Below, in pieces: positions 1 to 64,000 of a stretch of DNA of 64,000 nucleotides. The notes below the pieces were generated by a model. The model searched no databases. It was given only the letters and a program-made list of their open reading frames with translations, and was not told where the DNA came from. Source of the DNA: Eutreptiella sp. 'Long Island Sound 2002' (Eukaryota > Euglenozoa > Euglenophyceae > Eutreptiales > Eutreptiaceae); contig OZ038378.1 in assembly GCA_964036045.1 (NCBI GenBank), forward strand, positions 179,659,754-179,723,753. The letters are read 5' to 3'. Numbering within the stretch: the stretch's first letter is position 1; the number at the start of each line of letters is the position of its first letter. Made by a program: the position numbers and the translations under genes.

Positions 1-3000
1 TTCCCCAAACCGGATTCTTGCGGATAGCCTCCGAGCATCCTCCGAGCATTCTCTTCGCCGTTCAGTGCCTTTGGTGTCAAGCACAACACGAGCACCACAG
101 CTCATGATTTGGTAAAGCTATCTCGTCCCTAGCTGAAGACTGTTGCACAGTGCTTGAAGGTTTGGAGGTTATGGTGTACTGCGCTCATCCATGTGCATGC
201 AATGGAGGTGTACCGCATATAACACACTGTGTACCGGCCGGCAACACAGTTCTCAATCGTGATGGAGCCAATATGAAAGCACAAGAATCATCAAAAGGGG
301 GAACCAGTTTAATCTTCAACCATTTGACTCTGCCCTGGCCACCCTCATTCCATTTCAAAACCACAAAAGCAGGCACAATTGATGTGTCAATGCGTGTCTA
401 TGGGGGCGTATTGCGCGCTGTGCCCGCGCTGTGCACAAAGTTTGTACAGTACCATACCCAAACTGCATAGTAGTGCCTAGTATCAATAACAATGAGCCCA
501 AGGTGCGGTCACCATCACCACCACCCTCTCCCAGTCAGCCCGGGCGTAGTCTCGTTGCATTGCTGGAGGCATTCGAGACATTTGGATGGGTTGGCGCCTA
601 TGACTAAGGGTTGGGGTGAAACATCAGGTTGTGCAACATTGTGGGGGTGTAGTATGGTCCACAGAGGCAAGAATATTGTCAATGGTAGCAAAAAATCCCC
701 AATTTATCCCTGCAATGTGCGCGCCGTGCCCGCGCCGTGCGTGCTGTGGGCGCGCTGTGCACAAACGCCCTCTATGAAAACGTTTGCGCACCCATGAGTT
801 GTGTGGTAACCGAAAGCATTTCAGGTTGTTGCTCCCAAACGACTCACAGGCATTGGAGGGTCGTTGGTTCCCATACGCGATACCCCATGGCCCTTTATGG
901 AACCCTCCCCCCCCCCTGCCCTCGGCCCACTTAGTTTCAAAAGGTAGATGGACTTGAGCCTGACATGAAATTTCGTCTATGGGGGAGCGGGACGCACCAT
1001 GCGCGCACCGTGCATCTTTTTTATTAAGATAATTTACCTGGCACCATTGTTCTGCTTTGTTGTCGCCCCATGAGGTGCTGTGTTGCTGAGCTGGTACCCC
1101 ATTTCACCCTACATTCTCTGAGGACTGCATTGTACATGCTATTCCTTGGTCTAAAGCCCAGCAACACAATGTCATTGTCTTGGGTTTGCGCCGGTACCCC
1201 TGTCTCCTACAACCGCAGCAGTGGTTCCCGCTACTATTCTGGGCCCCTTGCAACGCCCTAGTGATCATCTACGCATACAATATGAGGTGAATGGGAAGGC
1301 AGTGATTCATGATGCTGCAGCACTCCGCCGCCTTGAGTTCCACATTCTGAGCCCATCCCCATCACCTCAATGTCTTCCAAACCTGAACCTGATGGTTGAC
1401 GCCCCCCAGGTGGTGAGGAAGCGGACAAAATTGCTGTAGACGAATGTGTGGTGATACACCTGTGCTGATATGTTTTGTGCAATCTTCGTGCTGTCCATCC
1501 TGGACCCATCAGGAAATAGCAACAACCATCCTGAGCCCATCAGGAAATGCTTTCCGTTTTTTTTCTGTGAGGGTCCGTTTGGGGGGTTAAAGCCGTGTAA
1601 TTGTCCAAAACGGTGCGCACCGTGCGCACACCGTGCACCTGTCCCCACAAGGGTGTGTGACCACAATGATGTCCATTACACATGCATGTCCATCATTACG
1701 CGTTAATGTGCAAACCCTTGCTCCACCTGCTCGGCCCAGTATACTATCTTGATAAGGGATAGGGGTCAGTGGTAGGTTTGTAAGGGTTTACCTTTAGTGT
1801 TAGGGTTATGACCAGCCTTATTGCCAGGCCTGATCCTACTCTGAACCCTGGCCCTACCCTGAATCAATTCTGCCCTCACAGCATTCTCGAGTGTGCACAA
1901 TGACACCTTTTGCGCTTTGAGCTCAACAAAACTTGTTATTGCCTGTGTTGCAGGCCCACAGATCTCATACTGGGGTGAGTTGCAGGGTGCTGTGCTTGCT
2001 GAACCTGCTGAAGGGGGGGACTGGCAACTCGCCACGAAAAGTGTCACAGACAACAATAAATGGTACTAGTGAGTGCGAAACGTTCACGCAATGCATGATG
2101 CGGTAGCTAAGGCGAGCCATTGAAAAATGACTGAAGACCTGTACGTGGCAATATGCACAATGTCATTATGCGATGCCTGGCCATAGCAGTAGAATAATCA
2201 GTCCAATCAGCCCGGGTACGGAGCCAGGGTTTTCGGAAATGCAGCTTCCAGATGGGGCATTGGATGAGGACATTGATGGACAGTGCTAGCAGGCACGTAT
2301 CACACCCATCATGCACTGGGAGGCATATCGCTCGCACAGTACATTTCCTCACAGCCAGCAGAATTACGGCATGCGTCTATTGCCCTTCAAGGGCAACCAA
2401 GAGACCCTGTATTGAATGGGATCAAAATTTTGGCAGCACCGAATGACCCATTTTTTCGCTCACAGATCATGATGGCAAATGGGTCTGTTCTCATAGGGGT
2501 AAAGGGAGAACAGTGGCATACGTCAACCTCAGCATTGCACAGTATCGCTTCATGGTCCACCAGGGTCATTGCCTCAGACAGGTTCGAATGGCTGGGGACT
2601 CAAGAAAAAGGAATGAGGTGAGTTTCCAGATGCTGTGCAACCTGCCCGGCACCAGTCCTTCCGCACACTCCTTATCTGGAGGTCTTGGTGCCAAGCTGCC
2701 CGATTATCAATGGTTGTACTAGTTCTTGTGTACCTTCCAAGTCAATGTATCAAAGTCTGGTGTGGTTCACTGCAACCCCGCAAAACTGGGCCCAATGGGA
2801 CAGCGAGAAAGTCATGAAAGCATGCACACTTTTCACTTGCACGAATTGTCCCTTGCCCCCCCCGCCCCCAAAAACAAAACGAAACCGCACCGTACCTGGG
2901 GGAGTGAGGGGTCACAGTTGGCCCAAAAAGAAATACAATCTAACCCACGCACCCAGCCCTTGACCCCCAGCCCCCCCCCCCGTCGCCACAGCTTTCCTAT

Positions 3001-5627
3001 CCTGCAACAATGCAGTGTGTAAGCCAGGTGCCTGCATTGGTGTAGTATGTGAATGGGCTGGGTGCGGTGGTGCAGTGTGTAATGCAGTATGAAATCCAGT
3101 TCCCTGCATTGGTGCAGTATCTGATTGAGCTACGATGCAGTATGTGATCTCCTGCACTTATGTAATGTGTGATTGGGTTACCTGAATTGCTTGCCTTAGC
3201 CCATGACCTGCGTACTCCGCAGCAGGATTCCCTCCCTGACTTGTCACCGTGTTTAAACCATCACTGCTCCAAACACACTTGTGCAGTACATGCGCTCCAC
3301 TGGTGACACTGTTATAGGATGCATTGTTGGGCCTTCAGCATATGGTCATGAGTCCGGCACATCAACTACATGTGGGGTCCTGTTGCTATCATGACAAGGC
3401 CCCATTGTCTTGCTTATCCATGCTTCTGTGTTGTTCACCTGATTCCCTAAGTGCATCGGAGCATTCTATGGTGGCTCGTTCTGGGGATGTTTGCCCCCGC
3501 ATGCACGCAGGCAACCATTGCCTCAGGGACTGATTGCGGTGCATCTTGGGCAGCTTGCAATAGCGTAGCACTGGCATCACCGCTCCTGCACGGATCAACA
3601 GTTCGGCAGACTTTTCGCGACTTTGGAGGCACAGTTCATCCATGTCCTTGTTTAGCCCATGCCATACTTGCGGCCTAGCCCCATTTGGCGCTCAGGGACA
3701 GCACTGGGTTGTTTAAGGATGAGAAAGGAAGGACAAGAGCACGGTGCGCTCTAAGGCGCCCGCCAGCCCATACGTCCAGTCTCGCTTCCAGGCCCAATAC
3801 GGAGTATGCCATTTCAGGCGTGACATCTGTGGGGTGCGTTTAGGGTGGTTTCTAGTGTAATTATGGACGATTTAAGGTGTGCTGTGTTCTCGTTGCCCAT
3901 TCTCTGCTACACTCCTCTGTCCAGCAGGAGCGGGAGGGGGCGAGGGGGGATGGAAAGGACTGATGTCCGTGCGGATGCAGAGGCATGATTGGTACTTGCT
4001 ATTTCTGCGATCACAGTGGCAGGGTTTGCGACATGATTCTTGACTGGGTTGAGGGCAAGGTTTACAAACATGATGCAATCAACCACCTGATGTTTGCTGC
4101 AGTCTGAATTTTGTACATAGTCATGCATGAGAGACACCCTGTGCTGCATATCACCAATGAAGCATCATGTCTGATCAAATTGCATACATAATTACACAAT
4201 ACAGAATTGCATACTGGGTTCATTTTGCAGCTGTTCTGGCTGTCAGTGTTCCTGTGTGTATATGTGTGTATAGTATCGGAAGACAAGGGCTCTGCAGCAC
4301 CTCTATGTAACGATGGATGCCTGCCCTAACAGATAATATATGATCCTGAAACTCTGAAAATTCCAGTATGTGCATACCATGTGCCATGTAGGCAGGGTCC
4401 ACCGTCCCGCCCTTTCTGAACGCGCACCATTGATAAATGGTAGCCTTTGCTAGCCACGCCTTGTTCCTCACACCCTTGGCATACAGTACACATTTACGAA
4501 AACGAAGTTCGCGCTGAATGACAAAATGCTTGCTTTGCAGTGAGGTGTTAGCCGCTTGTGTCATGGTTCCAACGGCTGGTTGATATGGGTGGGCTGGAGG
4601 AGTGTGCGAGGAGCTAGATAATTGCAGGTCCTCAGCTGTGGCAGCCTGGCTCCTGTGTGTCTATGACGTGCAGTTTACATTCATTTGTATGCAGCTTGTC
4701 TGTTTTTATGCTCTTTCCTCAAAAGTTTTGTCCCTGAGAAGCGATTGTGGCCCCGGACTTGGGCACAGAACATAATGTGTGACCCAGTGGAACACACAAG
4801 AACCTGTGGGAACAAATCACGGGGGGGGGGCTTACCTGTGAGGCCTGATACCCCCCCCCCCCCCACACCCCCACCCCCTCTGGACCCCCCAACCCATACT
4901 AGTTAGCGCTTGCTTAGAACTGACATTTTGGGCGCCAGCGGCGCCTGGAAAATTTTTTGAGACTCGAAAAATTGCAACACACTTGATTTCCCGCCACTTG
5001 TTTACATTCAAAATGCTCACAATGAGTTAGGGAATGCTGTGCTACGTGTCCTCTTCTGCTGGCCGATAAGCCTTTGCTGATTCGCAGGTACATCTGTTGG
5101 AATATGGTACTGTTTTTCATTTGTTGTGAGGGGTAAAACCAAATTTAACCCCACTTGTGTATATTCAAAATGCTCAGAATGAAATGGGGAATTCAAAAAT
5201 GCCCCCAAAACGGAGAAAATTTTTCAGCCCCCCCCCCCCCCTCCCGGACCCCCGCCCACGCCGCGGAGGTTGGTGTCTAGAACTGAACTGCAGACCCCCC
5301 CCCCCCCTTGGAACAAATGCTATAACACTACAAAACACAAGGACAGAAAAGCGATGAGGTCAGTGGGGCTCATCAGGATGTAGAGCGGCGGCATTAAGGG
5401 GGCATCTTTGCACTGCCCGGGCATAGCGCCAATTATTATGTTGTTTATCCCGGGAACACCCCTGAAAGCCACCCACTTACAGAAGCATGCACGATCAATT
5501 CAAAACAGCATGGGGTGCAGAATTCAGGATGCTGGGACCCGTGGCAAGCATCAGTCTGAGAAAAAAAAATCGGTGGTGTACCAGCAGGGGGCGTAGGGTG
5601 CAGAATTCCGGACCCTGGGACCCATGG
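1..5627. other. gene-free flanking DNA
   Basis: I see no convincing gene here. Open frames are short, overlap on both strands and match no family I know. The stretch has many C or G homopolymers (near 909-920, 2966-2980, 4821-4862, 5229-5242 and 5295-5307). Short GC-rich motifs of the type GCGCACCGTGC recur near 411-438, 712-760, 990-1015 and 1612-1640. An open frame at 2283-2621 (+) resembles decayed coding sequence but I cannot identify it. Confidence 0.6.
3007..3190. repeat. degenerate short tandem repeat
   Basis: Variants of TGCATTGGTGCAGTATGTGA recur in irregular spacing across about 180 bp, with units drifting through GTGCAGTGTGTAATGCAG-type forms. This looks like an old minisatellite. 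No coding potential is evident. Confidence 0.5.
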
Positions 5628-6998
5628 CTACGCGTGATGGAAAACAGCCCACTTTTCGTATTGTGACTCAATGAGCGCACGCAACTCACGCGAGGATACC
5701 TGAACTGAACCTATACAAGTAGTCATTCGTTCATGTAATTTTTTTTGAGTTCGCGAGATTTCATCCTTCACACGCTCAATTGCTTCCAAACGATCTACAA
5801 ACAATTTCAAAGATCCATGATCTCCATTAACCATTTCAAGACCATGCGATATGGACGAAAGGTGTTGGTCATACGACTCAACTAAGCGATGAACTTGCGA
5901 AAAATTAGTGGCTGTTTTTTTAGCATCTTGGGACACGCGGCGCTCAAGCGAAGCAACACGGCTAAGGAGACCTTCATACCTGCGTGTTACCACGAGGCGT
6001 TCGGCTTCCATTCGCTAATGCACTTGCCGTTGCAACTTCGCCTCATCCTCAAGTTTGGCAACCTTAGAAACAAGAGATTGAAAAGCAGGGTTGGATTCAA
6101 TTTGGTTTTGATTATGTACATCGTGCAAAACCGGAAATATCTCTTGCTTGTGCAATTCAAACGCTTGCATACATTCATTGCATACATTCTCACTGTCGCC
6201 CTTAATGACGTTCGAGAATTCTCTCACCTTGTCCAAATTCCAATATTGATGGTATTGCAAATACTCTCCTACAAAATCCGGAGTGACCAATTGGGCACCA
6301 CGAAGCGACGCAATGTCGGCTTGCATATTGTATGCCGATTCAAACGCCGCCTTCAAGCTTTCGCCCATTGCGTGATGCAACTTATCAACACGATTATTCA
6401 ATGTAAGCACATTGTTAGCGGACGCTAAATTAGCAAATTGGGAACGAATATTGCCGATGGACTCTTCGCCTTTATGAGCACTCGCCGCTCCCTCAACGAC
6501 ATGCTTGATGGTTTGATCAAGAGAATGGACAAGCTCTTCGAATTCGTCAACGACCTCACGAAGACTATTCACGGCAGCGGCGCTGATCTCCAAATGGTGG
6601 CTTTGATCCGAATAACGCCGTGGATCACGTGAACGCTCATGTTCAATTCGTTCAATTTGTTCAATGCGATCAACCACAAACCTATCACGTTCCTCTATGC
6701 GAGTTGCGACCGCTTGTTTCAATCGTTTGATTTTGTTGGCCGTCTCAACCCGTTGGGAAGCTTGCAAGCCACGAAGCACGGCATCAATTTCGGTACGTGT
6801 GATAGGCGAGTCTTGTGGTTGTTGAACATGTGATTGGTTTTGCACGGCCGCCATTTTCTCAAATTTATCGACGACCGAACGAACATTTGATGGTTCACCC
6901 TTGTCATAGTGAATGACATCTTCGTAGTCTTGCTCAAAATTCACCATCCCGTCATTATCAAAGAAACCATCCGGCAATTTAGTGTGAACTTCACTCAT
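5628..6998 (-). pseudogene. coiled-coil protein, reading frame split by one in-frame TAG
   Basis: An ATG at 6998 (minus) opens a 327-codon frame. One TAG at 6015-6017 interrupts it, and it then continues in the same frame for about 128 codons to a TAG at 5628-5630. The encoded protein (about 456 residues if read through) is acidic and hydrophilic. Heptad-like stretches occur around residues 90-190 (RIEQIERIEHERSRD and following) and 310-450 (SLVSKVAKLEDEAKLQRQV, ERLVVTRRYEGLLSRV). I recognise no catalytic motif, signal peptide or membrane segment. Sequence on both sides of the TAG is smoothly coiled-coil, so the stop replaced a sense codon, plausibly CAG (Gln), rather than ending the protein. 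It may be a host gene remnant or the Gag/ORF1-like protein of an otherwise lost element; no RT or integrase is visible nearby. Confidence 0.6.
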
Positions 6999-7532
6999 TT
7001 GCTCATCGGCAGGACCATAACCGCTACCATGTTTTAGGACTCTTGTTGTTGATTCCTTTTGATCCTATGTTTGTTTGATGTCCATTTTCTCAACTCAACC
7101 CAAAGGCACAAGATCCTTGGTAATGCTCCCAATGATTGTTTGATTGGAAATCTACTTGGTTCAACGATAACGCGATCACAATGAAAGCCACACAGCAAAG
7201 GCAATGGAACAACACCTTAGAAACTCTGGATATCCATTACGAAAGTTTTACAAGACCCCGAGCAGTTCGGAAACATAAAACGATATACTGGCGATCAATC
7301 TTAGTTAACCTCAATGACAAATACGACAATTCTTTAATGCAATGCAAACCTTTTCAATTTGTATCATTCGTTTTATTATTTAATCTCTTGAAGTTCTGGC
7401 GACTGTGGGACTGTCGTGTGATGGCGACTGCGATCTGAATTGCATTCGGCAACGGGGCCATTGGTGAAATAGGTCACCATGTAAGTGGTGCCTTCATACA
7501 CCCCACCATGTACGGGTACAGGAACGTTTTAA
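6999..7532. other. intergenic, no gene seen
   Basis: This is AT-richer sequence between two minus-strand gene remnants. A weak plus-strand open frame (7136-7438) shows no recognisable family. It could contain the promoter of the coiled-coil frame, but I cannot point to a defined element. Confidence 0.45.
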
Positions 7533-7912
7533 TTTAGTCAGTATGTCCTTCAGATATGCGAACATGGAGATAATAGCCAACCTGCCGTTCTTGATCCCCT
7601 TATTTTGCAAATTAGCAAACACATCAGGATCATCGGCCAATCCTGCAGGTTCGAAGCTGCCACCAGGCTAGATGGTACCCATTGCCTTGATCAGAGGTCC
7701 TCCGCCCACACGGTAGGCCTGGATAGCTCCCATCACGATCACTGCAAATCAGCAAACACATCAGGATCGTCGACCCGTCCCGCAGGTTCAAAGCTGCCAC
7801 CAGAGCAGATGGTATCCATTGCCTTACCCAGCAGTCCTCCGCCAACATGGTAGGCCTCGGTGGTTCCCATCAAGATCACCTGGCATGTCAACACAGCAAG
7901 GTTGGATTTATT
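7533..7912 (-). pseudogene. light-harvesting chlorophyll a/b-binding protein fragment
   Basis: Minus-strand translation gives [37 protein letters not shown], then [14 protein letters not shown]. These match the end of one LHC helix, the loop (PGGsFdPLGLADDP) and the start of the last chlorophyll-binding helix (EIKNGRLAMFSMFGF) of LHCI/LHCII antenna proteins. The ENGR-type motif (here KNGR) carries chlorophyll and salt-bridge ligands in intact proteins. The loop is present twice because of a 137-bp tandem duplication. Since 137 is not a multiple of three, the two units are in different frames, and the downstream unit has a TAG where Tyr is expected (TI-stop-PGGS). The N-terminal and C-terminal thirds are missing or unrecognisable. 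The fragment cannot make a working antenna protein, but it shows that the lineage has chlorophyll a/b antennae. Confidence 0.8.
7606..7879. repeat. 137-bp tandem duplication inside the LHC pseudogene
   Basis: Two adjacent units begin with TGCAAAT(T/C)AGCAAACAC at about 7606 and 7743. They stay alignable through the whole 137 bp with scattered substitutions. The unit corresponds to the loop and following helix start of the LHC fragment. Confidence 0.8.
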
Positions 7913-8249
7913 TGCCGCGGGTAAGAGGAAACATGAATGACAAGGTTCGCAGCCGCACAGCGCGGTGGCTGTCGGTCAAGTTACTGTGGCGAATTATGAA
8001 CTTCGCCAGACCGGGTCCATGATCATCACAAAGTTTCTGTTTTGATGCGGAATTTCCCATTTCAAATTCCAAACCTCACTTTCAATCAAAAGTAACACAA
8101 CCACAACCCCACTCTAATGGGTTCCTAAGAGGGTTGTACTATTCATTGTTCACAACTCTTTGATTTTGGATGATGTAATTTTCGGGATCCATGACGGGCA
8201 TGCATGTCATGCATGATTCGGCCGGGTGTGAGTGAGGGAGCAAGAGGTG

Positions 8250-8688
8250 GTGAGTGATAGTGAGAGTGACAATAGCAGCGGCCTTTCTGAGGAAGAGATC
8301 CCTGAGGAAGGTGAGGATGAGGTCTCATGTTGAGGTTCGAAAAAGGCAGAGGATAGGGCTAGCTCTGGTAGTTCAAGTGCTGAAGACCAAGCAGCTGATT
8401 TTCTGATTGATTCCAAGGGCTATTTCCTCTGCTTGGACACTGATTCCTATGTGCCCTGATTTCTAGACTGTGCAGTCCAAAGCCCAAGCCATGAAAGAGG
8501 TGAAAAAACTGAACTACCGCCTGGTTTATAAATATGACAGTAGCATGTAGTGCATTGCGTTTCTGAAGAAGTATGGGCCGGGGTACTACACAGTGCACTA
8601 TGATGTGGATGGTGTGCAGTGCTACCATCAGCTTGATTCTTCGAGCTATGGCACTGACAGAACTTGGATTTTTGTCATGAAAGAATGA
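8250..8688 (+). pseudogene. unidentified protein fragment, acidic N-side and aromatic C-side
   Basis: Two pieces in different frames look coding. At 8250-8455 an acidic, Ser-rich stretch (SDSESDNSSGLSEEEIPEE) leads into ADFLIDSKGYFLCLDTDSY, with a TGA inside. At 8473-8688 the next frame reads MKEVKKLNYRLVYKYDSS, an in-frame TAG, then FLKKYGPGYYTVHYDVDG and SYGTDRTWIFVMKE before a TGA. The stops and the frame change mark it as decayed. I do not recognise the family; the acidic linker followed by a compact Trp/Tyr-rich region could be from a transposase or chromatin-type protein, but that is a guess. Confidence 0.4.
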
Positions 8689-10919
8689 GCGGGTTCTCAA
8701 TTTTCGGTGCTATTTATTTTCTTGCTCAATGCAGGGTGTGTAGGCAGGTGTGCATGGATAGAACTTCACATAACTTCAGCTGCAAACAGTGATGCCGCTT
8801 TTTCAGAAAGAATTTTATAAACGTTTTTTTTTTATCGCAGGGTCTAGGAAAACACAGGGCAAGTATTGGACACCAATTGCAAACAGTGATGTTGTTTTTT
8901 CAGGAAAAAATTGTAAAAGGTTTTGTAATGGCAGGGTTTCTCCAAAACAAGGCAAATGTTTTAGACGCCAAAGCTCCAAAGTTGGGAATTAGGAATCATG
9001 GGGGGAAGTCCAGCTTGCCAATTCCTTAGGCGGCAGGCAGGGATTTCCAGCCTAGGTTCCTAAGAAATAGTTTCCTTCTACGGTGGTCGGACCTATACCA
9101 CACATACTACCCTCGAGGGTGTCTATGGACCCTAAGGGACCTTTGTTTGTACTTGAACTACTTTGTATGATTGTTCCTACGTCTTCATGCATTTGTATCC
9201 CCTTATGGTGGTACCCATGTATGCAACATGTATATCCGGACTTGTAGTATATACCTAGGCCTAGAGCAAGCCCCAAGCAGGAAAGGAGAGATTAGAGATG
9301 AATAGAGGAGGGGCGCCTGGCGGCAAGCCTAGGAAGCATGTGGTGCTTTCTAGGTGACTCCTAACTTGGCGTATTTGGTCTACCAAGGTATAGTTGTAGA
9401 ATGAGAGTGGAAGCGAAATGCTGAGTGTACATGAGTGCAAACATGATCCTGTTTTATCGTCCCTGGAGGACCACGATTTCATGAGGCCATTACTTTCCTA
9501 TTGTCTTTGAGGGTGCACAATCAATCTAACGATGATGGCATGAGTCATTCCATATTCCAATATTCCAGTTCGTAAAGATGTTGACAGCATGATTGGCTAG
9601 ATTGTAGTGTTTTGTCCGGCATGTGCACCATTCTCGAAGAAATCATGCTTGTCTTTAAGAAGCATTCTTCAAAACCTTTGGAAAGATGCTCATCTTCATT
9701 CTTTTCCGCGAAATGAGAGTGTATTTTGAACCTTTTTGCGTTGTCAGATTAACATTTTGAACAACTACCGGTGGTAAAGGAGTTGTGTAAAAAAACTTTT
9801 TCCAAGGCTGCTGGAAAGTGTGTATAGTTTTTAACTGTACACCGTTAGTTCCAACCGACCTTCTACCAGTTTTTGGGCCTACATCAATGGTGTTTCACAT
9901 CCAGTAGCATTCTCTCTAGGTTTATTAGGGCACTTGCGTTTGTGGACCATAGCAAAGAGGGCACTCTTCCCAAAAACACCTATAGAGCAAAGTACAAAAT
10001 TATTTTGCACTAAGTTGCATGTTGTCAGGTCTGACAGACCGGCGTATCTAAAGAAAGTGGGGCAGAGTGCAAAAGGCCTCAAGGTCTTAAGACAATTATA
10101 TTCTGGTCTAGCCATCTTCTTGTCGCATTAGCCAACCACCTTTTCATGATTTTTTCGGATTGCTCACAGCAAGGTTATTCTCCAAAATTGGTTTATAGAC
10201 TAAAAAGATGTATTATGCGCTCCATTCTGAACAATGAAACAATGAATTGATATCCGGAATCCGTTAAAAATTGGTCAAACGGGTAAAGGGCACCCCTCAA
10301 GTCACCCCAGTTATGGGGTTTCTTCCCAAGCACAAAAATAGTTTTTTCGGGGTCGGTTTTGCGGTCCGTTGTGCAAAAAAAACATGCCGCGCTTTAGGAA
10401 GCCTAAGTTGTCCTTTCCCTTGGAGGCGGTGGGGACGTTTGTTTCTACCTTTGCTTCGTTGTGTAAGGCAGAGGGGACCTTCCCTTACTTTTTTTTTAAC
10501 TCCCTTCGTGGCAGACAAAGGGGACCTTCCATGTGCTACACTTATGGGTGCCTGTTGTTGTACTTTTGCAGCCCACACGTGCTCTTGGCAGCTACTGCTG
10601 TCAATAGACCTCTCCATAAGCATGAAGAGCTTGAACTTTGCTGCAAAAACTCCCTACGCCCCAGCGGCCCTCGTAGCCCTAATTGTCGGGGCAGTCATGT
10701 CATGCGTGCGGTTGGGAGAGTTTGGCACAAGGCCTTGGTGTTGGTTCGTCGGCGCCTTGTGGCCCCTCCCCTCTGTGTCCGGATCTTGACTCCTAAAGAT
10801 CCACCAAGCTGCTGGCGGAAGGGTGTGTCTTTTCTCACCGTGTGTGCAGCCACGGTGTGCAGGGCAAGCGCTTTTCGCTCAAGGAAAACGATTGAATGCT
10901 CAAACCATGATTGTTGTTG
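8689..10919. other. intergenic, no gene seen
   Basis: No open frame here matches a family I recognise. Two related sentences of sequence around 8786-8830 and 8876-8960 (AACAGTGATG, TTTTTTTCAGGAAA and a following CAGGGTNT) suggest a local duplication. The overlapping plus-strand frames at 10,271-11,163 are in AT/poly-T-rich DNA and do not look coding. Confidence 0.45.
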
Positions 10920-10960
10920 CACCTATGATTTTAGCAGCTGTTTTTTCCCAAAATTCAAAA
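10920..10960 (+). repeat. left arm of 41-bp perfect inverted repeat
   Basis: The 41 bp beginning CACCTATGATTTTAGCAGCT recur exactly, inverted, at 13,480-13,520. The two arms enclose a 2.6-kb segment with the Gln-rich reading frame. I found no clear target-site duplication outside them. Confidence 0.8.
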
Positions 10961-11024
10961 AGTCAGCAAAAGGCAGATTTTCGCGGAAAATGACCTACTT
11001 TTTTGATTTCTACGGCCCCAAAAT

Positions 11025-11770
11025 AGGGGGGGGGGCTTTCCTCCTACCCGGCTTTTGTCCAAAAATATCAAAAACCCTGAAATTTGGCCTATTTTGGGGT
11101 ATTTTTGCCTGCTCTGGGCTGGTCCTGCAGAACAGTGCTGCACACCAGTGTACCTGCCTATAGAGGATTTTCGACAGAAATTGCCCTTTTGTTGGGATTC
11201 TCTTGCCCCAAAATACGGATGGGGGGGGTTCTTCCCACCCGAGCTTTCTCCTAAACCATCAAAAACCCTGGAACTCGGCCTATTTTGGAGTACTTTTGTC
11301 TGTTGTGGGGTGGTGCTACAGAACAGTGCTGCACACCAGCGTACCTGTATCCTATAGTATAGGCACAAAAATACCATGAAAAGAGGTTTTGTACCCAAAA
11401 AGACCAAAGGAAACCTTTTTTCTTTTATTCTGCACGCTCAAAATAGGAGAGGGGGGTTCCTCCTACCCGATTGTTCTCCAAAAATACACTGTTTTTGGCC
11501 AAAAATTGGCAATTTTTGGCCATTTTTGGACTAAAACTGTTTTTTTTCTGTGCTGACGGCCCTGCAACACCCAATAGGTTGCTCCAATACAATTCCAAAC
11601 AGATTTCACTGGATTGGGCACCCTAAGAATAGGGTATGGGGCCCTAAAACTCACGACCCCGGCTAAAAAAACACTATTTTCGGCAAAAAATTGGCAATTT
11701 TTGGCCATTTTTGGGCGAAAACTGTTTTTTTTTGTCCTGACGATCCTACAAAACGTTCGTGCATTCAAAT
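11025..11770. repeat. degenerate tandem repeats of about 185 bp
   Basis: Blocks starting with a G-run followed by a TTC(C/T)-CCC(A/G)CC pattern and then ATCAAAAACCCTG occur at about 11,025 and 11,212 (spacing about 187), with a partial third near 11,445. A related pair, AATTGGCAATTTTTGGCCAT followed by AAAACTGTTTTTTTT, occurs near 11,503 and 11,688. The units are diverged. No coding function is apparent. Confidence 0.55.
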
Positions 11771-12034
11771 CCAAGGAACCACCAACGGTAATGAAAACAA
11801 AGGACAATCGCAACAAGCCGCACCACTCTGAGCATCTGAGCATCTGGTTCTCTCAATCAGTTCAACATCGCACAAAGTGCATAATGAACACAGAGCTCAG
11901 GCATCTGCACTTCCAGAGATATGATCCTGCCGTATTCACAAACACGGCAATAAATTTAAATCACCAAACTCTAAACAGCACAAAGTTCTTTTTTGGGAGA
12001 GGGAAAAAAACAAAAGACATATATGCAGGCGCTG

Positions 12035-12856
12035 CTAATAGGGCCGGTACATTGGAAAACCAAAGGGCTGCATGCTGCTCATCGTCGAACAAAGCTGCTG
12101 CATGGGCTGCATGGGCATTTGGAGCTGGTGCATGTTCATGGCTGGCATTGGCATGGCCATGGGCATGGCAACTGGCATGTTCATTTGCAAAGGACCCATA
12201 TGCTGCTGCTGCTGCTGCTGCTGCTGGGCCTGCTGGTGCATCTGCTGGTGCTGCTGCTGCTGCTGCACTTGGGTCTGCATCTGCATCTGCAGCTGCAACT
12301 GCTGCTGCTGCTGCTGCTGCTGCTGCCGCTGCTGCTGCTGCTGCTGCTGCTCCTGCTGAAACACCTGCCCAGGGGGGTTCGGAGACACCTGTTGAGACAC
12401 TTGAGACACCTGCTGAGACATGTGCTATCCTGACTCCCGTTTAACCCTTCCTTTTTTTCGGCTATTTTCACTGTTTTCACCTTGCCCGCGTTTGCGCTTC
12501 AGGGGGTTTGTTCGGTTGTTTTGTTGTTGGGTTGTTTGTTGCAGTGCAGCCAAGAGCCGCTGAACAAGGTCAGCCTCTTGTTTTACCGTCCCACTGCCCG
12601 TCTCTTCCTTCTTTGGCTGTTTGCTTGGTGGGCTGTTGTTTTTATGGCCTTTTGGTTTTGGTTTTGGTTTCGGTTTTGGTTTCGGTTTTGGTGGTGGCTT
12701 TGCGGTCGAATTCCGTTTCGGGTTCGGTTTGGGTTTCCCATTGGTAGTGACAGATTCCTTCTTCACCGCTGTGGTACTGAGGTTTGTGATCTGAAAAGGT
12801 GCAGAATAGGGCCAAAAACACCTCAAATGTTCATCTTTCATCCCATTCTTATGCAC
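12035..12856 (-). pseudogene. Lys/Pro-rich and Gln-rich nuclear-type protein, frame split by one TAG
   Basis: One minus-strand frame runs from ATG 12,856 to TAG 12,035-12,037, broken once by TAG at 12,425-12,427. The first 143 residues contain a (KP)n repeat, Ser/Lys linkers, and basic clusters PLKRKRGQ and RKKGRVKRE that look like nuclear localisation signals. The part after the TAG is almost all Gln (CAG) with interspersed Met/Pro (MPVAMPMAMPMP). This layout is typical of low-complexity transcription or chromatin co-factors, but no folded domain identifies it. The TAG lies in ESG-stop-HMSQQVSQV, where a CAG would fit. Alternatives are two separate proteins, or an exon of a spliced gene. The segment sits inside the 41-bp inverted repeat. 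Confidence 0.5.
12198..12358. repeat. CTG/CAG trinucleotide microsatellite
   Basis: Runs of CTGCTGCTG on the plus strand (CAG on the minus strand) are interrupted by CTGGTG, CTGCAT and CCGCTG variants. They encode the polyglutamine part of the minus-strand frame. Such tracts are length-unstable. Confidence 0.9.
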
Positions 12857-13479
12857 ATACTATCATATTTTATGTAGTTCTTATCATTCAAATGCATACA
12901 ATACCAACCCAAGCCCCAAACATGTGTGTGGACGGTGATAGGTGATCAAAACCCTACCTATGAACCATATGGATATTGGGCCCCATGGTGCATGAGAAAG
13001 GGATGAATAGCCTAGAAAAAAGGCAAAACATCGCTTGTCATGTAGGCTTCTACCAATGGTGATGACAATTTGTTCATATATCACCTCTATACCACCTCTT
13101 ACAGCCCTGTAAGGCCCTCTATATGGCCTCCATAGACCCTAAAACCATGTAAAAAAGTGGTTTTTGGGTAGAGAAGCGTGAATTTCTCCAAATCTGTGCC
13201 TGCCAATCTGGATTTTTTTAGGTCAGCAGCAAGGTATTTATCTCGGGAACACGCTCATGCCTTTACTTTGCTTCCAACTGCGAAAAAAAGTGGACTTTTT
13301 GGCGATTTTCTATTGCGCACGGCGGTCGGGAATCTGAAACTCGCGTACGCGGCAGTTGCTGACAGTTTATCTGCGGCTCCAGCTTCAGCGACAGCATAAT
13401 TTTAATAAAAATTTGAGAAAACAAAAAAACAACAGTACTACTGTGTACAGTTTGATATCGCGGTTCTGAAAATGCATGA
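12857..13479. other. intergenic, no gene seen
   Basis: There is no supported reading frame. A 73-codon plus frame at 13,178-13,399 has no recognisable features. The stretch lies within the inverted-repeat-bounded segment. Confidence 0.45.
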
Positions 13480-13520
13480 TTTTGAATTTTGGGAAAAAAC
13501 AGCTGCTAAAATCATAGGTG
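13480..13520 (-). repeat. right arm of 41-bp perfect inverted repeat
   Basis: This is the exact reverse complement of 10,920-10,960. See the left arm for context. Confidence 0.8.
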
Positions 13521-13841
13521 GTAGGATGGCGTGATTGTGTGTGAAATTTGCCAGCTTGTCTGAAGCAACATGAGAAAGGAGCAACAAAAATGTACACCGG
13601 AACAACAACATTGCAATACAGTGACAGAAGGTCTATCCGTTGAAGCCTGATGACCAAGCTACGGTGAGTGCTTTGCCTGGTGCAGGCCCGGCGCATGTGT
13701 TTGTGCAAGTGTGCGAGATATTGGTCCACGCTTGAAGCAAATGAAAGCAGACTACATACTTGATTTCAGCGCACACCAACATGAGCTGGCGTAACCTGGC
13801 AACTTTACAATACTCGAGATAACTTCTCGGAATCAAGGTCC

Positions 13842-13867
13842 TAGCCCACGCAAACTGCACCCTGTTT
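13842..13867 (+). repeat. TAGCCCACGCAAACTGCACC motif, copy 1
   Basis: The 26 bp starting TAGCCCACGCAAACTGCACC and ending CTGTTT recur at 14,352-14,377; the core recurs inverted at 15,541-15,559. Confidence 0.75.
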
Positions 13868-14032
13868 GGTGCGCCGAACGCGCTGAAAAAAACTGGTTCG
13901 CAACAGGGCAAGAAAACTTTTTTTTGGATGTTTGATGAACGTGATTTTGGGCGTAGTGAAATAAGTTGCTTTTTTAGTGTTGTGCAACTCCGCGTTCCTC
14001 AATGTGACGTTTTTTACATTTGTCTGGCGTTC

Positions 14033-14058
14033 TGAGTGTGCGAGGCCTCGCGCACTCA
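14033..14058. repeat. 26-bp palindrome, copy 1
   Basis: The half-site TGAGTGTGCGAGG is followed by its near-perfect reverse complement, centred on AGGCCT. One mismatch from the consensus palindrome (half-site TGAGTGCGCGAGG). Confidence 0.85.
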
Positions 14059-14257
14059 AGATATTCAAAGTAGAGTTTATTAACAAACCTAAAAACCCGT
14101 AAGAACGGGCGTTTGCGGAAATACGCAGCTCCCACACGGTATTAAAACTAGAATTGTGTTGACCAAGGAGCATTGGAAGTGTATGACTGTCGGACTGCCC
14201 ATCTTAGGGGAAACACATATACTCTAAAGTGAAAATGAAATACAAATTTCGGCATCC

Positions 14258-14283
14258 GGAGTGCGCAAGGCCTCGTGCACTCA
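14258..14283. repeat. 26-bp palindrome, copy 2
   Basis: Degenerate copy: GGAGTGCGCAAGG followed by CCTCGTGCACTCA. The AGGCCT centre is kept. Confidence 0.75.
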
Positions 14284-14351
14284 GGTCACATTATGTATTA
14301 ATTTCCGGAATGGATATGACGCGTACAATTGCAGGTACAATACCAGACATT

Positions 14352-14377
14352 TAGCCCACGCAAACTGCACCCTGTTT
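14352..14377 (+). repeat. TAGCCCACGCAAACTGCACC motif, copy 2
   Basis: Exact repeat of 13,842-13,867, lying between palindrome copies 2 and 3. Confidence 0.75.
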
Positions 14378-14544
14378 TTCACCTCAAGGGCGGCATTTGT
14401 GTGCAAAAAAAAGACGCGCAGTTTCCGCGTGTTTCCACCTAAAAAGTGAGAATTGAAAAACAGAGGAATCCCAAATCTATTTTTTTAGGCAATCAGCGGA
14501 ATGCAAGTAGTCAGAGGTATGAAAAAAAGTTTTTTTTGGCATGT

Positions 14545-14570
14545 TGAGTGCGCGAGGCCTCGCGCACTCA
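14545..14570. repeat. 26-bp palindrome, copy 3 (perfect)
   Basis: Half-site TGAGTGCGCGAGG followed by its exact reverse complement with no spacer, so the whole 26 bp is a perfect palindrome. Confidence 0.9.
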
Positions 14571-15036
14571 ATTATGCAGAATGTGTATTTCCCAATGGTC
14601 CTGAATAAACAGTATTCCATGCCAAATGAGGCTCTGATGTCTTAATGGGTGCCTCATGGTGTACCGTTCGGGTCATGTCAGCAGCAAGAGTGGTCAATCA
14701 ATGGACGTTTTGTACACGCCATGCACTATGTAAGGTGTAATAGATCTAAAAAGGCGGGTTGCCCTCAGTCCTTGCTAAACACACGACTTTAAGTTAGTTT
14801 ACCTACAAATGAGGTGCCCAGCCTCCCATCTTTTGGGGCTGTACAACAGTTTGTCAGAAGCGCTAGGTCACAGGACGTATGAAGCAAGTGCTCTAGAGGA
14901 GGATAGTCTAATCGCTACTCTTGAGCTCACTGTCTTCACAGGATTCCAAAAGTGAGGAATCTCAAAAAGCCTTTTGGAGGCTATCGGCAGCATGCAAGTA
15001 GTCAGGGGTATTCAAAAACCCATGCTTCTAGCATGT

Positions 15037-15062
15037 TGAGTGCGCGAGCCCTCGCGCACTCA
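15037..15062. repeat. 26-bp palindrome, copy 4
   Basis: Consensus palindrome with one G-to-C change at the centre (AGCCCT instead of AGGCCT). Confidence 0.85.
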
Positions 15063-15192
15063 GTGTTCCGCTGTGCAAGTCTTTAACCCATATTGAATCT
15101 TGCAGTTTTGCTTTTGCTCCATCCCTGCTTCATGCCACTTCTGATGTCAAAAAGTGATCTCAAAAAAGCCTTAAAATCTCACTCCAGCTGGC

Positions 15193-15218
15193 TGATTGCG
15201 CGAGGCCTCGAGCACTCA
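15193..15218. repeat. 26-bp palindrome, copy 5
   Basis: TGATTGCGCGAGG followed by CCTCGAGCACTCA; two changes from the consensus. Confidence 0.8.
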
Positions 15219-15540
15219 GCCTCCCATAATAAGTTTTTTTTTCATGTGGACATGTACAGGATGTGTGAACAGCGCCCATCTTTAATAGTTTTCCAGACAA
15301 TCCAAAAATTGGTATTTTTCAAATTAGCCAACAAATTTTTTTTTCGGGGAAAATGACCGGTAAACCCTCTGATTTTGGACTAAAGAATGGTTATTTGACC
15401 CCCCTAAAAACAGCAAAAAATGGGCAAACCTGATGAAAAATGCATCTTTTGGGAGGGTTTGAAAAACAGTATTTTCAAGATGGCAAAAAAAACTATTTTT
15501 TTCGGTGACAAAATCTAGGTGCTTAGGTGAAAAAAAGGGG

Positions 15541-15559
15541 GTGCAGTTTGCGTGGGCTA
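15541..15559 (-). repeat. TAGCCCACGCAAACTGCAC motif, inverted copy
   Basis: This is the reverse complement of the first 19 bp of the 13,842 and 14,352 motif. Confidence 0.7.
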
Positions 15560-15659
15560 AGAGACAGACAAACACATTTTATTTTTTCTGTTGTACGTGT
15601 GTGTAGACACCGTGTTGGTCAGATATAACACGGTATAGAACACTGTCCTACGGAAACAA

Positions 15660-15685
15660 TCAGTGCGCAGGGCCTCGCGCACTTA
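15660..15685. repeat. 26-bp palindrome, copy 6
   Basis: Degenerate copy: TCAGTGCGCAGGG followed by CCTCGCGCACTTA. The right half is nearly intact. Confidence 0.7.
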
Positions 15686-15978
15686 AACCACGCAAGAAAA
15701 TGAAAAAGCAGGCAGGTCAGGCTACGCCGGTATTTACATTCCCTTTCACGGCTACCACCTGTGACAGTCAATTTTACATCCGTAACCTTTGTCATATTTT
15801 TCAGGGGAGCAGGGGAATGATTTGCTTTTTTCCAACAGCCACTCAATGGCAGACGTGTCCAGTTCTAATAGCGGCCGTAGCCTTTGCTGCCCGATAGATA
15901 GGGTTTCTTTTTCCAAATGGGTTTAAAGACGCAAACGGAACAGGAAATTGTGGTTGCGAAAACGGTTTTCGGTTACTG

Positions 15979-15982
15979 GGAA
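15979..15982. repeat. target-site duplication of element A, left
   Basis: GGAA directly precedes the TG of the left LTR and recurs directly after the CA of the right LTR at 43,026-43,029. Confidence 0.7.
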
Positions 15983-18900
15983 TGACGCGTTCCCGTGGGG
16001 GGCCTGGCCACGGGACGCTGCGGTGACACGCACAAGCAAGCAGGCAGGCAAAGCACTGCGCTCACAGGGGCATCAATACGCTCGTGTCATGTGACAAAGC
16101 GTTTCAGGATCCTTGCCACTCTGAAACAAGGGAACAAAAGTATGTACAGCAACACATCAGGATATGTACACATGGGGTTAAGACTGGACTGGGGTAAGGG
16201 CATCACAGGATAATAGACACTCAGTCCCAACTCATATCCCAATCCCAGGTCCGACCCTGTCAGTGGCTGGTGGGGGCGGGGGCTCAAACACGACTCATGC
16301 CCTGCTCAGTCCGGACTCTGAAACCCTGCCGATAGGGGGGGGAGTCGCGCCCAGCCACAGGCGAGTTCCTGGAAACCAAGTGGGTCCAAGGCCAACCGAC
16401 AGTGGTCCCCTATGCTCCCTTAACAGCAGGTCCCAACTCCTCTCTGAGCCAGAGATATGGCCCCGCCAATATCCCCTGGGCGTTGGTAGCTGAAAATGGG
16501 CTGTTTCAGCCCAAACTGATATTAGCTCAAAAATCTCCAAAATTGACCCCTCTTTGGGACCCGCTAGAGGTAGGGACGAGGCAATTGACCCTATGCCCTT
16601 CGAATACCAACTCCCTGGAGCCCTCACCCAACCTGGTTCCCTCTGAGGTCCCTGCATCAGGGCACCACGGGTTCGTCAAGTGGGGTCATGATGCCAAAAT
16701 CACCAAAATCGGCGTCATCCCCACGCGCGGCTCGCCCGGCCAGGGCAAGGCCAATGGCTCACAGGGTAGGAGGCGGGACCTAGGACTTCTATCTGAGTGT
16801 ACAACTTGGAATTAGGTCCGGGCTCCCTGTGGGCATAGAGATATGGGGCCGCCAATTGACCACACGGGGGGGTGAAATTGGGGTCCCAAAAGGGGGTCAT
16901 TTTGGCTGCTCGAAATGAGCCAAAATTTGGGGGTGCTCCCAATAGTATATCTCCACGCCGGCTTGGAGATCCGATCTGCCATTCCATACGCAATCCAGCG
17001 GGAGTCCAACGAGGACTCCCATGCCCTTGGCTCTCAAAGATCTCCATGCCACTCGGCGTGGTGATGATACCAATTGGGTCCATAAATGCCAAAATGGCAA
17101 AACTGTCCACACTCACTTTGGGCTAGCACCTTAACGAAGGTTGCTCCGCTTCGCCCACGTGGTGTGTGAACCATGGGGACCAATATACATATCACCTATG
17201 TCATATACGGTCCATTGGTCCATGCGTCCGGCGTGCAGGAGGGTGCTGAACATGGTGCACGGCGGGCAGAAAATGTGGAAAATTGCTCAAAATGGCCGAA
17301 AATGCGCACACTCATGGTTGGGGCAAATGAGGCACATGCCCGACTTTGACCGGAGTGTGCCATAGGATTGGTATCAAGTCATATGTGTCCAACATATCTT
17401 TTGGGCGTCGCCCAACTCCTCCGGTTTCAGGAATGGCAGGGTCGCCAAGTGAGCCCATGATTTGGGATGGTCCCAAATCGCCAACATGGCGGCCACGGTA
17501 CGCCAAGCCCAAGAGGAGTTATCCGCCGGGTTCAAGATATGTTGGGCACCGAAGTATGTACCCTCATAACATACTTGGGTCATGATGTCAATTGGGCGCA
17601 ACGTTGAGATACACGGTCGCCACTTGACATCATGACGGGCAAAAAACAGCAATATTGGCGAAAAAACACCCAAAAGTGCCTCGAAAGGCGCACAAATATA
17701 TTATAATGTCTTCGGCTTGGATTGAGTAATCGACCAATCCTTCTAAACACAATGACTTGACACCAATGACCTCCGATTCCACATATGTGCTCCACTTGGG
17801 GCGCTTTGAAAGGTCACGAGCGCTACTTCCCAAGTGGGCACATGAAAATATGGAAAATTGCAAAACACACACCTTGCTCCCAACGCATCGCTTTGGGATC
17901 GCCACACAAGCTTTCCTCCACGAAGGTTAGGCTTGCAATTGATGGTGGGGAGTATAGAGAAGGGCCTCGTGCAATATGAGGTCCATTGGTGGGTGTATCG
18001 CTCTTAGCCAAACCCGCCAAATGGGCACGCAATACAACACATGGCACATGCCACATACTGCCCAAAAAGGTAGCTCCCCCCACGATATGTCATGCCCCTC
18101 CAAGGGCATAACGTTGTGTCAATCGCTCATAGGAACTCAAGGAAAGTTCCTATGCAACACCAACACTCGCGCGCTACACTCGAAAGTTATCTTAACGCAC
18201 GCAATATCATGGCCAAAGAGTTATAACGCAAACTCCACCCTCTTGACCATGATCCATTACGCTAGCGCGCACGTGTGGAGACGCAAGGCGTATAAAGCTT
18301 CCTAAATTACGTCGGGAGTACTGGGAATACATCCCATGCTTCCCTATTGTCATTCCTCGCAAGCAGCACGAGATATGACCCTCACAAGTGGCCTCACGAA
18401 TCAACTTTGTTTTGCCCATATCTCTAAGACAAATGGAGGGCAAGACAAAAGGAAAGTTGATTCGTGCATAGGGAAGCACGTAGGTCCACTCGAAAGAGGT
18501 CAAATCAAGTGCGGGGATGTCGAAGTCGAAAATCCGATTTCGACATCCTGAAAAATTCGGATTAAGGTTGCGAGTGTACAATGTGAAAATTGCAGATGCA
18601 TCAATGCAATTCCTGAAGACTTTAGAGTTCTCGTCACGGATTGCGCTAAAATGTCTGTAAATAACAGTTAAACTGGCGGTTACGCTAAAGTCGCGAGCCA
18701 ACCGCCAGCAGTCAAAACATTGATTATCAGAACGGAAGCGTGAAAATTTACGGAAACAATATGAAAATAAAACCCTGTTGATTCCTGATATTCTGATGTG
18801 TAAATCTCAGCGGGCGACGCATCCGTTGCCGATGCGGCCGCTAATAGCTGAAATGCCCAGATCTCTCACACAAACACGTCTTACCTACATCTGTTGTTAG

Positions 18901-19169
18901 GGTTAGGTTGCCGAATCGACGGCCGAAGGCGGTGCGGGGCAGATTGGCGTGAAATAGTAAGATACCGGCAAATGGCAGTTTGCCGGTACATGGTAACATG
19001 CTCCAAGTGGCCGGAATGCCGTCACGGGGGCTTTACGGCAAGGGACACGCTCCTGCCGGGCTCTCACCGGGCTTCACCGGGCGTCTTCCCCTCCGTACAT
19101 GGGGTTAGTGGGCACACGGAGACCGGTTGTATACCCCACCATGGTCATGGGGTTCTCGGTACCGCTTCA
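15983..19169 (-). repeat. element A 3' LTR
   Basis: 3,187 bp, alignable end to end with 39,840-43,025. In minus orientation it starts TGAAGCGGTACC and ends GGAACGCGTCA. The first 230 bp (plus orientation) are identical to the other copy, after which substitutions run at a few percent by eye. The small frames inside it are carried by both LTRs but look non-coding. It contains one TTAGGGTTAGG string, which is not a telomere array. Confidence 0.92.
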
Positions 19170-19180
19170 CCCCCCTCCTT
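19170..19180 (-). other. polypurine tract of element A
   Basis: On the minus strand AAGGAGGGGGG abuts the start of the 3' LTR (TGAAGC). This is the position and composition expected of the plus-strand DNA primer in LTR retrotransposons. It resembles the GGAGGGGGAG tract of element B. Confidence 0.75.
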
Positions 19181-20274
19181 AGAGCAAACCCTGGGGGGGG
19201 CTCGATAACACCACGCATGGCAGCGGTTACCCAGGACCATCCCCTGAAGGGGGGGGGGGGGGGTATCTCTGGACCATCCCCTGGGGGGGGGGGTAGTCGT
19301 ACCACACACCTCAGGCTGGTCCTGGGCCAGGTTGCTCACGTCAATCCACGGTAAGACAGGTATAGTGCTGTAGGGTCTTGTAACTTCAAGTATAGCACAA
19401 GTATCAAGTCCTGGGTCCTGGCGGCGATTGTTTGGCATCCAAAGGACCCGTTAACCCATACCAGGCGCACCGGGTGCCGGCTGCGACGGTCACCACCACA
19501 GTGGCAGTGGCACACACGGCCAACATAGGCGTCACACGACGACCGAGGTGGTCCCACAGGCCGAAAGCGACCACAAAGATCCATCAGGCTACCCCAAGCT
19601 TCCCAAGGCCCGCCGGCTCGGGGAGAGTCCCCACGGGTCCTTCCTCGGGCGCACCATGTCCATATTCACGACGCGAATCCAGAGTGGTACAGCCGAACGA
19701 GCTCCTCCTTAAGGGATCGGGCATCAAGGCCGTCTTTTCCCTCGCCCTATTACCACGAAGGCCATACATGAGGGAGTCCTCATGCAGTGTGGGCGGAGGC
19801 GTCGACTCCTCAAACCACCAGTTTCCCAGGCAGACTGACCGAGGTCAGGAACACCGGAGGTCGCCACCCGACTGGAAGTGCGTCTGCGAGTCGGTAGGCT
19901 CACACTGGGACTGACAGTGGCGGACCGCTGGGAGTGTAGTCAGGCAACTGGGCTTGCCGCCTGGCGCCATCAGGATCTCCACATCACAGCCACTAGGGCA
20001 CACGGTATCACAGGCACTCAAACAGAAGAATCTGTACTTAGGTACTGGTCCAGGCTGGACCTTATGTAAGAGCATGTACACGGCGACTCAGGGCGCTCTC
20101 GTAATCCGATTCGCATCCCCTCGGGGGGGAAAGACAGTCCACATTGCGGTGATGGGCTGATAATCAACATACAGATGCACATATCCTGGGGGGGTAGAAA
20201 AACAAGCAATAAATGGGGTAAGAGGCGTGTAAACAGACTCTGGATAGAGCGCCAAACCACGCCCCGGTTAGGAT
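19181..20274. other. element A 3' internal non-coding segment (LTR side)
   Basis: There is no supported gene. Long G runs (19,193-19,200, 19,249-19,263 and 19,281-19,291) flank two copies of GGACCATCCCCTG. The segment continues on the other side of the LINE at 29,739. Confidence 0.6.
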
Positions 20275-20289
20275 AAGGCATATGCAGGA
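20275..20289. repeat. LINE target-site duplication, left
   Basis: AAGGCATATGCAGGA is repeated exactly at 29,724-29,738, defining the LINE insertion. Confidence 0.9.
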
Positions 20290-20564
20290 ACACTTTCTGA
20301 GTGTCTATTTTTTTTCGATTGACCCTCAGAAATTTATTGATGGATCCACCAGCAGTCCAGGCTGTTCGGTGATTAACAAAAATCCTGGGCTGTTCAAGTT
20401 CTGGGCTGATCCCGTGAAGCCGTGGATTACCAACAAAGGTCCCAAAGCCGCAATTTGGAGCCGAGGCAAGCGCAACAACCTTGCCGTCAATTTTTTTGCC
20501 TAGCGCAAAGCCGCAATCGTGAGCGCCGTCCTTTGCCTAGCTTCGCAACGCCGTTTTCTTGGCA

Positions 20565-23500
20565 ATGTCGCAAGTTGGGCTCAAGGAACGTTCCGCAAAG
20601 GACAAGACCGAAAGCAAACAACTAAAGTCCGTGAAAAGTTTCATTGCTCGAACTCAGGCTAAAGTGGACGCCAAACTGACTCAAAGTCGGCTTCTCCCTA
20701 CGCTTTCGCCCGCCAAACGCGAGAACGACCCATTTCACCCTTCACTCGACCTTTCCCCGTCACATGAAGAAGGCACGTCATCCAATGTCATTTCAGACGA
20801 TGAACAACCCGAAGATGTCGCAAAAGAACTCTTCCCGCTCGCCGAGACAACGGCTCACACCGTCAAAGGAAAAGGAGCCCAAGAACCACAACATCAAATC
20901 CAAGCGCCCGCTCCGCCAACCAACTCCGAGAAGGTGCAAGACTCCGTGCCCAAAGGCACGCACGAGAACACCGAAGCGCCCGCTCCGCCAACCAACTCCG
21001 AGAAGGTGCAAGACTCCGTGCCCAAAGGCACGCACGAGAACACCGAAGGAAGCCATCCACATGACGCCGAAGAGTCGAAACAACAAGAAGAAAGTCGCGA
21101 AGACCCGTGTGGAGATTCGGCAATGAACAACAACGCCGCTCTCAACGACAACGCAAGGAGAACCAATGAGGTTGAGCCCGACAACTCCCTCTTAACGCCA
21201 CGTGAGGAGCAATCTACGCCAAGCGCTATTCCGTCTCCCGAAGGAACACACGAAAAGGCCGAAGACGGAGAAGACCCTACTCCCGATGAAACGGATGGTA
21301 ATTCCGGAAAACCCTTCTTCAACCCTTCCCTTGCCCCGGATGGCGTCTTTGCAAAATTCTTGGTTAAACATAAAGGTGAGATCAACACACACGATCAACA
21401 AGCACTATGGGGAGAAACACATGTCCATGAAACCTTAGGAGTTGATACAAATCAACTCGTGTTAGAGAAACACCACAAGCAAGTGATCTATGATCAAGTA
21501 CACCCAACAATAGACCTTTGCGCGAGCGACGGGTGCACCTTTTTCCATGACATTGATTGCTCCGGCAATAATGCCTACTCCACAATCGGACATGACTATT
21601 TTAGGTACCTCAAAGACGTCCTTCATCACCACCCAAAGTTCTACATTTTTCCACACCCACAAGATTACTACAACTCCAAATACAAATACGGCAACACATG
21701 GACCGAGTGGGCCCATGCCATCAACGAAGCCTTGCAAGAAGCCTTTGATTCCGGTGTTGTGTACGAAGGCTCCTTCATTCTCCCGGGAATGGAAGACAAC
21801 CTTTCGGCGGAGACCCTCTATATGAACCCCTTGAACCCCGGCATGATCTCCCTTGCCCCCTGGGTGTGTGGAGTAGACCGGCTTTCGGATGCCAACACGT
21901 ACAACCCATCACCTAATCCCGATGGCTCCGTGCGGCTCAACTTGCTTGACTCTCCACAATACCCATATTTTCACCTTCACCTCTCCACCCGTCACAAGCA
22001 CCACGCACACATCCGCTACGGCGACATCATGCACCCTCACACCTCCCTGCAATGGGCCATAAATAAGGTAGACGGCAACGTCCAAGTGGCCGCGGTGCGC
22101 ACAACGCTACGATTCGAAGTTGCACGGCATTTGCTCCCGAACTTCACCGTCTCTTCTCCAAAAGAGCTTTCCAAAAAATCCAAGCGGGAACGAGGAGAGT
22201 ATTGGCGGCGCCGTGGCAACGCCCGGGATTTTTTTGTCCTCGTCAACCGCCTTTTCCATTTCGAAAACGACCACATCTCGGTCAACTCCAAAAATGCTTT
22301 CTTTCCGGAGGAACGCATACAGCCTCTACAATCATCCTCCGAACATATGTTCCGCTTCGATTACACCATACCAACCCCCCTCGCTGAGAAGCTTCTCTCC
22401 ACCATCTTACAACACCCTTTATGGACGCTCGGCAAAGTCTTTTGCATCCGTGGTTCCGATCTAGGGAAGGACAAAACTTTCAAAATTGTACCTTCAAAAG
22501 CATACAAGCAGGCCACGCCGGACTTCAAACAAATTGACGTGTGGAAATCCCTCCTTACTAGGGAAGCCGCACGACGGTGCGGTATCCTAGGAGCCATTCC
22601 CAGAACACAACACGAATTTTACGTGTGCATGAACTATCACAACACCCCCCTGCTCCCCCAGCGAGACTCTCTCACTTCCATGAGCTACATGCTCTTCCAA
22701 GAGAATAACCTGGTCACGTATCGGGGCACTACGGGAGCCATGATCTCTTGGGGAGGATACTCCTCTTGGCGCTCCAAACACCCGGGACACAAAGTGGACC
22801 TCTCCGCCTCTCCCCGAAAAATGCACAAAAAAGCCCCCCCCCCACCCTCCTCGGTGAAGGCTTGCTTCAACCCCCTCCCTGAACCACCTGATCCAGAACT
22901 GGTAGAAGTACACGCCCCGTCATCCACGCCGGACGTTGATGTAATGTTCGGGGTCTCCCTGCTTGGGAAAATTCGGCACATTTCCTTGTTCAGCGCCCCC
23001 ATGGCTAAGGTGCGAGTCTACCGAGTGAAATACGCGCATTACGAATCCGCGCTCCTTGCAGAAGGCTTCACTGTGTCCCAGCTCGTCTTTCACCCCGAGT
23101 GCCCCGACACGGCCGCGCGTGACAACCTTTTGGCTCCCGCCAACCCCCTAGTTTCGGAAGCCCAGGATTTCCTATCACGAGTCATCGAGGCGGCGACTGC
23201 CTACGGCAGCGCGGAACAACTAAGTCTCGCGAGGGACCATTACTTGTCCACAAGCAAGCCTCTCTCCCTCACAGAAAAGATCGCACAACTCCACCTCCAA
23301 ACGGGGAAAGTTTTCGACCCCATCCCGGAAATAACAGGAGCCTTCATATCCAATGAGTTTTTCTCAGAAGAAGAGGAAGCCCTGGTGATGTCCTACAGTG
23401 CAGATGAAAATCACCAGTGGCTGTCCGAGGGGCACCGCACAATGCTTCATTTCGGATTCAGGTACAATCCAGAATCAAAAGAAGTTGAACCTTTTGAACC

Positions 23501-23969
23501 GACCCCTCCTGAGTTTATTCAAGCGATTGGGCTACGGGCATTCTCTGCCTGCGCCCAGGTGCTGCCCTCCTCTGTCTTATGCCCCAATATGTGGTCAGTG
23601 ACTCGATACGAACCTGGCAGTGGCCTGAGGAGCCACGTAGACGTCCCTCAGCTAGGCCCTTATGTCCTGGATGGCTCCTTTGGGTCAGGTGCGGAAATGG
23701 TTTTCCAACCGCGTCCCCTCCCCGGATCCACCCTCTTTAAGAAAAGGCAAAAAGTCTTCCTACAGCGCCGCAGCCTCCTCCTAATTTTTGCGGAAGCCCG
23801 CGACAAATGGAAACACCAAATCCCAGCTCGCGACTATGACACAGTGGAGAAGCGGCGCATTCCCCGAGACTCCAGGGTATCCCTTGTCTTCCGTCACACT
23901 GGTGTAGGAACGGGCCTCCATACGACATCCTCAGAGCCCCCGGACCCAGAGCAACATGAGACGAATTAA
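20565..23969 (+). CDS. LINE ORF1: large protein with C-terminal AlkB-like 2OG-Fe(II) oxygenase domain
   Basis: The ATG at 20,565 opens 1,134 codons ending in TAA; an upstream in-frame TTG is unlikely as start. Residues 1-270 are hydrophilic and Pro/Glu-rich, with two exact 24-residue repeats. Residues about 270-900 form a folded region I do not recognise. Residues about 925-1115 match AlkB-family dioxygenases: FISNEFFSEEEEALVM and W in the first strands, then H1024-V-D1026 (iron ligands), distal H1084 in DKWKHQIPAR, and the 2-oxoglutarate-binding Arg pair around 1104 and R1110 in RVSLVFRH. AlkB enzymes oxidatively remove N-linked methyl groups from DNA or RNA; the W-K-H-x-I-P-x-R pattern is closest to the AlkBH8/RNA-type branch. 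All catalytic positions are kept, so activity is plausible. Known plant-virus AlkB domains repair viral RNA methylation; a similar role on element RNA is inference. Confidence 0.85.
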   Translation: MSQVGLKERSAKDKTESKQLKSVKSFIARTQAKVDAKLTQSRLLPTLSPAKRENDPFHPSLDLSPSHEEGTSSNVISDDEQPEDVAKELFPLAETTAHTVKGKGAQEPQHQIQAPAPPTNSEKVQDSVPKGTHENTEAPAPPTNSEKVQDSVPKGTHENTEGSHPHDAEESKQQEESREDPCGDSAMNNNAALNDNARRTNEVEPDNSLLTPREEQSTPSAIPSPEGTHEKAEDGEDPTPDETDGNSGKPFFNPSLAPDGVFAKFLVKHKGEINTHDQQALWGETHVHETLGVDTNQLVLEKHHKQVIYDQVHPTIDLCASDGCTFFHDIDCSGNNAYSTIGHDYFRYLKDVLHHHPKFYIFPHPQDYYNSKYKYGNTWTEWAHAINEALQEAFDSGVVYEGSFILPGMEDNLSAETLYMNPLNPGMISLAPWVCGVDRLSDANTYNPSPNPDGSVRLNLLDSPQYPYFHLHLSTRHKHHAHIRYGDIMHPHTSLQWAINKVDGNVQVAAVRTTLRFEVARHLLPNFTVSSPKELSKKSKRERGEYWRRRGNARDFFVLVNRLFHFENDHISVNSKNAFFPEERIQPLQSSSEHMFRFDYTIPTPLAEKLLSTILQHPLWTLGKVFCIRGSDLGKDKTFKIVPSKAYKQATPDFKQIDVWKSLLTREAARRCGILGAIPRTQHEFYVCMNYHNTPLLPQRDSLTSMSYMLFQENNLVTYRGTTGAMISWGGYSSWRSKHPGHKVDLSASPRKMHKKAPPPPSSVKACFNPLPEPPDPELVEVHAPSSTPDVDVMFGVSLLGKIRHISLFSAPMAKVRVYRVKYAHYESALLAEGFTVSQLVFHPECPDTAARDNLLAPANPLVSEAQDFLSRVIEAATAYGSAEQLSLARDHYLSTSKPLSLTEKIAQLHLQTGKVFDPIPEITGAFISNEFFSEEEEALVMSYSADENHQWLSEGHRTMLHFGFRYNPESKEVEPFEPTPPEFIQAIGLRAFSACAQVLPSSVLCPNMWSVTRYEPGSGLRSHVDVPQLGPYVLDGSFGSGAEMVFQPRPLPGSTLFKKRQKVFLQRRSLLLIFAEARDKWKHQIPARDYDTVEKRRIPRDSRVSLVFRHTGVGTGLHTTSSEPPDPEQHETN
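20904..21047 (+). repeat. two 72-bp tandem repeats in LINE ORF1
   Basis: Units at 20,904-20,975 and 20,976-21,047 each encode the same 24 residues (starting APAPPTNSEK, ending GTHENTE). They lie in the disordered N-terminal part, and the sequence looks identical between units, so the duplication is recent or homogenised. Confidence 0.9.
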
Positions 23970-24107
23970 GGAACCTACACTCGGCGTCACCCTTCTGTGC
24001 ACACAAAACGTAGTCTTCGCTTTAAGGCCCCAGATACCCTCCATCACCATTATTGCATGTTCTCAGGCATGGCAAGGCCATCGCTCTACCACTCCCCTTG
24101 TACGTAA

Positions 24108-25869
24108 CATGAATTCCTTAACCCCTGTAACCGCCAGGTATGCCCTGACCGGGCTGATCTGTGCTCACTGTGTACCAGACTACAAAATCCTGTGGTCCCC
24201 CTTGTGGGAAGCTCTGATGAGTATACCGAATGCTACCTGTCCCCATATTCTTTCTGCCCCCCTTCCACCCGTCAGTGCCACCGCAGTAGTAGTAGCATGA
24301 GACGGTGTCAAGAGGTCCTCGCCCGCGTGGGCGTGCACGGTGCCTCCCTCACCGCCACCGTCTCTCGCATCGCGGAGATTCTCCCTGTGGAGCAAGCACA
24401 CATCAATCCGAGAATATTGGTCTCAGACACAAGTGTCTCCACAGACCTGGCTATACACCCCTCTCTTCGCACTGCCTGTGACACGGCCTTACGCCACTCG
24501 CCCAAAGCATACGCACAAGCACTTCACTCTCGGATTTCTGCACTAGAACAGTGCAAACCCGACCCCTCAATACAGAATGAGGACCCTGCCCACATACCAA
24601 CGCTTCTGACACCGGACTCCCCACTGGGTGCCCGCTGTTCCTCCATTCGGACACCCTCCTTCCCCCCTCCCCCCCAAGTGCACAAGCCCTTCAAACCTAA
24701 ACGCTTGCGCCGCCCCCCCCCTTCTCTTCCCTCCGTCCCGGCCATCCGTGTCGTGTCCTTCAACACGGCAAAGAGCCAGAACACACCCCCGGCAATCTTG
24801 CACTTCCTAAACGAGGGATATGACATTATACTCCTTCAGGAGCTCAACTCTCCCCCTCTCCTCCCACAGCGGTACGCCTTCGGCAATGACCGCGCTAAGG
24901 TCTTCTCAAATGTCTGCGGCCACAGACACGGGGTGTCGGTCATTGCAGGCCCGCGCATCGCGAGATATACCAGCTGTGTCCCGCCCAGAGACAGCGACGG
25001 CCTTATCTGTGGTGCCAAAATATCCCTACCGGAGGCAACTCCCTTACACGTCTTCTCAGTTTACTCCCCCCCGGTGCGCACGGGGGCCCCAGCTCCGTAC
25101 CGCGACACCATACAGCGAGTTCTTGCTTCTTATTTCAACGATCATCCCAATCACATCCTGGGGGGTGATTTTAACTGCGTTCTGGATCCCGAACTTGACC
25201 AGCACAGCTTGGTCGATCTACATGAGTGGCACTGGCTCACAGGGGAAAGTAGAGTACCTCCCATCTAGGTTGGTGGACACTTTCAGGTCAGAGCACCCCT
25301 CCCTCAGGCAGTACACCCGCTACGCAAGCGACCGCTGGGACAGCGAAGCAAGGCTGGATTACATCTTTGCGTCCCCTCGTCTAATGTCGCACTTTCCCCT
25401 TCTGGATGCGTGGGTCCTCACGGACTACACCATCTCTGACCACCACCCAGTGGTTGCGGTCTTCCAGTGCCCCTCCCCGATCCTTCTGTCTCAGCCCCCA
25501 CTCCCCCCTTGCATTTTTCGGAAGCTTTCTAGTGACGAAAAGCAACAATTCTCCAACAGCATACGGCTCATCTCTGACTGGTGCCGGGACCTCCAGGACG
25601 CCCCTGCCAGGGCCCCATTGGAAGAGGTCATCGCCGCCACCGATTCTCTCCTTATGCAGGTTGGGTCTGCGTACCACAAAATCACGCGTCTGAAGCCGCA
25701 GCGCAAGGACCAAGAGGGCTACGGCAAGCTCAGGAAATTATTACGCTCACCCCCGCCTCCTTCTTCCCCAGCATTTCCCGAGCACATTGCGGAAGTTCAG
25801 TCCGTGGTAAACACCCTACGGTCCTCGGACGAAACCAAAGCGAAGAGAAAGCTTCACAGTAGTCTGGTC
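24108..25869 (+). pseudogene. LINE endonuclease region (EEP/AP-like), frameshifted
   Basis: The frame of ORF1 reopens after TAA 24,105-24,107; the first good ATG is 24,297. The stretch before it is Cys-rich (NPCNRQVCPDRADLCSLC). Endonuclease motifs follow: VVSFNTAKSQNTPPAIL, then IILLQELNSPP (catalytic Glu), ILGGDFNCVLDPELD (Asp and Asn), and, after a frame change near 25,230-25,260, RLDYIFASP and SDHHPVVAVF (catalytic Asp-His). This is the exonuclease-endonuclease-phosphatase fold used by LINEs to nick target DNA. The frameshift, and a TGA at 25,870-25,872 before the RT part, inactivate this copy as written. Confidence 0.85.
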
Positions 25870-26796
25870 TGAGGGGTCCAGATGAAAACCACAGTTGCTC
25901 GCACCCTCTGCCCTAAAGACCTAGAGCCTCTCGTAGTCAGGGATCCAGCCACCAAAGAGCTCCTGAGTGACCCGGCGGATGTAGCTAAAGTTTTTGGGGA
26001 CACCCTGCTTCATCTTGGAGGGCATCCAGATTACGCCCCCCCCAAGGACTTCGTCAACGAGGTCCTGTCCCACTCCCCCACATGCCCCGCTTCTGCCAAG
26101 AACGACCACATACCTCCTGTGACCTGGCAGGAGTTCCAGAACCACTTAAAGCACAGTAAGCCATCAAAAGCCGGGGGGCCGGACAAAACAAACAACTACA
26201 TCCTGGCCCTCTATCCGGAACCCATTGAACGTTTTTTCCACTCCATTTTAAACCGCTTCCTCCACTCGCCGCTGCCGCCGCACTGGCTATGCGCAAAAAT
26301 ATGTTTGCTTTATAAAAAAGGCGACCCTTTCTCCCCTTCAAACTACCGCCCTATTGCCCTCTTAAACTGTATTTACAAACTCTTGGCCACTTTTGCCTGC
26401 AAACACCTGCGCGCTCAGGCTTTTGCACACGACATCCTTTCAGAAATCCAGCACGGTGGCCTTCCCGGCCACCAATGCGCTGATCATCTGTATCACCTCA
26501 AAGCCCTTTATGCAAAATCGAAGAAGAGCTACTCGCTGTTCATCGATTTCAATAAAGCCTTTAATTCAGTGCCTCATGGCACACTCTAAACCGTCCTCGA
26601 ACGGGCGAATTTTTCTGCTTCCACAATTTCTCTCATAAAGCAACTATACTCCTTCCCTCAAGACAGCCCCATCATCAATGGCCGCACTCCCCACGCACAC
26701 CTCCAAACCAGGGGCCTCCGACAAGGATGTCCCCTCTCCCCCCTACTCTTCATTCTCTATCTCAACTCCCTCTTCCACCATTTTTTTGCCACTGTG

Positions 26797-26808
26797 CCCC
26801 CCCCCCCC
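26797..26808. repeat. 12-C homopolymer at a frame change in the RT
   Basis: Upstream RT motif B and downstream motif C are in different frames, and this run is the only low-complexity sequence between them. Its length could be an indel, a sequencing or assembly error, or a slippage site. Confidence 0.75.
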
Positions 26809-28411
26809 GGGCAAATGCCCGCACTAGCCACCACGCCTACATCGACGACATCCTGATCAGAAGTGAGGACGTCAACTACCTCCAAAACAGCCTCAACTAC
26901 TTCGATGGGCCAGCCAGGGACTGGGGACTGGACATGAATGTGTCTAAGACCGAAGTCCACGCCAATGGCACAGCCCCCCAAAAAGAGTTTCTGACACCCA
27001 GGGGCTCGGAGTTCCACACGTACAACAAAAAAACGGGTCGCCCGCACACATGCTATAAATACCTGGGGGTTTATCTTTTTACTTGCCACCAGACACAGGG
27101 CCTGTTTCACATGCTCAAGGCGGAGATCCAGAGTTATTTTGCCCGGCTCTCTCCCTTGCCTCTTACACTTAGTGAGAAGGTCCGACTGAAGAACTCTCAG
27201 CTGGTCCCAGCACTCGCCTACCGCTTAGTCACCCACTCTCTTTCCCCCAACCAGCTCGAAAAGCTTCAGGCACTTATCTGGGCGGGAATTACGTCTCGCA
27301 GCATCACACGTCTAGTCTCCCCGAAAGACCGTTTCGCGGCTCGCCCAAAGGGAGGATTGGGAATGAAGTTCCTACCGCACAGCGTCCACGTTGCCACAGT
27401 GAACTATGGACTACGGGCCCTTTGCGGCCTTGCCCCAAAGTCAGTTGGCCCCCTGTACGTCCAGTCTTTACTTAGCTCGAACCAGAGGGCCTCGGACCCG
27501 GTGCAATACTCTTTTATGGACTCCATCCATGCTCTTGGCATATCTTTCCACAGCATAGGCCCGTGGAGACCCACTGCTATTCGGGATCTAACGCCTGGTA
27601 CCCAGCTAACCATTAGGTTCAAGTCAGGACAGGCCACAGGAAGAGTGACCGAGGCCACCTCCAAATGGGCCAACGTCTCGTTCCACGACGGGGTCTACTC
27701 GGTGGATACCCACACGTCCTACACCATGCACATGCCATGCCACGCCGTCATGGATTACTCCCGCCCCTCTCACTTCCAGCTAGTCCCTGAATTTTTGCGC
27801 CCTCAAGAGACGATCCCCGAACCCCCAGCGCCACCGCACAACGCACACGCACTGGGAATCAGCCAACACGGCCATCTCTTCGCTCTGCAGGCACAACACT
27901 ACCTAGAGAAGAAGTCTCTCGACGAGTGGGGATGCCACGATGCCGCGGAGGCACTAACCAGGCCGCCGGCCCCCGGCCTACAGCGGGTGTGGCTACATTC
28001 CGATGGCTCCTCCGGAGAGTCCCGCCAAGCGGCCGCCATCACGGCCTTTCTACCCGACGGTACAACCAGAGTCCTGTGCCTATCCTCACCGCATCCCTCT
28101 TCTCTGGGCTCGGAGTTCTGGGGGGCGGTAGCAGCCATTCGCTGGATCCACAGGGAACTTTCCCAATACGAAGTATGTTTGTTGATTGACAACGAACAGG
28201 TGGTGTCCACCCTCCAGAAATGCCAAGTCCGTAGGCCCAGCCCGTTCCAAGACGACACATGGACCGTCGCCGTACACAGCGCCCTACGTCTCATTACCAA
28301 CCCCCTCCACATCATGTGGATTAAAGGTCACGCCAATTTTATTGGCAACGAAATCTGCGACCATTTTTCTAAATGGGCAGCTCACAGCCTGATTTTTACC
28401 CCGGACCTCCT

Positions 28412-28425
28412 CCCCCCCCCCCCCC
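28412..28425. repeat. 14-C homopolymer at a frame change after RNase H
   Basis: The RNase H frame continues only about 100 bp past this run before a TAG, while a long open frame (to 29,599) begins across it. It is the second case in this LINE where a C run marks the shift. Confidence 0.75.
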
Positions 28426-29599
28426 ACTGGGCTCAGTGGCGGTACACCACTTGCCTGTCCTCCACAAGTCTAAGGTACAGCAATTCCCCCACCTATTGCC
28501 GCGGCATTCCCATAGCAACATAGCGGTCGGCCCCAGCTTCAGCCTGTACAACAAAACTTCCTGGTTTTCGTCCCTGTTTTTCAAACTGGCGTCCGGGTGC
28601 TACAATGTGCACGGGTACCAGTGGAGCAATATGCTCCACGACTACCACTGTTCCAGGTGCGAACAGCACCATCCTTTCGACCCTTTATCTTGCCTGGCCT
28701 TCTGCAAAGCGTTGGACCAGCACGTCCAGGCATACGTCTCCTCCTGGGGGACCCCTTTCAGCCCCATTGTCCTGCACTGGTGGCTCTCTGGACCCTCAAA
28801 AGCTGACCGCAGGAACTTCATGAGAACTCTGGTACCAAAGTCCCTATGGTCCTGCCTCTCCAAGCCAATCCCGGGCTCCACTCGCGCCGAGCACAGAGCC
28901 ATGCTTGGCCTAGCCCTGGAGGAACGCGTAAGGCACCTGGACAAGGCTGTCCACCAAGCACATGATTGGCTGTGTTCGAATCCTCTCCCTTGGGACCCAA
29001 TACTTTGGGCGCACCCCTCCGACCCCCTCAACCCCTTCTCGGTTTCGCACGGTGAGTTCAGTACCTCCGTCCACATGCCCCCTCGGACCCGCCCCGTATA
29101 CCAGCACCCCCCACCTCTCCCTAAACACGCCTTAAAAAAACCGTCCAAGCCAGCGTCAGCAAAAGCACAACCAACCACGCGCCGCACGCCGAAAAATTCC
29201 AAACGCCCGTCCAGCCGCGCATCCGCACCACGCCCCCCCCCCCCCCTCGGCCATTCCCCGCCCTCCTCAGCACTCACGCCCACGGCCACCACAAAAAGGC
29301 CATCGATCACCACAAACCCACCAGGCCACAATCGTTTGGGCGCCCCCAAAGCGCGCCAAGACCGCTCTCCCCCTCCCACCCCAAGCTCCAAGACACGCTA
29401 CCGTCAAACACGCCTACCTCTCCCCTCAAGGCCCACCCTTACTAGGTGCCCAGGCCCGACTGCCCCTGCCCCCCCCCACTCCAACGCCTCCCGGGACATC
29501 CGGAATTTTTTCCGCCCATCCAGCGATTTTCTGTCTCCTCCTCTCGACCCCTTCAGCCCTCCGCCCCTTCCGGAACCCCCCCCCTTCCCCACAGGGTAA
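28426..29599 (+). pseudogene. LINE C-terminal Cys/His-rich and Pro-rich tail
   Basis: Downstream of RNase H a continuous frame encodes about 390 residues to a TAA at 29,597-29,599. Near its start, DYHCSRCEQHHPFDPLSC contains a C-x2-C-x-x-H-H...C pattern that could bind zinc, as the nucleic-acid-binding CCHC/CCHH tails of many LINE ORF2 proteins do. A Trp-rich segment follows (LHWWLSGPSKADRRNFM). The last 170 residues are Pro/Ser/Arg-rich, basic and presumably disordered. It belongs to ORF2 and is separated only by the frame change at the C run. Confidence 0.7.
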
Positions 29600-29723
29600 A
29601 TCAGCGTTCACCTAACCTAACCATCAGAGCAGCCGTGTACATATCTTTATATGTTGATGTAAATACTTTCATTGGGGGACGTCAGCCCCAGAACAAGTTG
29701 ATGCGGTTAAGAACATTCAAAAA

Positions 29724-29738
29724 AAGGCATATGCAGGA
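29724..29738. repeat. LINE target-site duplication, right
   Basis: AAGGCATATGCAGGA follows the LINE's terminal A run and matches 20,275-20,289 exactly. Confidence 0.9.
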
Positions 29739-30140
29739 GGGTGGACAGGAAAACGCCTGAGTTCAGGCCATATATAGTCTGCAGACACACGTCGACTGGT
29801 CTGGATCCCGCATGTGCCATGGGACCAGACCACACATCAAAAAAACCGCAATGCCGATGACAGCGGCATCCGTTGCGCAATGTCGCATGGGTTTCAAGGC
29901 CCCAAGAGCTCAGAAAAGTAAGGTCAGTCGCCCTGCCTGGTTTCCCAAGGATTCAGCAGGTGGGGAGTGACGAATAGAAGTGAAAGAGAGGGGCCATCCT
30001 CCTCTGGATTCAGCAGGGGGGGGGTATATGGCCACTCTGATGGCAGGTCACCGAAAGATGAAAGAGAGCAAGCAAGTAAGGGACGATCCGTCGACCAAAC
30101 AAGCACTCAAACTGCATCAGGGGAGAGCTCAGGACGCTGA
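29739..30140. other. element A 3' internal non-coding segment (pol side)
   Basis: This lies between the LINE and the end of element A pol. It has no gene. Two loosely related blocks around GGATTCAGCAGG(T/G)GGGG (about 29,950 and 30,005) are visible. Confidence 0.6.
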
Positions 30141-32020
30141 TCAGGCGCCCCTGGCTGCAATCACCCGGGTGAGTGCTGCCAAGTCCGAGACATGGATCTT
30201 GTTCTTGTGCTTGCGGATGTACTCCATGAAGGGAGAGTCAATCCGCGGCCCGAACGAGGAGACGGGTTCCCTGGTGTCGTGGGACGGCCCATAGCCTCGC
30301 CAGCGAACCTTGAACTCCAGGCCTCCGGGTGCAGAGGCGTTCGGACGCTGAGCCAGGATCTTCTCGACAGTATAGTCGTCCTGCTCAGCATAATCGTCGT
30401 CCGAATCAGCCTCATGTGCGGCGTAGCTCAGGGACACATGTTGGCCATGGAGGTCGGGTTCACGCACACGGAGTTGACCGTGACCCACCTTGATGCGGTA
30501 GGTGTCCTCACCAATCCTGCGGACCACCTCTCCGGGTGTGAACCAGGTCTTGGTGCGGTGGGTGCCCATAGGGCGGGGTCTGATCACCCACACCGGGTCT
30601 CCCACCCTGAACGTTTGCGCTGTCGAGCTCGGGGCGGACTTCTGACGCTCAGCATGCTCCTTCTGGAGCTGCTGGCGGATGTCCCGCGCCGTTTGCTCTT
30701 GCCGCGCGCAGAATTCCTTGGCATCCATAGCCATGCCATCACCAGACAATGGAAGTCCCCGACCAAGGGGGTCCCTGCCGAACAGAATCTGGTGAGGGGA
30801 CAAACCACCCGGAGTGGGGGTGTCATGATGGGCCTTCAGAGCGGGCCACATCTCCTCAAACCAGTTCCGACGTGGATTGGTGATGTGAATCCTGCGCAGC
30901 TTCTCGAACAGCTGCCGTCCAGCCACTTCAGCTCGGCCGTTAGCCTGGCTGAGATAAGCGACGCTCTTCGCATGACGTATTCCCATGAGGGAACACATGG
31001 CCTTGAACCAGCCACCAGTAAACTGGGGCCCTCGGTCACTGCAAATGCTGCGGGGGATGTCAAAGACGGTCAGCCAATGACGAATCATCATGACTGCCAC
31101 TTCCTTGGCAAGCAACCCCTTTTTGCATGCCGGAACGGCTACTACGTAGCCACTGTGGCGATCCACACAAAGAACCACACAGTCAAAGGTCTCTTTGCCA
31201 ATGTGCACTTCGGGCATGGGGAAGACGTCCATGGCCACGCTCTCCATGGGCTGGTCAGGAACCAGGGTCCATTGGGCTTCCCCTTTGACGTTCCGGTTAT
31301 CGGGATTACAGGCCTGACAGACCGAGCAACCCTTCCTGACCTTCTTGATGGCGGTGTAGAGACCGATGTGGTCGACCTCAAACCGACGCTGCATGTCCAG
31401 TGCTTGCTTCTTGACCCCTGGGTGCAGCATGTGGTGGTGCCAAGCTTCACAAAGCTCGAGCACTCGGGACTCTGGTACTAGCAGCTTACCCTTCCGGTAG
31501 AGCTTGCCATCTTCCTCAGTCAGCCCCTTTGGCCACTTCTGCCCGTCAACAGGGTCGGTCACAGCCCTATACTCGGCTGCAAAGGCCTCAGACTTAGCGT
31601 AGTCGTCAGTCCAGTCGTCCTGGAGGCAGGATTCAGGGAAGAGGTGCTTGTCAGACTCAGCTCCATCAGGGGCGAGTACTCTGACCGCTCTGCCCATCCT
31701 CATTCCGAGGGGGGCATCCGCAGCCATGACGACGAAGCATTTCACACCCTCCTCCTCTATCAGGCGCTCCATTTCAATGATCCTCTTGGCTTCAGCGGTC
31801 TCAGCCTCATCGCCATGGGCAGAGATATCCGTCATGCCCTTGCTGGCGGGATAGGCCCACCTGCTGACACAGTCCGCCACGGTGTTGTCCTTTCCAGGAA
31901 CATACACAACCGTGAGGTCGAACTTGGCCAAGGTCTCATGCCATCTTGCCCTTCGGGAGGCGGGACCAGAGGGGGTGTCCACGTGCTCCTTGTGCCACGA
32001 CTGCAGACTCTCATTGTGGT
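30141..32020 (-). pseudogene. element A pol 3' part: RNase H end, integrase, chromodomain
   Basis: This frame (stop TGA at 30,141-30,143) picks up RNase H after a shift near 32,010-32,025 with SLQSWHKEHVDTP, then VVYVPGKDNTVADCVSRW. Integrase follows: an HHCC zinc site around residues 225-265 (HHHMLHPG, CSVCQAC), then catalytic D in AMDVFP, D in CSDRGPQFTGG and E in NGRAEVAG about 36 residues later. The C-terminus has a GD(P)VWVIRP-type SH3-like region and a chromodomain (DYTVEKILAQRPN, EFKVRWRGYG). In the chromodomain the usual TWEP is TREP, so one aromatic-cage-adjacent Trp is lost. Chromodomains direct integration to modified histones in chromoviruses. The frameshift disconnects this part from the upstream pol. 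Confidence 0.88.
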
Positions 32021-35000
32021 GCAGACGGTGACGGGATGGAGGGCTATGTACCCAGCCCATTTCCTGAAAGCGATGACGATGGCATACGCGTCCTTTTCGC
32101 GGGGCGTCCACGTCCGTCTCTGGCCTTCCGCCAGGACTCGGCTCCAGAAGGCCACTGGCACGTGCCTCCCATCGTCAAGCACTTGTTCCAACACAGCGCC
32201 AACGGCGTAGTCGGAAGCGTCGGTGCGCAGGACGAACCCTCGTTCGGGATCCACGAGGTGCAGACCCGCTGCGGATAGCAGCGCCTGCTTCATCCCCTCA
32301 AAGGCACGGTCGGACTCAGCTGTCCAGACCAGAGCCTTCTTGGACCCCTTCTTGGTCTCCTCTCGGTTGCCCTTGAGCATGGTCGTCATGGGGGCTGCAT
32401 ACTCGGCATACATCTTGATATACCCCGAGTAGTAGTTGCAGAACCCCAGATACGCCCGTAGCTCAGAGACCGTTTTGGGCTTTTCCCAGTGATCAATCGC
32501 GGCCACCTTGCCAGGTATGGGCTTTCGCTGCCCGTTCCCGACTACGTGGCCAGCGAAGACCACCTCGCTTACCGCAACGGTGCCCTTGTCACTGCTGCCC
32601 GTGAGTTTGTGCCGAACCAGAAGGTCCAGCACTCGAGTGACGTCCCTCTCATGTGCCTCCAGGAGCTCCTCGTAGCTCATACTGGGGTCCCCGGACGCGA
32701 TGATCACGTCGTCCACGAAGGGGTCCGCACAGTCACGCACCGGCTCAAGCAGGTTCTCCAGCATCCGCTGAAAAGCCGCATTGCCGTTCGTAACGCCCAT
32801 GGGCATCACCTTCCACTGGAGAGGTCCAAGTGGGGTGCTCATGGCTGTGCAGGCATGGGACTCCTCGGCGAGAGGCATCTGATGATAACCATGTTTCAGG
32901 TCAATTACCGTGAAGATCCTCCGCCGGTGTTGTTTTTGCAGCATGTCCTCAATGAGGGGCAGCGTATAGCTGTCGTGCTGCGTTTGGGCGTTGAGGCCGC
33001 GGTAGTCGACCACGAGCCGCCACTCACCGGCCACCTTCTTGGGGACGACGAAGCACGCAGAGGCCCATTCGGAGTGGCACGGCTCGAGCCAGCCTCTCTC
33101 GATGAAGTCACGGAGGATCTTCTCCATGGCCTCCTTCCTCTCGCCCCTCAGGGCAAACTCCCGGTGCCGATACACACGGGGGTCCTGCTTCAGTCGTATC
33201 TTGGCCTCGCCATACGGTCCACGCACCGGTGGGGGAAACACAGGCTTACCGCTGAAGAAGGTATCACCATACTTCTGCTTCAGCCTGGCCCCCAATGCCT
33301 GGATCTTGGGGCAGTCATCGGACTCCGCCTTGGCTTTTCCGGGCACCTGGACCACTGAGCTTACTTGAGGGGTAGCGACCCCGCTCGGTTTCGGCTCAGG
33401 TGGTCTTCCCAGGTGGCCCAAAGGGCCATCTCTGGTCTTGTCTCGGAATAGGTCGCCACAGGTGGGTGGGTTACCCCCGATTGACTCGTCCTGGCTGGAC
33501 AAGTGGTCCAGTACCCTCCTTACGAAGGTATCTCCATCATAGGAACCAGAGACGATCGAGTCCACTTCCCACCAGGCTTTGTCCTGGCCCTTGCCCTCAT
33601 GCTGGCTTCCCCAGTCGTGAAAGGGCTGATCCATATACCCCTGAACCAGATCCAACTCCTCTTCAGTGAGGGGGTCTTCCGATTCTCCGATGTCAACGGG
33701 GGAAGCCGCAAAGCATTGCCGCCATGGCTCCGCTATGATGCGGTTGACACACACGAAATCAGTGGCGTCGGCCTGATCAAGGCCCCCATCCACATAGTGG
33801 AATTCTGTTGGGCATCTCTGGGGTGGCATGGGCTGTCCCTTAGCGTCCTGATAGACACTCTCTCCAGCCGGTAGAACGACCTTGTTTAAGGTCATGTTGG
33901 TCAATGAGACTACCCAATGTCGGGTACTTTCCTCCTCGGTGCATCCCATAGGAACAACCAGCACTGCCTTGGAGCGGTCCTTGCGTATCTTCGCTACCGC
34001 CCTTGGAATGTCCCATCTGGGGCAATGGATCCACATCAAGCCCTGATGCGGACCCCAGTGCTTCTTCCGCGCGGAGTCCTGTGCGCTCCAGTACTTCTCA
34101 CAAACCCGCAGATGGGTGGGGGTTCCTGAAGAGAACGCATCCAGTGCCAGATCCGAAGCTCCCAGGTCCGCAACCACTCGGCTCGCCACTTCCGGCATTA
34201 CGCCGTACTCCTGGTTTACTGGCCCAGTTTGCTCAGTGTCCAGCGCGGCCACTTCGAGCTGATTGCGTTCGGGGTGGATCCTTTGGCATTCCACATGGTG
34301 CTCAGGTGACGAAAGCCACGAGAGCTTGTCGTCCTGGTACAGGGTCATCGAGGCCTGGGCCGGGAGAATGCCGGAGTCCGTCTCCATCATGAAGTCGTAC
34401 CCAACGATCATGTCCCAGTCCATCTCGGCCTCGTGGAAGCGACCTTGCAGGAGGATTTCCTTGCCGAGGTCTGGGCGGCTCAGTTCACGGTGGTTCACGA
34501 ACTGCAGCCCAATGGCCGCTTCCTTCGTGCCTCCCACCATGTACTGGCTGTTCGCCACCTTCAGCCTGACAGGTTTCCGACTGTCGGTCAAACACTCTGG
34601 CGGAAGTAGGCCAGCCTTGACCAAGCTGACCTGAGCTCCCGTGTCGACCAACACGTCGAAGACCATTTCCACTTCCCCGCATAAGGTACGGACCTTAAGG
34701 TGCAACTGCCGCTCACGCCCAACTCTGCGCACGGCGTGCAAGCTCAGGATCTGCGGCCGTCCCAGAAGCTCAACAAGCGACTGGTGCAGGTCGTGGACAA
34801 TGGGCTCAGGCTGCCCATCTGCAGCATCCAGCTGCGGTCCGGGTGATCCTCCGATACTCTCGGATAGATCTTGAAGCACATCGAATACATTCTTGGTCGC
34901 GAAGGATGGACGGGTGCAAGGGTTCGTGCCTTCACTTGCCCTCACCCCGCCACCGCGACTGTCGGGTGCCGGACCAGGCCTTCCGCCCGCGGCAGTCCTT

Positions 35001-35095
35001 TTGTGCTTACCGTTTCCCGACTGGGATGGTGTGGCGCTTCCCACGACACCATCCTTCGACCGCCCTAGCTGCGGCCCTTGGCTGCAGGGGCTCCG
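32015..35095 (-). pseudogene. element A pol 5' part: protease, MTase-like domain, RT, RNase H
   Basis: Read in the same frame as gag after the UAG at 35,096-35,098. Residue numbers here count from a GTG at 35,044. Protease: VFDVLVDTGAQVSLVKAGLL (catalytic DTGA). A domain around residues 300-420 follows (LALDAFSSGTPTHLRVCEKY, WIHCPRWDIPRAV, KAVLVVPMG) that aligns with the methyltransferase-like domain of elements B and C, but the NPPF catalytic motif is HCPR (34,016-34,027), so it is probably inactive. RT: EWRLVVDYRGLNAQT, VIDLKHGYHQMP, PFVDDVIIAS (both Asp, residue about 776). RNase H: VLRTDASDYAVGAVLEQ. The frame is open until a one-base shift near 32,020. Confidence 0.88.
34016..34027 (-). 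other. degenerate methyltransferase motif IV (HCPR)
   Basis: In the position of NPPF of elements B and C the codons read His-Cys-Pro-Arg. The flanking pattern (W-I before, I-P-R-A-V after, then LVVP) is preserved, which supports homology despite loss of the catalytic motif. Confidence 0.7.
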
Positions 35096-35098
35096 CTA
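35096..35098 (-). promoter_or_regulatory. in-frame UAG between nucleocapsid and protease (element A)
   Basis: TAG followed by CGG separates the Gag/zinc-knuckle frame from pol in the same frame. UAG-CGG resembles leaky stop contexts known from plant RNA viruses. Elements B and C have a UAG at the equivalent place. Confidence 0.55.
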
Positions 35099-35587
35099 GG
35101 GGGCGTCGGTTGCGGGAGTAGGGGCACTCTCCTCGGCATCAACCTCGTTGACACCCTTCTTCCTTCCCCTGTTCCTAGGCTTCTTGTCCTTGTCCTTGTT
35201 CTTGTCGTTCTCGTTGTTCTCCTTGTTCTTGTTGTCCGACCTGGGGACCCAGTTCCTCTTGATCTCCTGGATCTCCTTGGCTAACTCGGTCCCCACCGAC
35301 ATCAGCTTGGAGAGCTCGTCCTTGTCCACCTCCACTTTGGCCTCCCGGATACCCGCAGGTGCACACTTCTTCGACCCGTGCGCCTTCTTGTAGGCCTCCG
35401 TGTCGGCCTGGTGGGTGGGGCATGTTCGGTGGTCATGGTTGAAGCCTTTCTTCCTCCCATAACACACGAAACAGCCCTGAGGGTGAGCTCGTATGAACTC
35501 CCCAAAGGACAGCGGAGGGTCGCCAATGCGGCGGGGGTCCCTCTTATCCTTCTTCTTCCAACCCGGCTGCAGGGGCTTCCAGCTTCC
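35099..35587 (-). CDS. element A nucleocapsid-like segment with zinc knuckle
   Basis: After a TGA at 35,588-35,590 the gag frame stays open to the UAG at 35,096. It encodes a basic segment (WKKKDKRDPRRIG), then CFVCYGRKKGFNHDHRTC, a C-x2-C-x8-H-x4-C variant of the retroviral CCHC knuckle with a longer central spacing. A Lys/Asp/Asn-rich tail follows (DNKNKENNENDKNKDKDKK). Such modules bind genomic RNA during packaging. The TGA probably arose from CGA or TGG, so this is the distal part of Gag rather than an independent gene. Confidence 0.7.
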
Positions 35588-37975
35588 TCAGTTGCTCCCC
35601 GCGCCGTTGTGGGCAACGAAGGCACAAACGGCCATCTCAGCGGGCTCATCGTCGTCGTCATCGTCGACGAGGGCTTCATCGCCATTGGCTCCCGCTGGGT
35701 CCATGGCAGCTTCCCCGCTAGGTCTCTCGCCAACGTAGTTGACGTCACGGTCGCCGGGCCTCAACCCGCGGGTGTGGTGGAGGTTCCGGTACTCCTTGAG
35801 CACCTCCTCTCCAACCCACTCCAGGATCTCGTCGCAGCTCATCCGCGCCGGGATGGCCTGCAGACGGACGGTCTGGCCGCTCACGTCACACTCGTCAAGG
35901 CGCCACATCGCGGTCTTCTCGCGATCGCCCGAGACGGTGATGAGGAGAGCGTTCCGCAGGGACTGCCGTTTGACATCCCGGGCCACGTTCTTCCTCGTCC
36001 AAGCCACCACGTTCGTATGATACTCTTTGGGGAGCATCATCTTGACCGTGTGGTTGGACTTGGCCCGCTTGGCTTCCTCCTTGGTGACCCTCTTGATCCA
36101 TGCTTCCGGCAGCATGGAGAGCAGGCGAGCCTGCTCGTCACCCTCGTTCCAGTCCTCCACGTTGCGGCGGAAGAGGGTGTATTGCCCTCGGAAGTCTCGC
36201 CAGTCCCGTAGGCGGATCTCCCGTCCATCATGCTGAAGCTTGATGGACTTCCACCGCTTGGCAGCCACCTGCGGAGCGTCCACCCGCTCCTGCTCGTTGA
36301 GCCACTTCTTGGCTTCCTTGAGGGTCTTGATTTTCCCCTCCTTGGTCGCCACGAAGTATAGCTCTTGGAGCACTTCCGACAGGCGGTACCTGAACCGTCT
36401 GAAGACATATTTCTCCGCATCTGCGGGATCCATGTCTTCAGTGACGGTCACCCCCCAATCGTCCAGCTTCTCCAAGAAGCGGTCGAGGTTGAGGGAGTTG
36501 CCATCGTACATGGGGGGCTTGATGTCCTTCAGGTCTTCCCACACGGCGGCATCCGCGGCCTTAGAGACCATGAACGCCGGCCGCGAGGTCGACCGAGGTT
36601 CCCATCGGCCTCTCCCACGGACTCCCACGGCTGCCACTTCCATCTCCTCCCCGGTATCCGCGTGGCTACGCCGTGGTTCCTCCATGTACGCTGAACCCAG
36701 ATGTTCACGCCGTACTCCTTCCATGTATGCTTCCTCATCACGGCGCCGGCGGCTGCGTTCAGCGGCCTCCTGTCGTACACCACGCGGCGGGGAGATGTCG
36801 AACTCCTCCAGGTCCAGGTCCAGGTCCTCACCTCCGCCGACATCCCACTCCACGTCTCCTCTGGGGACCTCATCCCTGAGTCCACCATAGCGTCCACCAG
36901 CCATTGGGATTGGCTCCGGGGCTGGTGTGGGGCGTCGGGGGCGTACCGGTGTCCGCGGTGGAGCACGGCGGTTCTGGTACTCCGCGCTGAGCCACTCGTC
37001 ACGCCAATCCTCACTGCCACTGCCGGGCGGCACGCGCTCGTTGCGGCGGCCCGCGCTGTGGTGAGAGGGGGCGGTGAGAGAGGGGGCACTGGCGCTGGGG
37101 CAACTCCTGGGGGCTCCGCCGGGGGCGTGGGGTCTGCCTGGACCTGGTCCGGGTCCCCTGCCGTCGTCCGACAAGCCAGACTCCAGGGGTGCGTGGTCGC
37201 TGCCGACGCTCCCACGGGCTTCCAGCGCGTCCAACCTCTGCTGCAGGCCGCTGATGACCTTGTTCAGCTGCCTGGTCTCGGCTCTGGCGATGTCCAGCTG
37301 CCTCTGGGTGGCGGTGGCGACGCTGGCGCTCTTGACCATCTCGATCTTGGCGATGTCCAGCTCTCTCTGTGCGCGCGCGGCGACCCTGGCAATGCGAGTC
37401 ATCTCGCCCTTGCCCGTGTCTACCTCGCGCTCGAGGGAGTGGACCCTCCTGCGAAGGTAGACAATCCACCGCCGGGTGGCATCCGGGTCGCCATCCCCTG
37501 GTGGGCCGTCGGGGTCCCCAGGGGGTCCTCCAGGAGGGCCTCTGCCGGGTCCGCCCGGTCCAGGGGGTCCTCCCCCGCCCGGTGGTCCGCCTCCAGGGGG
37601 TCCACTTGGTGGGCGTCCTCCAGGGGGTCCTGATGGTCCTCCGCCAGGGGGTCCCGATGGGTCTCCGCCGGGTCGCCTCGGTGGGTCCGAGGATGGGGGC
37701 TTCTTCGTGTAGTTGAAGTCTTTGACGTCATCCTCGTCCATGTCGCCCCACCTAGGCGTCTCGGCCTCGGAAGACTCCGAGCTCCGGTAGGGAGGAGGGA
37801 GATCCTCATCCTCACCTTCCGGCTCCATGGGGACGTCTCCGCCTCCTCCGCCAGCCACTCCTCGGCGATGTCGGCGGCCTCGTTCATCCCCGTCGCTGGC
37901 GGTGAAGAAGGGGTCGGAGTCCTGGGGGTGTCCGCCCCCTGGCCTCCGTGGCCTCTCGGGGGTCTTCCCCTTACC
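35588..37975 (-). CDS. element A Gag (capsid)
   Basis: This frame follows the first ORF in phase (TAG at 37,976-37,978) and ends in TGA at 35,588-35,590. In order it holds an acidic start, a (GGPPGGP)n region at about residues 55-120 of the 756-codon frame, a coiled-coil-like stretch (RRRVHSLEREVDTGKGEMTR and following, ending in ISGLQQRLDALEARG), an Arg-rich linker, and a globular part. The globular part carries PPMYDGNSLNLDRFLEKLDDW and DWRDFRGQYTLFRR, similar in pattern to Ty3/gypsy capsid (retrotrans_gag). An Asp-rich tail ends the frame. It would form the particle that holds the element RNA. The terminal TGA separates it from its own zinc knuckle, so this copy is probably defective. Confidence 0.75.
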   Translation of the reverse strand, partial: GKGKTPERPRRPGGGHPQDSDPFFTASDGDERGRRHRRGVAGGGGGDVPMEPEGEDEDLPPPYRSSESSEAETPRWGDMDEDDVKDFNYTKKPPSSDPPRRPGGDPSGPPGGGPSGPPGGRPPSGPPGGGPPGGGGPPGPGGPGRGPPGGPPGDPDGPPGDGDPDATRRWIVYLRRRVHSLEREVDTGKGEMTRIARVAARAQRELDIAKIEMVKSASVATATQRQLDIARAETRQLNKVISGLQQRLDALEARGSVGSDHAPLESGLSDDGRGPGPGPGRPHAPGGAPRSCPSASAPSLTAPSHHSAGRRNERVPPGSGSEDWRDEWLSAEYQNRRAPPRTPVRPRRPTPAPEPIPMAGGRYGGLRDEVPRGDVEWDVGGGEDLDLDLEEFDISPPRGVRQEAAERSRRRRDEEAYMEGVRREHLGSAYMEEPRRSHADTGEEMEVAAVGVRGRGRWEPRSTSRPAFMVSKAADAAVWEDLKDIKPPMYDGNSLNLDRFLEKLDDWGVTVTEDMDPADAEKYVFRRFRYRLSEVLQELYFVATKEGKIKTLKEAKKWLNEQERVDAPQVAAKRWKSIKLQHDGREIRLRDWRDFRGQYTLFRRNVEDWNEGDEQARLLSMLPEAWIKRVTKEEAKRAKSNHTVKMMLPKEYHTNVVAWTRKNVARDVKRQSLRNALLITVSGDREKTAMWRLDECDVSGQTVRLQAIPARMSCDEILEWVGEEVLKEYRNLHHTRGLRPGDRDVNYVGERPSGEAAMDPAGANGDEALVDDDDDDEPAEMAVCAFVAHNGAGSN

Positions 37976-39460
37976 CTACCTCCGTCGGTAGGCGGTTGGG
38001 CCACTGCTCCCACTGCTGCCTGTGTCGACCTCGTCCAGCGTCATCTTGGAGGAGGCGTCCCCTTCGAAAAGCTTTCGAAGGGTCTCCACTCGGGATCCTC
38101 CCGGGGGAGTCTCGTGGCGGAGCTTGGCCTCCGCCTCCTCCATCGCGGCGGCTGTGGCTGCGGCAGCTCGCCCTTCGGCTTCCTCCCGGGCACGAGCAGC
38201 TTCGGCTTCCCGGGCCTGCTGCAGCCGAGCTCTCTCCGCTTCCAACGCCGCCAACTCCGCCTCCGTCCTGGCCCTCTCCTCAGCGACCTTCCGTCGCGCG
38301 GCCTCGATGGCGTCCTTCTTGGCGGCGTCCGCCTGGGCCTTAGCAGTTGCCTCGGCGTGGGCCCTTTCCTCCGCCTCCTTCTTTGCCCTCTCTTGGGCAA
38401 GCGCCTCTTCCAGCGCCTTCACCTCGGCCTCCTTGCGGGCAATGGCCTCCTGCGTCAGGCGGGCTTCCTCGTTGGCTGCCGCCACCTCACCCTTGACCTG
38501 GGCAATCGCTGCCTCATGGGCGGCTCCGGCCGTGAGTCCGGCCGCAATGGCTGCCACGGTCGAGGCGTGGATGGCCATGCCATGCTGCCACTCCGCAGCC
38601 TCCTGCTGGGCGATGCCGACGGCGCCCTCCATGGCAGCGTTCTGCTGCGTGACCCGTTGCCGGGCAACCCGAAGGTTGCAGGGCACCCCACAGGCGCGCT
38701 CACAGGCGCGCGCCACGTCCCTTTGGTCGGGAGCGACGCTGCTGCTGGAGCTGGCCTGGTCGGCCGGCATCCTCCCGCGCCGGGCCGACTCCACGTCGCT
38801 GCTGGGGCCTGACTTCCTCAGGAGCAGCGGACGGGGCTTGGCCTTGGTGTGCTTGGCGACCTCCAGGAAGTCGCCAAGGGTGGTGTGGCCGGGGTGGTGA
38901 CCTCCACCGGCCCGCTGGGGGCTGTGGGCTGGGGTTCCGCCCCTGGCGCCTTGGGCGGCTTCGGCGGCCAGGGATGCCTGGTACTCCCGCCACTTCTGGT
39001 CCCGCTTCCTGTCCCCGGCGGACCGCTTCTCCTTCCCCGGAGACGCGCTGCTGCTGCTGCCCTGCAGCATGCGCTCGCTCCCCGGTTCCGGGAAGTTCTT
39101 CCCGATCATGTCCCACATGGAGACTTTGATCGAGGCGCCCGACGGGTACTCGTTGGGCTTCTCTTCCTCCTCAATCCCGTCGGGGCGCAGCCCTTCGCCG
39201 GGCCTGTCCGGCCGGGTCCAGACCCTCCAGCGCCTCTCCTGGAAGCGGAAGGCAAACCCTTCCACCCGCAGCCAGTCTTCGACTGCCTGCCGGCGGTCGG
39301 GGCCCATGTCCTGGCGGAGCTCGAAGCTCCCGGGCATGCCGCCTTCGCACTGGGGGTGGCTGTGGCGGTAGTGCTGGTCCCACACCAACCCACGCAGTAG
39401 GCGCACCGCATGGGGGTGGGGCCGCGGCCACGTCTTACCCGCTTCTTGCCAGTTTACCAT
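37976..39460 (-). CDS. element A first ORF: alanine/glutamate-rich coiled-coil protein
   Basis: ATG at 39,460, 494 codons, ending in TAG (37,976-37,978) followed by GGT and an open frame into Gag. Residues 1-130 look globular with many Trp and acidic residues (DWLRVEGFAFRFQERRWRVW). Residues 130-270 are Ser/Pro/Gly-rich. Residues about 300-470 are a long, highly charged helix of Ala, Glu, Arg and Lys (KALEEALAQERAKKEAEER), typical of a long coiled coil. I know no standard Ty3/gypsy protein with this layout. It could be an N-terminal Gag extension read through the TAG, or a separate product. Being near-contiguous with Gag argues for the first. Confidence 0.65.
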   Translation of the reverse strand: MVNWQEAGKTWPRPHPHAVRLLRGLVWDQHYRHSHPQCEGGMPGSFELRQDMGPDRRQAVEDWLRVEGFAFRFQERRWRVWTRPDRPGEGLRPDGIEEEEKPNEYPSGASIKVSMWDMIGKNFPEPGSERMLQGSSSSASPGKEKRSAGDRKRDQKWREYQASLAAEAAQGARGGTPAHSPQRAGGGHHPGHTTLGDFLEVAKHTKAKPRPLLLRKSGPSSDVESARRGRMPADQASSSSSVAPDQRDVARACERACGVPCNLRVARQRVTQQNAAMEGAVGIAQQEAAEWQHGMAIHASTVAAIAAGLTAGAAHEAAIAQVKGEVAAANEEARLTQEAIARKEAEVKALEEALAQERAKKEAEERAHAEATAKAQADAAKKDAIEAARRKVAEERARTEAELAALEAERARLQQAREAEAARAREEAEGRAAAATAAAMEEAEAKLRHETPPGGSRVETLRKLFEGDASSKMTLDEVDTGSSGSSGPTAYRRR

Positions 39461-39839
39461 GGCAGCGGGGGGCGTACTTGGTCTTGAGGTCCTTGGTGGG
39501 CTCTCGTTCCGCTCAACGGACTGGTCCTGGTGGTGGTTGTTGAAGCGGTTGACGTAGCACTGGACTGGGAGTGCGGCCGGTGCCCGTCGGCCGGTGGTTG
39601 TGGAAGTGGTTGCTGTAGCTGGGAGTGCGGCCTTGCTGGTCGGCCGAGGGAACTCGTTGATGACGGAGTTCCGGTCCCCGCACTTCCTTCACGGACTCGG
39701 CGCTATCGCTGGGCGGCGCTGCGAGCCGCTGCGCTGCGCTGCGAGCTGCGAGCTGCGAGCTGCTGCGCCGCGCTGCTCGGGGTTGGTGGCCCCGAGTGGC
39801 ACGCGAGGGATGGGTAACCCCGAGGCGGTGAAAAGCTTT
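39461..39839 (-). other. element A leader between 5' LTR and first ATG
   Basis: 379 bp without a gene. Directly after the LTR the minus strand reads AAAGCTTTTCACCGCCTCGG, which does not begin with TGG, so no ordinary tRNA primer site is visible. A GC-rich CTGCG/GAGCT repeat occurs around 39,715-39,775. Confidence 0.6.
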
Positions 39840-42800
39840 TGACGCGTTCCCGTGGGGGGCCTGGCCACGGGACGCTGCGGTGACACGCACAAGCAAGCAG
39901 GCAGGCAAAGCACTGCGCTCACAGGGGCATCAATACGCTCGTGTCATGTGACAAAGCGTTTCAGGATCCTTGCCACTCTGAAACAAGGGAACAAAAGTAT
40001 GTACAGCAACACATCAGGATATGTACACATGGGGTTAAGACTGGACTGGGGTAAGGGCATCACAGGACAATAGACACTCAGTCCCAACTTATATCCCAAT
40101 CCAAGGTCCGACCCTCTCAGTGGCTGGTGGGGGCGGGGGCTCAAACACGACCAATGCCCTGCTCAGTCCTGACCCTGAAACCCTGCCAAAAGGGGGGGTG
40201 TACCGCCCAGCCACAGGCGAGTTCCTGGGAACCAAGTAGGTCCAAGGCCAACCGACAGTTGCTCCCTATGCTTCCCTAACGGCGAGTCCCAACTCCTCTC
40301 TGAGCCAGAGATATGGCCCCGCCAGTATCCCCTAGGCGTTGGTAGCTGAAAATGGGCTGTTTCAGCCCAAACTGATATTAGCTCAAAAATCTCCAAAATT
40401 GACCACTCGTCGGGACCCGCTAGAGGTAGGGACGAGGCAATTGACCCTATGCCCTTCGAATACCAACTCACTGGAGCCCCCACCCAACCTGGTTCCCTCT
40501 GAGGTCCCGGCATCAGGGCACCACGGGTTCGTCAAGTGGGGTCATGATGCCAAAATCACCCAAATTGGCGTCATTCCCACGCGCGGCTCGCCCGGCCAGG
40601 GGAAGGGCAATGGCTCACAGGGTAGGAGGCCGTACTTAGGACTTCCCCCTGAGTGTACAACTTGGAATTGGGTCCGGGCTCCCTGTGGGCAGAGAGATAT
40701 GGGGCCACCAATTGACCACACGGGGGGGTGAAATTGGGGTCCCAAAAGGGGGTCATTTTGGCTGCTCCAAATGAGCCAAAATTCGGGGGTGCTCCCAATA
40801 GTATATCTCCACGCCGGCTTGGAGATCAGATCTGCCATTCCATACGCAATCCACCGGGAGCCCAACAAAGACTCCCATGCACTTGGCTCTCAAAGATCTC
40901 CATGCCACTCGGCGTGGTGACGATCCCAATTGGGTCCACAAATGCCAAAATGGCAAAACTGTCCACACTCACTTTCGGCTAGCACCTTAACGAAGGTTGC
41001 TCCGCTTCGCCCAAATGGTGTGTGAACCATGGGGACCAATATACATATCACCTATGTCATATACGGTCCATTGGTCCATGCGTCCGGCGTGCACGAGGGT
41101 GCTGAACATGGTGCACGGCGGGCAGAAAATGTGGAAAATTGCTCAAAATGGCCGAAAATGCGCACACTCATGGTTGGGGCAAATGAGGCACATGCCTGAC
41201 TTGGACCGGAGTGTGCCATAGGATTGGTATCAAGTCATATGTGTCCAACATATCCTTTGGGCGTCGCCCAACTCCTCTGGTTTCGGGAATGGCAGGGTCG
41301 CCAAGTGACCCCATGATTTGGGATGGTCCCAAATCGCCAACATGGCGGCCACGGTACGCCAAGCCCAAGAGGAGTTATCCGCCGGGTTCAAGATATGTTG
41401 GGCACCGAAGTATGTACCCTCATTACATACTTGGGTCATGATGTCAATTGGGCGCAACGTTGAGATACATGGTCGCCACTTGACATCATGACGGGCAAAA
41501 AACAGCAATATTGGCGAAAAAACACCCAAAAGTGCCTTGAAAGGCGCACAAATATATTATAATATCTTCGGCTTGGATTGAGTAATCAACCAATCCTTCT
41601 AAACACAATGACTTGACACCAATGACCTTCGATTCCACATATGTGCTCCACTTGGGGCACTTTGAAAGGTCACGAGCGCTACTTCCCAAGTGGGCACATG
41701 AAAATATGGAAAATTGCAAAACACACACCTTGCTCCCAACGCATCGCTTTGGGATCGCCACACAAGCTTTCCTCCACGAAGGTTAGGCTTGCAATTGATC
41801 GTGGGGAGTATAAGGAAGGGCCTCGTGCAATATGAGGTCCATTGGTGGGTGTATCGCTCTTAGCCAAACCCGCCAAATGGGCACGCAATACAACACATGG
41901 CACATACCACATACTGCCCAAAAAGGTAGCTCCCCACACGATATGTCATGCCCCTCCAAGGGCATAACGTTGTGTCAATCGCTCATAGGAACTCAAGGAA
42001 AGTTCCTATGCAACACCAACACTCGCGCGCTACACTCGAAAGTTATCTTAACGCACGCAATATCATGGCCAAAGAGTTATAACGCAACCTCTACCCTCTT
42101 GACCATGATCCATTACGCTAGCGCGCACGTGTGGAGACGCAAGGCGTATAAAGCCTCCTCAATTACGTCGGGAGTATTGGGAATACATCCCATGCTTCCC
42201 TATTGTCATTCCTCGCAAGCAGCACGAGATATGACCCTCACAAGTGGCCTCACGAATCAACTTTGTTTTGCCCATATCTCTAAGACAAATGGAGGGCAAG
42301 ACAAAAGGAAAGTTGATTCGTGCATAGGGAAGCACGTAGGTCCACTCGAAAGAGGTCAAATCAAGTGCGGGGATGTCGAAGTCGAAAATCCGATTTCGAC
42401 ATCCTGAAAAATTCGGGTTAAGGTTGCGAGTGTACAATGTGAAAATTGCAGATGCATCAATGCAATTCCTGAAGACTTTAGAGTTCTCGTCACGGATTGC
42501 GCTAAAATGTCTGTAAATAACAGTTAAACTGGCGGTTACGCTAAAGTCGCGAGCCAACCGCCAGCAGTCAAAACATTGATTATCAGAACGGAAGCGTGAA
42601 AATTTACGGAAACAATATGAAAATAAAACCCTGTTGATTCCTGATATTCTGATGTGTAAATCTCAGCGGGCGACGCATCCGTTGCCGATGCGGCCGCTAA
42701 TAGCTGAAATGCCCAGATCTCTCACACAAACACGTCTTACCTACATCTGTTGTTAGGGTTAGGTTGCCGAATCGACGGCCGAAGGCGGTGCGGGGCAGAT

Positions 42801-43025
42801 TGGCGTGAAATAGTAAGATACCGGCAAATCGCAGTTTGCCGGTACATGGTAACATGACCCAAGTGGCCGGAATGCCGTCACGGGGGCTTTACGGCAAGGG
42901 ACACGCTCCTGCCGGGCTCTCACCGGGCTTCACCGGGCGTCTTCCCCTCCGTACATGGGGTTAGTGGGCACACAGAGACCGGTTGTATACCCCACCATGG
43001 TCATGGGGTTCTGGGTACCGCTTCA
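39840..43025 (-). repeat. element A 5' LTR
   Basis: 3,186 bp, the partner of 15,983-19,169, with the same TG...CA ends. It would carry the promoter for the minus-strand transcript. I cannot pinpoint a TATA box or start site with confidence. By eye it is about 97-98% identical to the other LTR. Confidence 0.92.
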
Positions 43026-43029
43026 GGAA
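43026..43029. repeat. target-site duplication of element A, right
   Basis: GGAA follows the LTR's terminal CA and matches 15,979-15,982. Confidence 0.7.
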
Positions 43030-43195
43030 CAGCGCGCACGCAGACACCAAATACAAATTGCGGTGGCAGCACGCGCACCAGAAATGACGACAGGAAAAGG
43101 CCAGATGTTTTCAAACACACTTTTTTTAAACATCGCTGTGCGAAACGATAATTAAAATATGTGTGCAAATTTAATTCAACAGAGAAAGACGCAAA

Positions 43196-45065
43196 ATGCC
43201 ACTTCGAGCCAGAAAATCCGTAACGCATCGAATGATTGCAGAAGTAAGCAAAGGAGCAGCAGCACTACGAGAGGCATGCGCGGCAGAACCAGCATACCAA
43301 ACAGCAGACAACTTGTGGAAAGTACTGAAACGGAACGACTTGGCGGCGCAACTGGTGTTAACATTTGCACAGCGACTCAGGTTCAACAAAAGAACGGGGC
43401 ACAGTTTACCAGCAGCTAAGAGGCGTATGGACAAGCGCTGGGTGCGAAGTTTTGCGACAGGAGGGCTGGAACCTGTACCTGTTGATGCGTCAACGGGCAG
43501 TACCGAGCAGGAAAAAATCGGGAAACACAACAGGGTACCTAACACAAAAGGAAAGACGAACAAAAGTACGACTTGGGCAAGCAGACGCTGCCGCAGGTAC
43601 AGTGGACGAACAGGCAACAGCAGCACTTAAAGCAACGTGGTGACTGGTGCGTTCATCGTGTTGCGTGCTGTGGATAGACAACTGGTACCGGGCACAATAC
43701 ACGACACACCCAGACGAAAGTGACGGGTCGCAAAACTGTACTGCAATGGCAGTACTTCAACTGAAACAGGGGCCCACGCATTGGGCGGGACATCCAGCCA
43801 TTGAGGACCTGGCAGCACGGATAACGACAGTCGCAAAGGCTCTGCAACAGCGTGGACGGATAATCCCCCAGACTTTGTGTGACATGGGGTATGCGGATGG
43901 CTGTGTACCAGACACCGGAAACGTAAGAGCACCGTTGGATGTGAGGAGGGATGCAAGGACTGTGCAGGCACCGGTGTGGCGCCCGTTTGCCCTGTCAAAC
44001 GAAAAGGTAACTGGTGGTGTTGGTCTGTTAAACTTGTTACACTTTGCAAAGGACACAGCACAAAAGACAAACAGAGTTCTACCGCTGTTGGTTGACGAAA
44101 ACATACACTACAGGATACTAAAGTTGTTGTACGGCGCCAAGAACCAATGATGGAACATGCGTGCTTACCTGCGTTATGTGCCTGTAGTTTACAGTGTTTG
44201 GCATGCCTACAAGTTTGTTGTTACTCATACTTTTCGGGTGTTCTGGCATACTCTAACCTACCTACGGAAAGGTCTGCTACGCCCTGGTTCAACCATACTA
44301 TTATACCCCAAACTGATAGTTATGGAAAAAACTATTGCTGCGCTGATATTTGCCAAACCCTGAATACGACGCCGTTATCGTCGCAAGGCACAAGCTGCAA
44401 CTGCAATCAGTGGTCGTGACATTGCGCATGCCAACAGGGCAGCAGTGGCAAACGCAGTCTTGCATTTGTTGTCCGAATGGTGCCCATTGTTGTTGTACTT
44501 GGGTCACCTGGTACGGGAATGCAACTGGTCGGGGGAAAACAACGGTACAGGTATACGAGCTCCGGAGGTGTTGCAGTTGAGTTTGTGTCTGTTGCAGAGG
44601 CTGCGTCGAGGACCGTGTGACACCATACTGAAGTATGAACGCACAATCATGTGCACATTGTTGTACAACAGCAAGTGGCACCAGGACCTGCCCGGTCACG
44701 CACACTCAGAGGAGTTTGGAGAAGGGATGTTGAGCAAGCTGGTGCGGGACAAGGCGACAAACACCGGTTCTGTTACTGTTGAGGATGTGGAAAACCATTA
44801 CTTGTTGCTAAAAGTTGGTCCTGGTGGCAAACGCGTGGGTGTGCAAAACATTCCCCAGAACCTGGTACACAGGATGCGACAATGCCTGACAAGATTTTTG
44901 GCGACAGACCGGATTCGCATGACCTATGTGGAATCGGAGTCTGACCGAGTCAGCACCGTTGCAACTCAGTGGCCGCGGAGGTTACCAAAGTTTCCACCCT
45001 CAAGTACACAACCCCTTGGTTACGACCACTATCGGCTACTTGGTCACAGCGTACTGGATGAGTAA
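43196..45065 (+). pseudogene. decayed gene of unknown family
   Basis: Coding character runs through about 1.87 kb. It begins with MPLRARKSVTHRMIAEVSKG in one frame, shifts near 43,380-43,410, then stays in a second frame to TAA 45,063-45,065, interrupted only by three TGA codons (43,641-43,643, 44,148-44,150 and 44,361-44,363). Notable segments are CEVLRQEGWNLYLLMRQRA, SSCCVLWIDNWYRAQYTTHP, a hydrophobic RAYLRYVPVVYSVWHAYKF, IRRRYRRKAQ, and a C-terminal MLSKLVRDKATNTGSVTVED. The IDNWYR-type segment could be an acidic catalytic strand of a transposase, but I cannot assign a family. CGA-to-TGA changes explain all three stops. Confidence 0.55.
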
Positions 45066-45768
45066 GAAAAAGTCACTGCCATGTCATTCTTGGAGGGCTT
45101 GATCCTGGCCAAGCCCCCCTTAAAACCCTTTTGTTGATGCTAAGACTAACTTAAGTATTTTTATCTCTCTTTTGAAGCCTAAGGTACACTTTCTCAAAGT
45201 AACTAGGGTTGTAACCCTAGCCCCCCATGAAGTTCACCCCTACCACTCAACTGAGCGGAGGTACCTTCCTTCATGGAGGATATACCGAAATAGAATAGGC
45301 ATTTCATGCTTTAGGCCTTGGAGGTTAAGCCTAGTGGTCTCCCACCCCAAGACCCCTATACTCAATTGTTCCTACCACTTATTGTGGTTCTACTTTTTAA
45401 CTGTTTCTGAATTCATTTGCTTGGCCAAGTCATTTTCTGTGTTGGCCTGACACCTATGCCCCACATTCTTAACCAGCACCATTTAACCCAAAAGAGAGCA
45501 CATGAAGTGCTTGATGCTAATCGGGAGGCTAGAGTCAGCCCAGGTTTCATATAAAATCTTTTCCAATATCCATTTGTGATTGAATCTTTGTGTTTATACC
45601 TGCATTGTCTATCTGCAGCCCTTCTGTGTTACACTGGATTTCAAAACCATTCCTTGATTCGATCCATATCCTGTTCTTGCTCTACTTGCTGCTTTGGTTT
45701 GGGTTTTCAACATCAAAACCTGCAGGATTTCATCACAATCATTAGGGCATCAATCAAGGACATCTTTC
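45066..45768 (+). other. probable 5' LTR or leader of element C
   Basis: There is no gene. It lies immediately upstream of a primer-binding-site-like sequence, so all or part should be C's 5' LTR. The matching 3' LTR would lie beyond the right edge of the window, so the boundaries cannot be set. Confidence 0.4.
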
Positions 45769-45780
45769 CGGTAGCAGAGG
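45769..45780 (+). other. putative primer binding site of element C
   Basis: CGGTAGCAGAGG matches element B's primer site (TGGTAGCAGAGG) except for the first base. It lies 62 bp upstream of the Gag ATG. It would pair with the 3' end of initiator tRNA-Met of the AGCAGAG acceptor type. Confidence 0.55.
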
Positions 45781-45842
45781 GCAGCCCTTGAGAACCTTTC
45801 GAACCAACTCTGAGAAGTACACAAGCCAAAACCAGAAACAAA

Positions 45843-48056
45843 ATGTCCACACCATCAGTACAGATGTCTGCCAGGACCTGGCCGATTCGGAGTGTACGCC
45901 GTCAACTTGGCATCAGTGGGCCCACCTCAACGAGTGAGCCCAAACTCAGAGCCGCATCTGGGTCTCGATAAGATCCAGTACACAGAAGGGCGGAACAAGA
46001 TGCGCCCAGATTAACCATAGAGGCCTTAGCGGCCCGTGGTGATAGCCTTCAGCACCTCCGCCGAAGGGTTGCTGCGTCGATCTCCAGATCCATATGCCCA
46101 GCTTCTTCTTCAACGGCTACCCCCGCTCGAGAACCTGAGGAAGAAGGTGAATTCAGAAGGAAAATCAACGAATACATTCTCCACGACGAGTACTACAAGT
46201 CCGTCACAGGCGAAGATGGAGAGGAACCACTAGACGCCTTGGGATCCCCACCGTACACGGACATGGTTTCCTACCCTTACTCCGGCCCATCTACGGACCT
46301 GGCCGACACAGTGTCTCTACCCAGGCAACCTCGAGGGCCAGTATGGCGTCAGGAGCTGCCAATCACTAGCAGGAGCCCTGAAGTGTGCTCCGCATATGTG
46401 AAAGCTCCCCATCTACCAGAGCCAACTCATGGGGCCCTGGACCGTACGGCCGAATTACTGGCCAAATTACTGTCTGGGTCCGAAGACCCTGATGTGACAG
46501 CCCTTTCTGAGGCTGTCAAAGCTAAATTGGGCATCACTGAACTCTTACCCCAGCCAGCGCTACTCTCATCTTCACCAGGATTGAGCACGTTGGCTGATAA
46601 TCTCAAAAGATCAAGGGTGTCCAGGTTGCTACCCAAGGTCACTTGCCCCAGCCCTTTTCATCCTCGCGCCAGGACAGTTCCTATTGCTGAACTACAGGAC
46701 GTGCCGGTGACGGAGACTGAGAAAAGAGAGCTGTCAGCCCTGGCACCCCTTGCCGGCGTATCGCCTTCTGGCCTAACTCCGGGGCGTGGGAAGACGGGCA
46801 GACCTATTGCCCAGGCGAACATCCAGCTGGAACTGCCAAAGTTCGACCCCAAAAATCTGCCCGAATGGGCAGAAGAATTTGCTGAGTTTCTTTTGCTGAC
46901 TGGCCAATCCCATGTGGATGTGGCCACCAAATGCTCACTGCTGAAACGCTCATGCAAAAAGAAATTTTTGCAAAAACAGGTGAAACAGATTGTGAAAACC
47001 TGTTCCACCTGGGCAGAGGTACTCCAGAGGTTGGAGAAAACGTTCCCAGTCTATGAGACTGACCTCAGTGTGCGCACACAGATAGACGAGCTACCTATGC
47101 TCCCTGAGTTTCCTTCCGCTGCGCGAATCTCTGACTACGTGTGCGACCTTGAGTATCTGTTTTCGAATATGAACGTGGGCTCCTACGGAGCCACTGAGCC
47201 CCACCTGTGGCTCATGAGTAAGATCCCCCAACGTACGTGGGATTATCGCCGCTCTACCTCTGAGAGGAAGAGTCGGACCCACTCGTACGATGAACTGGTG
47301 GACCTTCTGATTGAGCTAGCTCTTGAGAGGGAGAATGTTTCCCACATGGAGCAATTCCTCAAGAAGCACTTGGGTCGAGGGGGTAACCCTACCCCTGAAC
47401 GTGGCAAAGGGAAAGGGCCTAAAAATCCCACGAACGCCAACCAGGGAGGTGGTAAGAGAAGGGGTAACCTACTCGCCATGAATGAGGTTAAACCTGATGC
47501 AGATACACCCCCTTTGTTCTACTGCAAACCTGTCAATGACAAGGGGGGGCCTTGTCATGCCCCTGACTGCGATCAACGCAGTAGCTGTATGCTGCAGATG
47601 AAGCGACAGCAGCATATCAAGGATGGGAAACCTGTGACCCATCAGGATCATTTCAGGTGTACCATCACCTGTGGCTATTGTGGCAAACGTCGTCACTACG
47701 AAGACGAATGTCACATAAAGAAACGCGAGAGTGATAAACTCAAGCGGCAGGAGGCTGAACGCCAGAAGACCCAAACACCCACCAAAGGCCCTCAGCATGG
47801 GGATAAAGGTGGTAAAGGAGGTGGCAAGGGGGGTGGCAAAGGTGGACCCCCTAACCCCCAGAGGTGCTCATCAGCGCCCGTTGCTACACCCCCTCCTGCT
47901 GCTACACCTCCTCCTGCCGCAGGTGATCCCAAGATTCGCCCCAAGGGGGATAACACTACCCCTGAGGGGAATGACTCCAAGAAGAGGCGATTGGCCAGGA
48001 TGGCCAGGTCCCTCATAGCTGCAGGGGTGGATGTCAAGTTCCCTGATGAGGAGTAG
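45843..48056 (+). pseudogene. element C Gag with zinc knuckle
   Basis: ATG 45,843 (MSTPSVQMSARTW) opens the frame; a TAA at 45,969-45,971 interrupts it early, after which it is open to TAG 48,054-48,056. The middle part (LELPKFDPKNLPEWAEEFAE, then LLKRSCKKKFLQKQVKQI, SARISDYVCDLEYLF) has the helical pattern of a Ty3/gypsy capsid. Near 47,660-47,715 lies CGYCGKRRHYEDEC, a canonical C-x2-C-x4-H-x4-C zinc knuckle, followed by a Gly/Lys-rich RNA-binding tail (GGKGGGKGGGKGG). Excepting the TAA it would be about 737 residues. The final TAG is followed in frame by protease. Confidence 0.8.
48054..48056 (+). promoter_or_regulatory. in-frame UAG at the gag/pol junction of element C
   Basis: GAG-TAG-GGG-GGC separates the Gag and pol frames, which are in phase. 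UAG followed by GG and a purine-rich stretch resembles the readthrough context of gammaretroviral gag-pol. Compare elements A (35,096) and B (53,200). Confidence 0.6.
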
Positions 48057-48680
48057 GGGGGCGGCTCCGAAGAGGAGGACTTGGTTTTCTGGATCCTCGT
48101 GAAAATCGGGGATCAAGTTTTTCGAGCGGTGCTTGACACCGGTGCAACACTTTCCATAGTGGCCCGGCGCCTGCTAAGGACTTTCAAGAAAACTAAGACC
48201 GTGGCCATAAGAGTAGGGGATGGGCGTACCATCCATTCCTTGGGGGGGGTCGATGTGACTATATGCCTGGGCGACGAAACCGTGACCCAACACTGCAGAG
48301 TGCTGGACACCGACGCCTTTGACATCATCATTGGTACCGACTTCCTACGAAGAAACCCCCAGGTAAAAATGCTGTCTCTCCAGCGCCCCTATTCTTTGCA
48401 CTGCGACTTTGGCAGTGGGCTGTTCTCCGTACCTTTGGAGCTGTCAGGACGAAAAGAGTCTGGGCTGCGCTACGCATCCAAGACTAACTATCGAACTGAA
48501 AACTACCAATTGGCCCATCACGTTGTTGAAAATGGACTGGCGGCCCTTCAGGTAAACCTGGATGAGATCCAGGTGGAATTGTTTGCGAGCCAACAACAGC
48601 ACGTCATGCAGTTGTACTGCTGGAAACAAATGAACAATGCTTTCCCTTTATTCTGGAAAGCAATGGGCCTAGCGTATGCT

Positions 48681-48692
48681 AACCCTCCCTTC
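48681..48692 (+). other. methyltransferase catalytic motif NPPF (element C)
   Basis: AAC-CCT-CCC-TTC, followed by S-L-L-A-K-V-L and, 14 residues later, the V-V-M-C-T-P-D-W strand. The spacing matches element B. Confidence 0.72.
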
Positions 48693-49796
48693 TCCCTGCT
48701 CGCGAAGGTTCTAACCCAAATCGCTTATGAGGGAGGAAGGGTTGTCATGTGCACCCCTGACTGGGGCTGCTCTGGTGAACATGCTTACTGGCGCCGTATG
48801 CTAGATCGAATGACCGTGGGAAGAGTGCTACTCCCCGACGGCCCCATCTATGTGCCTGAGGACTCAGACACAGCTATGCAGGCCCCTGAATGGGCCAGTT
48901 TCCTGTCCATTGTTGATGGATCCCTCAATCCTGTACCCCTGTGTGACCTAGACCAGGTGCTACTGAAAGAGGTCATGGCCGAAAATCGTGGCCTGACCCT
49001 TCCTGATCTCAAAAATCCATCTCCTGAGCACCTATCTGCCACACTTACAGGGTGTGAGTCTCCCGATGGCTATGTGGAACCTGCAGCCGCTAAGGAGGAT
49101 GCTGACGACCAACTGTCAGAGATCGCCAGCACTATCCCCCCTGTTGATCCCAGCTGTGTTGACCTAAAACACAGTGCCTTCCTGGCCCAGCTGTTGCTGG
49201 AGGAGGTAGATCTAGAGTCGACCTCAGAACACGCTCCCCATTTTGGGAAGCCAGTGCTACACATGCAGCCTATGCACACAGGTGAACCCGTGGCCCGGAG
49301 TCCTGATGCTCTGGGGCGGCCTGCTTCTAATAACATGCCACTGTCTGAGCACGACACTCAGGAACTGCGGCGGCTGTTGTACCTGAAGGCCGAAAGTATT
49401 GAGCGCCAAGAGCGGCTGCAATACCTCAGACAGACCTGAAAATCCTCCATCTGGTCTGAGGAGGACAATGATTCCTATACGCTGCCTGATCCTGAGATAC
49501 CGCTAGTATATTCTCTGCACTATGGGCAGCAATGTCCCCCTGAGTGGGACGATGGTTCTGTGCCTGCCGAAACTGCTGATCAGCAGAAAAAGAAAGAGTA
49601 TGGAAAGAGCAAGCTCCATGCTGAGGAGGATTTCCTGCAGAAACTCGAGAGTCTCAACCTTGACCCCCGACTGAAGAAACTGCTGATAACCTATGAGGAG
49701 GTGTTCGGCGCCTTGCCGCCTCCCCTCTCTTGTAAAAAACTGGTCCAGAAGGACCTGAAACTGAAACCTGATTTTGAAAAGACGCGAGTGAGGCGT

Positions 49797-49801
49797 CGTC
49801 C
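49797..49801. repeat. target-site duplication of element B, left
   Basis: CGTCC, repeated at 60,768-60,772, immediately outside the LTRs. Confidence 0.92.
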
Positions 49802-50334
49802 TGTAAGTGCGGCTAACCCCCATCTGCTCAGATTTTCACTGATCTGCCCCAGATTGACTACATTTTGGTCATTTTCTTTGCTTCGGGGGAATCGCCGCCT
49901 CGCAGCTCAGTCTCAGGATCAGACCTATATATTTCTGATATGCCAGATCTGATTCCGCGGTCCATTCTCCGTAAATCCGCCGCGTTCCGATCAATTACCT
50001 GGAATCGCCATTTCCCGCTGACGCGCGCTCGCGGGCCAGATCGGCCAAATATTTTTCACAATCGGATTTATATAAATCTTTTCAGACAGATATGGACACT
50101 CAGATGTACTTAGGATAATCCGCATCAATTTTCTTCATAGACTGGGATTTTCTGCCGGATAACAATCAGCATGGATCTTGCTTCCGTTGTTGCTGCTCTC
50201 GCCTCCGTTGGTGTCCGTGTATCCGGTTCTGCCCCCAACAGCAGCGTTCAGGTCGACTCCTCGCGTGCCTGCCCCACTGGTCTTGCCGGCCCCGAGCCCT
50301 CCGGCACCTTCCACGACCCAGGGCAGCACTTTCA
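49802..50334 (+). repeat. element B 5' LTR
   Basis: It starts TGTAAGTGCGGCTAACC and ends GGGCAGCACTTTCA. It contains a TATA-like stretch and, unusually, the Gag start codon at 50,171. Confidence 0.95.
50066..50075 (+). promoter_or_regulatory. TATA-like box in element B LTR
   Basis: TTTATATAAA lies about 100 bp upstream of the Gag ATG. The same site in the 3' LTR reads TTGATATAAA. It is the best candidate for the element promoter. Confidence 0.5.
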
Positions 50335-51480
50335 TGGTAGCAGAGGCTACCTGAATGTTGCTTCAGTGGTCTCTGCCCCACAGCCCGCTCCCCAGTACGG
50401 CCCCGTAGACCCCGCCGCTCCTGGAGACGTAACGATTACGCTGCCATGGTGCTGCGCGAACGAGGCCTTGAAAGGAATGCCTTGCGCAAGTCCAAGCTGC
50501 CAAAGAAGGGCGCACATCAGCAGCTGTGGGGACCCAAATTACTCTAATCCCAGTCGAAATTGGCCATCGAGCAGCTGGAATCAGCCGGCCTACGACGATG
50601 GCAACGCTCCGGTAGACCTTACGGAGCTGGCAGGTACCAACATTCCTTACCAATGTCCAACATTTGAGACCACGGACGCCGATCTTGACGACATTGAGAT
50701 GGGCGGTCCAGGTGAGGTACCTAGCTATAATCGACCAGCCTCTTGGGCACAATGGGACGACCATTTGTCCCTAGAAGTGACCCGTAACCTTGAGGCCCTT
50801 GAGGCCCTTTGTCTCTTAGCTTCGTCTAAGCTGATCGAACAAGAAAGAATCGCCTCTGATTTTTTAACGGAATATTTTTTCCTCCTTCAGGACGAAATTA
50901 ATACCAGGATGTGGTGGCGTTCTCAAGAAGATGACACTTTTGCCATTTTTTTGCAGATCTGGGAGGCAAGCCCCTTCCCGAAGGAGAAGGGCACGGCACC
51001 TGTTCCCGGACCCTCCGCCCCTCATCCACCTGTTTCCATCCGCGACGATCTAGCCGCCGCGGTTGAGGAGGGAATTTTAGAGGCGGCCAGGCAGGCAAGC
51101 GTGGAAATTAGGGCTGAAGGAGCTCCCCAAGTGGACTCCTGGCTGCGGACCACCGAGATCAGCGGTCCGACAGCCTGCTCAGGCCCTTCAGGACACGGTA
51201 TGTACTGTCCTGCCGACTGCTCCTGCAGATTCCAGCGAGATGCTGAGCTCCAAACGCTCAAAGATCAAATGCACCTCATCATTGAAACGCTCGGAATAAA
51301 AAATCTTTTCAAGACGCACATGCGGTCTGAGGGCGCCTCATCGGTGGAACAAGCAACAGAGCCGTCGGAGGAGGCGACAGAAATTTTTTCAATTGCTCCT
51401 TCGGTGGACTCCAGGACCACCGATGCAAGGATCAGCAGGACCAAGCTAAAGGAAAGGGTTAAAATCTCTCGTTCTGAGAG
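50171..51480 (+). pseudogene. element B Gag N-terminal part, starting inside the LTR
   Basis: ATG 50,171 lies in the 5' LTR; the first 55 codons are LTR sequence and the frame then runs straight through the primer binding site. The protein starts MDLASVVAALASVGVRV. It then has a Pro/Ser-rich part, two Cys/His clusters (PWCCANEALKGMPCASPSC, MYCPADCSC) and an acidic helical section (ALEALCLLASSKLIEQERI). The frame stays formally open to a TAG at 51,566-51,568. From about 51,481 the coding signal moves to another frame (ARTEAQNAKRTASRTAPPAA), which leads into the capsid. That implies an indel or a programmed shift near 51,480. No known domain identifies this part; it is placed as the N-terminus of Gag by position. 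Confidence 0.6.
50335..50347 (+). other. primer binding site of element B
   Basis: TGGTAGCAGAGGC begins directly after the 5' LTR. It starts with the TGG expected opposite a tRNA CCA end. Its first 12 nt are complementary to CCUCUGCUACCA, the 3' end of initiator tRNA-Met of the AGCAGAG acceptor type. The site lies inside the Gag reading frame. Confidence 0.85.
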
Positions 51481-51483
51481 TAG

Positions 51484-53202
51484 GACGGGAAGGCTAGGAC
51501 TGAGGCTCAGAATGCCAAGCGAACTGCCTCCCGTACTGCCCCTCCTGCTGCTGATTCCAATACCTTAGCCCAGTTGTTGCTCGCCCAGACCCTCGCCGGA
51601 GCTGGTGTGGCGAATGATGCCGCCAAGGTGTCTGCCATTACGGCCGGTGTTGGGCTGGATTCGCTTCTTAATCCTACTTCATTGCGACTTCGTCAGGTTG
51701 CCAAGCAACCGAAGTATAATGGGAACCCCCGACGTTGGCCTCAGTTCCAACGGGAATTTAAACTGTGGGTTAAGACTCAAAAACTCCAAGATGATCAGTT
51801 CCTGATGGCCCTCTTGGATTGCCTTGAGGGAGCGCCGGCCAATACTTGGCTCAGGACTTGGAGTGATCGTGAGGATACAAGTTCCCCCCTTACCTTCGAT
51901 GAGGTGTGGGAACAGTTGGAGGTACGTGGATCCCGGCTGCCAGAGGACCATTACCACCAAATGGTGAAGAATTTTCCTTCATTCTCGCGATTAATCTTGC
52001 ACGAAGTGCAAGACAAAAAACAGCGCTTCTGGAATTTAGTGGAAGAATCTGAACATTCAGGCGAAACATTTTCTAGTGCCGAGCTGAAAAATTTGATTTT
52101 TGACAAGATCCCCTCAGAAACGGCCGCCACCCTTCGGAACAGACAGTCCGAAGAAAAGGTCAAGACCTGGTGGGCGGAGGTGGAAGGCTTCGATGCCTCT
52201 GCCAATAGGTTTTCCGTCAGGGAGGCACTTCAAAAGTGCTCCCCCACGTCCTTCTCCAAGGTGAAATTCACTGAGGAGACGTGGAAAATCAAGTTTAATG
52301 AACACGAGGATCGGGACTTGTTTGTCCAAGTCCTCAACAGGGGAGTAAGTTTCCATGGCCATCGCCTGAAGGCCAAGAACTGGGTGTTTTCGTTCACCCC
52401 GAAGGAACTCTGGGAGGAGGCTGAGCGGCTCGCCGACGCCGCCAATCAGAATTTCCATGAGGGTCTTGGGGGAAACAAGAATACCCAGCAAAACACCCAA
52501 AATGGGGCCCAAAAGGGCAACAAAAAGGTGAATGACACCCGGAATGTTCAGGATCACTGTAGCATCTGCCTTTTTTTAGGTTCTACGAACCGAGCTAAGA
52601 CGCATTCTACTGGTAATCACCGATGGTCTCCTTACGATCACAAGGTGATTGGTGAAAATATCAGTAATCCGCAGAATTCAGACAGGAATGACAGACAGGT
52701 GCACGGTGGGAAGGCTGGAAAAGGGAATCCGACCCCCTCCGGTGGAAACAAAAATCCTGGAGGCCCTGGCGAGTCCCAAGGCACAGGAAATCGGACTCCA
52801 TCCGGCTCCGGTGGGCAGCCGAACGGCCAGAAAAATCCCAATAGCAACGCCGGAGGCGGAAATCGAAATCCAGGCCAAACCCCTCAATCCGGTACAAACA
52901 AGGGAAATGCTCCAGGATTCCAGGGTAAAGGTAAGGGAAATCCTTCGGGAACCCCTTTCTCTGGTAAGGGCAGAGGGCGTGGCGACGGTGGAGGTCCATC
53001 ATCCGGCGGCCGTGGCCGTGGACGTGGAAAGGGCAACCATCGTGTGGATCAGGTCTCAGGTGCAGATCAGGTGTCCGATGCGGATCGAGATTACGCTGAA
53101 AATGCCTTGAATCCAGCAGATGATCCGCTCCAAGATGAGTGGGTCGACGAATCAGGGTGTGTTCACAATGTTAACGCAGTCACTGGAGGTCAGAACGCCT
53201 AG
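51484..53202 (+). CDS. element B Gag (capsid and RNA-binding tail)
   Basis: This is an open frame from about 51,484 to TAG 53,200-53,202, in phase with pol. KQPKYNGNPRRWPQFQREFKL and LMALLDCLEGAPANTWLRTW have the pattern of Ty3/gypsy capsid N-terminal helices. A later segment (DHCSICLFLGSTNRAKTH) is a possible zinc site but not a canonical CCHC. The C-terminal 170 residues are Gly/Asn/Arg-rich with RGRG repeats (SSGGRGRGRGKGNH), a likely RNA-binding tail that replaces the knuckle. An acidic end (DPLQDEWVDESG) precedes the UAG. It would assemble the particle and package RNA. Its N-terminal start depends on the upstream frame change. Confidence 0.75.
   Translation, partial: DGKARTEAQNAKRTASRTAPPAADSNTLAQLLLAQTLAGAGVANDAAKVSAITAGVGLDSLLNPTSLRLRQVAKQPKYNGNPRRWPQFQREFKLWVKTQKLQDDQFLMALLDCLEGAPANTWLRTWSDREDTSSPLTFDEVWEQLEVRGSRLPEDHYHQMVKNFPSFSRLILHEVQDKKQRFWNLVEESEHSGETFSSAELKNLIFDKIPSETAATLRNRQSEEKVKTWWAEVEGFDASANRFSVREALQKCSPTSFSKVKFTEETWKIKFNEHEDRDLFVQVLNRGVSFHGHRLKAKNWVFSFTPKELWEEAERLADAANQNFHEGLGGNKNTQQNTQNGAQKGNKKVNDTRNVQDHCSICLFLGSTNRAKTHSTGNHRWSPYDHKVIGENISNPQNSDRNDRQVHGGKAGKGNPTPSGGNKNPGGPGESQGTGNRTPSGSGGQPNGQKNPNSNAGGGNRNPGQTPQSGTNKGNAPGFQGKGKGNPSGTPFSGKGRGRGDGGGPSSGGRGRGRGKGNHRVDQVSGADQVSDADRDYAENALNPADDPLQDEWVDESGCVHNVNAVTGGQNA
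53200..53202 (+). promoter_or_regulatory. in-frame UAG at the gag/pol junction of element B
   Basis: GCC-TAG-GGG-AGC lies between the Gag tail and a continuous pol frame in the same phase. It has the same position and codon as in elements A and C, and the same following GGG as C. Confidence 0.6.
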
Positions 53203-56200
53203 GGGAGCCACGAAAATCGCCCCTCCCCAGGCGATTTCAGGCATGATCCCCAGATTCCATCTCGACCACTACTTGATGTAGGGTCGCTTGTCTCCTCTCC
53301 CCTGGATCCGGCAGCGGATCCTTCTGTTGTAGTGGACGAGGTTGGTGTACAGTCCAAGCACAGGGCCCGTCATTTTTTCACAAAGATGTGGGTCTCTGAT
53401 CGCAAGGGCAATTTCCACCTCGCCACTTGTTTGTGTGACAATGGATCAGAGGTAAATCTCCAATCCAATTCCTTTTTGCCTGACGACTGCGTGCTTGATT
53501 CGCCTCTTCCTGTTACCCTCGAGGGAGTTTCTGGACATTCTCTCGCAGGTGGGCAACGCGGTTGTTATATATCCACCCATTTGGTCGCTCAAGACCTTTG
53601 GGAAGAAGGCAATGTGGAGGAAGTTATCCTTAAGGATGACTACTTCTATCGTGCCGACATAAAGTATGACCTTTACTTGGGCCATCCTTGGCTTCGCAAG
53701 AACAGGGTGGCGCCCGTAGGTCATCGGCGTTGTTTTTTGCTGGAGTCAGGTCCCTTGGAGCGTCCTGAATTTCGTTTTTTGCACGCAGGGTTTAAAAGTG
53801 CAGAAGAATTTTTGAAGCAAAAGGTTACACCAAAATTTGGCGAAGATGTCACCATTGCAGAGGTGAATGGGAGTGCCGTTTACTCCCGAGAGTTAGAATG
53901 TCTTCGTAGGGACTCCCAGCCACGACGCCCTTCGCGCTGGCACTCTTCATCCTACAGAGTTGTCGACAAATGGCGCGATACAATTTGTGAATATTTTTAT
54001 GAACACCATTCCTTTTGGCCACAGTATGATGCCTTTGCTAACCGCGAGAACAAGCGCTTTGACAAGCATTTTCGCGACGCTTGGACCCATAAATGGGACA
54101 AGAAGTTGTGGATTAATCCTCCGTTTCACTTAATCCAGCAGGTCATCCACAGAATCAAGCAAGATAAAACCCGGGCGATTTTAGTTGTGCCTTTGTGGGA
54201 CGACAAGCCTTGGTTTCAGGAATTGCAAGACATTTGTGTAGATTACATCGAACTTCCCAGGAAGATTAAGCTGTATGCCAGAGACGACACAGGTCCCCTG
54301 CCACAGCGGTCCTGGGGTTCGCTTGCATTCCTGGTGGATGGAAAGCTTTCTGACTCTGATTCTGCTGATTCTGGTACTGATTCCTGTGTTGGGTCTGAAT
54401 CTGAGGTTGAGCGTGGTACTGATGATGAATCTATTTTTTCTGATTTTTGTCCGTCAGATACCCAAGGTGATCCAACGTCAAATGGATCCGCCTCGTCTCC
54501 CTCTTCCCCAATACGATCGACATCGAAAAGAATCTTCAGTGCACGGGCGAAGAAAAATTTTAAATCGCGCCGCAAATTCAGAGTTTTTTATGAAAAACCC
54601 CGTGTGGAAGCTTTCATAGATCCTTTCGAGGAGCTGGATCACGAAGAGAATCTCTGGAATGTCGACACTCGACCCACCTATCTTCAAGAGGCAGTTGATA
54701 CGGACCTTTTTAGGGACATCCGTAAGAAGATTCTTCCTGCCAAGGCCGAAGAAGTCGCCAAAGTTTTTTCGACAGTAATTCCTGGCGATCAGGTGGACAC
54801 TGAGTTGTGTTCCAAGAAAAGAGACAAGATTTTTGAGGAACGGAAGGACACAACCCTTTCGGGGAAGTTGATCAAAGACCCCCCTGTCCGTGGGCAGTTC
54901 GGTGAAGCCTTCATCGAGCTTCGTGAAGGTTACAAGGCGAAGAAACAGCGTCCGTATGAGAACCATGGACACAAACATGAGATACTCAGAAAAAAAATCG
55001 AGAGAAATCTCAGGGAATTTGGTTGGCTTGAGGGTTGTATGACCAGCGAATGGTGCTGTGCACCCTTCACAGTCCCGAAGCCGCCGCCTGCAGACCAGAA
55101 CACTATTGATGGTTGGCGAATGGTGGTTGATTTTCGCAACCTCAACGCCGAAACCAAGGCGGATTCACACCCCCTGCCCCTCATTGAGGAGGAAATCGCC
55201 AAGAGGGCAAGAGGTCGTTTGTTTTCTGTGCTGGATCTCCGTCACGGCCTTCACCAAATGCCGTTGAGGAAGGACAGCCGACCTCTCACCTGTATGTGCA
55301 CGCCATGTGGCCCAGTTCAGTGGACAGTCATGCCCATGGGCCTGAAGAACGCCCCTTCGTTTTTTCAAAGAATGATGGAGGATGTGCTTTTTACAGCTCA
55401 TCCTGAGCTTCGTGCCTTCGTGAGCGTGTACATAGATGACATAATCATAGCGACAGAGGGGGATGGACTGACCGAAGCCGAGCTGGTGGCCCTACATGAA
55501 AAGCAGCTGAACCAGGTTTTGGACATTCTTGATGCCAATCAGCTGATTTGTGGGCCAAAGAAGGGAAAATTATTTTTAAAATCAGTCGAATTTTGTGGTT
55601 CTCTCCTTGAGAATGGCACCCGACGACCCAGTCCAGGGAAGCTCGTCGCTATTCAGAAGTGGAAGCGCCCTGAGACGATCACGGAATTGAGAGGATTCCT
55701 GGGTTGTTGCAATTTTTACCACACTTTTGTGCCGAATTATGCCAAATTTGCTGCCCCCCTCACTGAATTATTGAAGGTAGGGAGAGATGCGGGCAAGGCA
55801 GGTTCAAAGGTTCGTGTCAAGTGGACTGACGAGTGCGAGGAGGCCTTCCATCACTTGAAGGCGGCCCTCTGCGAAGTCGCCACGTTGCATGTGCCGAAAT
55901 TCGACCGACCCTTCTACATAAGAACCGACGCTTCTAGGTACGCGATCGGAGCTGTCCTTGAACAGGTTGATGAAGCCACAGGTGATCATTACCCTCTTGC
56001 ATTTTGGTCTCGGAAGCTAGCCCCACGCCAAATGCAATGGTCGCCGCGTGAGCAAGAAACCTACGCCATAATCTGTGCTTTGAAAAAGTACCAATCGTGG
56101 GTTGGCACCAATCGAGTCGAGGTCCTGACAGATCATCGATCTCTGGAGTATTGGGCCACCGAACACATTGATACTGTCGCGAGCCCAGCTGGTCGACGGG

Positions 56201-56874
56201 CCAGATGGCACGAATTTCTCAGTTTGTTTGACCTCCATGTGTCGTATTTCCCTGGAAAACACAACACGGTAGCGGATGCTCTGAGCCGATGGGCTTACCC
56301 CGCTTCAGAGGGGCTGCAAAGTACCAACATCCATGGTACGGAGCAGGACCGCCACGTCGTAATCGAGTGGGATCAAGAGGAAAAAAAGCTCATTCGACGT
56401 GAATGCATGCAATGCGCAGTTAAACAGCATGCCTTACCGTGTCACGATATCACGGCCTTTTCAGATCCGGCGCATGCTCATGAGATGTGCACCAAAACAC
56501 TGAAAGTCGTGGAGAAAGTCACCGATCCCTCCTCAGGGAGTGTGAAACGGTTTGACTATACCCGACGTGTAAGTGGATTTCGGTTGATCCAGGGCATTAA
56601 GCGTCGAGATCCGGCCAAAACTCCACCCCTGCCGAAAGATTCCCTGATCATCCGTGACTGGACGTCCGATTATCTGCATGATTCCATGTTTAAAGAGGTC
56701 TTTGAGAATCTCAAATCCAAAGATGCTCACAAGGATGGAATTTTTGCTGAACATTCGTTGGATGGGGGGAAGCTGTGGATGGAGGGTAAATTGTGCGTAC
56801 CAGACGCCCTGGCCCCCCGAGTGTTAAACTGGTGGCACAAATGGGAGTCCCCCCACGCACATGGCCGTCGATAA
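53203..56874 (+). CDS. element B pol: protease-like, N6-adenine MTase-like domain, RT, RNase H
   Basis: Residues here count from a GTG at 53,332; the frame is open from the UAG. Protease-like: LATCLCDNGSEVNLQSN, where the usual DTG is D36-N-G, then YDLYLGHPWLRKN. The methyltransferase-like domain spans about residues 215-330: QYDAFANRENKRFDKHF (D233), LWINPPFHLIQQVIHRI (NPPF at 262-265), AILVVPLWDDKPWFQEL. This matches phage/Dam-type N6-adenine MTases (DxxAxxxN, then W-x-NPP-F/Y). An acidic Ser-rich linker follows. RT: WRMVVDFRNLNAETK, SVLDLRHGLHQMP, VYIDDIIIA (Y700-D703). RNase H: YIRTDASRYAIGAVLEQ, ETYAIICALKKYQSWV, VLTDHRSLEYW, HNTVADALSRW. The frame ends in TAA at 56,872-56,874 inside the integrase zinc site; the rest of integrase continues in phase, so that TAA looks like a nonsense mutation. 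Confidence 0.9.
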   Translation, partial: GSHENRPSPGDFRHDPQIPSRPLLDVGSLVSSPLDPAADPSVVVDEVGVQSKHRARHFFTKMWVSDRKGNFHLATCLCDNGSEVNLQSNSFLPDDCVLDSPLPVTLEGVSGHSLAGGQRGCYISTHLVAQDLWEEGNVEEVILKDDYFYRADIKYDLYLGHPWLRKNRVAPVGHRRCFLLESGPLERPEFRFLHAGFKSAEEFLKQKVTPKFGEDVTIAEVNGSAVYSRELECLRRDSQPRRPSRWHSSSYRVVDKWRDTICEYFYEHHSFWPQYDAFANRENKRFDKHFRDAWTHKWDKKLWINPPFHLIQQVIHRIKQDKTRAILVVPLWDDKPWFQELQDICVDYIELPRKIKLYARDDTGPLPQRSWGSLAFLVDGKLSDSDSADSGTDSCVGSESEVERGTDDESIFSDFCPSDTQGDPTSNGSASSPSSPIRSTSKRIFSARAKKNFKSRRKFRVFYEKPRVEAFIDPFEELDHEENLWNVDTRPTYLQEAVDTDLFRDIRKKILPAKAEEVAKVFSTVIPGDQVDTELCSKKRDKIFEERKDTTLSGKLIKDPPVRGQFGEAFIELREGYKAKKQRPYENHGHKHEILRKKIERNLREFGWLEGCMTSEWCCAPFTVPKPPPADQNTIDGWRMVVDFRNLNAETKADSHPLPLIEEEIAKRARGRLFSVLDLRHGLHQMPLRKDSRPLTCMCTPCGPVQWTVMPMGLKNAPSFFQRMMEDVLFTAHPELRAFVSVYIDDIIIATEGDGLTEAELVALHEKQLNQVLDILDANQLICGPKKGKLFLKSVEFCGSLLENGTRRPSPGKLVAIQKWKRPETITELRGFLGCCNFYHTFVPNYAKFAAPLTELLKVGRDAGKAGSKVRVKWTDECEEAFHHLKAALCEVATLHVPKFDRPFYIRTDASRYAIGAVLEQVDEATGDHYPLAFWSRKLAPRQMQWSPREQETYAIICALKKYQSWVGTNRVEVLTDHRSLEYWATEHIDTVASPAGRRARWHEFLSLFDLHVSYFPGKHNTVADALSRWAYPASEGLQSTNIHGTEQDRHVVIEWDQEEKKLIRRECMQCAVKQHALPCHDITAFSDPAHAHEMCTKTLKVVEKVTDPSSGSVKRFDYTRRVSGFRLIQGIKRRDPAKTPPLPKDSLIIRDWTSDYLHDSMFKEVFENLKSKDAHKDGIFAEHSLDGGKLWMEGKLCVPDALAPRVLNWWHKWESPHAHGRR
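54115..54126 (+). other. methyltransferase catalytic motif NPPF (element B)
   Basis: Codons AAT-CCT-CCG-TTT encode motif IV of amino-methyltransferases. It is preceded 29 residues upstream by D-A-F-A-N-R-E-N, as in phage-type Dam enzymes. Confidence 0.75.
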
Positions 56875-58386
56875 TGGTCGATGATTAAACATAGGTTGTT
56901 TGGCTCAAGGCTATATACTCATTGCATGAAAGTAGCCGCCGGATGTGCCCAATGTGCTGTCTCGACGCCTCCCAGCGCGAAGAAGCACGGCCATCTGAGG
57001 CCACATCCTATTCCGGAGCGCCTCTTTAACAGAGTCACTAGTGATTTTTTCTATCTTGGTGAACTCGATGGCGAAGAGTGCCATTGGACGAATAAAAAAG
57101 TCAATGGTGTGCTCCTTTTTCAGTGCCGTCATTCCGGCTACATTCAGGTGTTGCCTTGCAACATCGAGTCGATGACTGGCAAGGCTGCCGCCAAATGGTG
57201 CGCGCAGACCTGGATGGGAGGATGGGACGTCCCATCCGAGGTGGTTACGGACTCAGGCAAAGAGTACACCTCCGAATGGTGGAGAGAATTATGTGCTCGC
57301 CTTGGAATCCACCACCTCAGGTGTGAAATCCACTCGCATCGAGCGCTGCCTGGCGAAAGAGCCGGCCGCTCAATTATAAATATGCTTCGTAAGGAGCTCG
57401 CGAGTGAAAAAGATTTCCATTGGCTTGAAGTTCTCTTCGCATTGCTTCGCCGTTACCACAACACGCCTTTGTACCATGGCCTTTCTCCAAATGAAATTGT
57501 CTTTGGACGAAAGAAGTGTTGGTGGAACATGCCGTTGAATAATCCTCGCCCTTGTAAAGATGCTTCGTTGTTTTTGGACGACGTCCAACGAGCAGATAAA
57601 ACTGTCTCGAAATTAATCGATAAGCATCAAGCTGACTGGCTTTGGGTCCAGAATCAAGGCCGAAAAAACCCCCACAATTTTGAAGTCGATGATCGAGTTT
57701 GGCTTCGAAAATCCGAAACCACCCTGGACGGAGATGATAAGCTTCTTCCCTTGTGGGAGGGGCCATTCGCTGTTACAGCGCGTCTAGGTGAGAACAGGTG
57801 GAGGATTCGTGTGGATGTCAGCAGGGAAATTGACGTTTCGGGCGATCGCCTCAAGAGAGAGATCCCCTCCCCCAAGGATCGGGTTAAACCCCTTTTTTGG
57901 ACTTCGAAATTTTTGTCCGATCGGGTCATCGAAGGGGGGAAGTACGAACTCAAGAGGATTTTAGAAGCAAGACGTGACGGCAAGGGCGAATGGGAATTTC
58001 TATGTGAGTGGAGAGGCTTTGATTCCAGTCACAACAACTGGGAACCAGCCCATTCTTTTGTCCATGGGTACACCAAGGGGTTCATCGACTTCCTCAAGAA
58101 GCACCCCGAAATTGGCGTACTCCTGACAGACTGTCTGTCGAAACCAGACAGACAGGTGGAGAGCGACGGAAAGAGACCTGTGGTGAATCGAGATCCAGCC
58201 TTTTACGGCCCTCAGCAGCCACATTCCAGGGCTGATCCATCGATCCCCCCTCCTGCGGTCAGGCCAGCCCAGGAGCCAAATGAGGACCAAGCTTCAAGTT
58301 CGGCCGCTGATTTGCAGCGCCCAAGCCGTACGAGGGCCAGACCAGACAGGTTGGTGGTCACATGTATTCGTGCTTGGCCGAATTGA
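56875..58386 (+). CDS. element B integrase and chromodomain
   Basis: In phase with pol after TAA 56,872-56,874. It starts with the second half of the zinc site (GCAQC). Counting from 56,881, the catalytic core has D55 (TSDFFYLG), D124 (VVTDSGKEYTSEWW) and E159 (LPGERAGRSI), a D,D-34-E arrangement. LSPNEIVFGRK and a VWLRKSETTLDGDDKLLP... DNA-binding region follow. The chromodomain at about residues 355-410 reads YELKRILEARRDG, WEFLCEWRGFD, NNWEPAHSF, with aromatic positions kept. The last 90 residues are Pro/Arg/Ser-rich. It ends in TGA. Integrase would insert the cDNA and the chromodomain would bias target choice toward marked chromatin. Apart from the single upstream TAA the protein looks intact. 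Confidence 0.9.
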   Translation, partial: WSMIKHRLFGSRLYTHCMKVAAGCAQCAVSTPPSAKKHGHLRPHPIPERLFNRVTSDFFYLGELDGEECHWTNKKVNGVLLFQCRHSGYIQVLPCNIESMTGKAAAKWCAQTWMGGWDVPSEVVTDSGKEYTSEWWRELCARLGIHHLRCEIHSHRALPGERAGRSIINMLRKELASEKDFHWLEVLFALLRRYHNTPLYHGLSPNEIVFGRKKCWWNMPLNNPRPCKDASLFLDDVQRADKTVSKLIDKHQADWLWVQNQGRKNPHNFEVDDRVWLRKSETTLDGDDKLLPLWEGPFAVTARLGENRWRIRVDVSREIDVSGDRLKREIPSPKDRVKPLFWTSKFLSDRVIEGGKYELKRILEARRDGKGEWEFLCEWRGFDSSHNNWEPAHSFVHGYTKGFIDFLKKHPEIGVLLTDCLSKPDRQVESDGKRPVVNRDPAFYGPQQPHSRADPSIPPPAVRPAQEPNEDQASSSAADLQRPSRTRARPDRLVVTCIRAWPN

Positions 58387-60224
58387 GGGAGATCCGTCGT
58401 GACTTGAGTCGCCGACGCCATAATCTGGGTAACAGTCGTCTAGTCCCGGGCGTCATGGCACTCGTCGCTAGGGCTCAAGGGTGTAGGTTCGAAACCCTTG
58501 CATGTCCAACTCCTACAAAAGCTCCAGCCTCGCCCCGTCGACCACTTATTCCAATGTGAGTGTTCTGACGACTTGAAAGAACCACATTCTGTTCAATCCA
58601 CTGTTCATTCTTCCTGATTACAGCATGATGTGGAGAACTGCGAATGTTTGATAATTTGACGTCAATCAACTTTTCTTTGGTCTCCGTTCGGCAGACAAGG
58701 CGTAGATACGCTGCCGAAAGCCACGGAGTGTGCTGCCGTGTTCAGAAAAGAACCAAACTCAGGCTTAATTCAGGCAGATTCGGGGTAATCTTGTCTCTGT
58801 TGGTCTGTGCATCTTTGGAATTTGGCTGCTCGTGCAGATGGAAGCAAATGTACATAGTAAAAACGCTGGCCAGCGACATTCACCCCTACAGGCACCCCCT
58901 GTAGTACTGGCTGCACCAGATGCGACGCCAGGAACTCAGATCTTACCTTCATTTGCCGTGATGCGGAAGCCAAAGTCCAGATTCAGATCCAGGATCCTCA
59001 AATTTACCTTGAATTTCTCAGGTTTGTCCTTCATTCTGCCATTGTTGCACGAAACCCCGACGTCAATTGTTCAGACAACCTTCAGACAGAGGCTCTAGGG
59101 ACTTCTAAAAGCAACCTCTGAAGTCCGTAAGCTTCAGTGTATTTTTGGCACACGCCAATGTGAGCTCAATCCGACCTGAAACTGTCGAAAATGGTGAATC
59201 CAAGTGTCTTGTGGGACTCAATCGAAAGATTGGCCTTGTTCAAGTCGATTGACACCGCCGCCACTGTAAATAAAGGACCATTCGGTGTCTCTCAGTTATA
59301 TACTGTCAGTAAAGCGCCTTCAGCGAACCTTCGGCGCGTTACATGCCAAGGATCCAGGGCCATCATGTCCCATCATGATGCATCATCACATGATCCACAT
59401 TTTGATGGAATCTGTTGGATGCTCGCGAACCAACGTGCCGGAAAGCACAATTGAGCTGAATAAACGACAATATATATTAACTTTAGTCTAAACGAAGGTA
59501 TTAGTAGTTTTAGTTCTAGACATTCCGCTTCATTTAACCTTCATCTTAGGGAATTTCCTCATTTTAGGACAATTTAGGCTGATTTCCTTGTCATCTCCAC
59601 TCATTCCTCGAAGATCTGTGCCTAACTAAGTGAACAGAAAAACATCCCTACCTTCTGTGGTTCACTTAGGGCCTACAGACTACATCTGTATTTGTTTTCC
59701 CTCTCTGTGATTGTTTCATCTCCTTCATCTCTGCTCAATTTGATTCTCAATCTTGCTGAATCTTGTGATCATCCACCAGATGCGCCAAATCTGAAGCACA
59801 TGCTGCACTTTTCAGAACGAGAAAAGCGGGACTAACACGATGTAGAGTACGTGGAGGACACCGTAGCGTGCCCGCGACAGCTAAACTGTGCCAGAGCGCC
59901 GAGATGTCACTCCATCTCTTGATTCCCCCACTCAATCCACCAATAATCTACCTCATTCACAACCAGTGCATGGTTTGGTATCGATTCTCGATACGTTTAC
60001 ATGCTTTTTAGCCCTTAACCTAATGTTTTACTGCACGGAGAACTGTTCGTCACTCCTCATTCTGTCTCATTTCAGGTTCATCCATCCTGATTCAGTGCCA
60101 ATTCAGCCCAAATCAGGTCAGATCAAGCAGATTTCGCCCCATCGAGGCTATATTTCTTTTTTTTTCTGGGACTTACCCGCACTACGTTCTTCGTTGACGT
60201 AGCGACACACCCCAGTGTGTTTTT
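58387..60224 (+). other. element B 3' internal non-coding region
   Basis: 1.84 kb between integrase and the polypurine tract, with no convincing gene on either strand. A GGTTCGAAACC string near 58,487 resembles a tRNA B-box, but I cannot fold a tRNA around it. The length is unusual for a Ty3/gypsy 3' UTR. Confidence 0.65.
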
Positions 60225-60234
60225 GGAGGGGGAG
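60225..60234 (+). other. polypurine tract of element B
   Basis: GGAGGGGGAG lies directly before the TG of the 3' LTR, with a T run just upstream (TGTTTTT), the usual U-box/PPT arrangement. Confidence 0.85.
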
Positions 60235-60767
60235 TGTAAGTGCGGCTAACCCCCATCTGCTCAGATTTTCACTGATCTGCCCCAGATTGACTACATTTTG
60301 GTCATTTTCTTTGCTTCGGCGGAATCGCCGCCTCGCAGCTCAGTCTCAGGATCAGACCTATATATTTCTGATATGCCGGATCTGATTCCGCGGTCCATCC
60401 TCCGTAAATCCGCCGCGTTCCGATCAATTACCTGGAATCGCCATTTGCCGCTGACGCGCGCTCGCGGGCCAGATCGGCCAAATATTTTTCACAATCGGAT
60501 TGATATAAATCTTTTCAGACAGATATGGACACTCAGATGTACTTAGGATAATCCGCATCAATATTCTTCATAGACTGGGATTTTCTGCCGGATAACAATC
60601 AGCATGGATCTTGCTTCCGTTGTTGCTGCTCTCGCCTCCGTTGGTGTCCGTGTATCCGGTTCTGCCCCCAACAGCAGCGTTCAGGTCGACTCCTCGCGTG
60701 CCTGCCCCACTGGTCTTGCCGGCCCCGAGCCCTCCGGCACCTTCCACGACCCAGGGCAGCACTTTCA
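60235..60767 (+). repeat. element B 3' LTR
   Basis: 533 bp, differing from the 5' LTR at six positions by eye. The ATG copy at 60,604 opens a frame that runs into element C sequence and is not a gene. Confidence 0.95.
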
Positions 60768-60772
60768 CGTCC
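60768..60772. repeat. target-site duplication of element B, right
   Basis: CGTCC, matching 49,797-49,801. Skipping from 49,801 to 60,773 keeps element C's pol in frame. Confidence 0.92.
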
Positions 60773-63700
60773 CTATCCCGCTCCACAGGAACAGGTTGAA
60801 GAACTAGAGCGCCAGATCCAGGAATGTATTGATGCTGGCCTTGTTGAAGAATACAAGAAGGGGGACTACCCCCATCACTGCAGTTCCTGTTTCCTGGTTT
60901 CCAAAGCAGGGTCGACTGCCCTACGACTGGTTGTTGACTATGGTGAGGTCAACAAGAAAACCCAGAACCACTCAGGGAGTATTCCTAACATGGAAAATAC
61001 CCTGGAGCGTATTGCCAAATGCAGGTACAAGACCAAAATAAACAAACGCTCTGGTTTCTGGCACGTGGACCTAACCGCCGCAGCTCAGGAGCTGCTGGCT
61101 TTTATAACCCCTAAGGGCCGTGTCTTTAAGTGGAAGGTTATGCCTTTCGGGGTGGCTAATGCCCCAACGCTTTTCCAAGAGCTAATGAACAAAATTTTGT
61201 ACATACTGAGGCGCAGGCCTCTAGTACAGGAGTTGATTTCTCGGGGTGCAGAAATGGAGGCCCACATCGACGACGTGAGTTTGGGTACTAATACCCAAGA
61301 GGACCATGTCCTTCTCCTCCGTGAATTTTTCATTGTTTGTCAAGAAAACCATCTCCGAATCAAACTCGAAAAATGTGAGTTTATGAAAGAGGAGATGGAA
61401 TAATTGGTTTTCGACGTGGGGTATGGTTGGTGGAAACCAGCCGCGTCTAAGATGCAGCCCCTACAGGACATGCAGATTCGCGATGACCCTAAGAAGGGTC
61501 TACACGACGTGAGGAGTTTTGTGGGCGCCTGTAATTTCTATCGGCGTCACATCCACAATGTTACTTACTCCTCTGCCCCCCTCACTGACCTAATCAAGAA
61601 AACAACTCCCTGGAGGTGGACCGCCAGAGAGGAAGAGTGTTTCCAGGAGTTGAAGAAGAAAATTGCCTCCTCCAAGTGCCTGGGAGTACCCCGCCCTAAG
61701 GGCAAGATAGTCCTGATCACTGATGCCAGTGATGTAGGGGGGGGTGGTACGATCTACCAATGGCAGGAGCTTAACCCCGCTGAACTAAGGCACTGCCATT
61801 ATGGTACTAGTGGACTGAACCGTGATGGTTCGTTGAAACATGACTATCCTACCAGTGAGTGGCGGCTGGTGCCACTGGGACACTGGAATTGGAAATGGAA
61901 CCAAGCGCGTTCCAATTACAGCACCTATGACCAGGAACTCCTGGCCGGTATGTTGGTGCTTTCGTCACAGTCCCGACTCCTGGGATCTAACCCTATTGTC
62001 TGGCTGTGTGACCAGGAACCTGTGAAGTCTTTTCAGAAAGGCTCACCACCAGAGAAAGCAAAGCCAAAGCGGTGGTGGACTTACCTGAGTCAGTTCAGGC
62101 TGACAGTTCATCATATCCCCGGAATAGAGAATGAATTGTCTGACTATATATCGCGCAACAACTTTGATGCGCTTATAGGTGAGAGCTCTGAGGCGCTCGC
62201 CAGAGAGGCTTTCCAGCGTATGGATGTCCAGCTTGACCTGTCCATGCGCACTGCTGGAATCCTGGAGGGTTGGAGTCTAACCGATTATCAGTCAGAGTAT
62301 AAAGAAATTCTCCAAACCCTCAGCACTGGTCTCGAACCCCGTGTCATTGACGGGCACCAGTGGTATAAAAACGGACAGTACCTCTTCTACGAGGACCGAA
62401 TTGTGGTGCCTGAGGCACGACTGGATGGGTGCCTACAATGGTCCCATCTCAGTTCTGGTCACACTGGCGCTAATCGCTCAGTGGACGTCTTCCGTGAGTG
62501 TTTCTACTCTAGTCTAACCCTGACTGAACTGAGGTCGCGTATGCAGACCATTGTGGATGCTTGTGGCTGTCATGCCAGCAAGCAGAGCGACGGTAGGGAT
62601 AGGGGCCTGATTTCCAGCTTACCCATACCCTATTGTGCTAACTCTCTTCTCTACGTGGATTTCATCCGGTGCCTACCACGTTTCGGCGGCTATGATAGTT
62701 GCCTAGTGGTCACCTGTGGCCTATCACGCTTCACCCGTGTGTTCCCTCGCAATAAGAAAATCACAGGTGAGCAGAGTGTAAAAATGTTGGTCGAACAATC
62801 GTTCGAACCCTATGGAGCACCTAAGCAGGTGCACTCTGATGAGGATGTACGAATCCGCAGTGACACTGGGTGGTACAAACGAGTGCCAAATGCCCTCAAT
62901 GTGGAGGTAACCACAGATGTGCCCTATACGCACACGTCTAACCCTCTCTGTGAGAGACAGAACCGTATGGTGGAGCAAAACCTGTGAATCCTGATGAAAC
63001 AGGAGCGTACCAAGGACTGGGTACGCCTAGTGCCCTGGGCAGTGCTGACCATGAACTCACAGCGGAGCTCCTCTACGGGTTTCACCCCCAACGAACTGTT
63101 CCATGGAGGACGACCTGCATGGTTCTTCAAAACCCCCTTTCCTCAGGACTTCAAGAGCCCTGTGGGAGATTGGCTGGAACACAAGCAGTCTCTGGCTAAC
63201 CAGGCTGGGACTAACCTGAGACACATTCGTGACCATGAACTGAGCCGACGGAACCGCCTACGGCGATCTGCCAGCTTCAAGGTTGGTGACCTTGTTTTGG
63301 TTCACCAGTCACGCCTACCTTCCTGGCCACGTAACTGCCTACAGGACCCTTATTTTGGACCCTATCGTATCATCAGGATAGATGGATCCAGGATCCATGT
63401 CAGGTGCAGTCCACGCCTAGGTGGTGAACTGCTGTGTGCACCTAAACAATTGAGGCACTATCACTCCCCTGACGATTTGTCCTGGGATGAGTGGCGCCTC
63501 AGCGACAGTGAGGTCGAGCGTATAGACCTAGGGAACGCTGCCAGTCCAGAGGAGGCAGACGAACTCGAAGAGATGACTGCCGATGAGATGGCAGTCGATG
63601 GTTACTACGTGGTTGCAGGTATTGCTCGCCACGAGTATAAACAGGGCTGGAACTTCCTAACCCTGTGGGATGGCTATGGGTTATCTGAGGCGACCTGGGA

Positions 63701-63830
63701 ACCTATGTCAGCCTTCATACAACCAGATGGGAGTATCAACCCCATCTTCGCCTACTACCTCGTTGAGAACAACGAGGGGCAGCTACTAACCCCTGCTGAG
63801 ACTATGTCCCTGCGTAAAACGCGAAACTAA
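60773..63830 (+). pseudogene. element C pol 3' part: RT, RNase H, integrase, chromodomain
   Basis: This continues the frame of 48,057-49,801. RT: SCFLVSKAGSTALRLVVDYG, FWHVDLTAAAQELLAF, VMPFGVANAPTLFQELM, AHIDDVSLGT (motif C with both Asp). TAA 61,401-61,403 interrupts the segment before GYGWWKP. RNase H: IVLITDASDVGGGG, YSTYDQELLAGMLVL, VWLCDQEPVKSF, ENELSDYISR. Integrase: HLSSGHTGANRS with CGCHASK (zinc), then D in LLYVDFIRCLP, D in QVHSDEDVRI and E in NPLCERQNRMVEQ. TGA 62,985-62,987 follows, and the frame goes on through TGFTPNELFHGG and KVGDLVLVHQSRLP to a chromodomain-like end (YYVVAGIARHEYKQG, LTLWDGYGLSEATWEPMSAF). It ends with TAA at 63,828-63,830. Catalytic residues are present throughout; the two nonsense codons and element B make it inactive. 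Confidence 0.87.
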
Positions 63831-64000
63831 TTTCCCTGTGTCAGTCTACTGACTGTGTTTTCACCTCACAGGTGCAGTGAGCACTCTTGTGCAGACGTGC
63901 CTGTGTATGGGTGTAAGAGCAGTTGTCACAGTTGCCCCGCATTGCATCGCAGGACAGGACCGTTAGCCCCCCGTGACAACCACTCCCTGGCCGAAGGCCA
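63831..64000 (+). other. element C downstream region, cut by window end
   Basis: 170 bp after the pol stop. There is no polypurine tract and no sequence recognisable as an LTR start, so C's 3' end lies outside. The pol frame happens to stay open after its TAA to the window edge, which is probably chance. Confidence 0.5.

Follow-up and report, generated by a model that had tools for sequence, protein, structure and literature searches.

A Dam-like domain in the pol region of Ty3/gypsy elements from Eutreptiella

Three divergent elements in one window

The window considered here (the whole stretch of Eutreptiella DNA analysed, 64 kb in length) contains three Ty3/gypsy-type LTR retroelements, which we refer to as A, B and C. 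The original prediction had these elements lying side by side; they are instead involved in nesting, with B inserted within C, and A split by a LINE-type element.

Element B (49802–60767, forward strand) is a Ty3/gypsy element bounded by LTRs of 533 bp each (49802–50334 and 60235–60767), which are identical at 527 of 533 positions, begin with TG and end with CA; CGTCC flanks both ends of the element. Directly after the 5' LTR is a likely primer-binding site, TGGTAGCAGAGG (50335–50346, forward strand), which presumably pairs with the 3' end of initiator tRNA-Met, and a purine tract is found just ahead of the 3' LTR. The gag ORF (51484–53202, +), recognised by its position and with no family above cut-off, is ended by an in-frame stop (TAG-GGG at 53200). 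The pol ORF that follows (53203–56874, +) comprises a protease region, the Dam-like domain that is the subject of this account (aa 251–383), reverse transcriptase (RT; RVT_1, aa 625–799) and RNase H, and is succeeded by an ORF (56875–58386, +) for an integrase (rve, just below cut-off) and a chromodomain (above the Pfam cut-off, E 1.8e-6), upstream of which this copy has an in-frame TAA (stop at 56872). No protease profile was reported for the protease region, which was assigned by eye; it contains the sequence CDNGSE (53434–53451, +; pol aa 78–83), the motif of aspartic proteases being usually DTG or DSG. A further ORF of 475 aa (50141–51568, +), for which a Pfam scan gave no match at E<=0.1, begins within the 5' LTR and extends into the gag ORF.

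Element C, the host of element B, has an ORF upstream of pol (45972–48056, +) that is taken as gag from its position, shows no substantial family match and is ended by an in-frame stop (TAG-GGG at 48054). Next comes an ORF (48057–49439, +) for a protease (aa 15–99, E 6.4e-8) and the Dam-like domain (aa 150–291). The RT side of the element resumes on the far side of element B at 60768, and this continuation (60768–63830, +) includes RT, RNase H, an integrase and a weak chromodomain. Protease, RT and RNase H of element C are above cut-off, rve and the chromodomain (E 0.01, 16.2 bits against 25.1) below it. LTRs belonging to C itself were not seen within the 64-kb window.

Element A (15983–43025, reverse strand) is likewise a Ty3/gypsy element with LTRs, in this case of 3.2 kb (39840–43025 at the 5' end and 15983–19169 at the 3' end, identical at 3097 of 3186 aligned positions), and GGAA is common to its flanks. 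Its pol ORF (31832–35095, −), preceded by a TAG-CGG stop at 35098 (−), comprises a protease (RVP E 0.16), the Dam-like domain (aa 297–440), RT (aa 684–851) and RNase H, and another ORF (30141–32174, −) specifies its chromodomain (above cut-off, E 6.5e-6) and an integrase whose rve match falls just short of the cut-off. Two long ORFs lie ahead of the gag-pol junction (37976–39688 and 35588–37975, both −), one of them with a coiled-coil-like stretch and neither with a clear family. The LINE-type insert (20541–29615, +) has an endonuclease, RT and RNase H, and, in an ORF upstream of these, an AlkB-like 2OG-Fe(II) oxygenase domain (E 4.3e-10); an AlkB domain in orchid gypsy elements is reported to demethylate m6A in RNA (PMC9289625). 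Elsewhere in the window, an ORF of 349 aa (6018–7064, −) is coiled-coil-like, its Pfam matches all being sub-threshold (best E 0.0011). A dinoflagellate had been considered as the host, but looking for the spliced leader of dinoflagellates gave no occurrence.

In the RT alignment, element A is 46% identical to B, and element C 30%, over a shorter fragment than A. The description of all three as chromodomain elements holds for B and A, whereas the chromodomain of C is sub-threshold. With their LTRs, with RT, RNase H and a chromodomain above cut-off and with rve just below, A and B have the make-up of Ty3/gypsy chromodomain elements.

Resemblance of the pol domain to Dam

The Dam-like domain, of 133–144 residues, is situated between the protease region and RT in each pol: at 53953–54351 (+) in B, at 48504–48929 (+) in C, where the RT of the same pol is located downstream, past nested element B, and at 33776–34207 (−) in A. 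The C and A domains show 23% and 24% identity, respectively, to that of B. The predicted location between protease and RT is borne out in so far as the domain precedes RT in all three elements, but the protease is backed by a profile only in C, weakly indicated in A and assigned by eye in B. The motif NPPF starts at 54115 (B) and 48681 (C), exactly where it had been reported. For A, the prediction of a domain at about 33,750–34,170 on the minus strand was right in that a homologous domain is present, but not in its motifs: W-x-NPPF is represented at the catalytic position by W-I-H-C-P-R, and P-x-W by P-M-G.

Kinship with N6-adenine methyltransferases of the Dam/phage type had been proposed, with a call for profile searches. 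When the domains were excised, the top Pfam family for each of the three was indeed Dam (PF05869), with E values of 1.6e-4 (B), 9.6e-3 (C) and 1.8e-3 (A), and bit scores of 21.8, 16.0 and 18.4, all under the curated gathering cut-off of 28.1; tighter ends raised B, the best of the three, to 22.1 bits. Because of these sub-threshold scores we call the domains Dam-like rather than members of PF05869. In the uncut proteins, PF05869 came up in B (0.0035) and C (0.061), whereas A did not show it. Of the excised domains, only B matched a DNA methyltransferase family in PHROGs (0.0037); the C domain hit an unknown family (0.31), and A had no match. With NCBIfam, the phage N6A methyltransferase was matched by A (0.0044) and by C (0.12), B being without a match. 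A retroviral dUTPase had been named as one example of an alternative, and no dUTPase family was among the matches of the excised domains, for which every other family was at E 0.16 or worse. The PCIF1 family (PF12237) gave no reported match to A, B or C at E<=10, with search filters on. Tblastn of the C and A domains against phages yielded two records each, all at chance level (for C, an N-6-adenine-methyltransferase at E 3 and an alanyl-tRNA synthetase at E 8; both records for A were minor tail proteins), and scans of viral contigs with B, C, the RT alignment and the domain of a fourth element (below) gave no relative.

Ten phage Dams, all 10 of them PF05869 by scan, were aligned from 14 fetched phage loci, leaving out L008, L012 and two near relatives, L002 and L003, with a query match similar to that of L001; the alignment retains L001 and L014, the best matches of B and C, by which the comparison is slightly favoured, and two sequences, L007 and L009, that are nearly alike. 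Against it, hhalign gave the three-element profile a probability of 97.6 (E 4.5e-12, score 75.4) over 114 of 138 columns. The score stayed at 63.2, 60.0 and 60.5 on omission of B, C and A, respectively, and single sequences scored 48.8 (B), 36.3 (C) and 36.5 (A). None of 300 column shuffles reached 75.4 (the best was 25.8, and the reversed profile scored 13.7), while the RT alignment, as a control, had a probability of 0.45. Since no shuffle attained the score, the likeness of the B, C and A domains to Dam is, as judged from these profiles, above chance.

An HMM built only from viral proteins (20 Dams, their rows drawn from a joint alignment with the element domains) was also run, without filters, against the 964 ORFs of at least 40 aa in the window. 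The three domains occupied ranks 1–3 (B 8.9e-8, C 0.005, A 0.037); the fourth-ranked ORF was at 0.65 and the best reversed ORF at 2.5, so that no additional domain stood out among the 964. For the joint alignment, 80 of 539 relatives were kept and 35 of the 80 examined; 12 passed a 70% identity filter, and 11 were used, L027 having been excluded before the filter for a stop and L094 after it as partial. Further relatives came from two other sets (three used of five examined and seven found; six used of 12 examined and 17 found), the others being excluded for stops, broken frames or incomplete matches or, in the case of L098, because a near relative was present. Two MAFFT alignments, in which the first strand was misplaced, were kept out of the structural work. 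The maximum-likelihood tree joined the domains of A, B and C only weakly (65/84), on very long branches, and phage Dam, a PCIF1-like host gene and DIRS elements are all possible sources of the domain.

The fold of the B domain, the one domain of the three that was modelled, had likewise been singled out for checking. With viral Dams in the alignment, AlphaFold2 gave a confident model (pLDDT 88.6), which leans on those Dam rows; it has a Rossmann-like fold, as had been anticipated, and matches class I methyltransferases, those of the N6-adenine type among them, though compared with the PDB it had no match at E<=0.001 (best 2.0e-3, to KsgA). A model made from the sequences of A, B and C by themselves was poor (pLDDT 55.7, again with no PDB match at E<=0.001); its more confident half (helix 58–71, strand 74–79, helix 86–94, strands 95–100 and 124–129) agrees with the later model of pLDDT 88.6. 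Sequence searches of solved structures with B and with the phage Dam, three-element and joint alignments returned only unrelated names, the best at E 0.056.

It might be argued, from the fact that every single match is under the Pfam cut-off, that the likeness is fortuitous or that the fold is a different one (a dUTPase, a linker or something RNase H-like). We consider this very improbable indeed, in view of the shuffles, the ranking of the three domains at the head of 964 ORFs, the poor values of the remaining families on the excised domains and the recovery of a fourth element in a separate scan. From profile comparison and the predicted fold, we conclude that the domain is homologous to phage Dam.

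A fourth element, PCIF1 and the catalytic motif

A scan of a prokaryote genome collection with the B domain gave a single locus (L119, on contig BQJP01000066.1), with a gag-like ORF, an in-frame TGA, an aspartic protease (RVP E 1.9e-4), a counterpart of the B domain and the first part of an RT, in that order. The RT was recognised by eye (FRLVIDYRKLN), the locus stopping there and no RT profile matching; a CxxC...CxxC stretch was noticed, also by eye, at the end of the gag-like ORF. The contig is filed under a Thermodesulfobacteriota metagenome-assembled genome (MAG), which we infer is probably contaminated by a eukaryotic retroelement. As this locus on another contig has the same arrangement, it seems that the order protease–methyltransferase-like domain–RT is not confined to the window.

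The L119 domain matched the three-element profile with a probability of 95.9 and the phage Dams with 85.3. Among Pfam families its better match was to PCIF1_WW (E 2.6e-4, 21 bits, cut-off 31.1) as against Dam (0.011), both being sub-threshold. The homology probably extends to PCIF1 (CAPAM; PF12237), a cap-specific m6Am RNA methyltransferase, from which the element domains differ in their retroelement setting. The stronger match to PCIF1_WW points to RNA, and a serious, though less likely, alternative to the DNA reading given below is that the domain is a PCIF1-related N6-adenosine methyltransferase of RNA, acting on the genomic or messenger RNA of the element (for example at the cap-adjacent adenosine) and thereby raising its stability or evading host sensing.

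Is the domain likely to be an active enzyme? Where B and C have NPPF, L119 has NPLW, and the HCPR of element A is at least six of 12 bases away from NPPF. At the rate implied by the LTRs, and assuming independent neutral changes, HCPR would have arisen with a P of 6e-9 to 4e-7. Decay after insertion being so improbable, the loss of NPPF likely predates the insertion and is a family-wide property of A's relatives, and with its catalytic motif replaced the A domain is probably not catalytic. Another motif, GRLxF, which is present in all 20 aligned viral Dams, is absent from all three window elements, the corresponding columns reading RKIKL in B, DGPIY in C and AGESV in A. The likely family-wide HCPR, the NPLW of L119 and the absence of GRLxF would all suit a domain that had kept the methyltransferase fold and lost enzyme activity, to act between protease and RT as a spacer, either structural or binding nucleic acid. 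The retention of NPPF by B and C at only 23% domain identity, which suggests selection on the motif, argues against this, and we regard such a spacer as improbable. As far as their motifs go, the B and C domains could have activity, though a conserved Dam motif is altered in them.

Possible roles and relation to other retroelements

A lone in-frame TAG lies between gag and the protease region of each window element, and the corresponding junction of L119 is TGA-GGG (L119:748). The occurrence of a single in-frame stop at the junction in all four elements suggests read-through rather than frameshifting, from which it would follow that the Dam-like domain is made within Gag-Pol and is carried inside the particle, adjoining RT. 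Not all of these copies are intact, as is evident from extra in-frame stops such as that already mentioned in B (56872) and others in C (49437, 61401 and 62985) and A (35590).

We tentatively favour, with not quite even confidence, the idea that the domain is a divergent class I methyltransferase of the N6-adenine type, which forms part of a Ty3/gypsy Gag-Pol and acts on the cDNA of the element. We infer read-through, packaging, catalysis, the adenine target, the DNA substrate, the timing and the benefit, as follows. Occasional read-through of the gag-pol stop would produce the domain as part of Gag-Pol, which would be packaged into the particle; the element's protease would then free the domain or leave it tethered, and, using S-adenosylmethionine, the domain would methylate adenine at N6 on newly made cDNA before integration. 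The 6mA mark could shield the cDNA from host nucleases or influence the silencing of the new copy.

How does this compare with known systems? The element domains are colinear with phage and bacterial Dam (PF05869/TIGR01712, DNA N-6-adenine-methyltransferase) over 114 of 138 profile columns, sharing the N-terminal helix, the D-x-F/A-A/S strand, the NPPF/Y strand, the strand ending in P and later strands. They differ in being below cut-off, in lacking GRLxF, in having F for Y in the catalytic motif, in the P-x-W of B and C, and in residing within a polyprotein. The MT domain of DIRS1-like elements is also detectable by PF05869 inside a retroelement pol (excerpts from PMC3783388). DIRS elements, in the parts of the literature available, have the order RT–RNase H–MT and a tyrosine recombinase, without protease or integrase (PMC3266345, PMC3783388, PMC2685390). 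The elements described here are set apart from them by architecture, having neither the tyrosine recombinase nor the RT–RNase H–MT order nor the lack of protease and DDE integrase that define DIRS; their order is PR–MT–RT–RH–IN, the integrase is of the rve type, and there are LTRs in A and B. The function of the DIRS MT domain was called unknown, in excerpts, in 2011 (PMC3266345) and again in 2019 (PMC6681497).

Other retroelements have acquired other enzymes. DNA-methylating enzymes encoded by retroelements, and in one instance by a gypsy pol, are known from the cytosine DNMTs of LINE and DIRS elements in Symbiodinium and of a gypsy element in Klebsormidium, but these are C5-cytosine enzymes, structurally unrelated to Dam-like ones (excerpts from PMC5890265). 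The NADAR domain of gypsy elements in Ectocarpus (PMC12477816) and the AlkB domain of those in orchids (PMC9289625) are also captured enzymatic domains, but of different kinds. One review assigns Dam to DIRS elements, and cytosine methylases to both gypsy and DIRS elements. Among the open-access papers surveyed, as judged by titles, the openings of abstracts and selected passages, we found no description of a Dam-like domain between the protease and RT of Ty3/gypsy elements, and no such case is named in the excerpts of a paper on VIPER and TATE (PMC6681497) or of one on eukaryotic 6mA (PMC12695648). An adenine-methyltransferase-like domain in retroelements is already known; what is new is that Ty3/gypsy elements have one, and that it occupies a different position in their pol.

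It is conceivable, though on the whole unlikely, that these elements represent an unrecognised and widespread Ty3/gypsy group, in which an N6-adenine methyltransferase of PCIF1/Dam descent, independent of that of DIRS and non-catalytic in some families, would label the element's cDNA or capped RNA as self ahead of integration. That a related domain occurs in LTR elements with an ordinary integrase, at a different position in pol and in four divergent elements, suggests that such domains have been used repeatedly and are not peculiar to DIRS, and the Ty3/gypsy case offers another system for studying how adenine methylation serves a retroelement. The probable link with PCIF1 would also bear on the origin of the eukaryotic cap m6Am enzyme, because PCIF1 has been reported, in the part of the account available, to be without prokaryotic homologues (PMC8868631).
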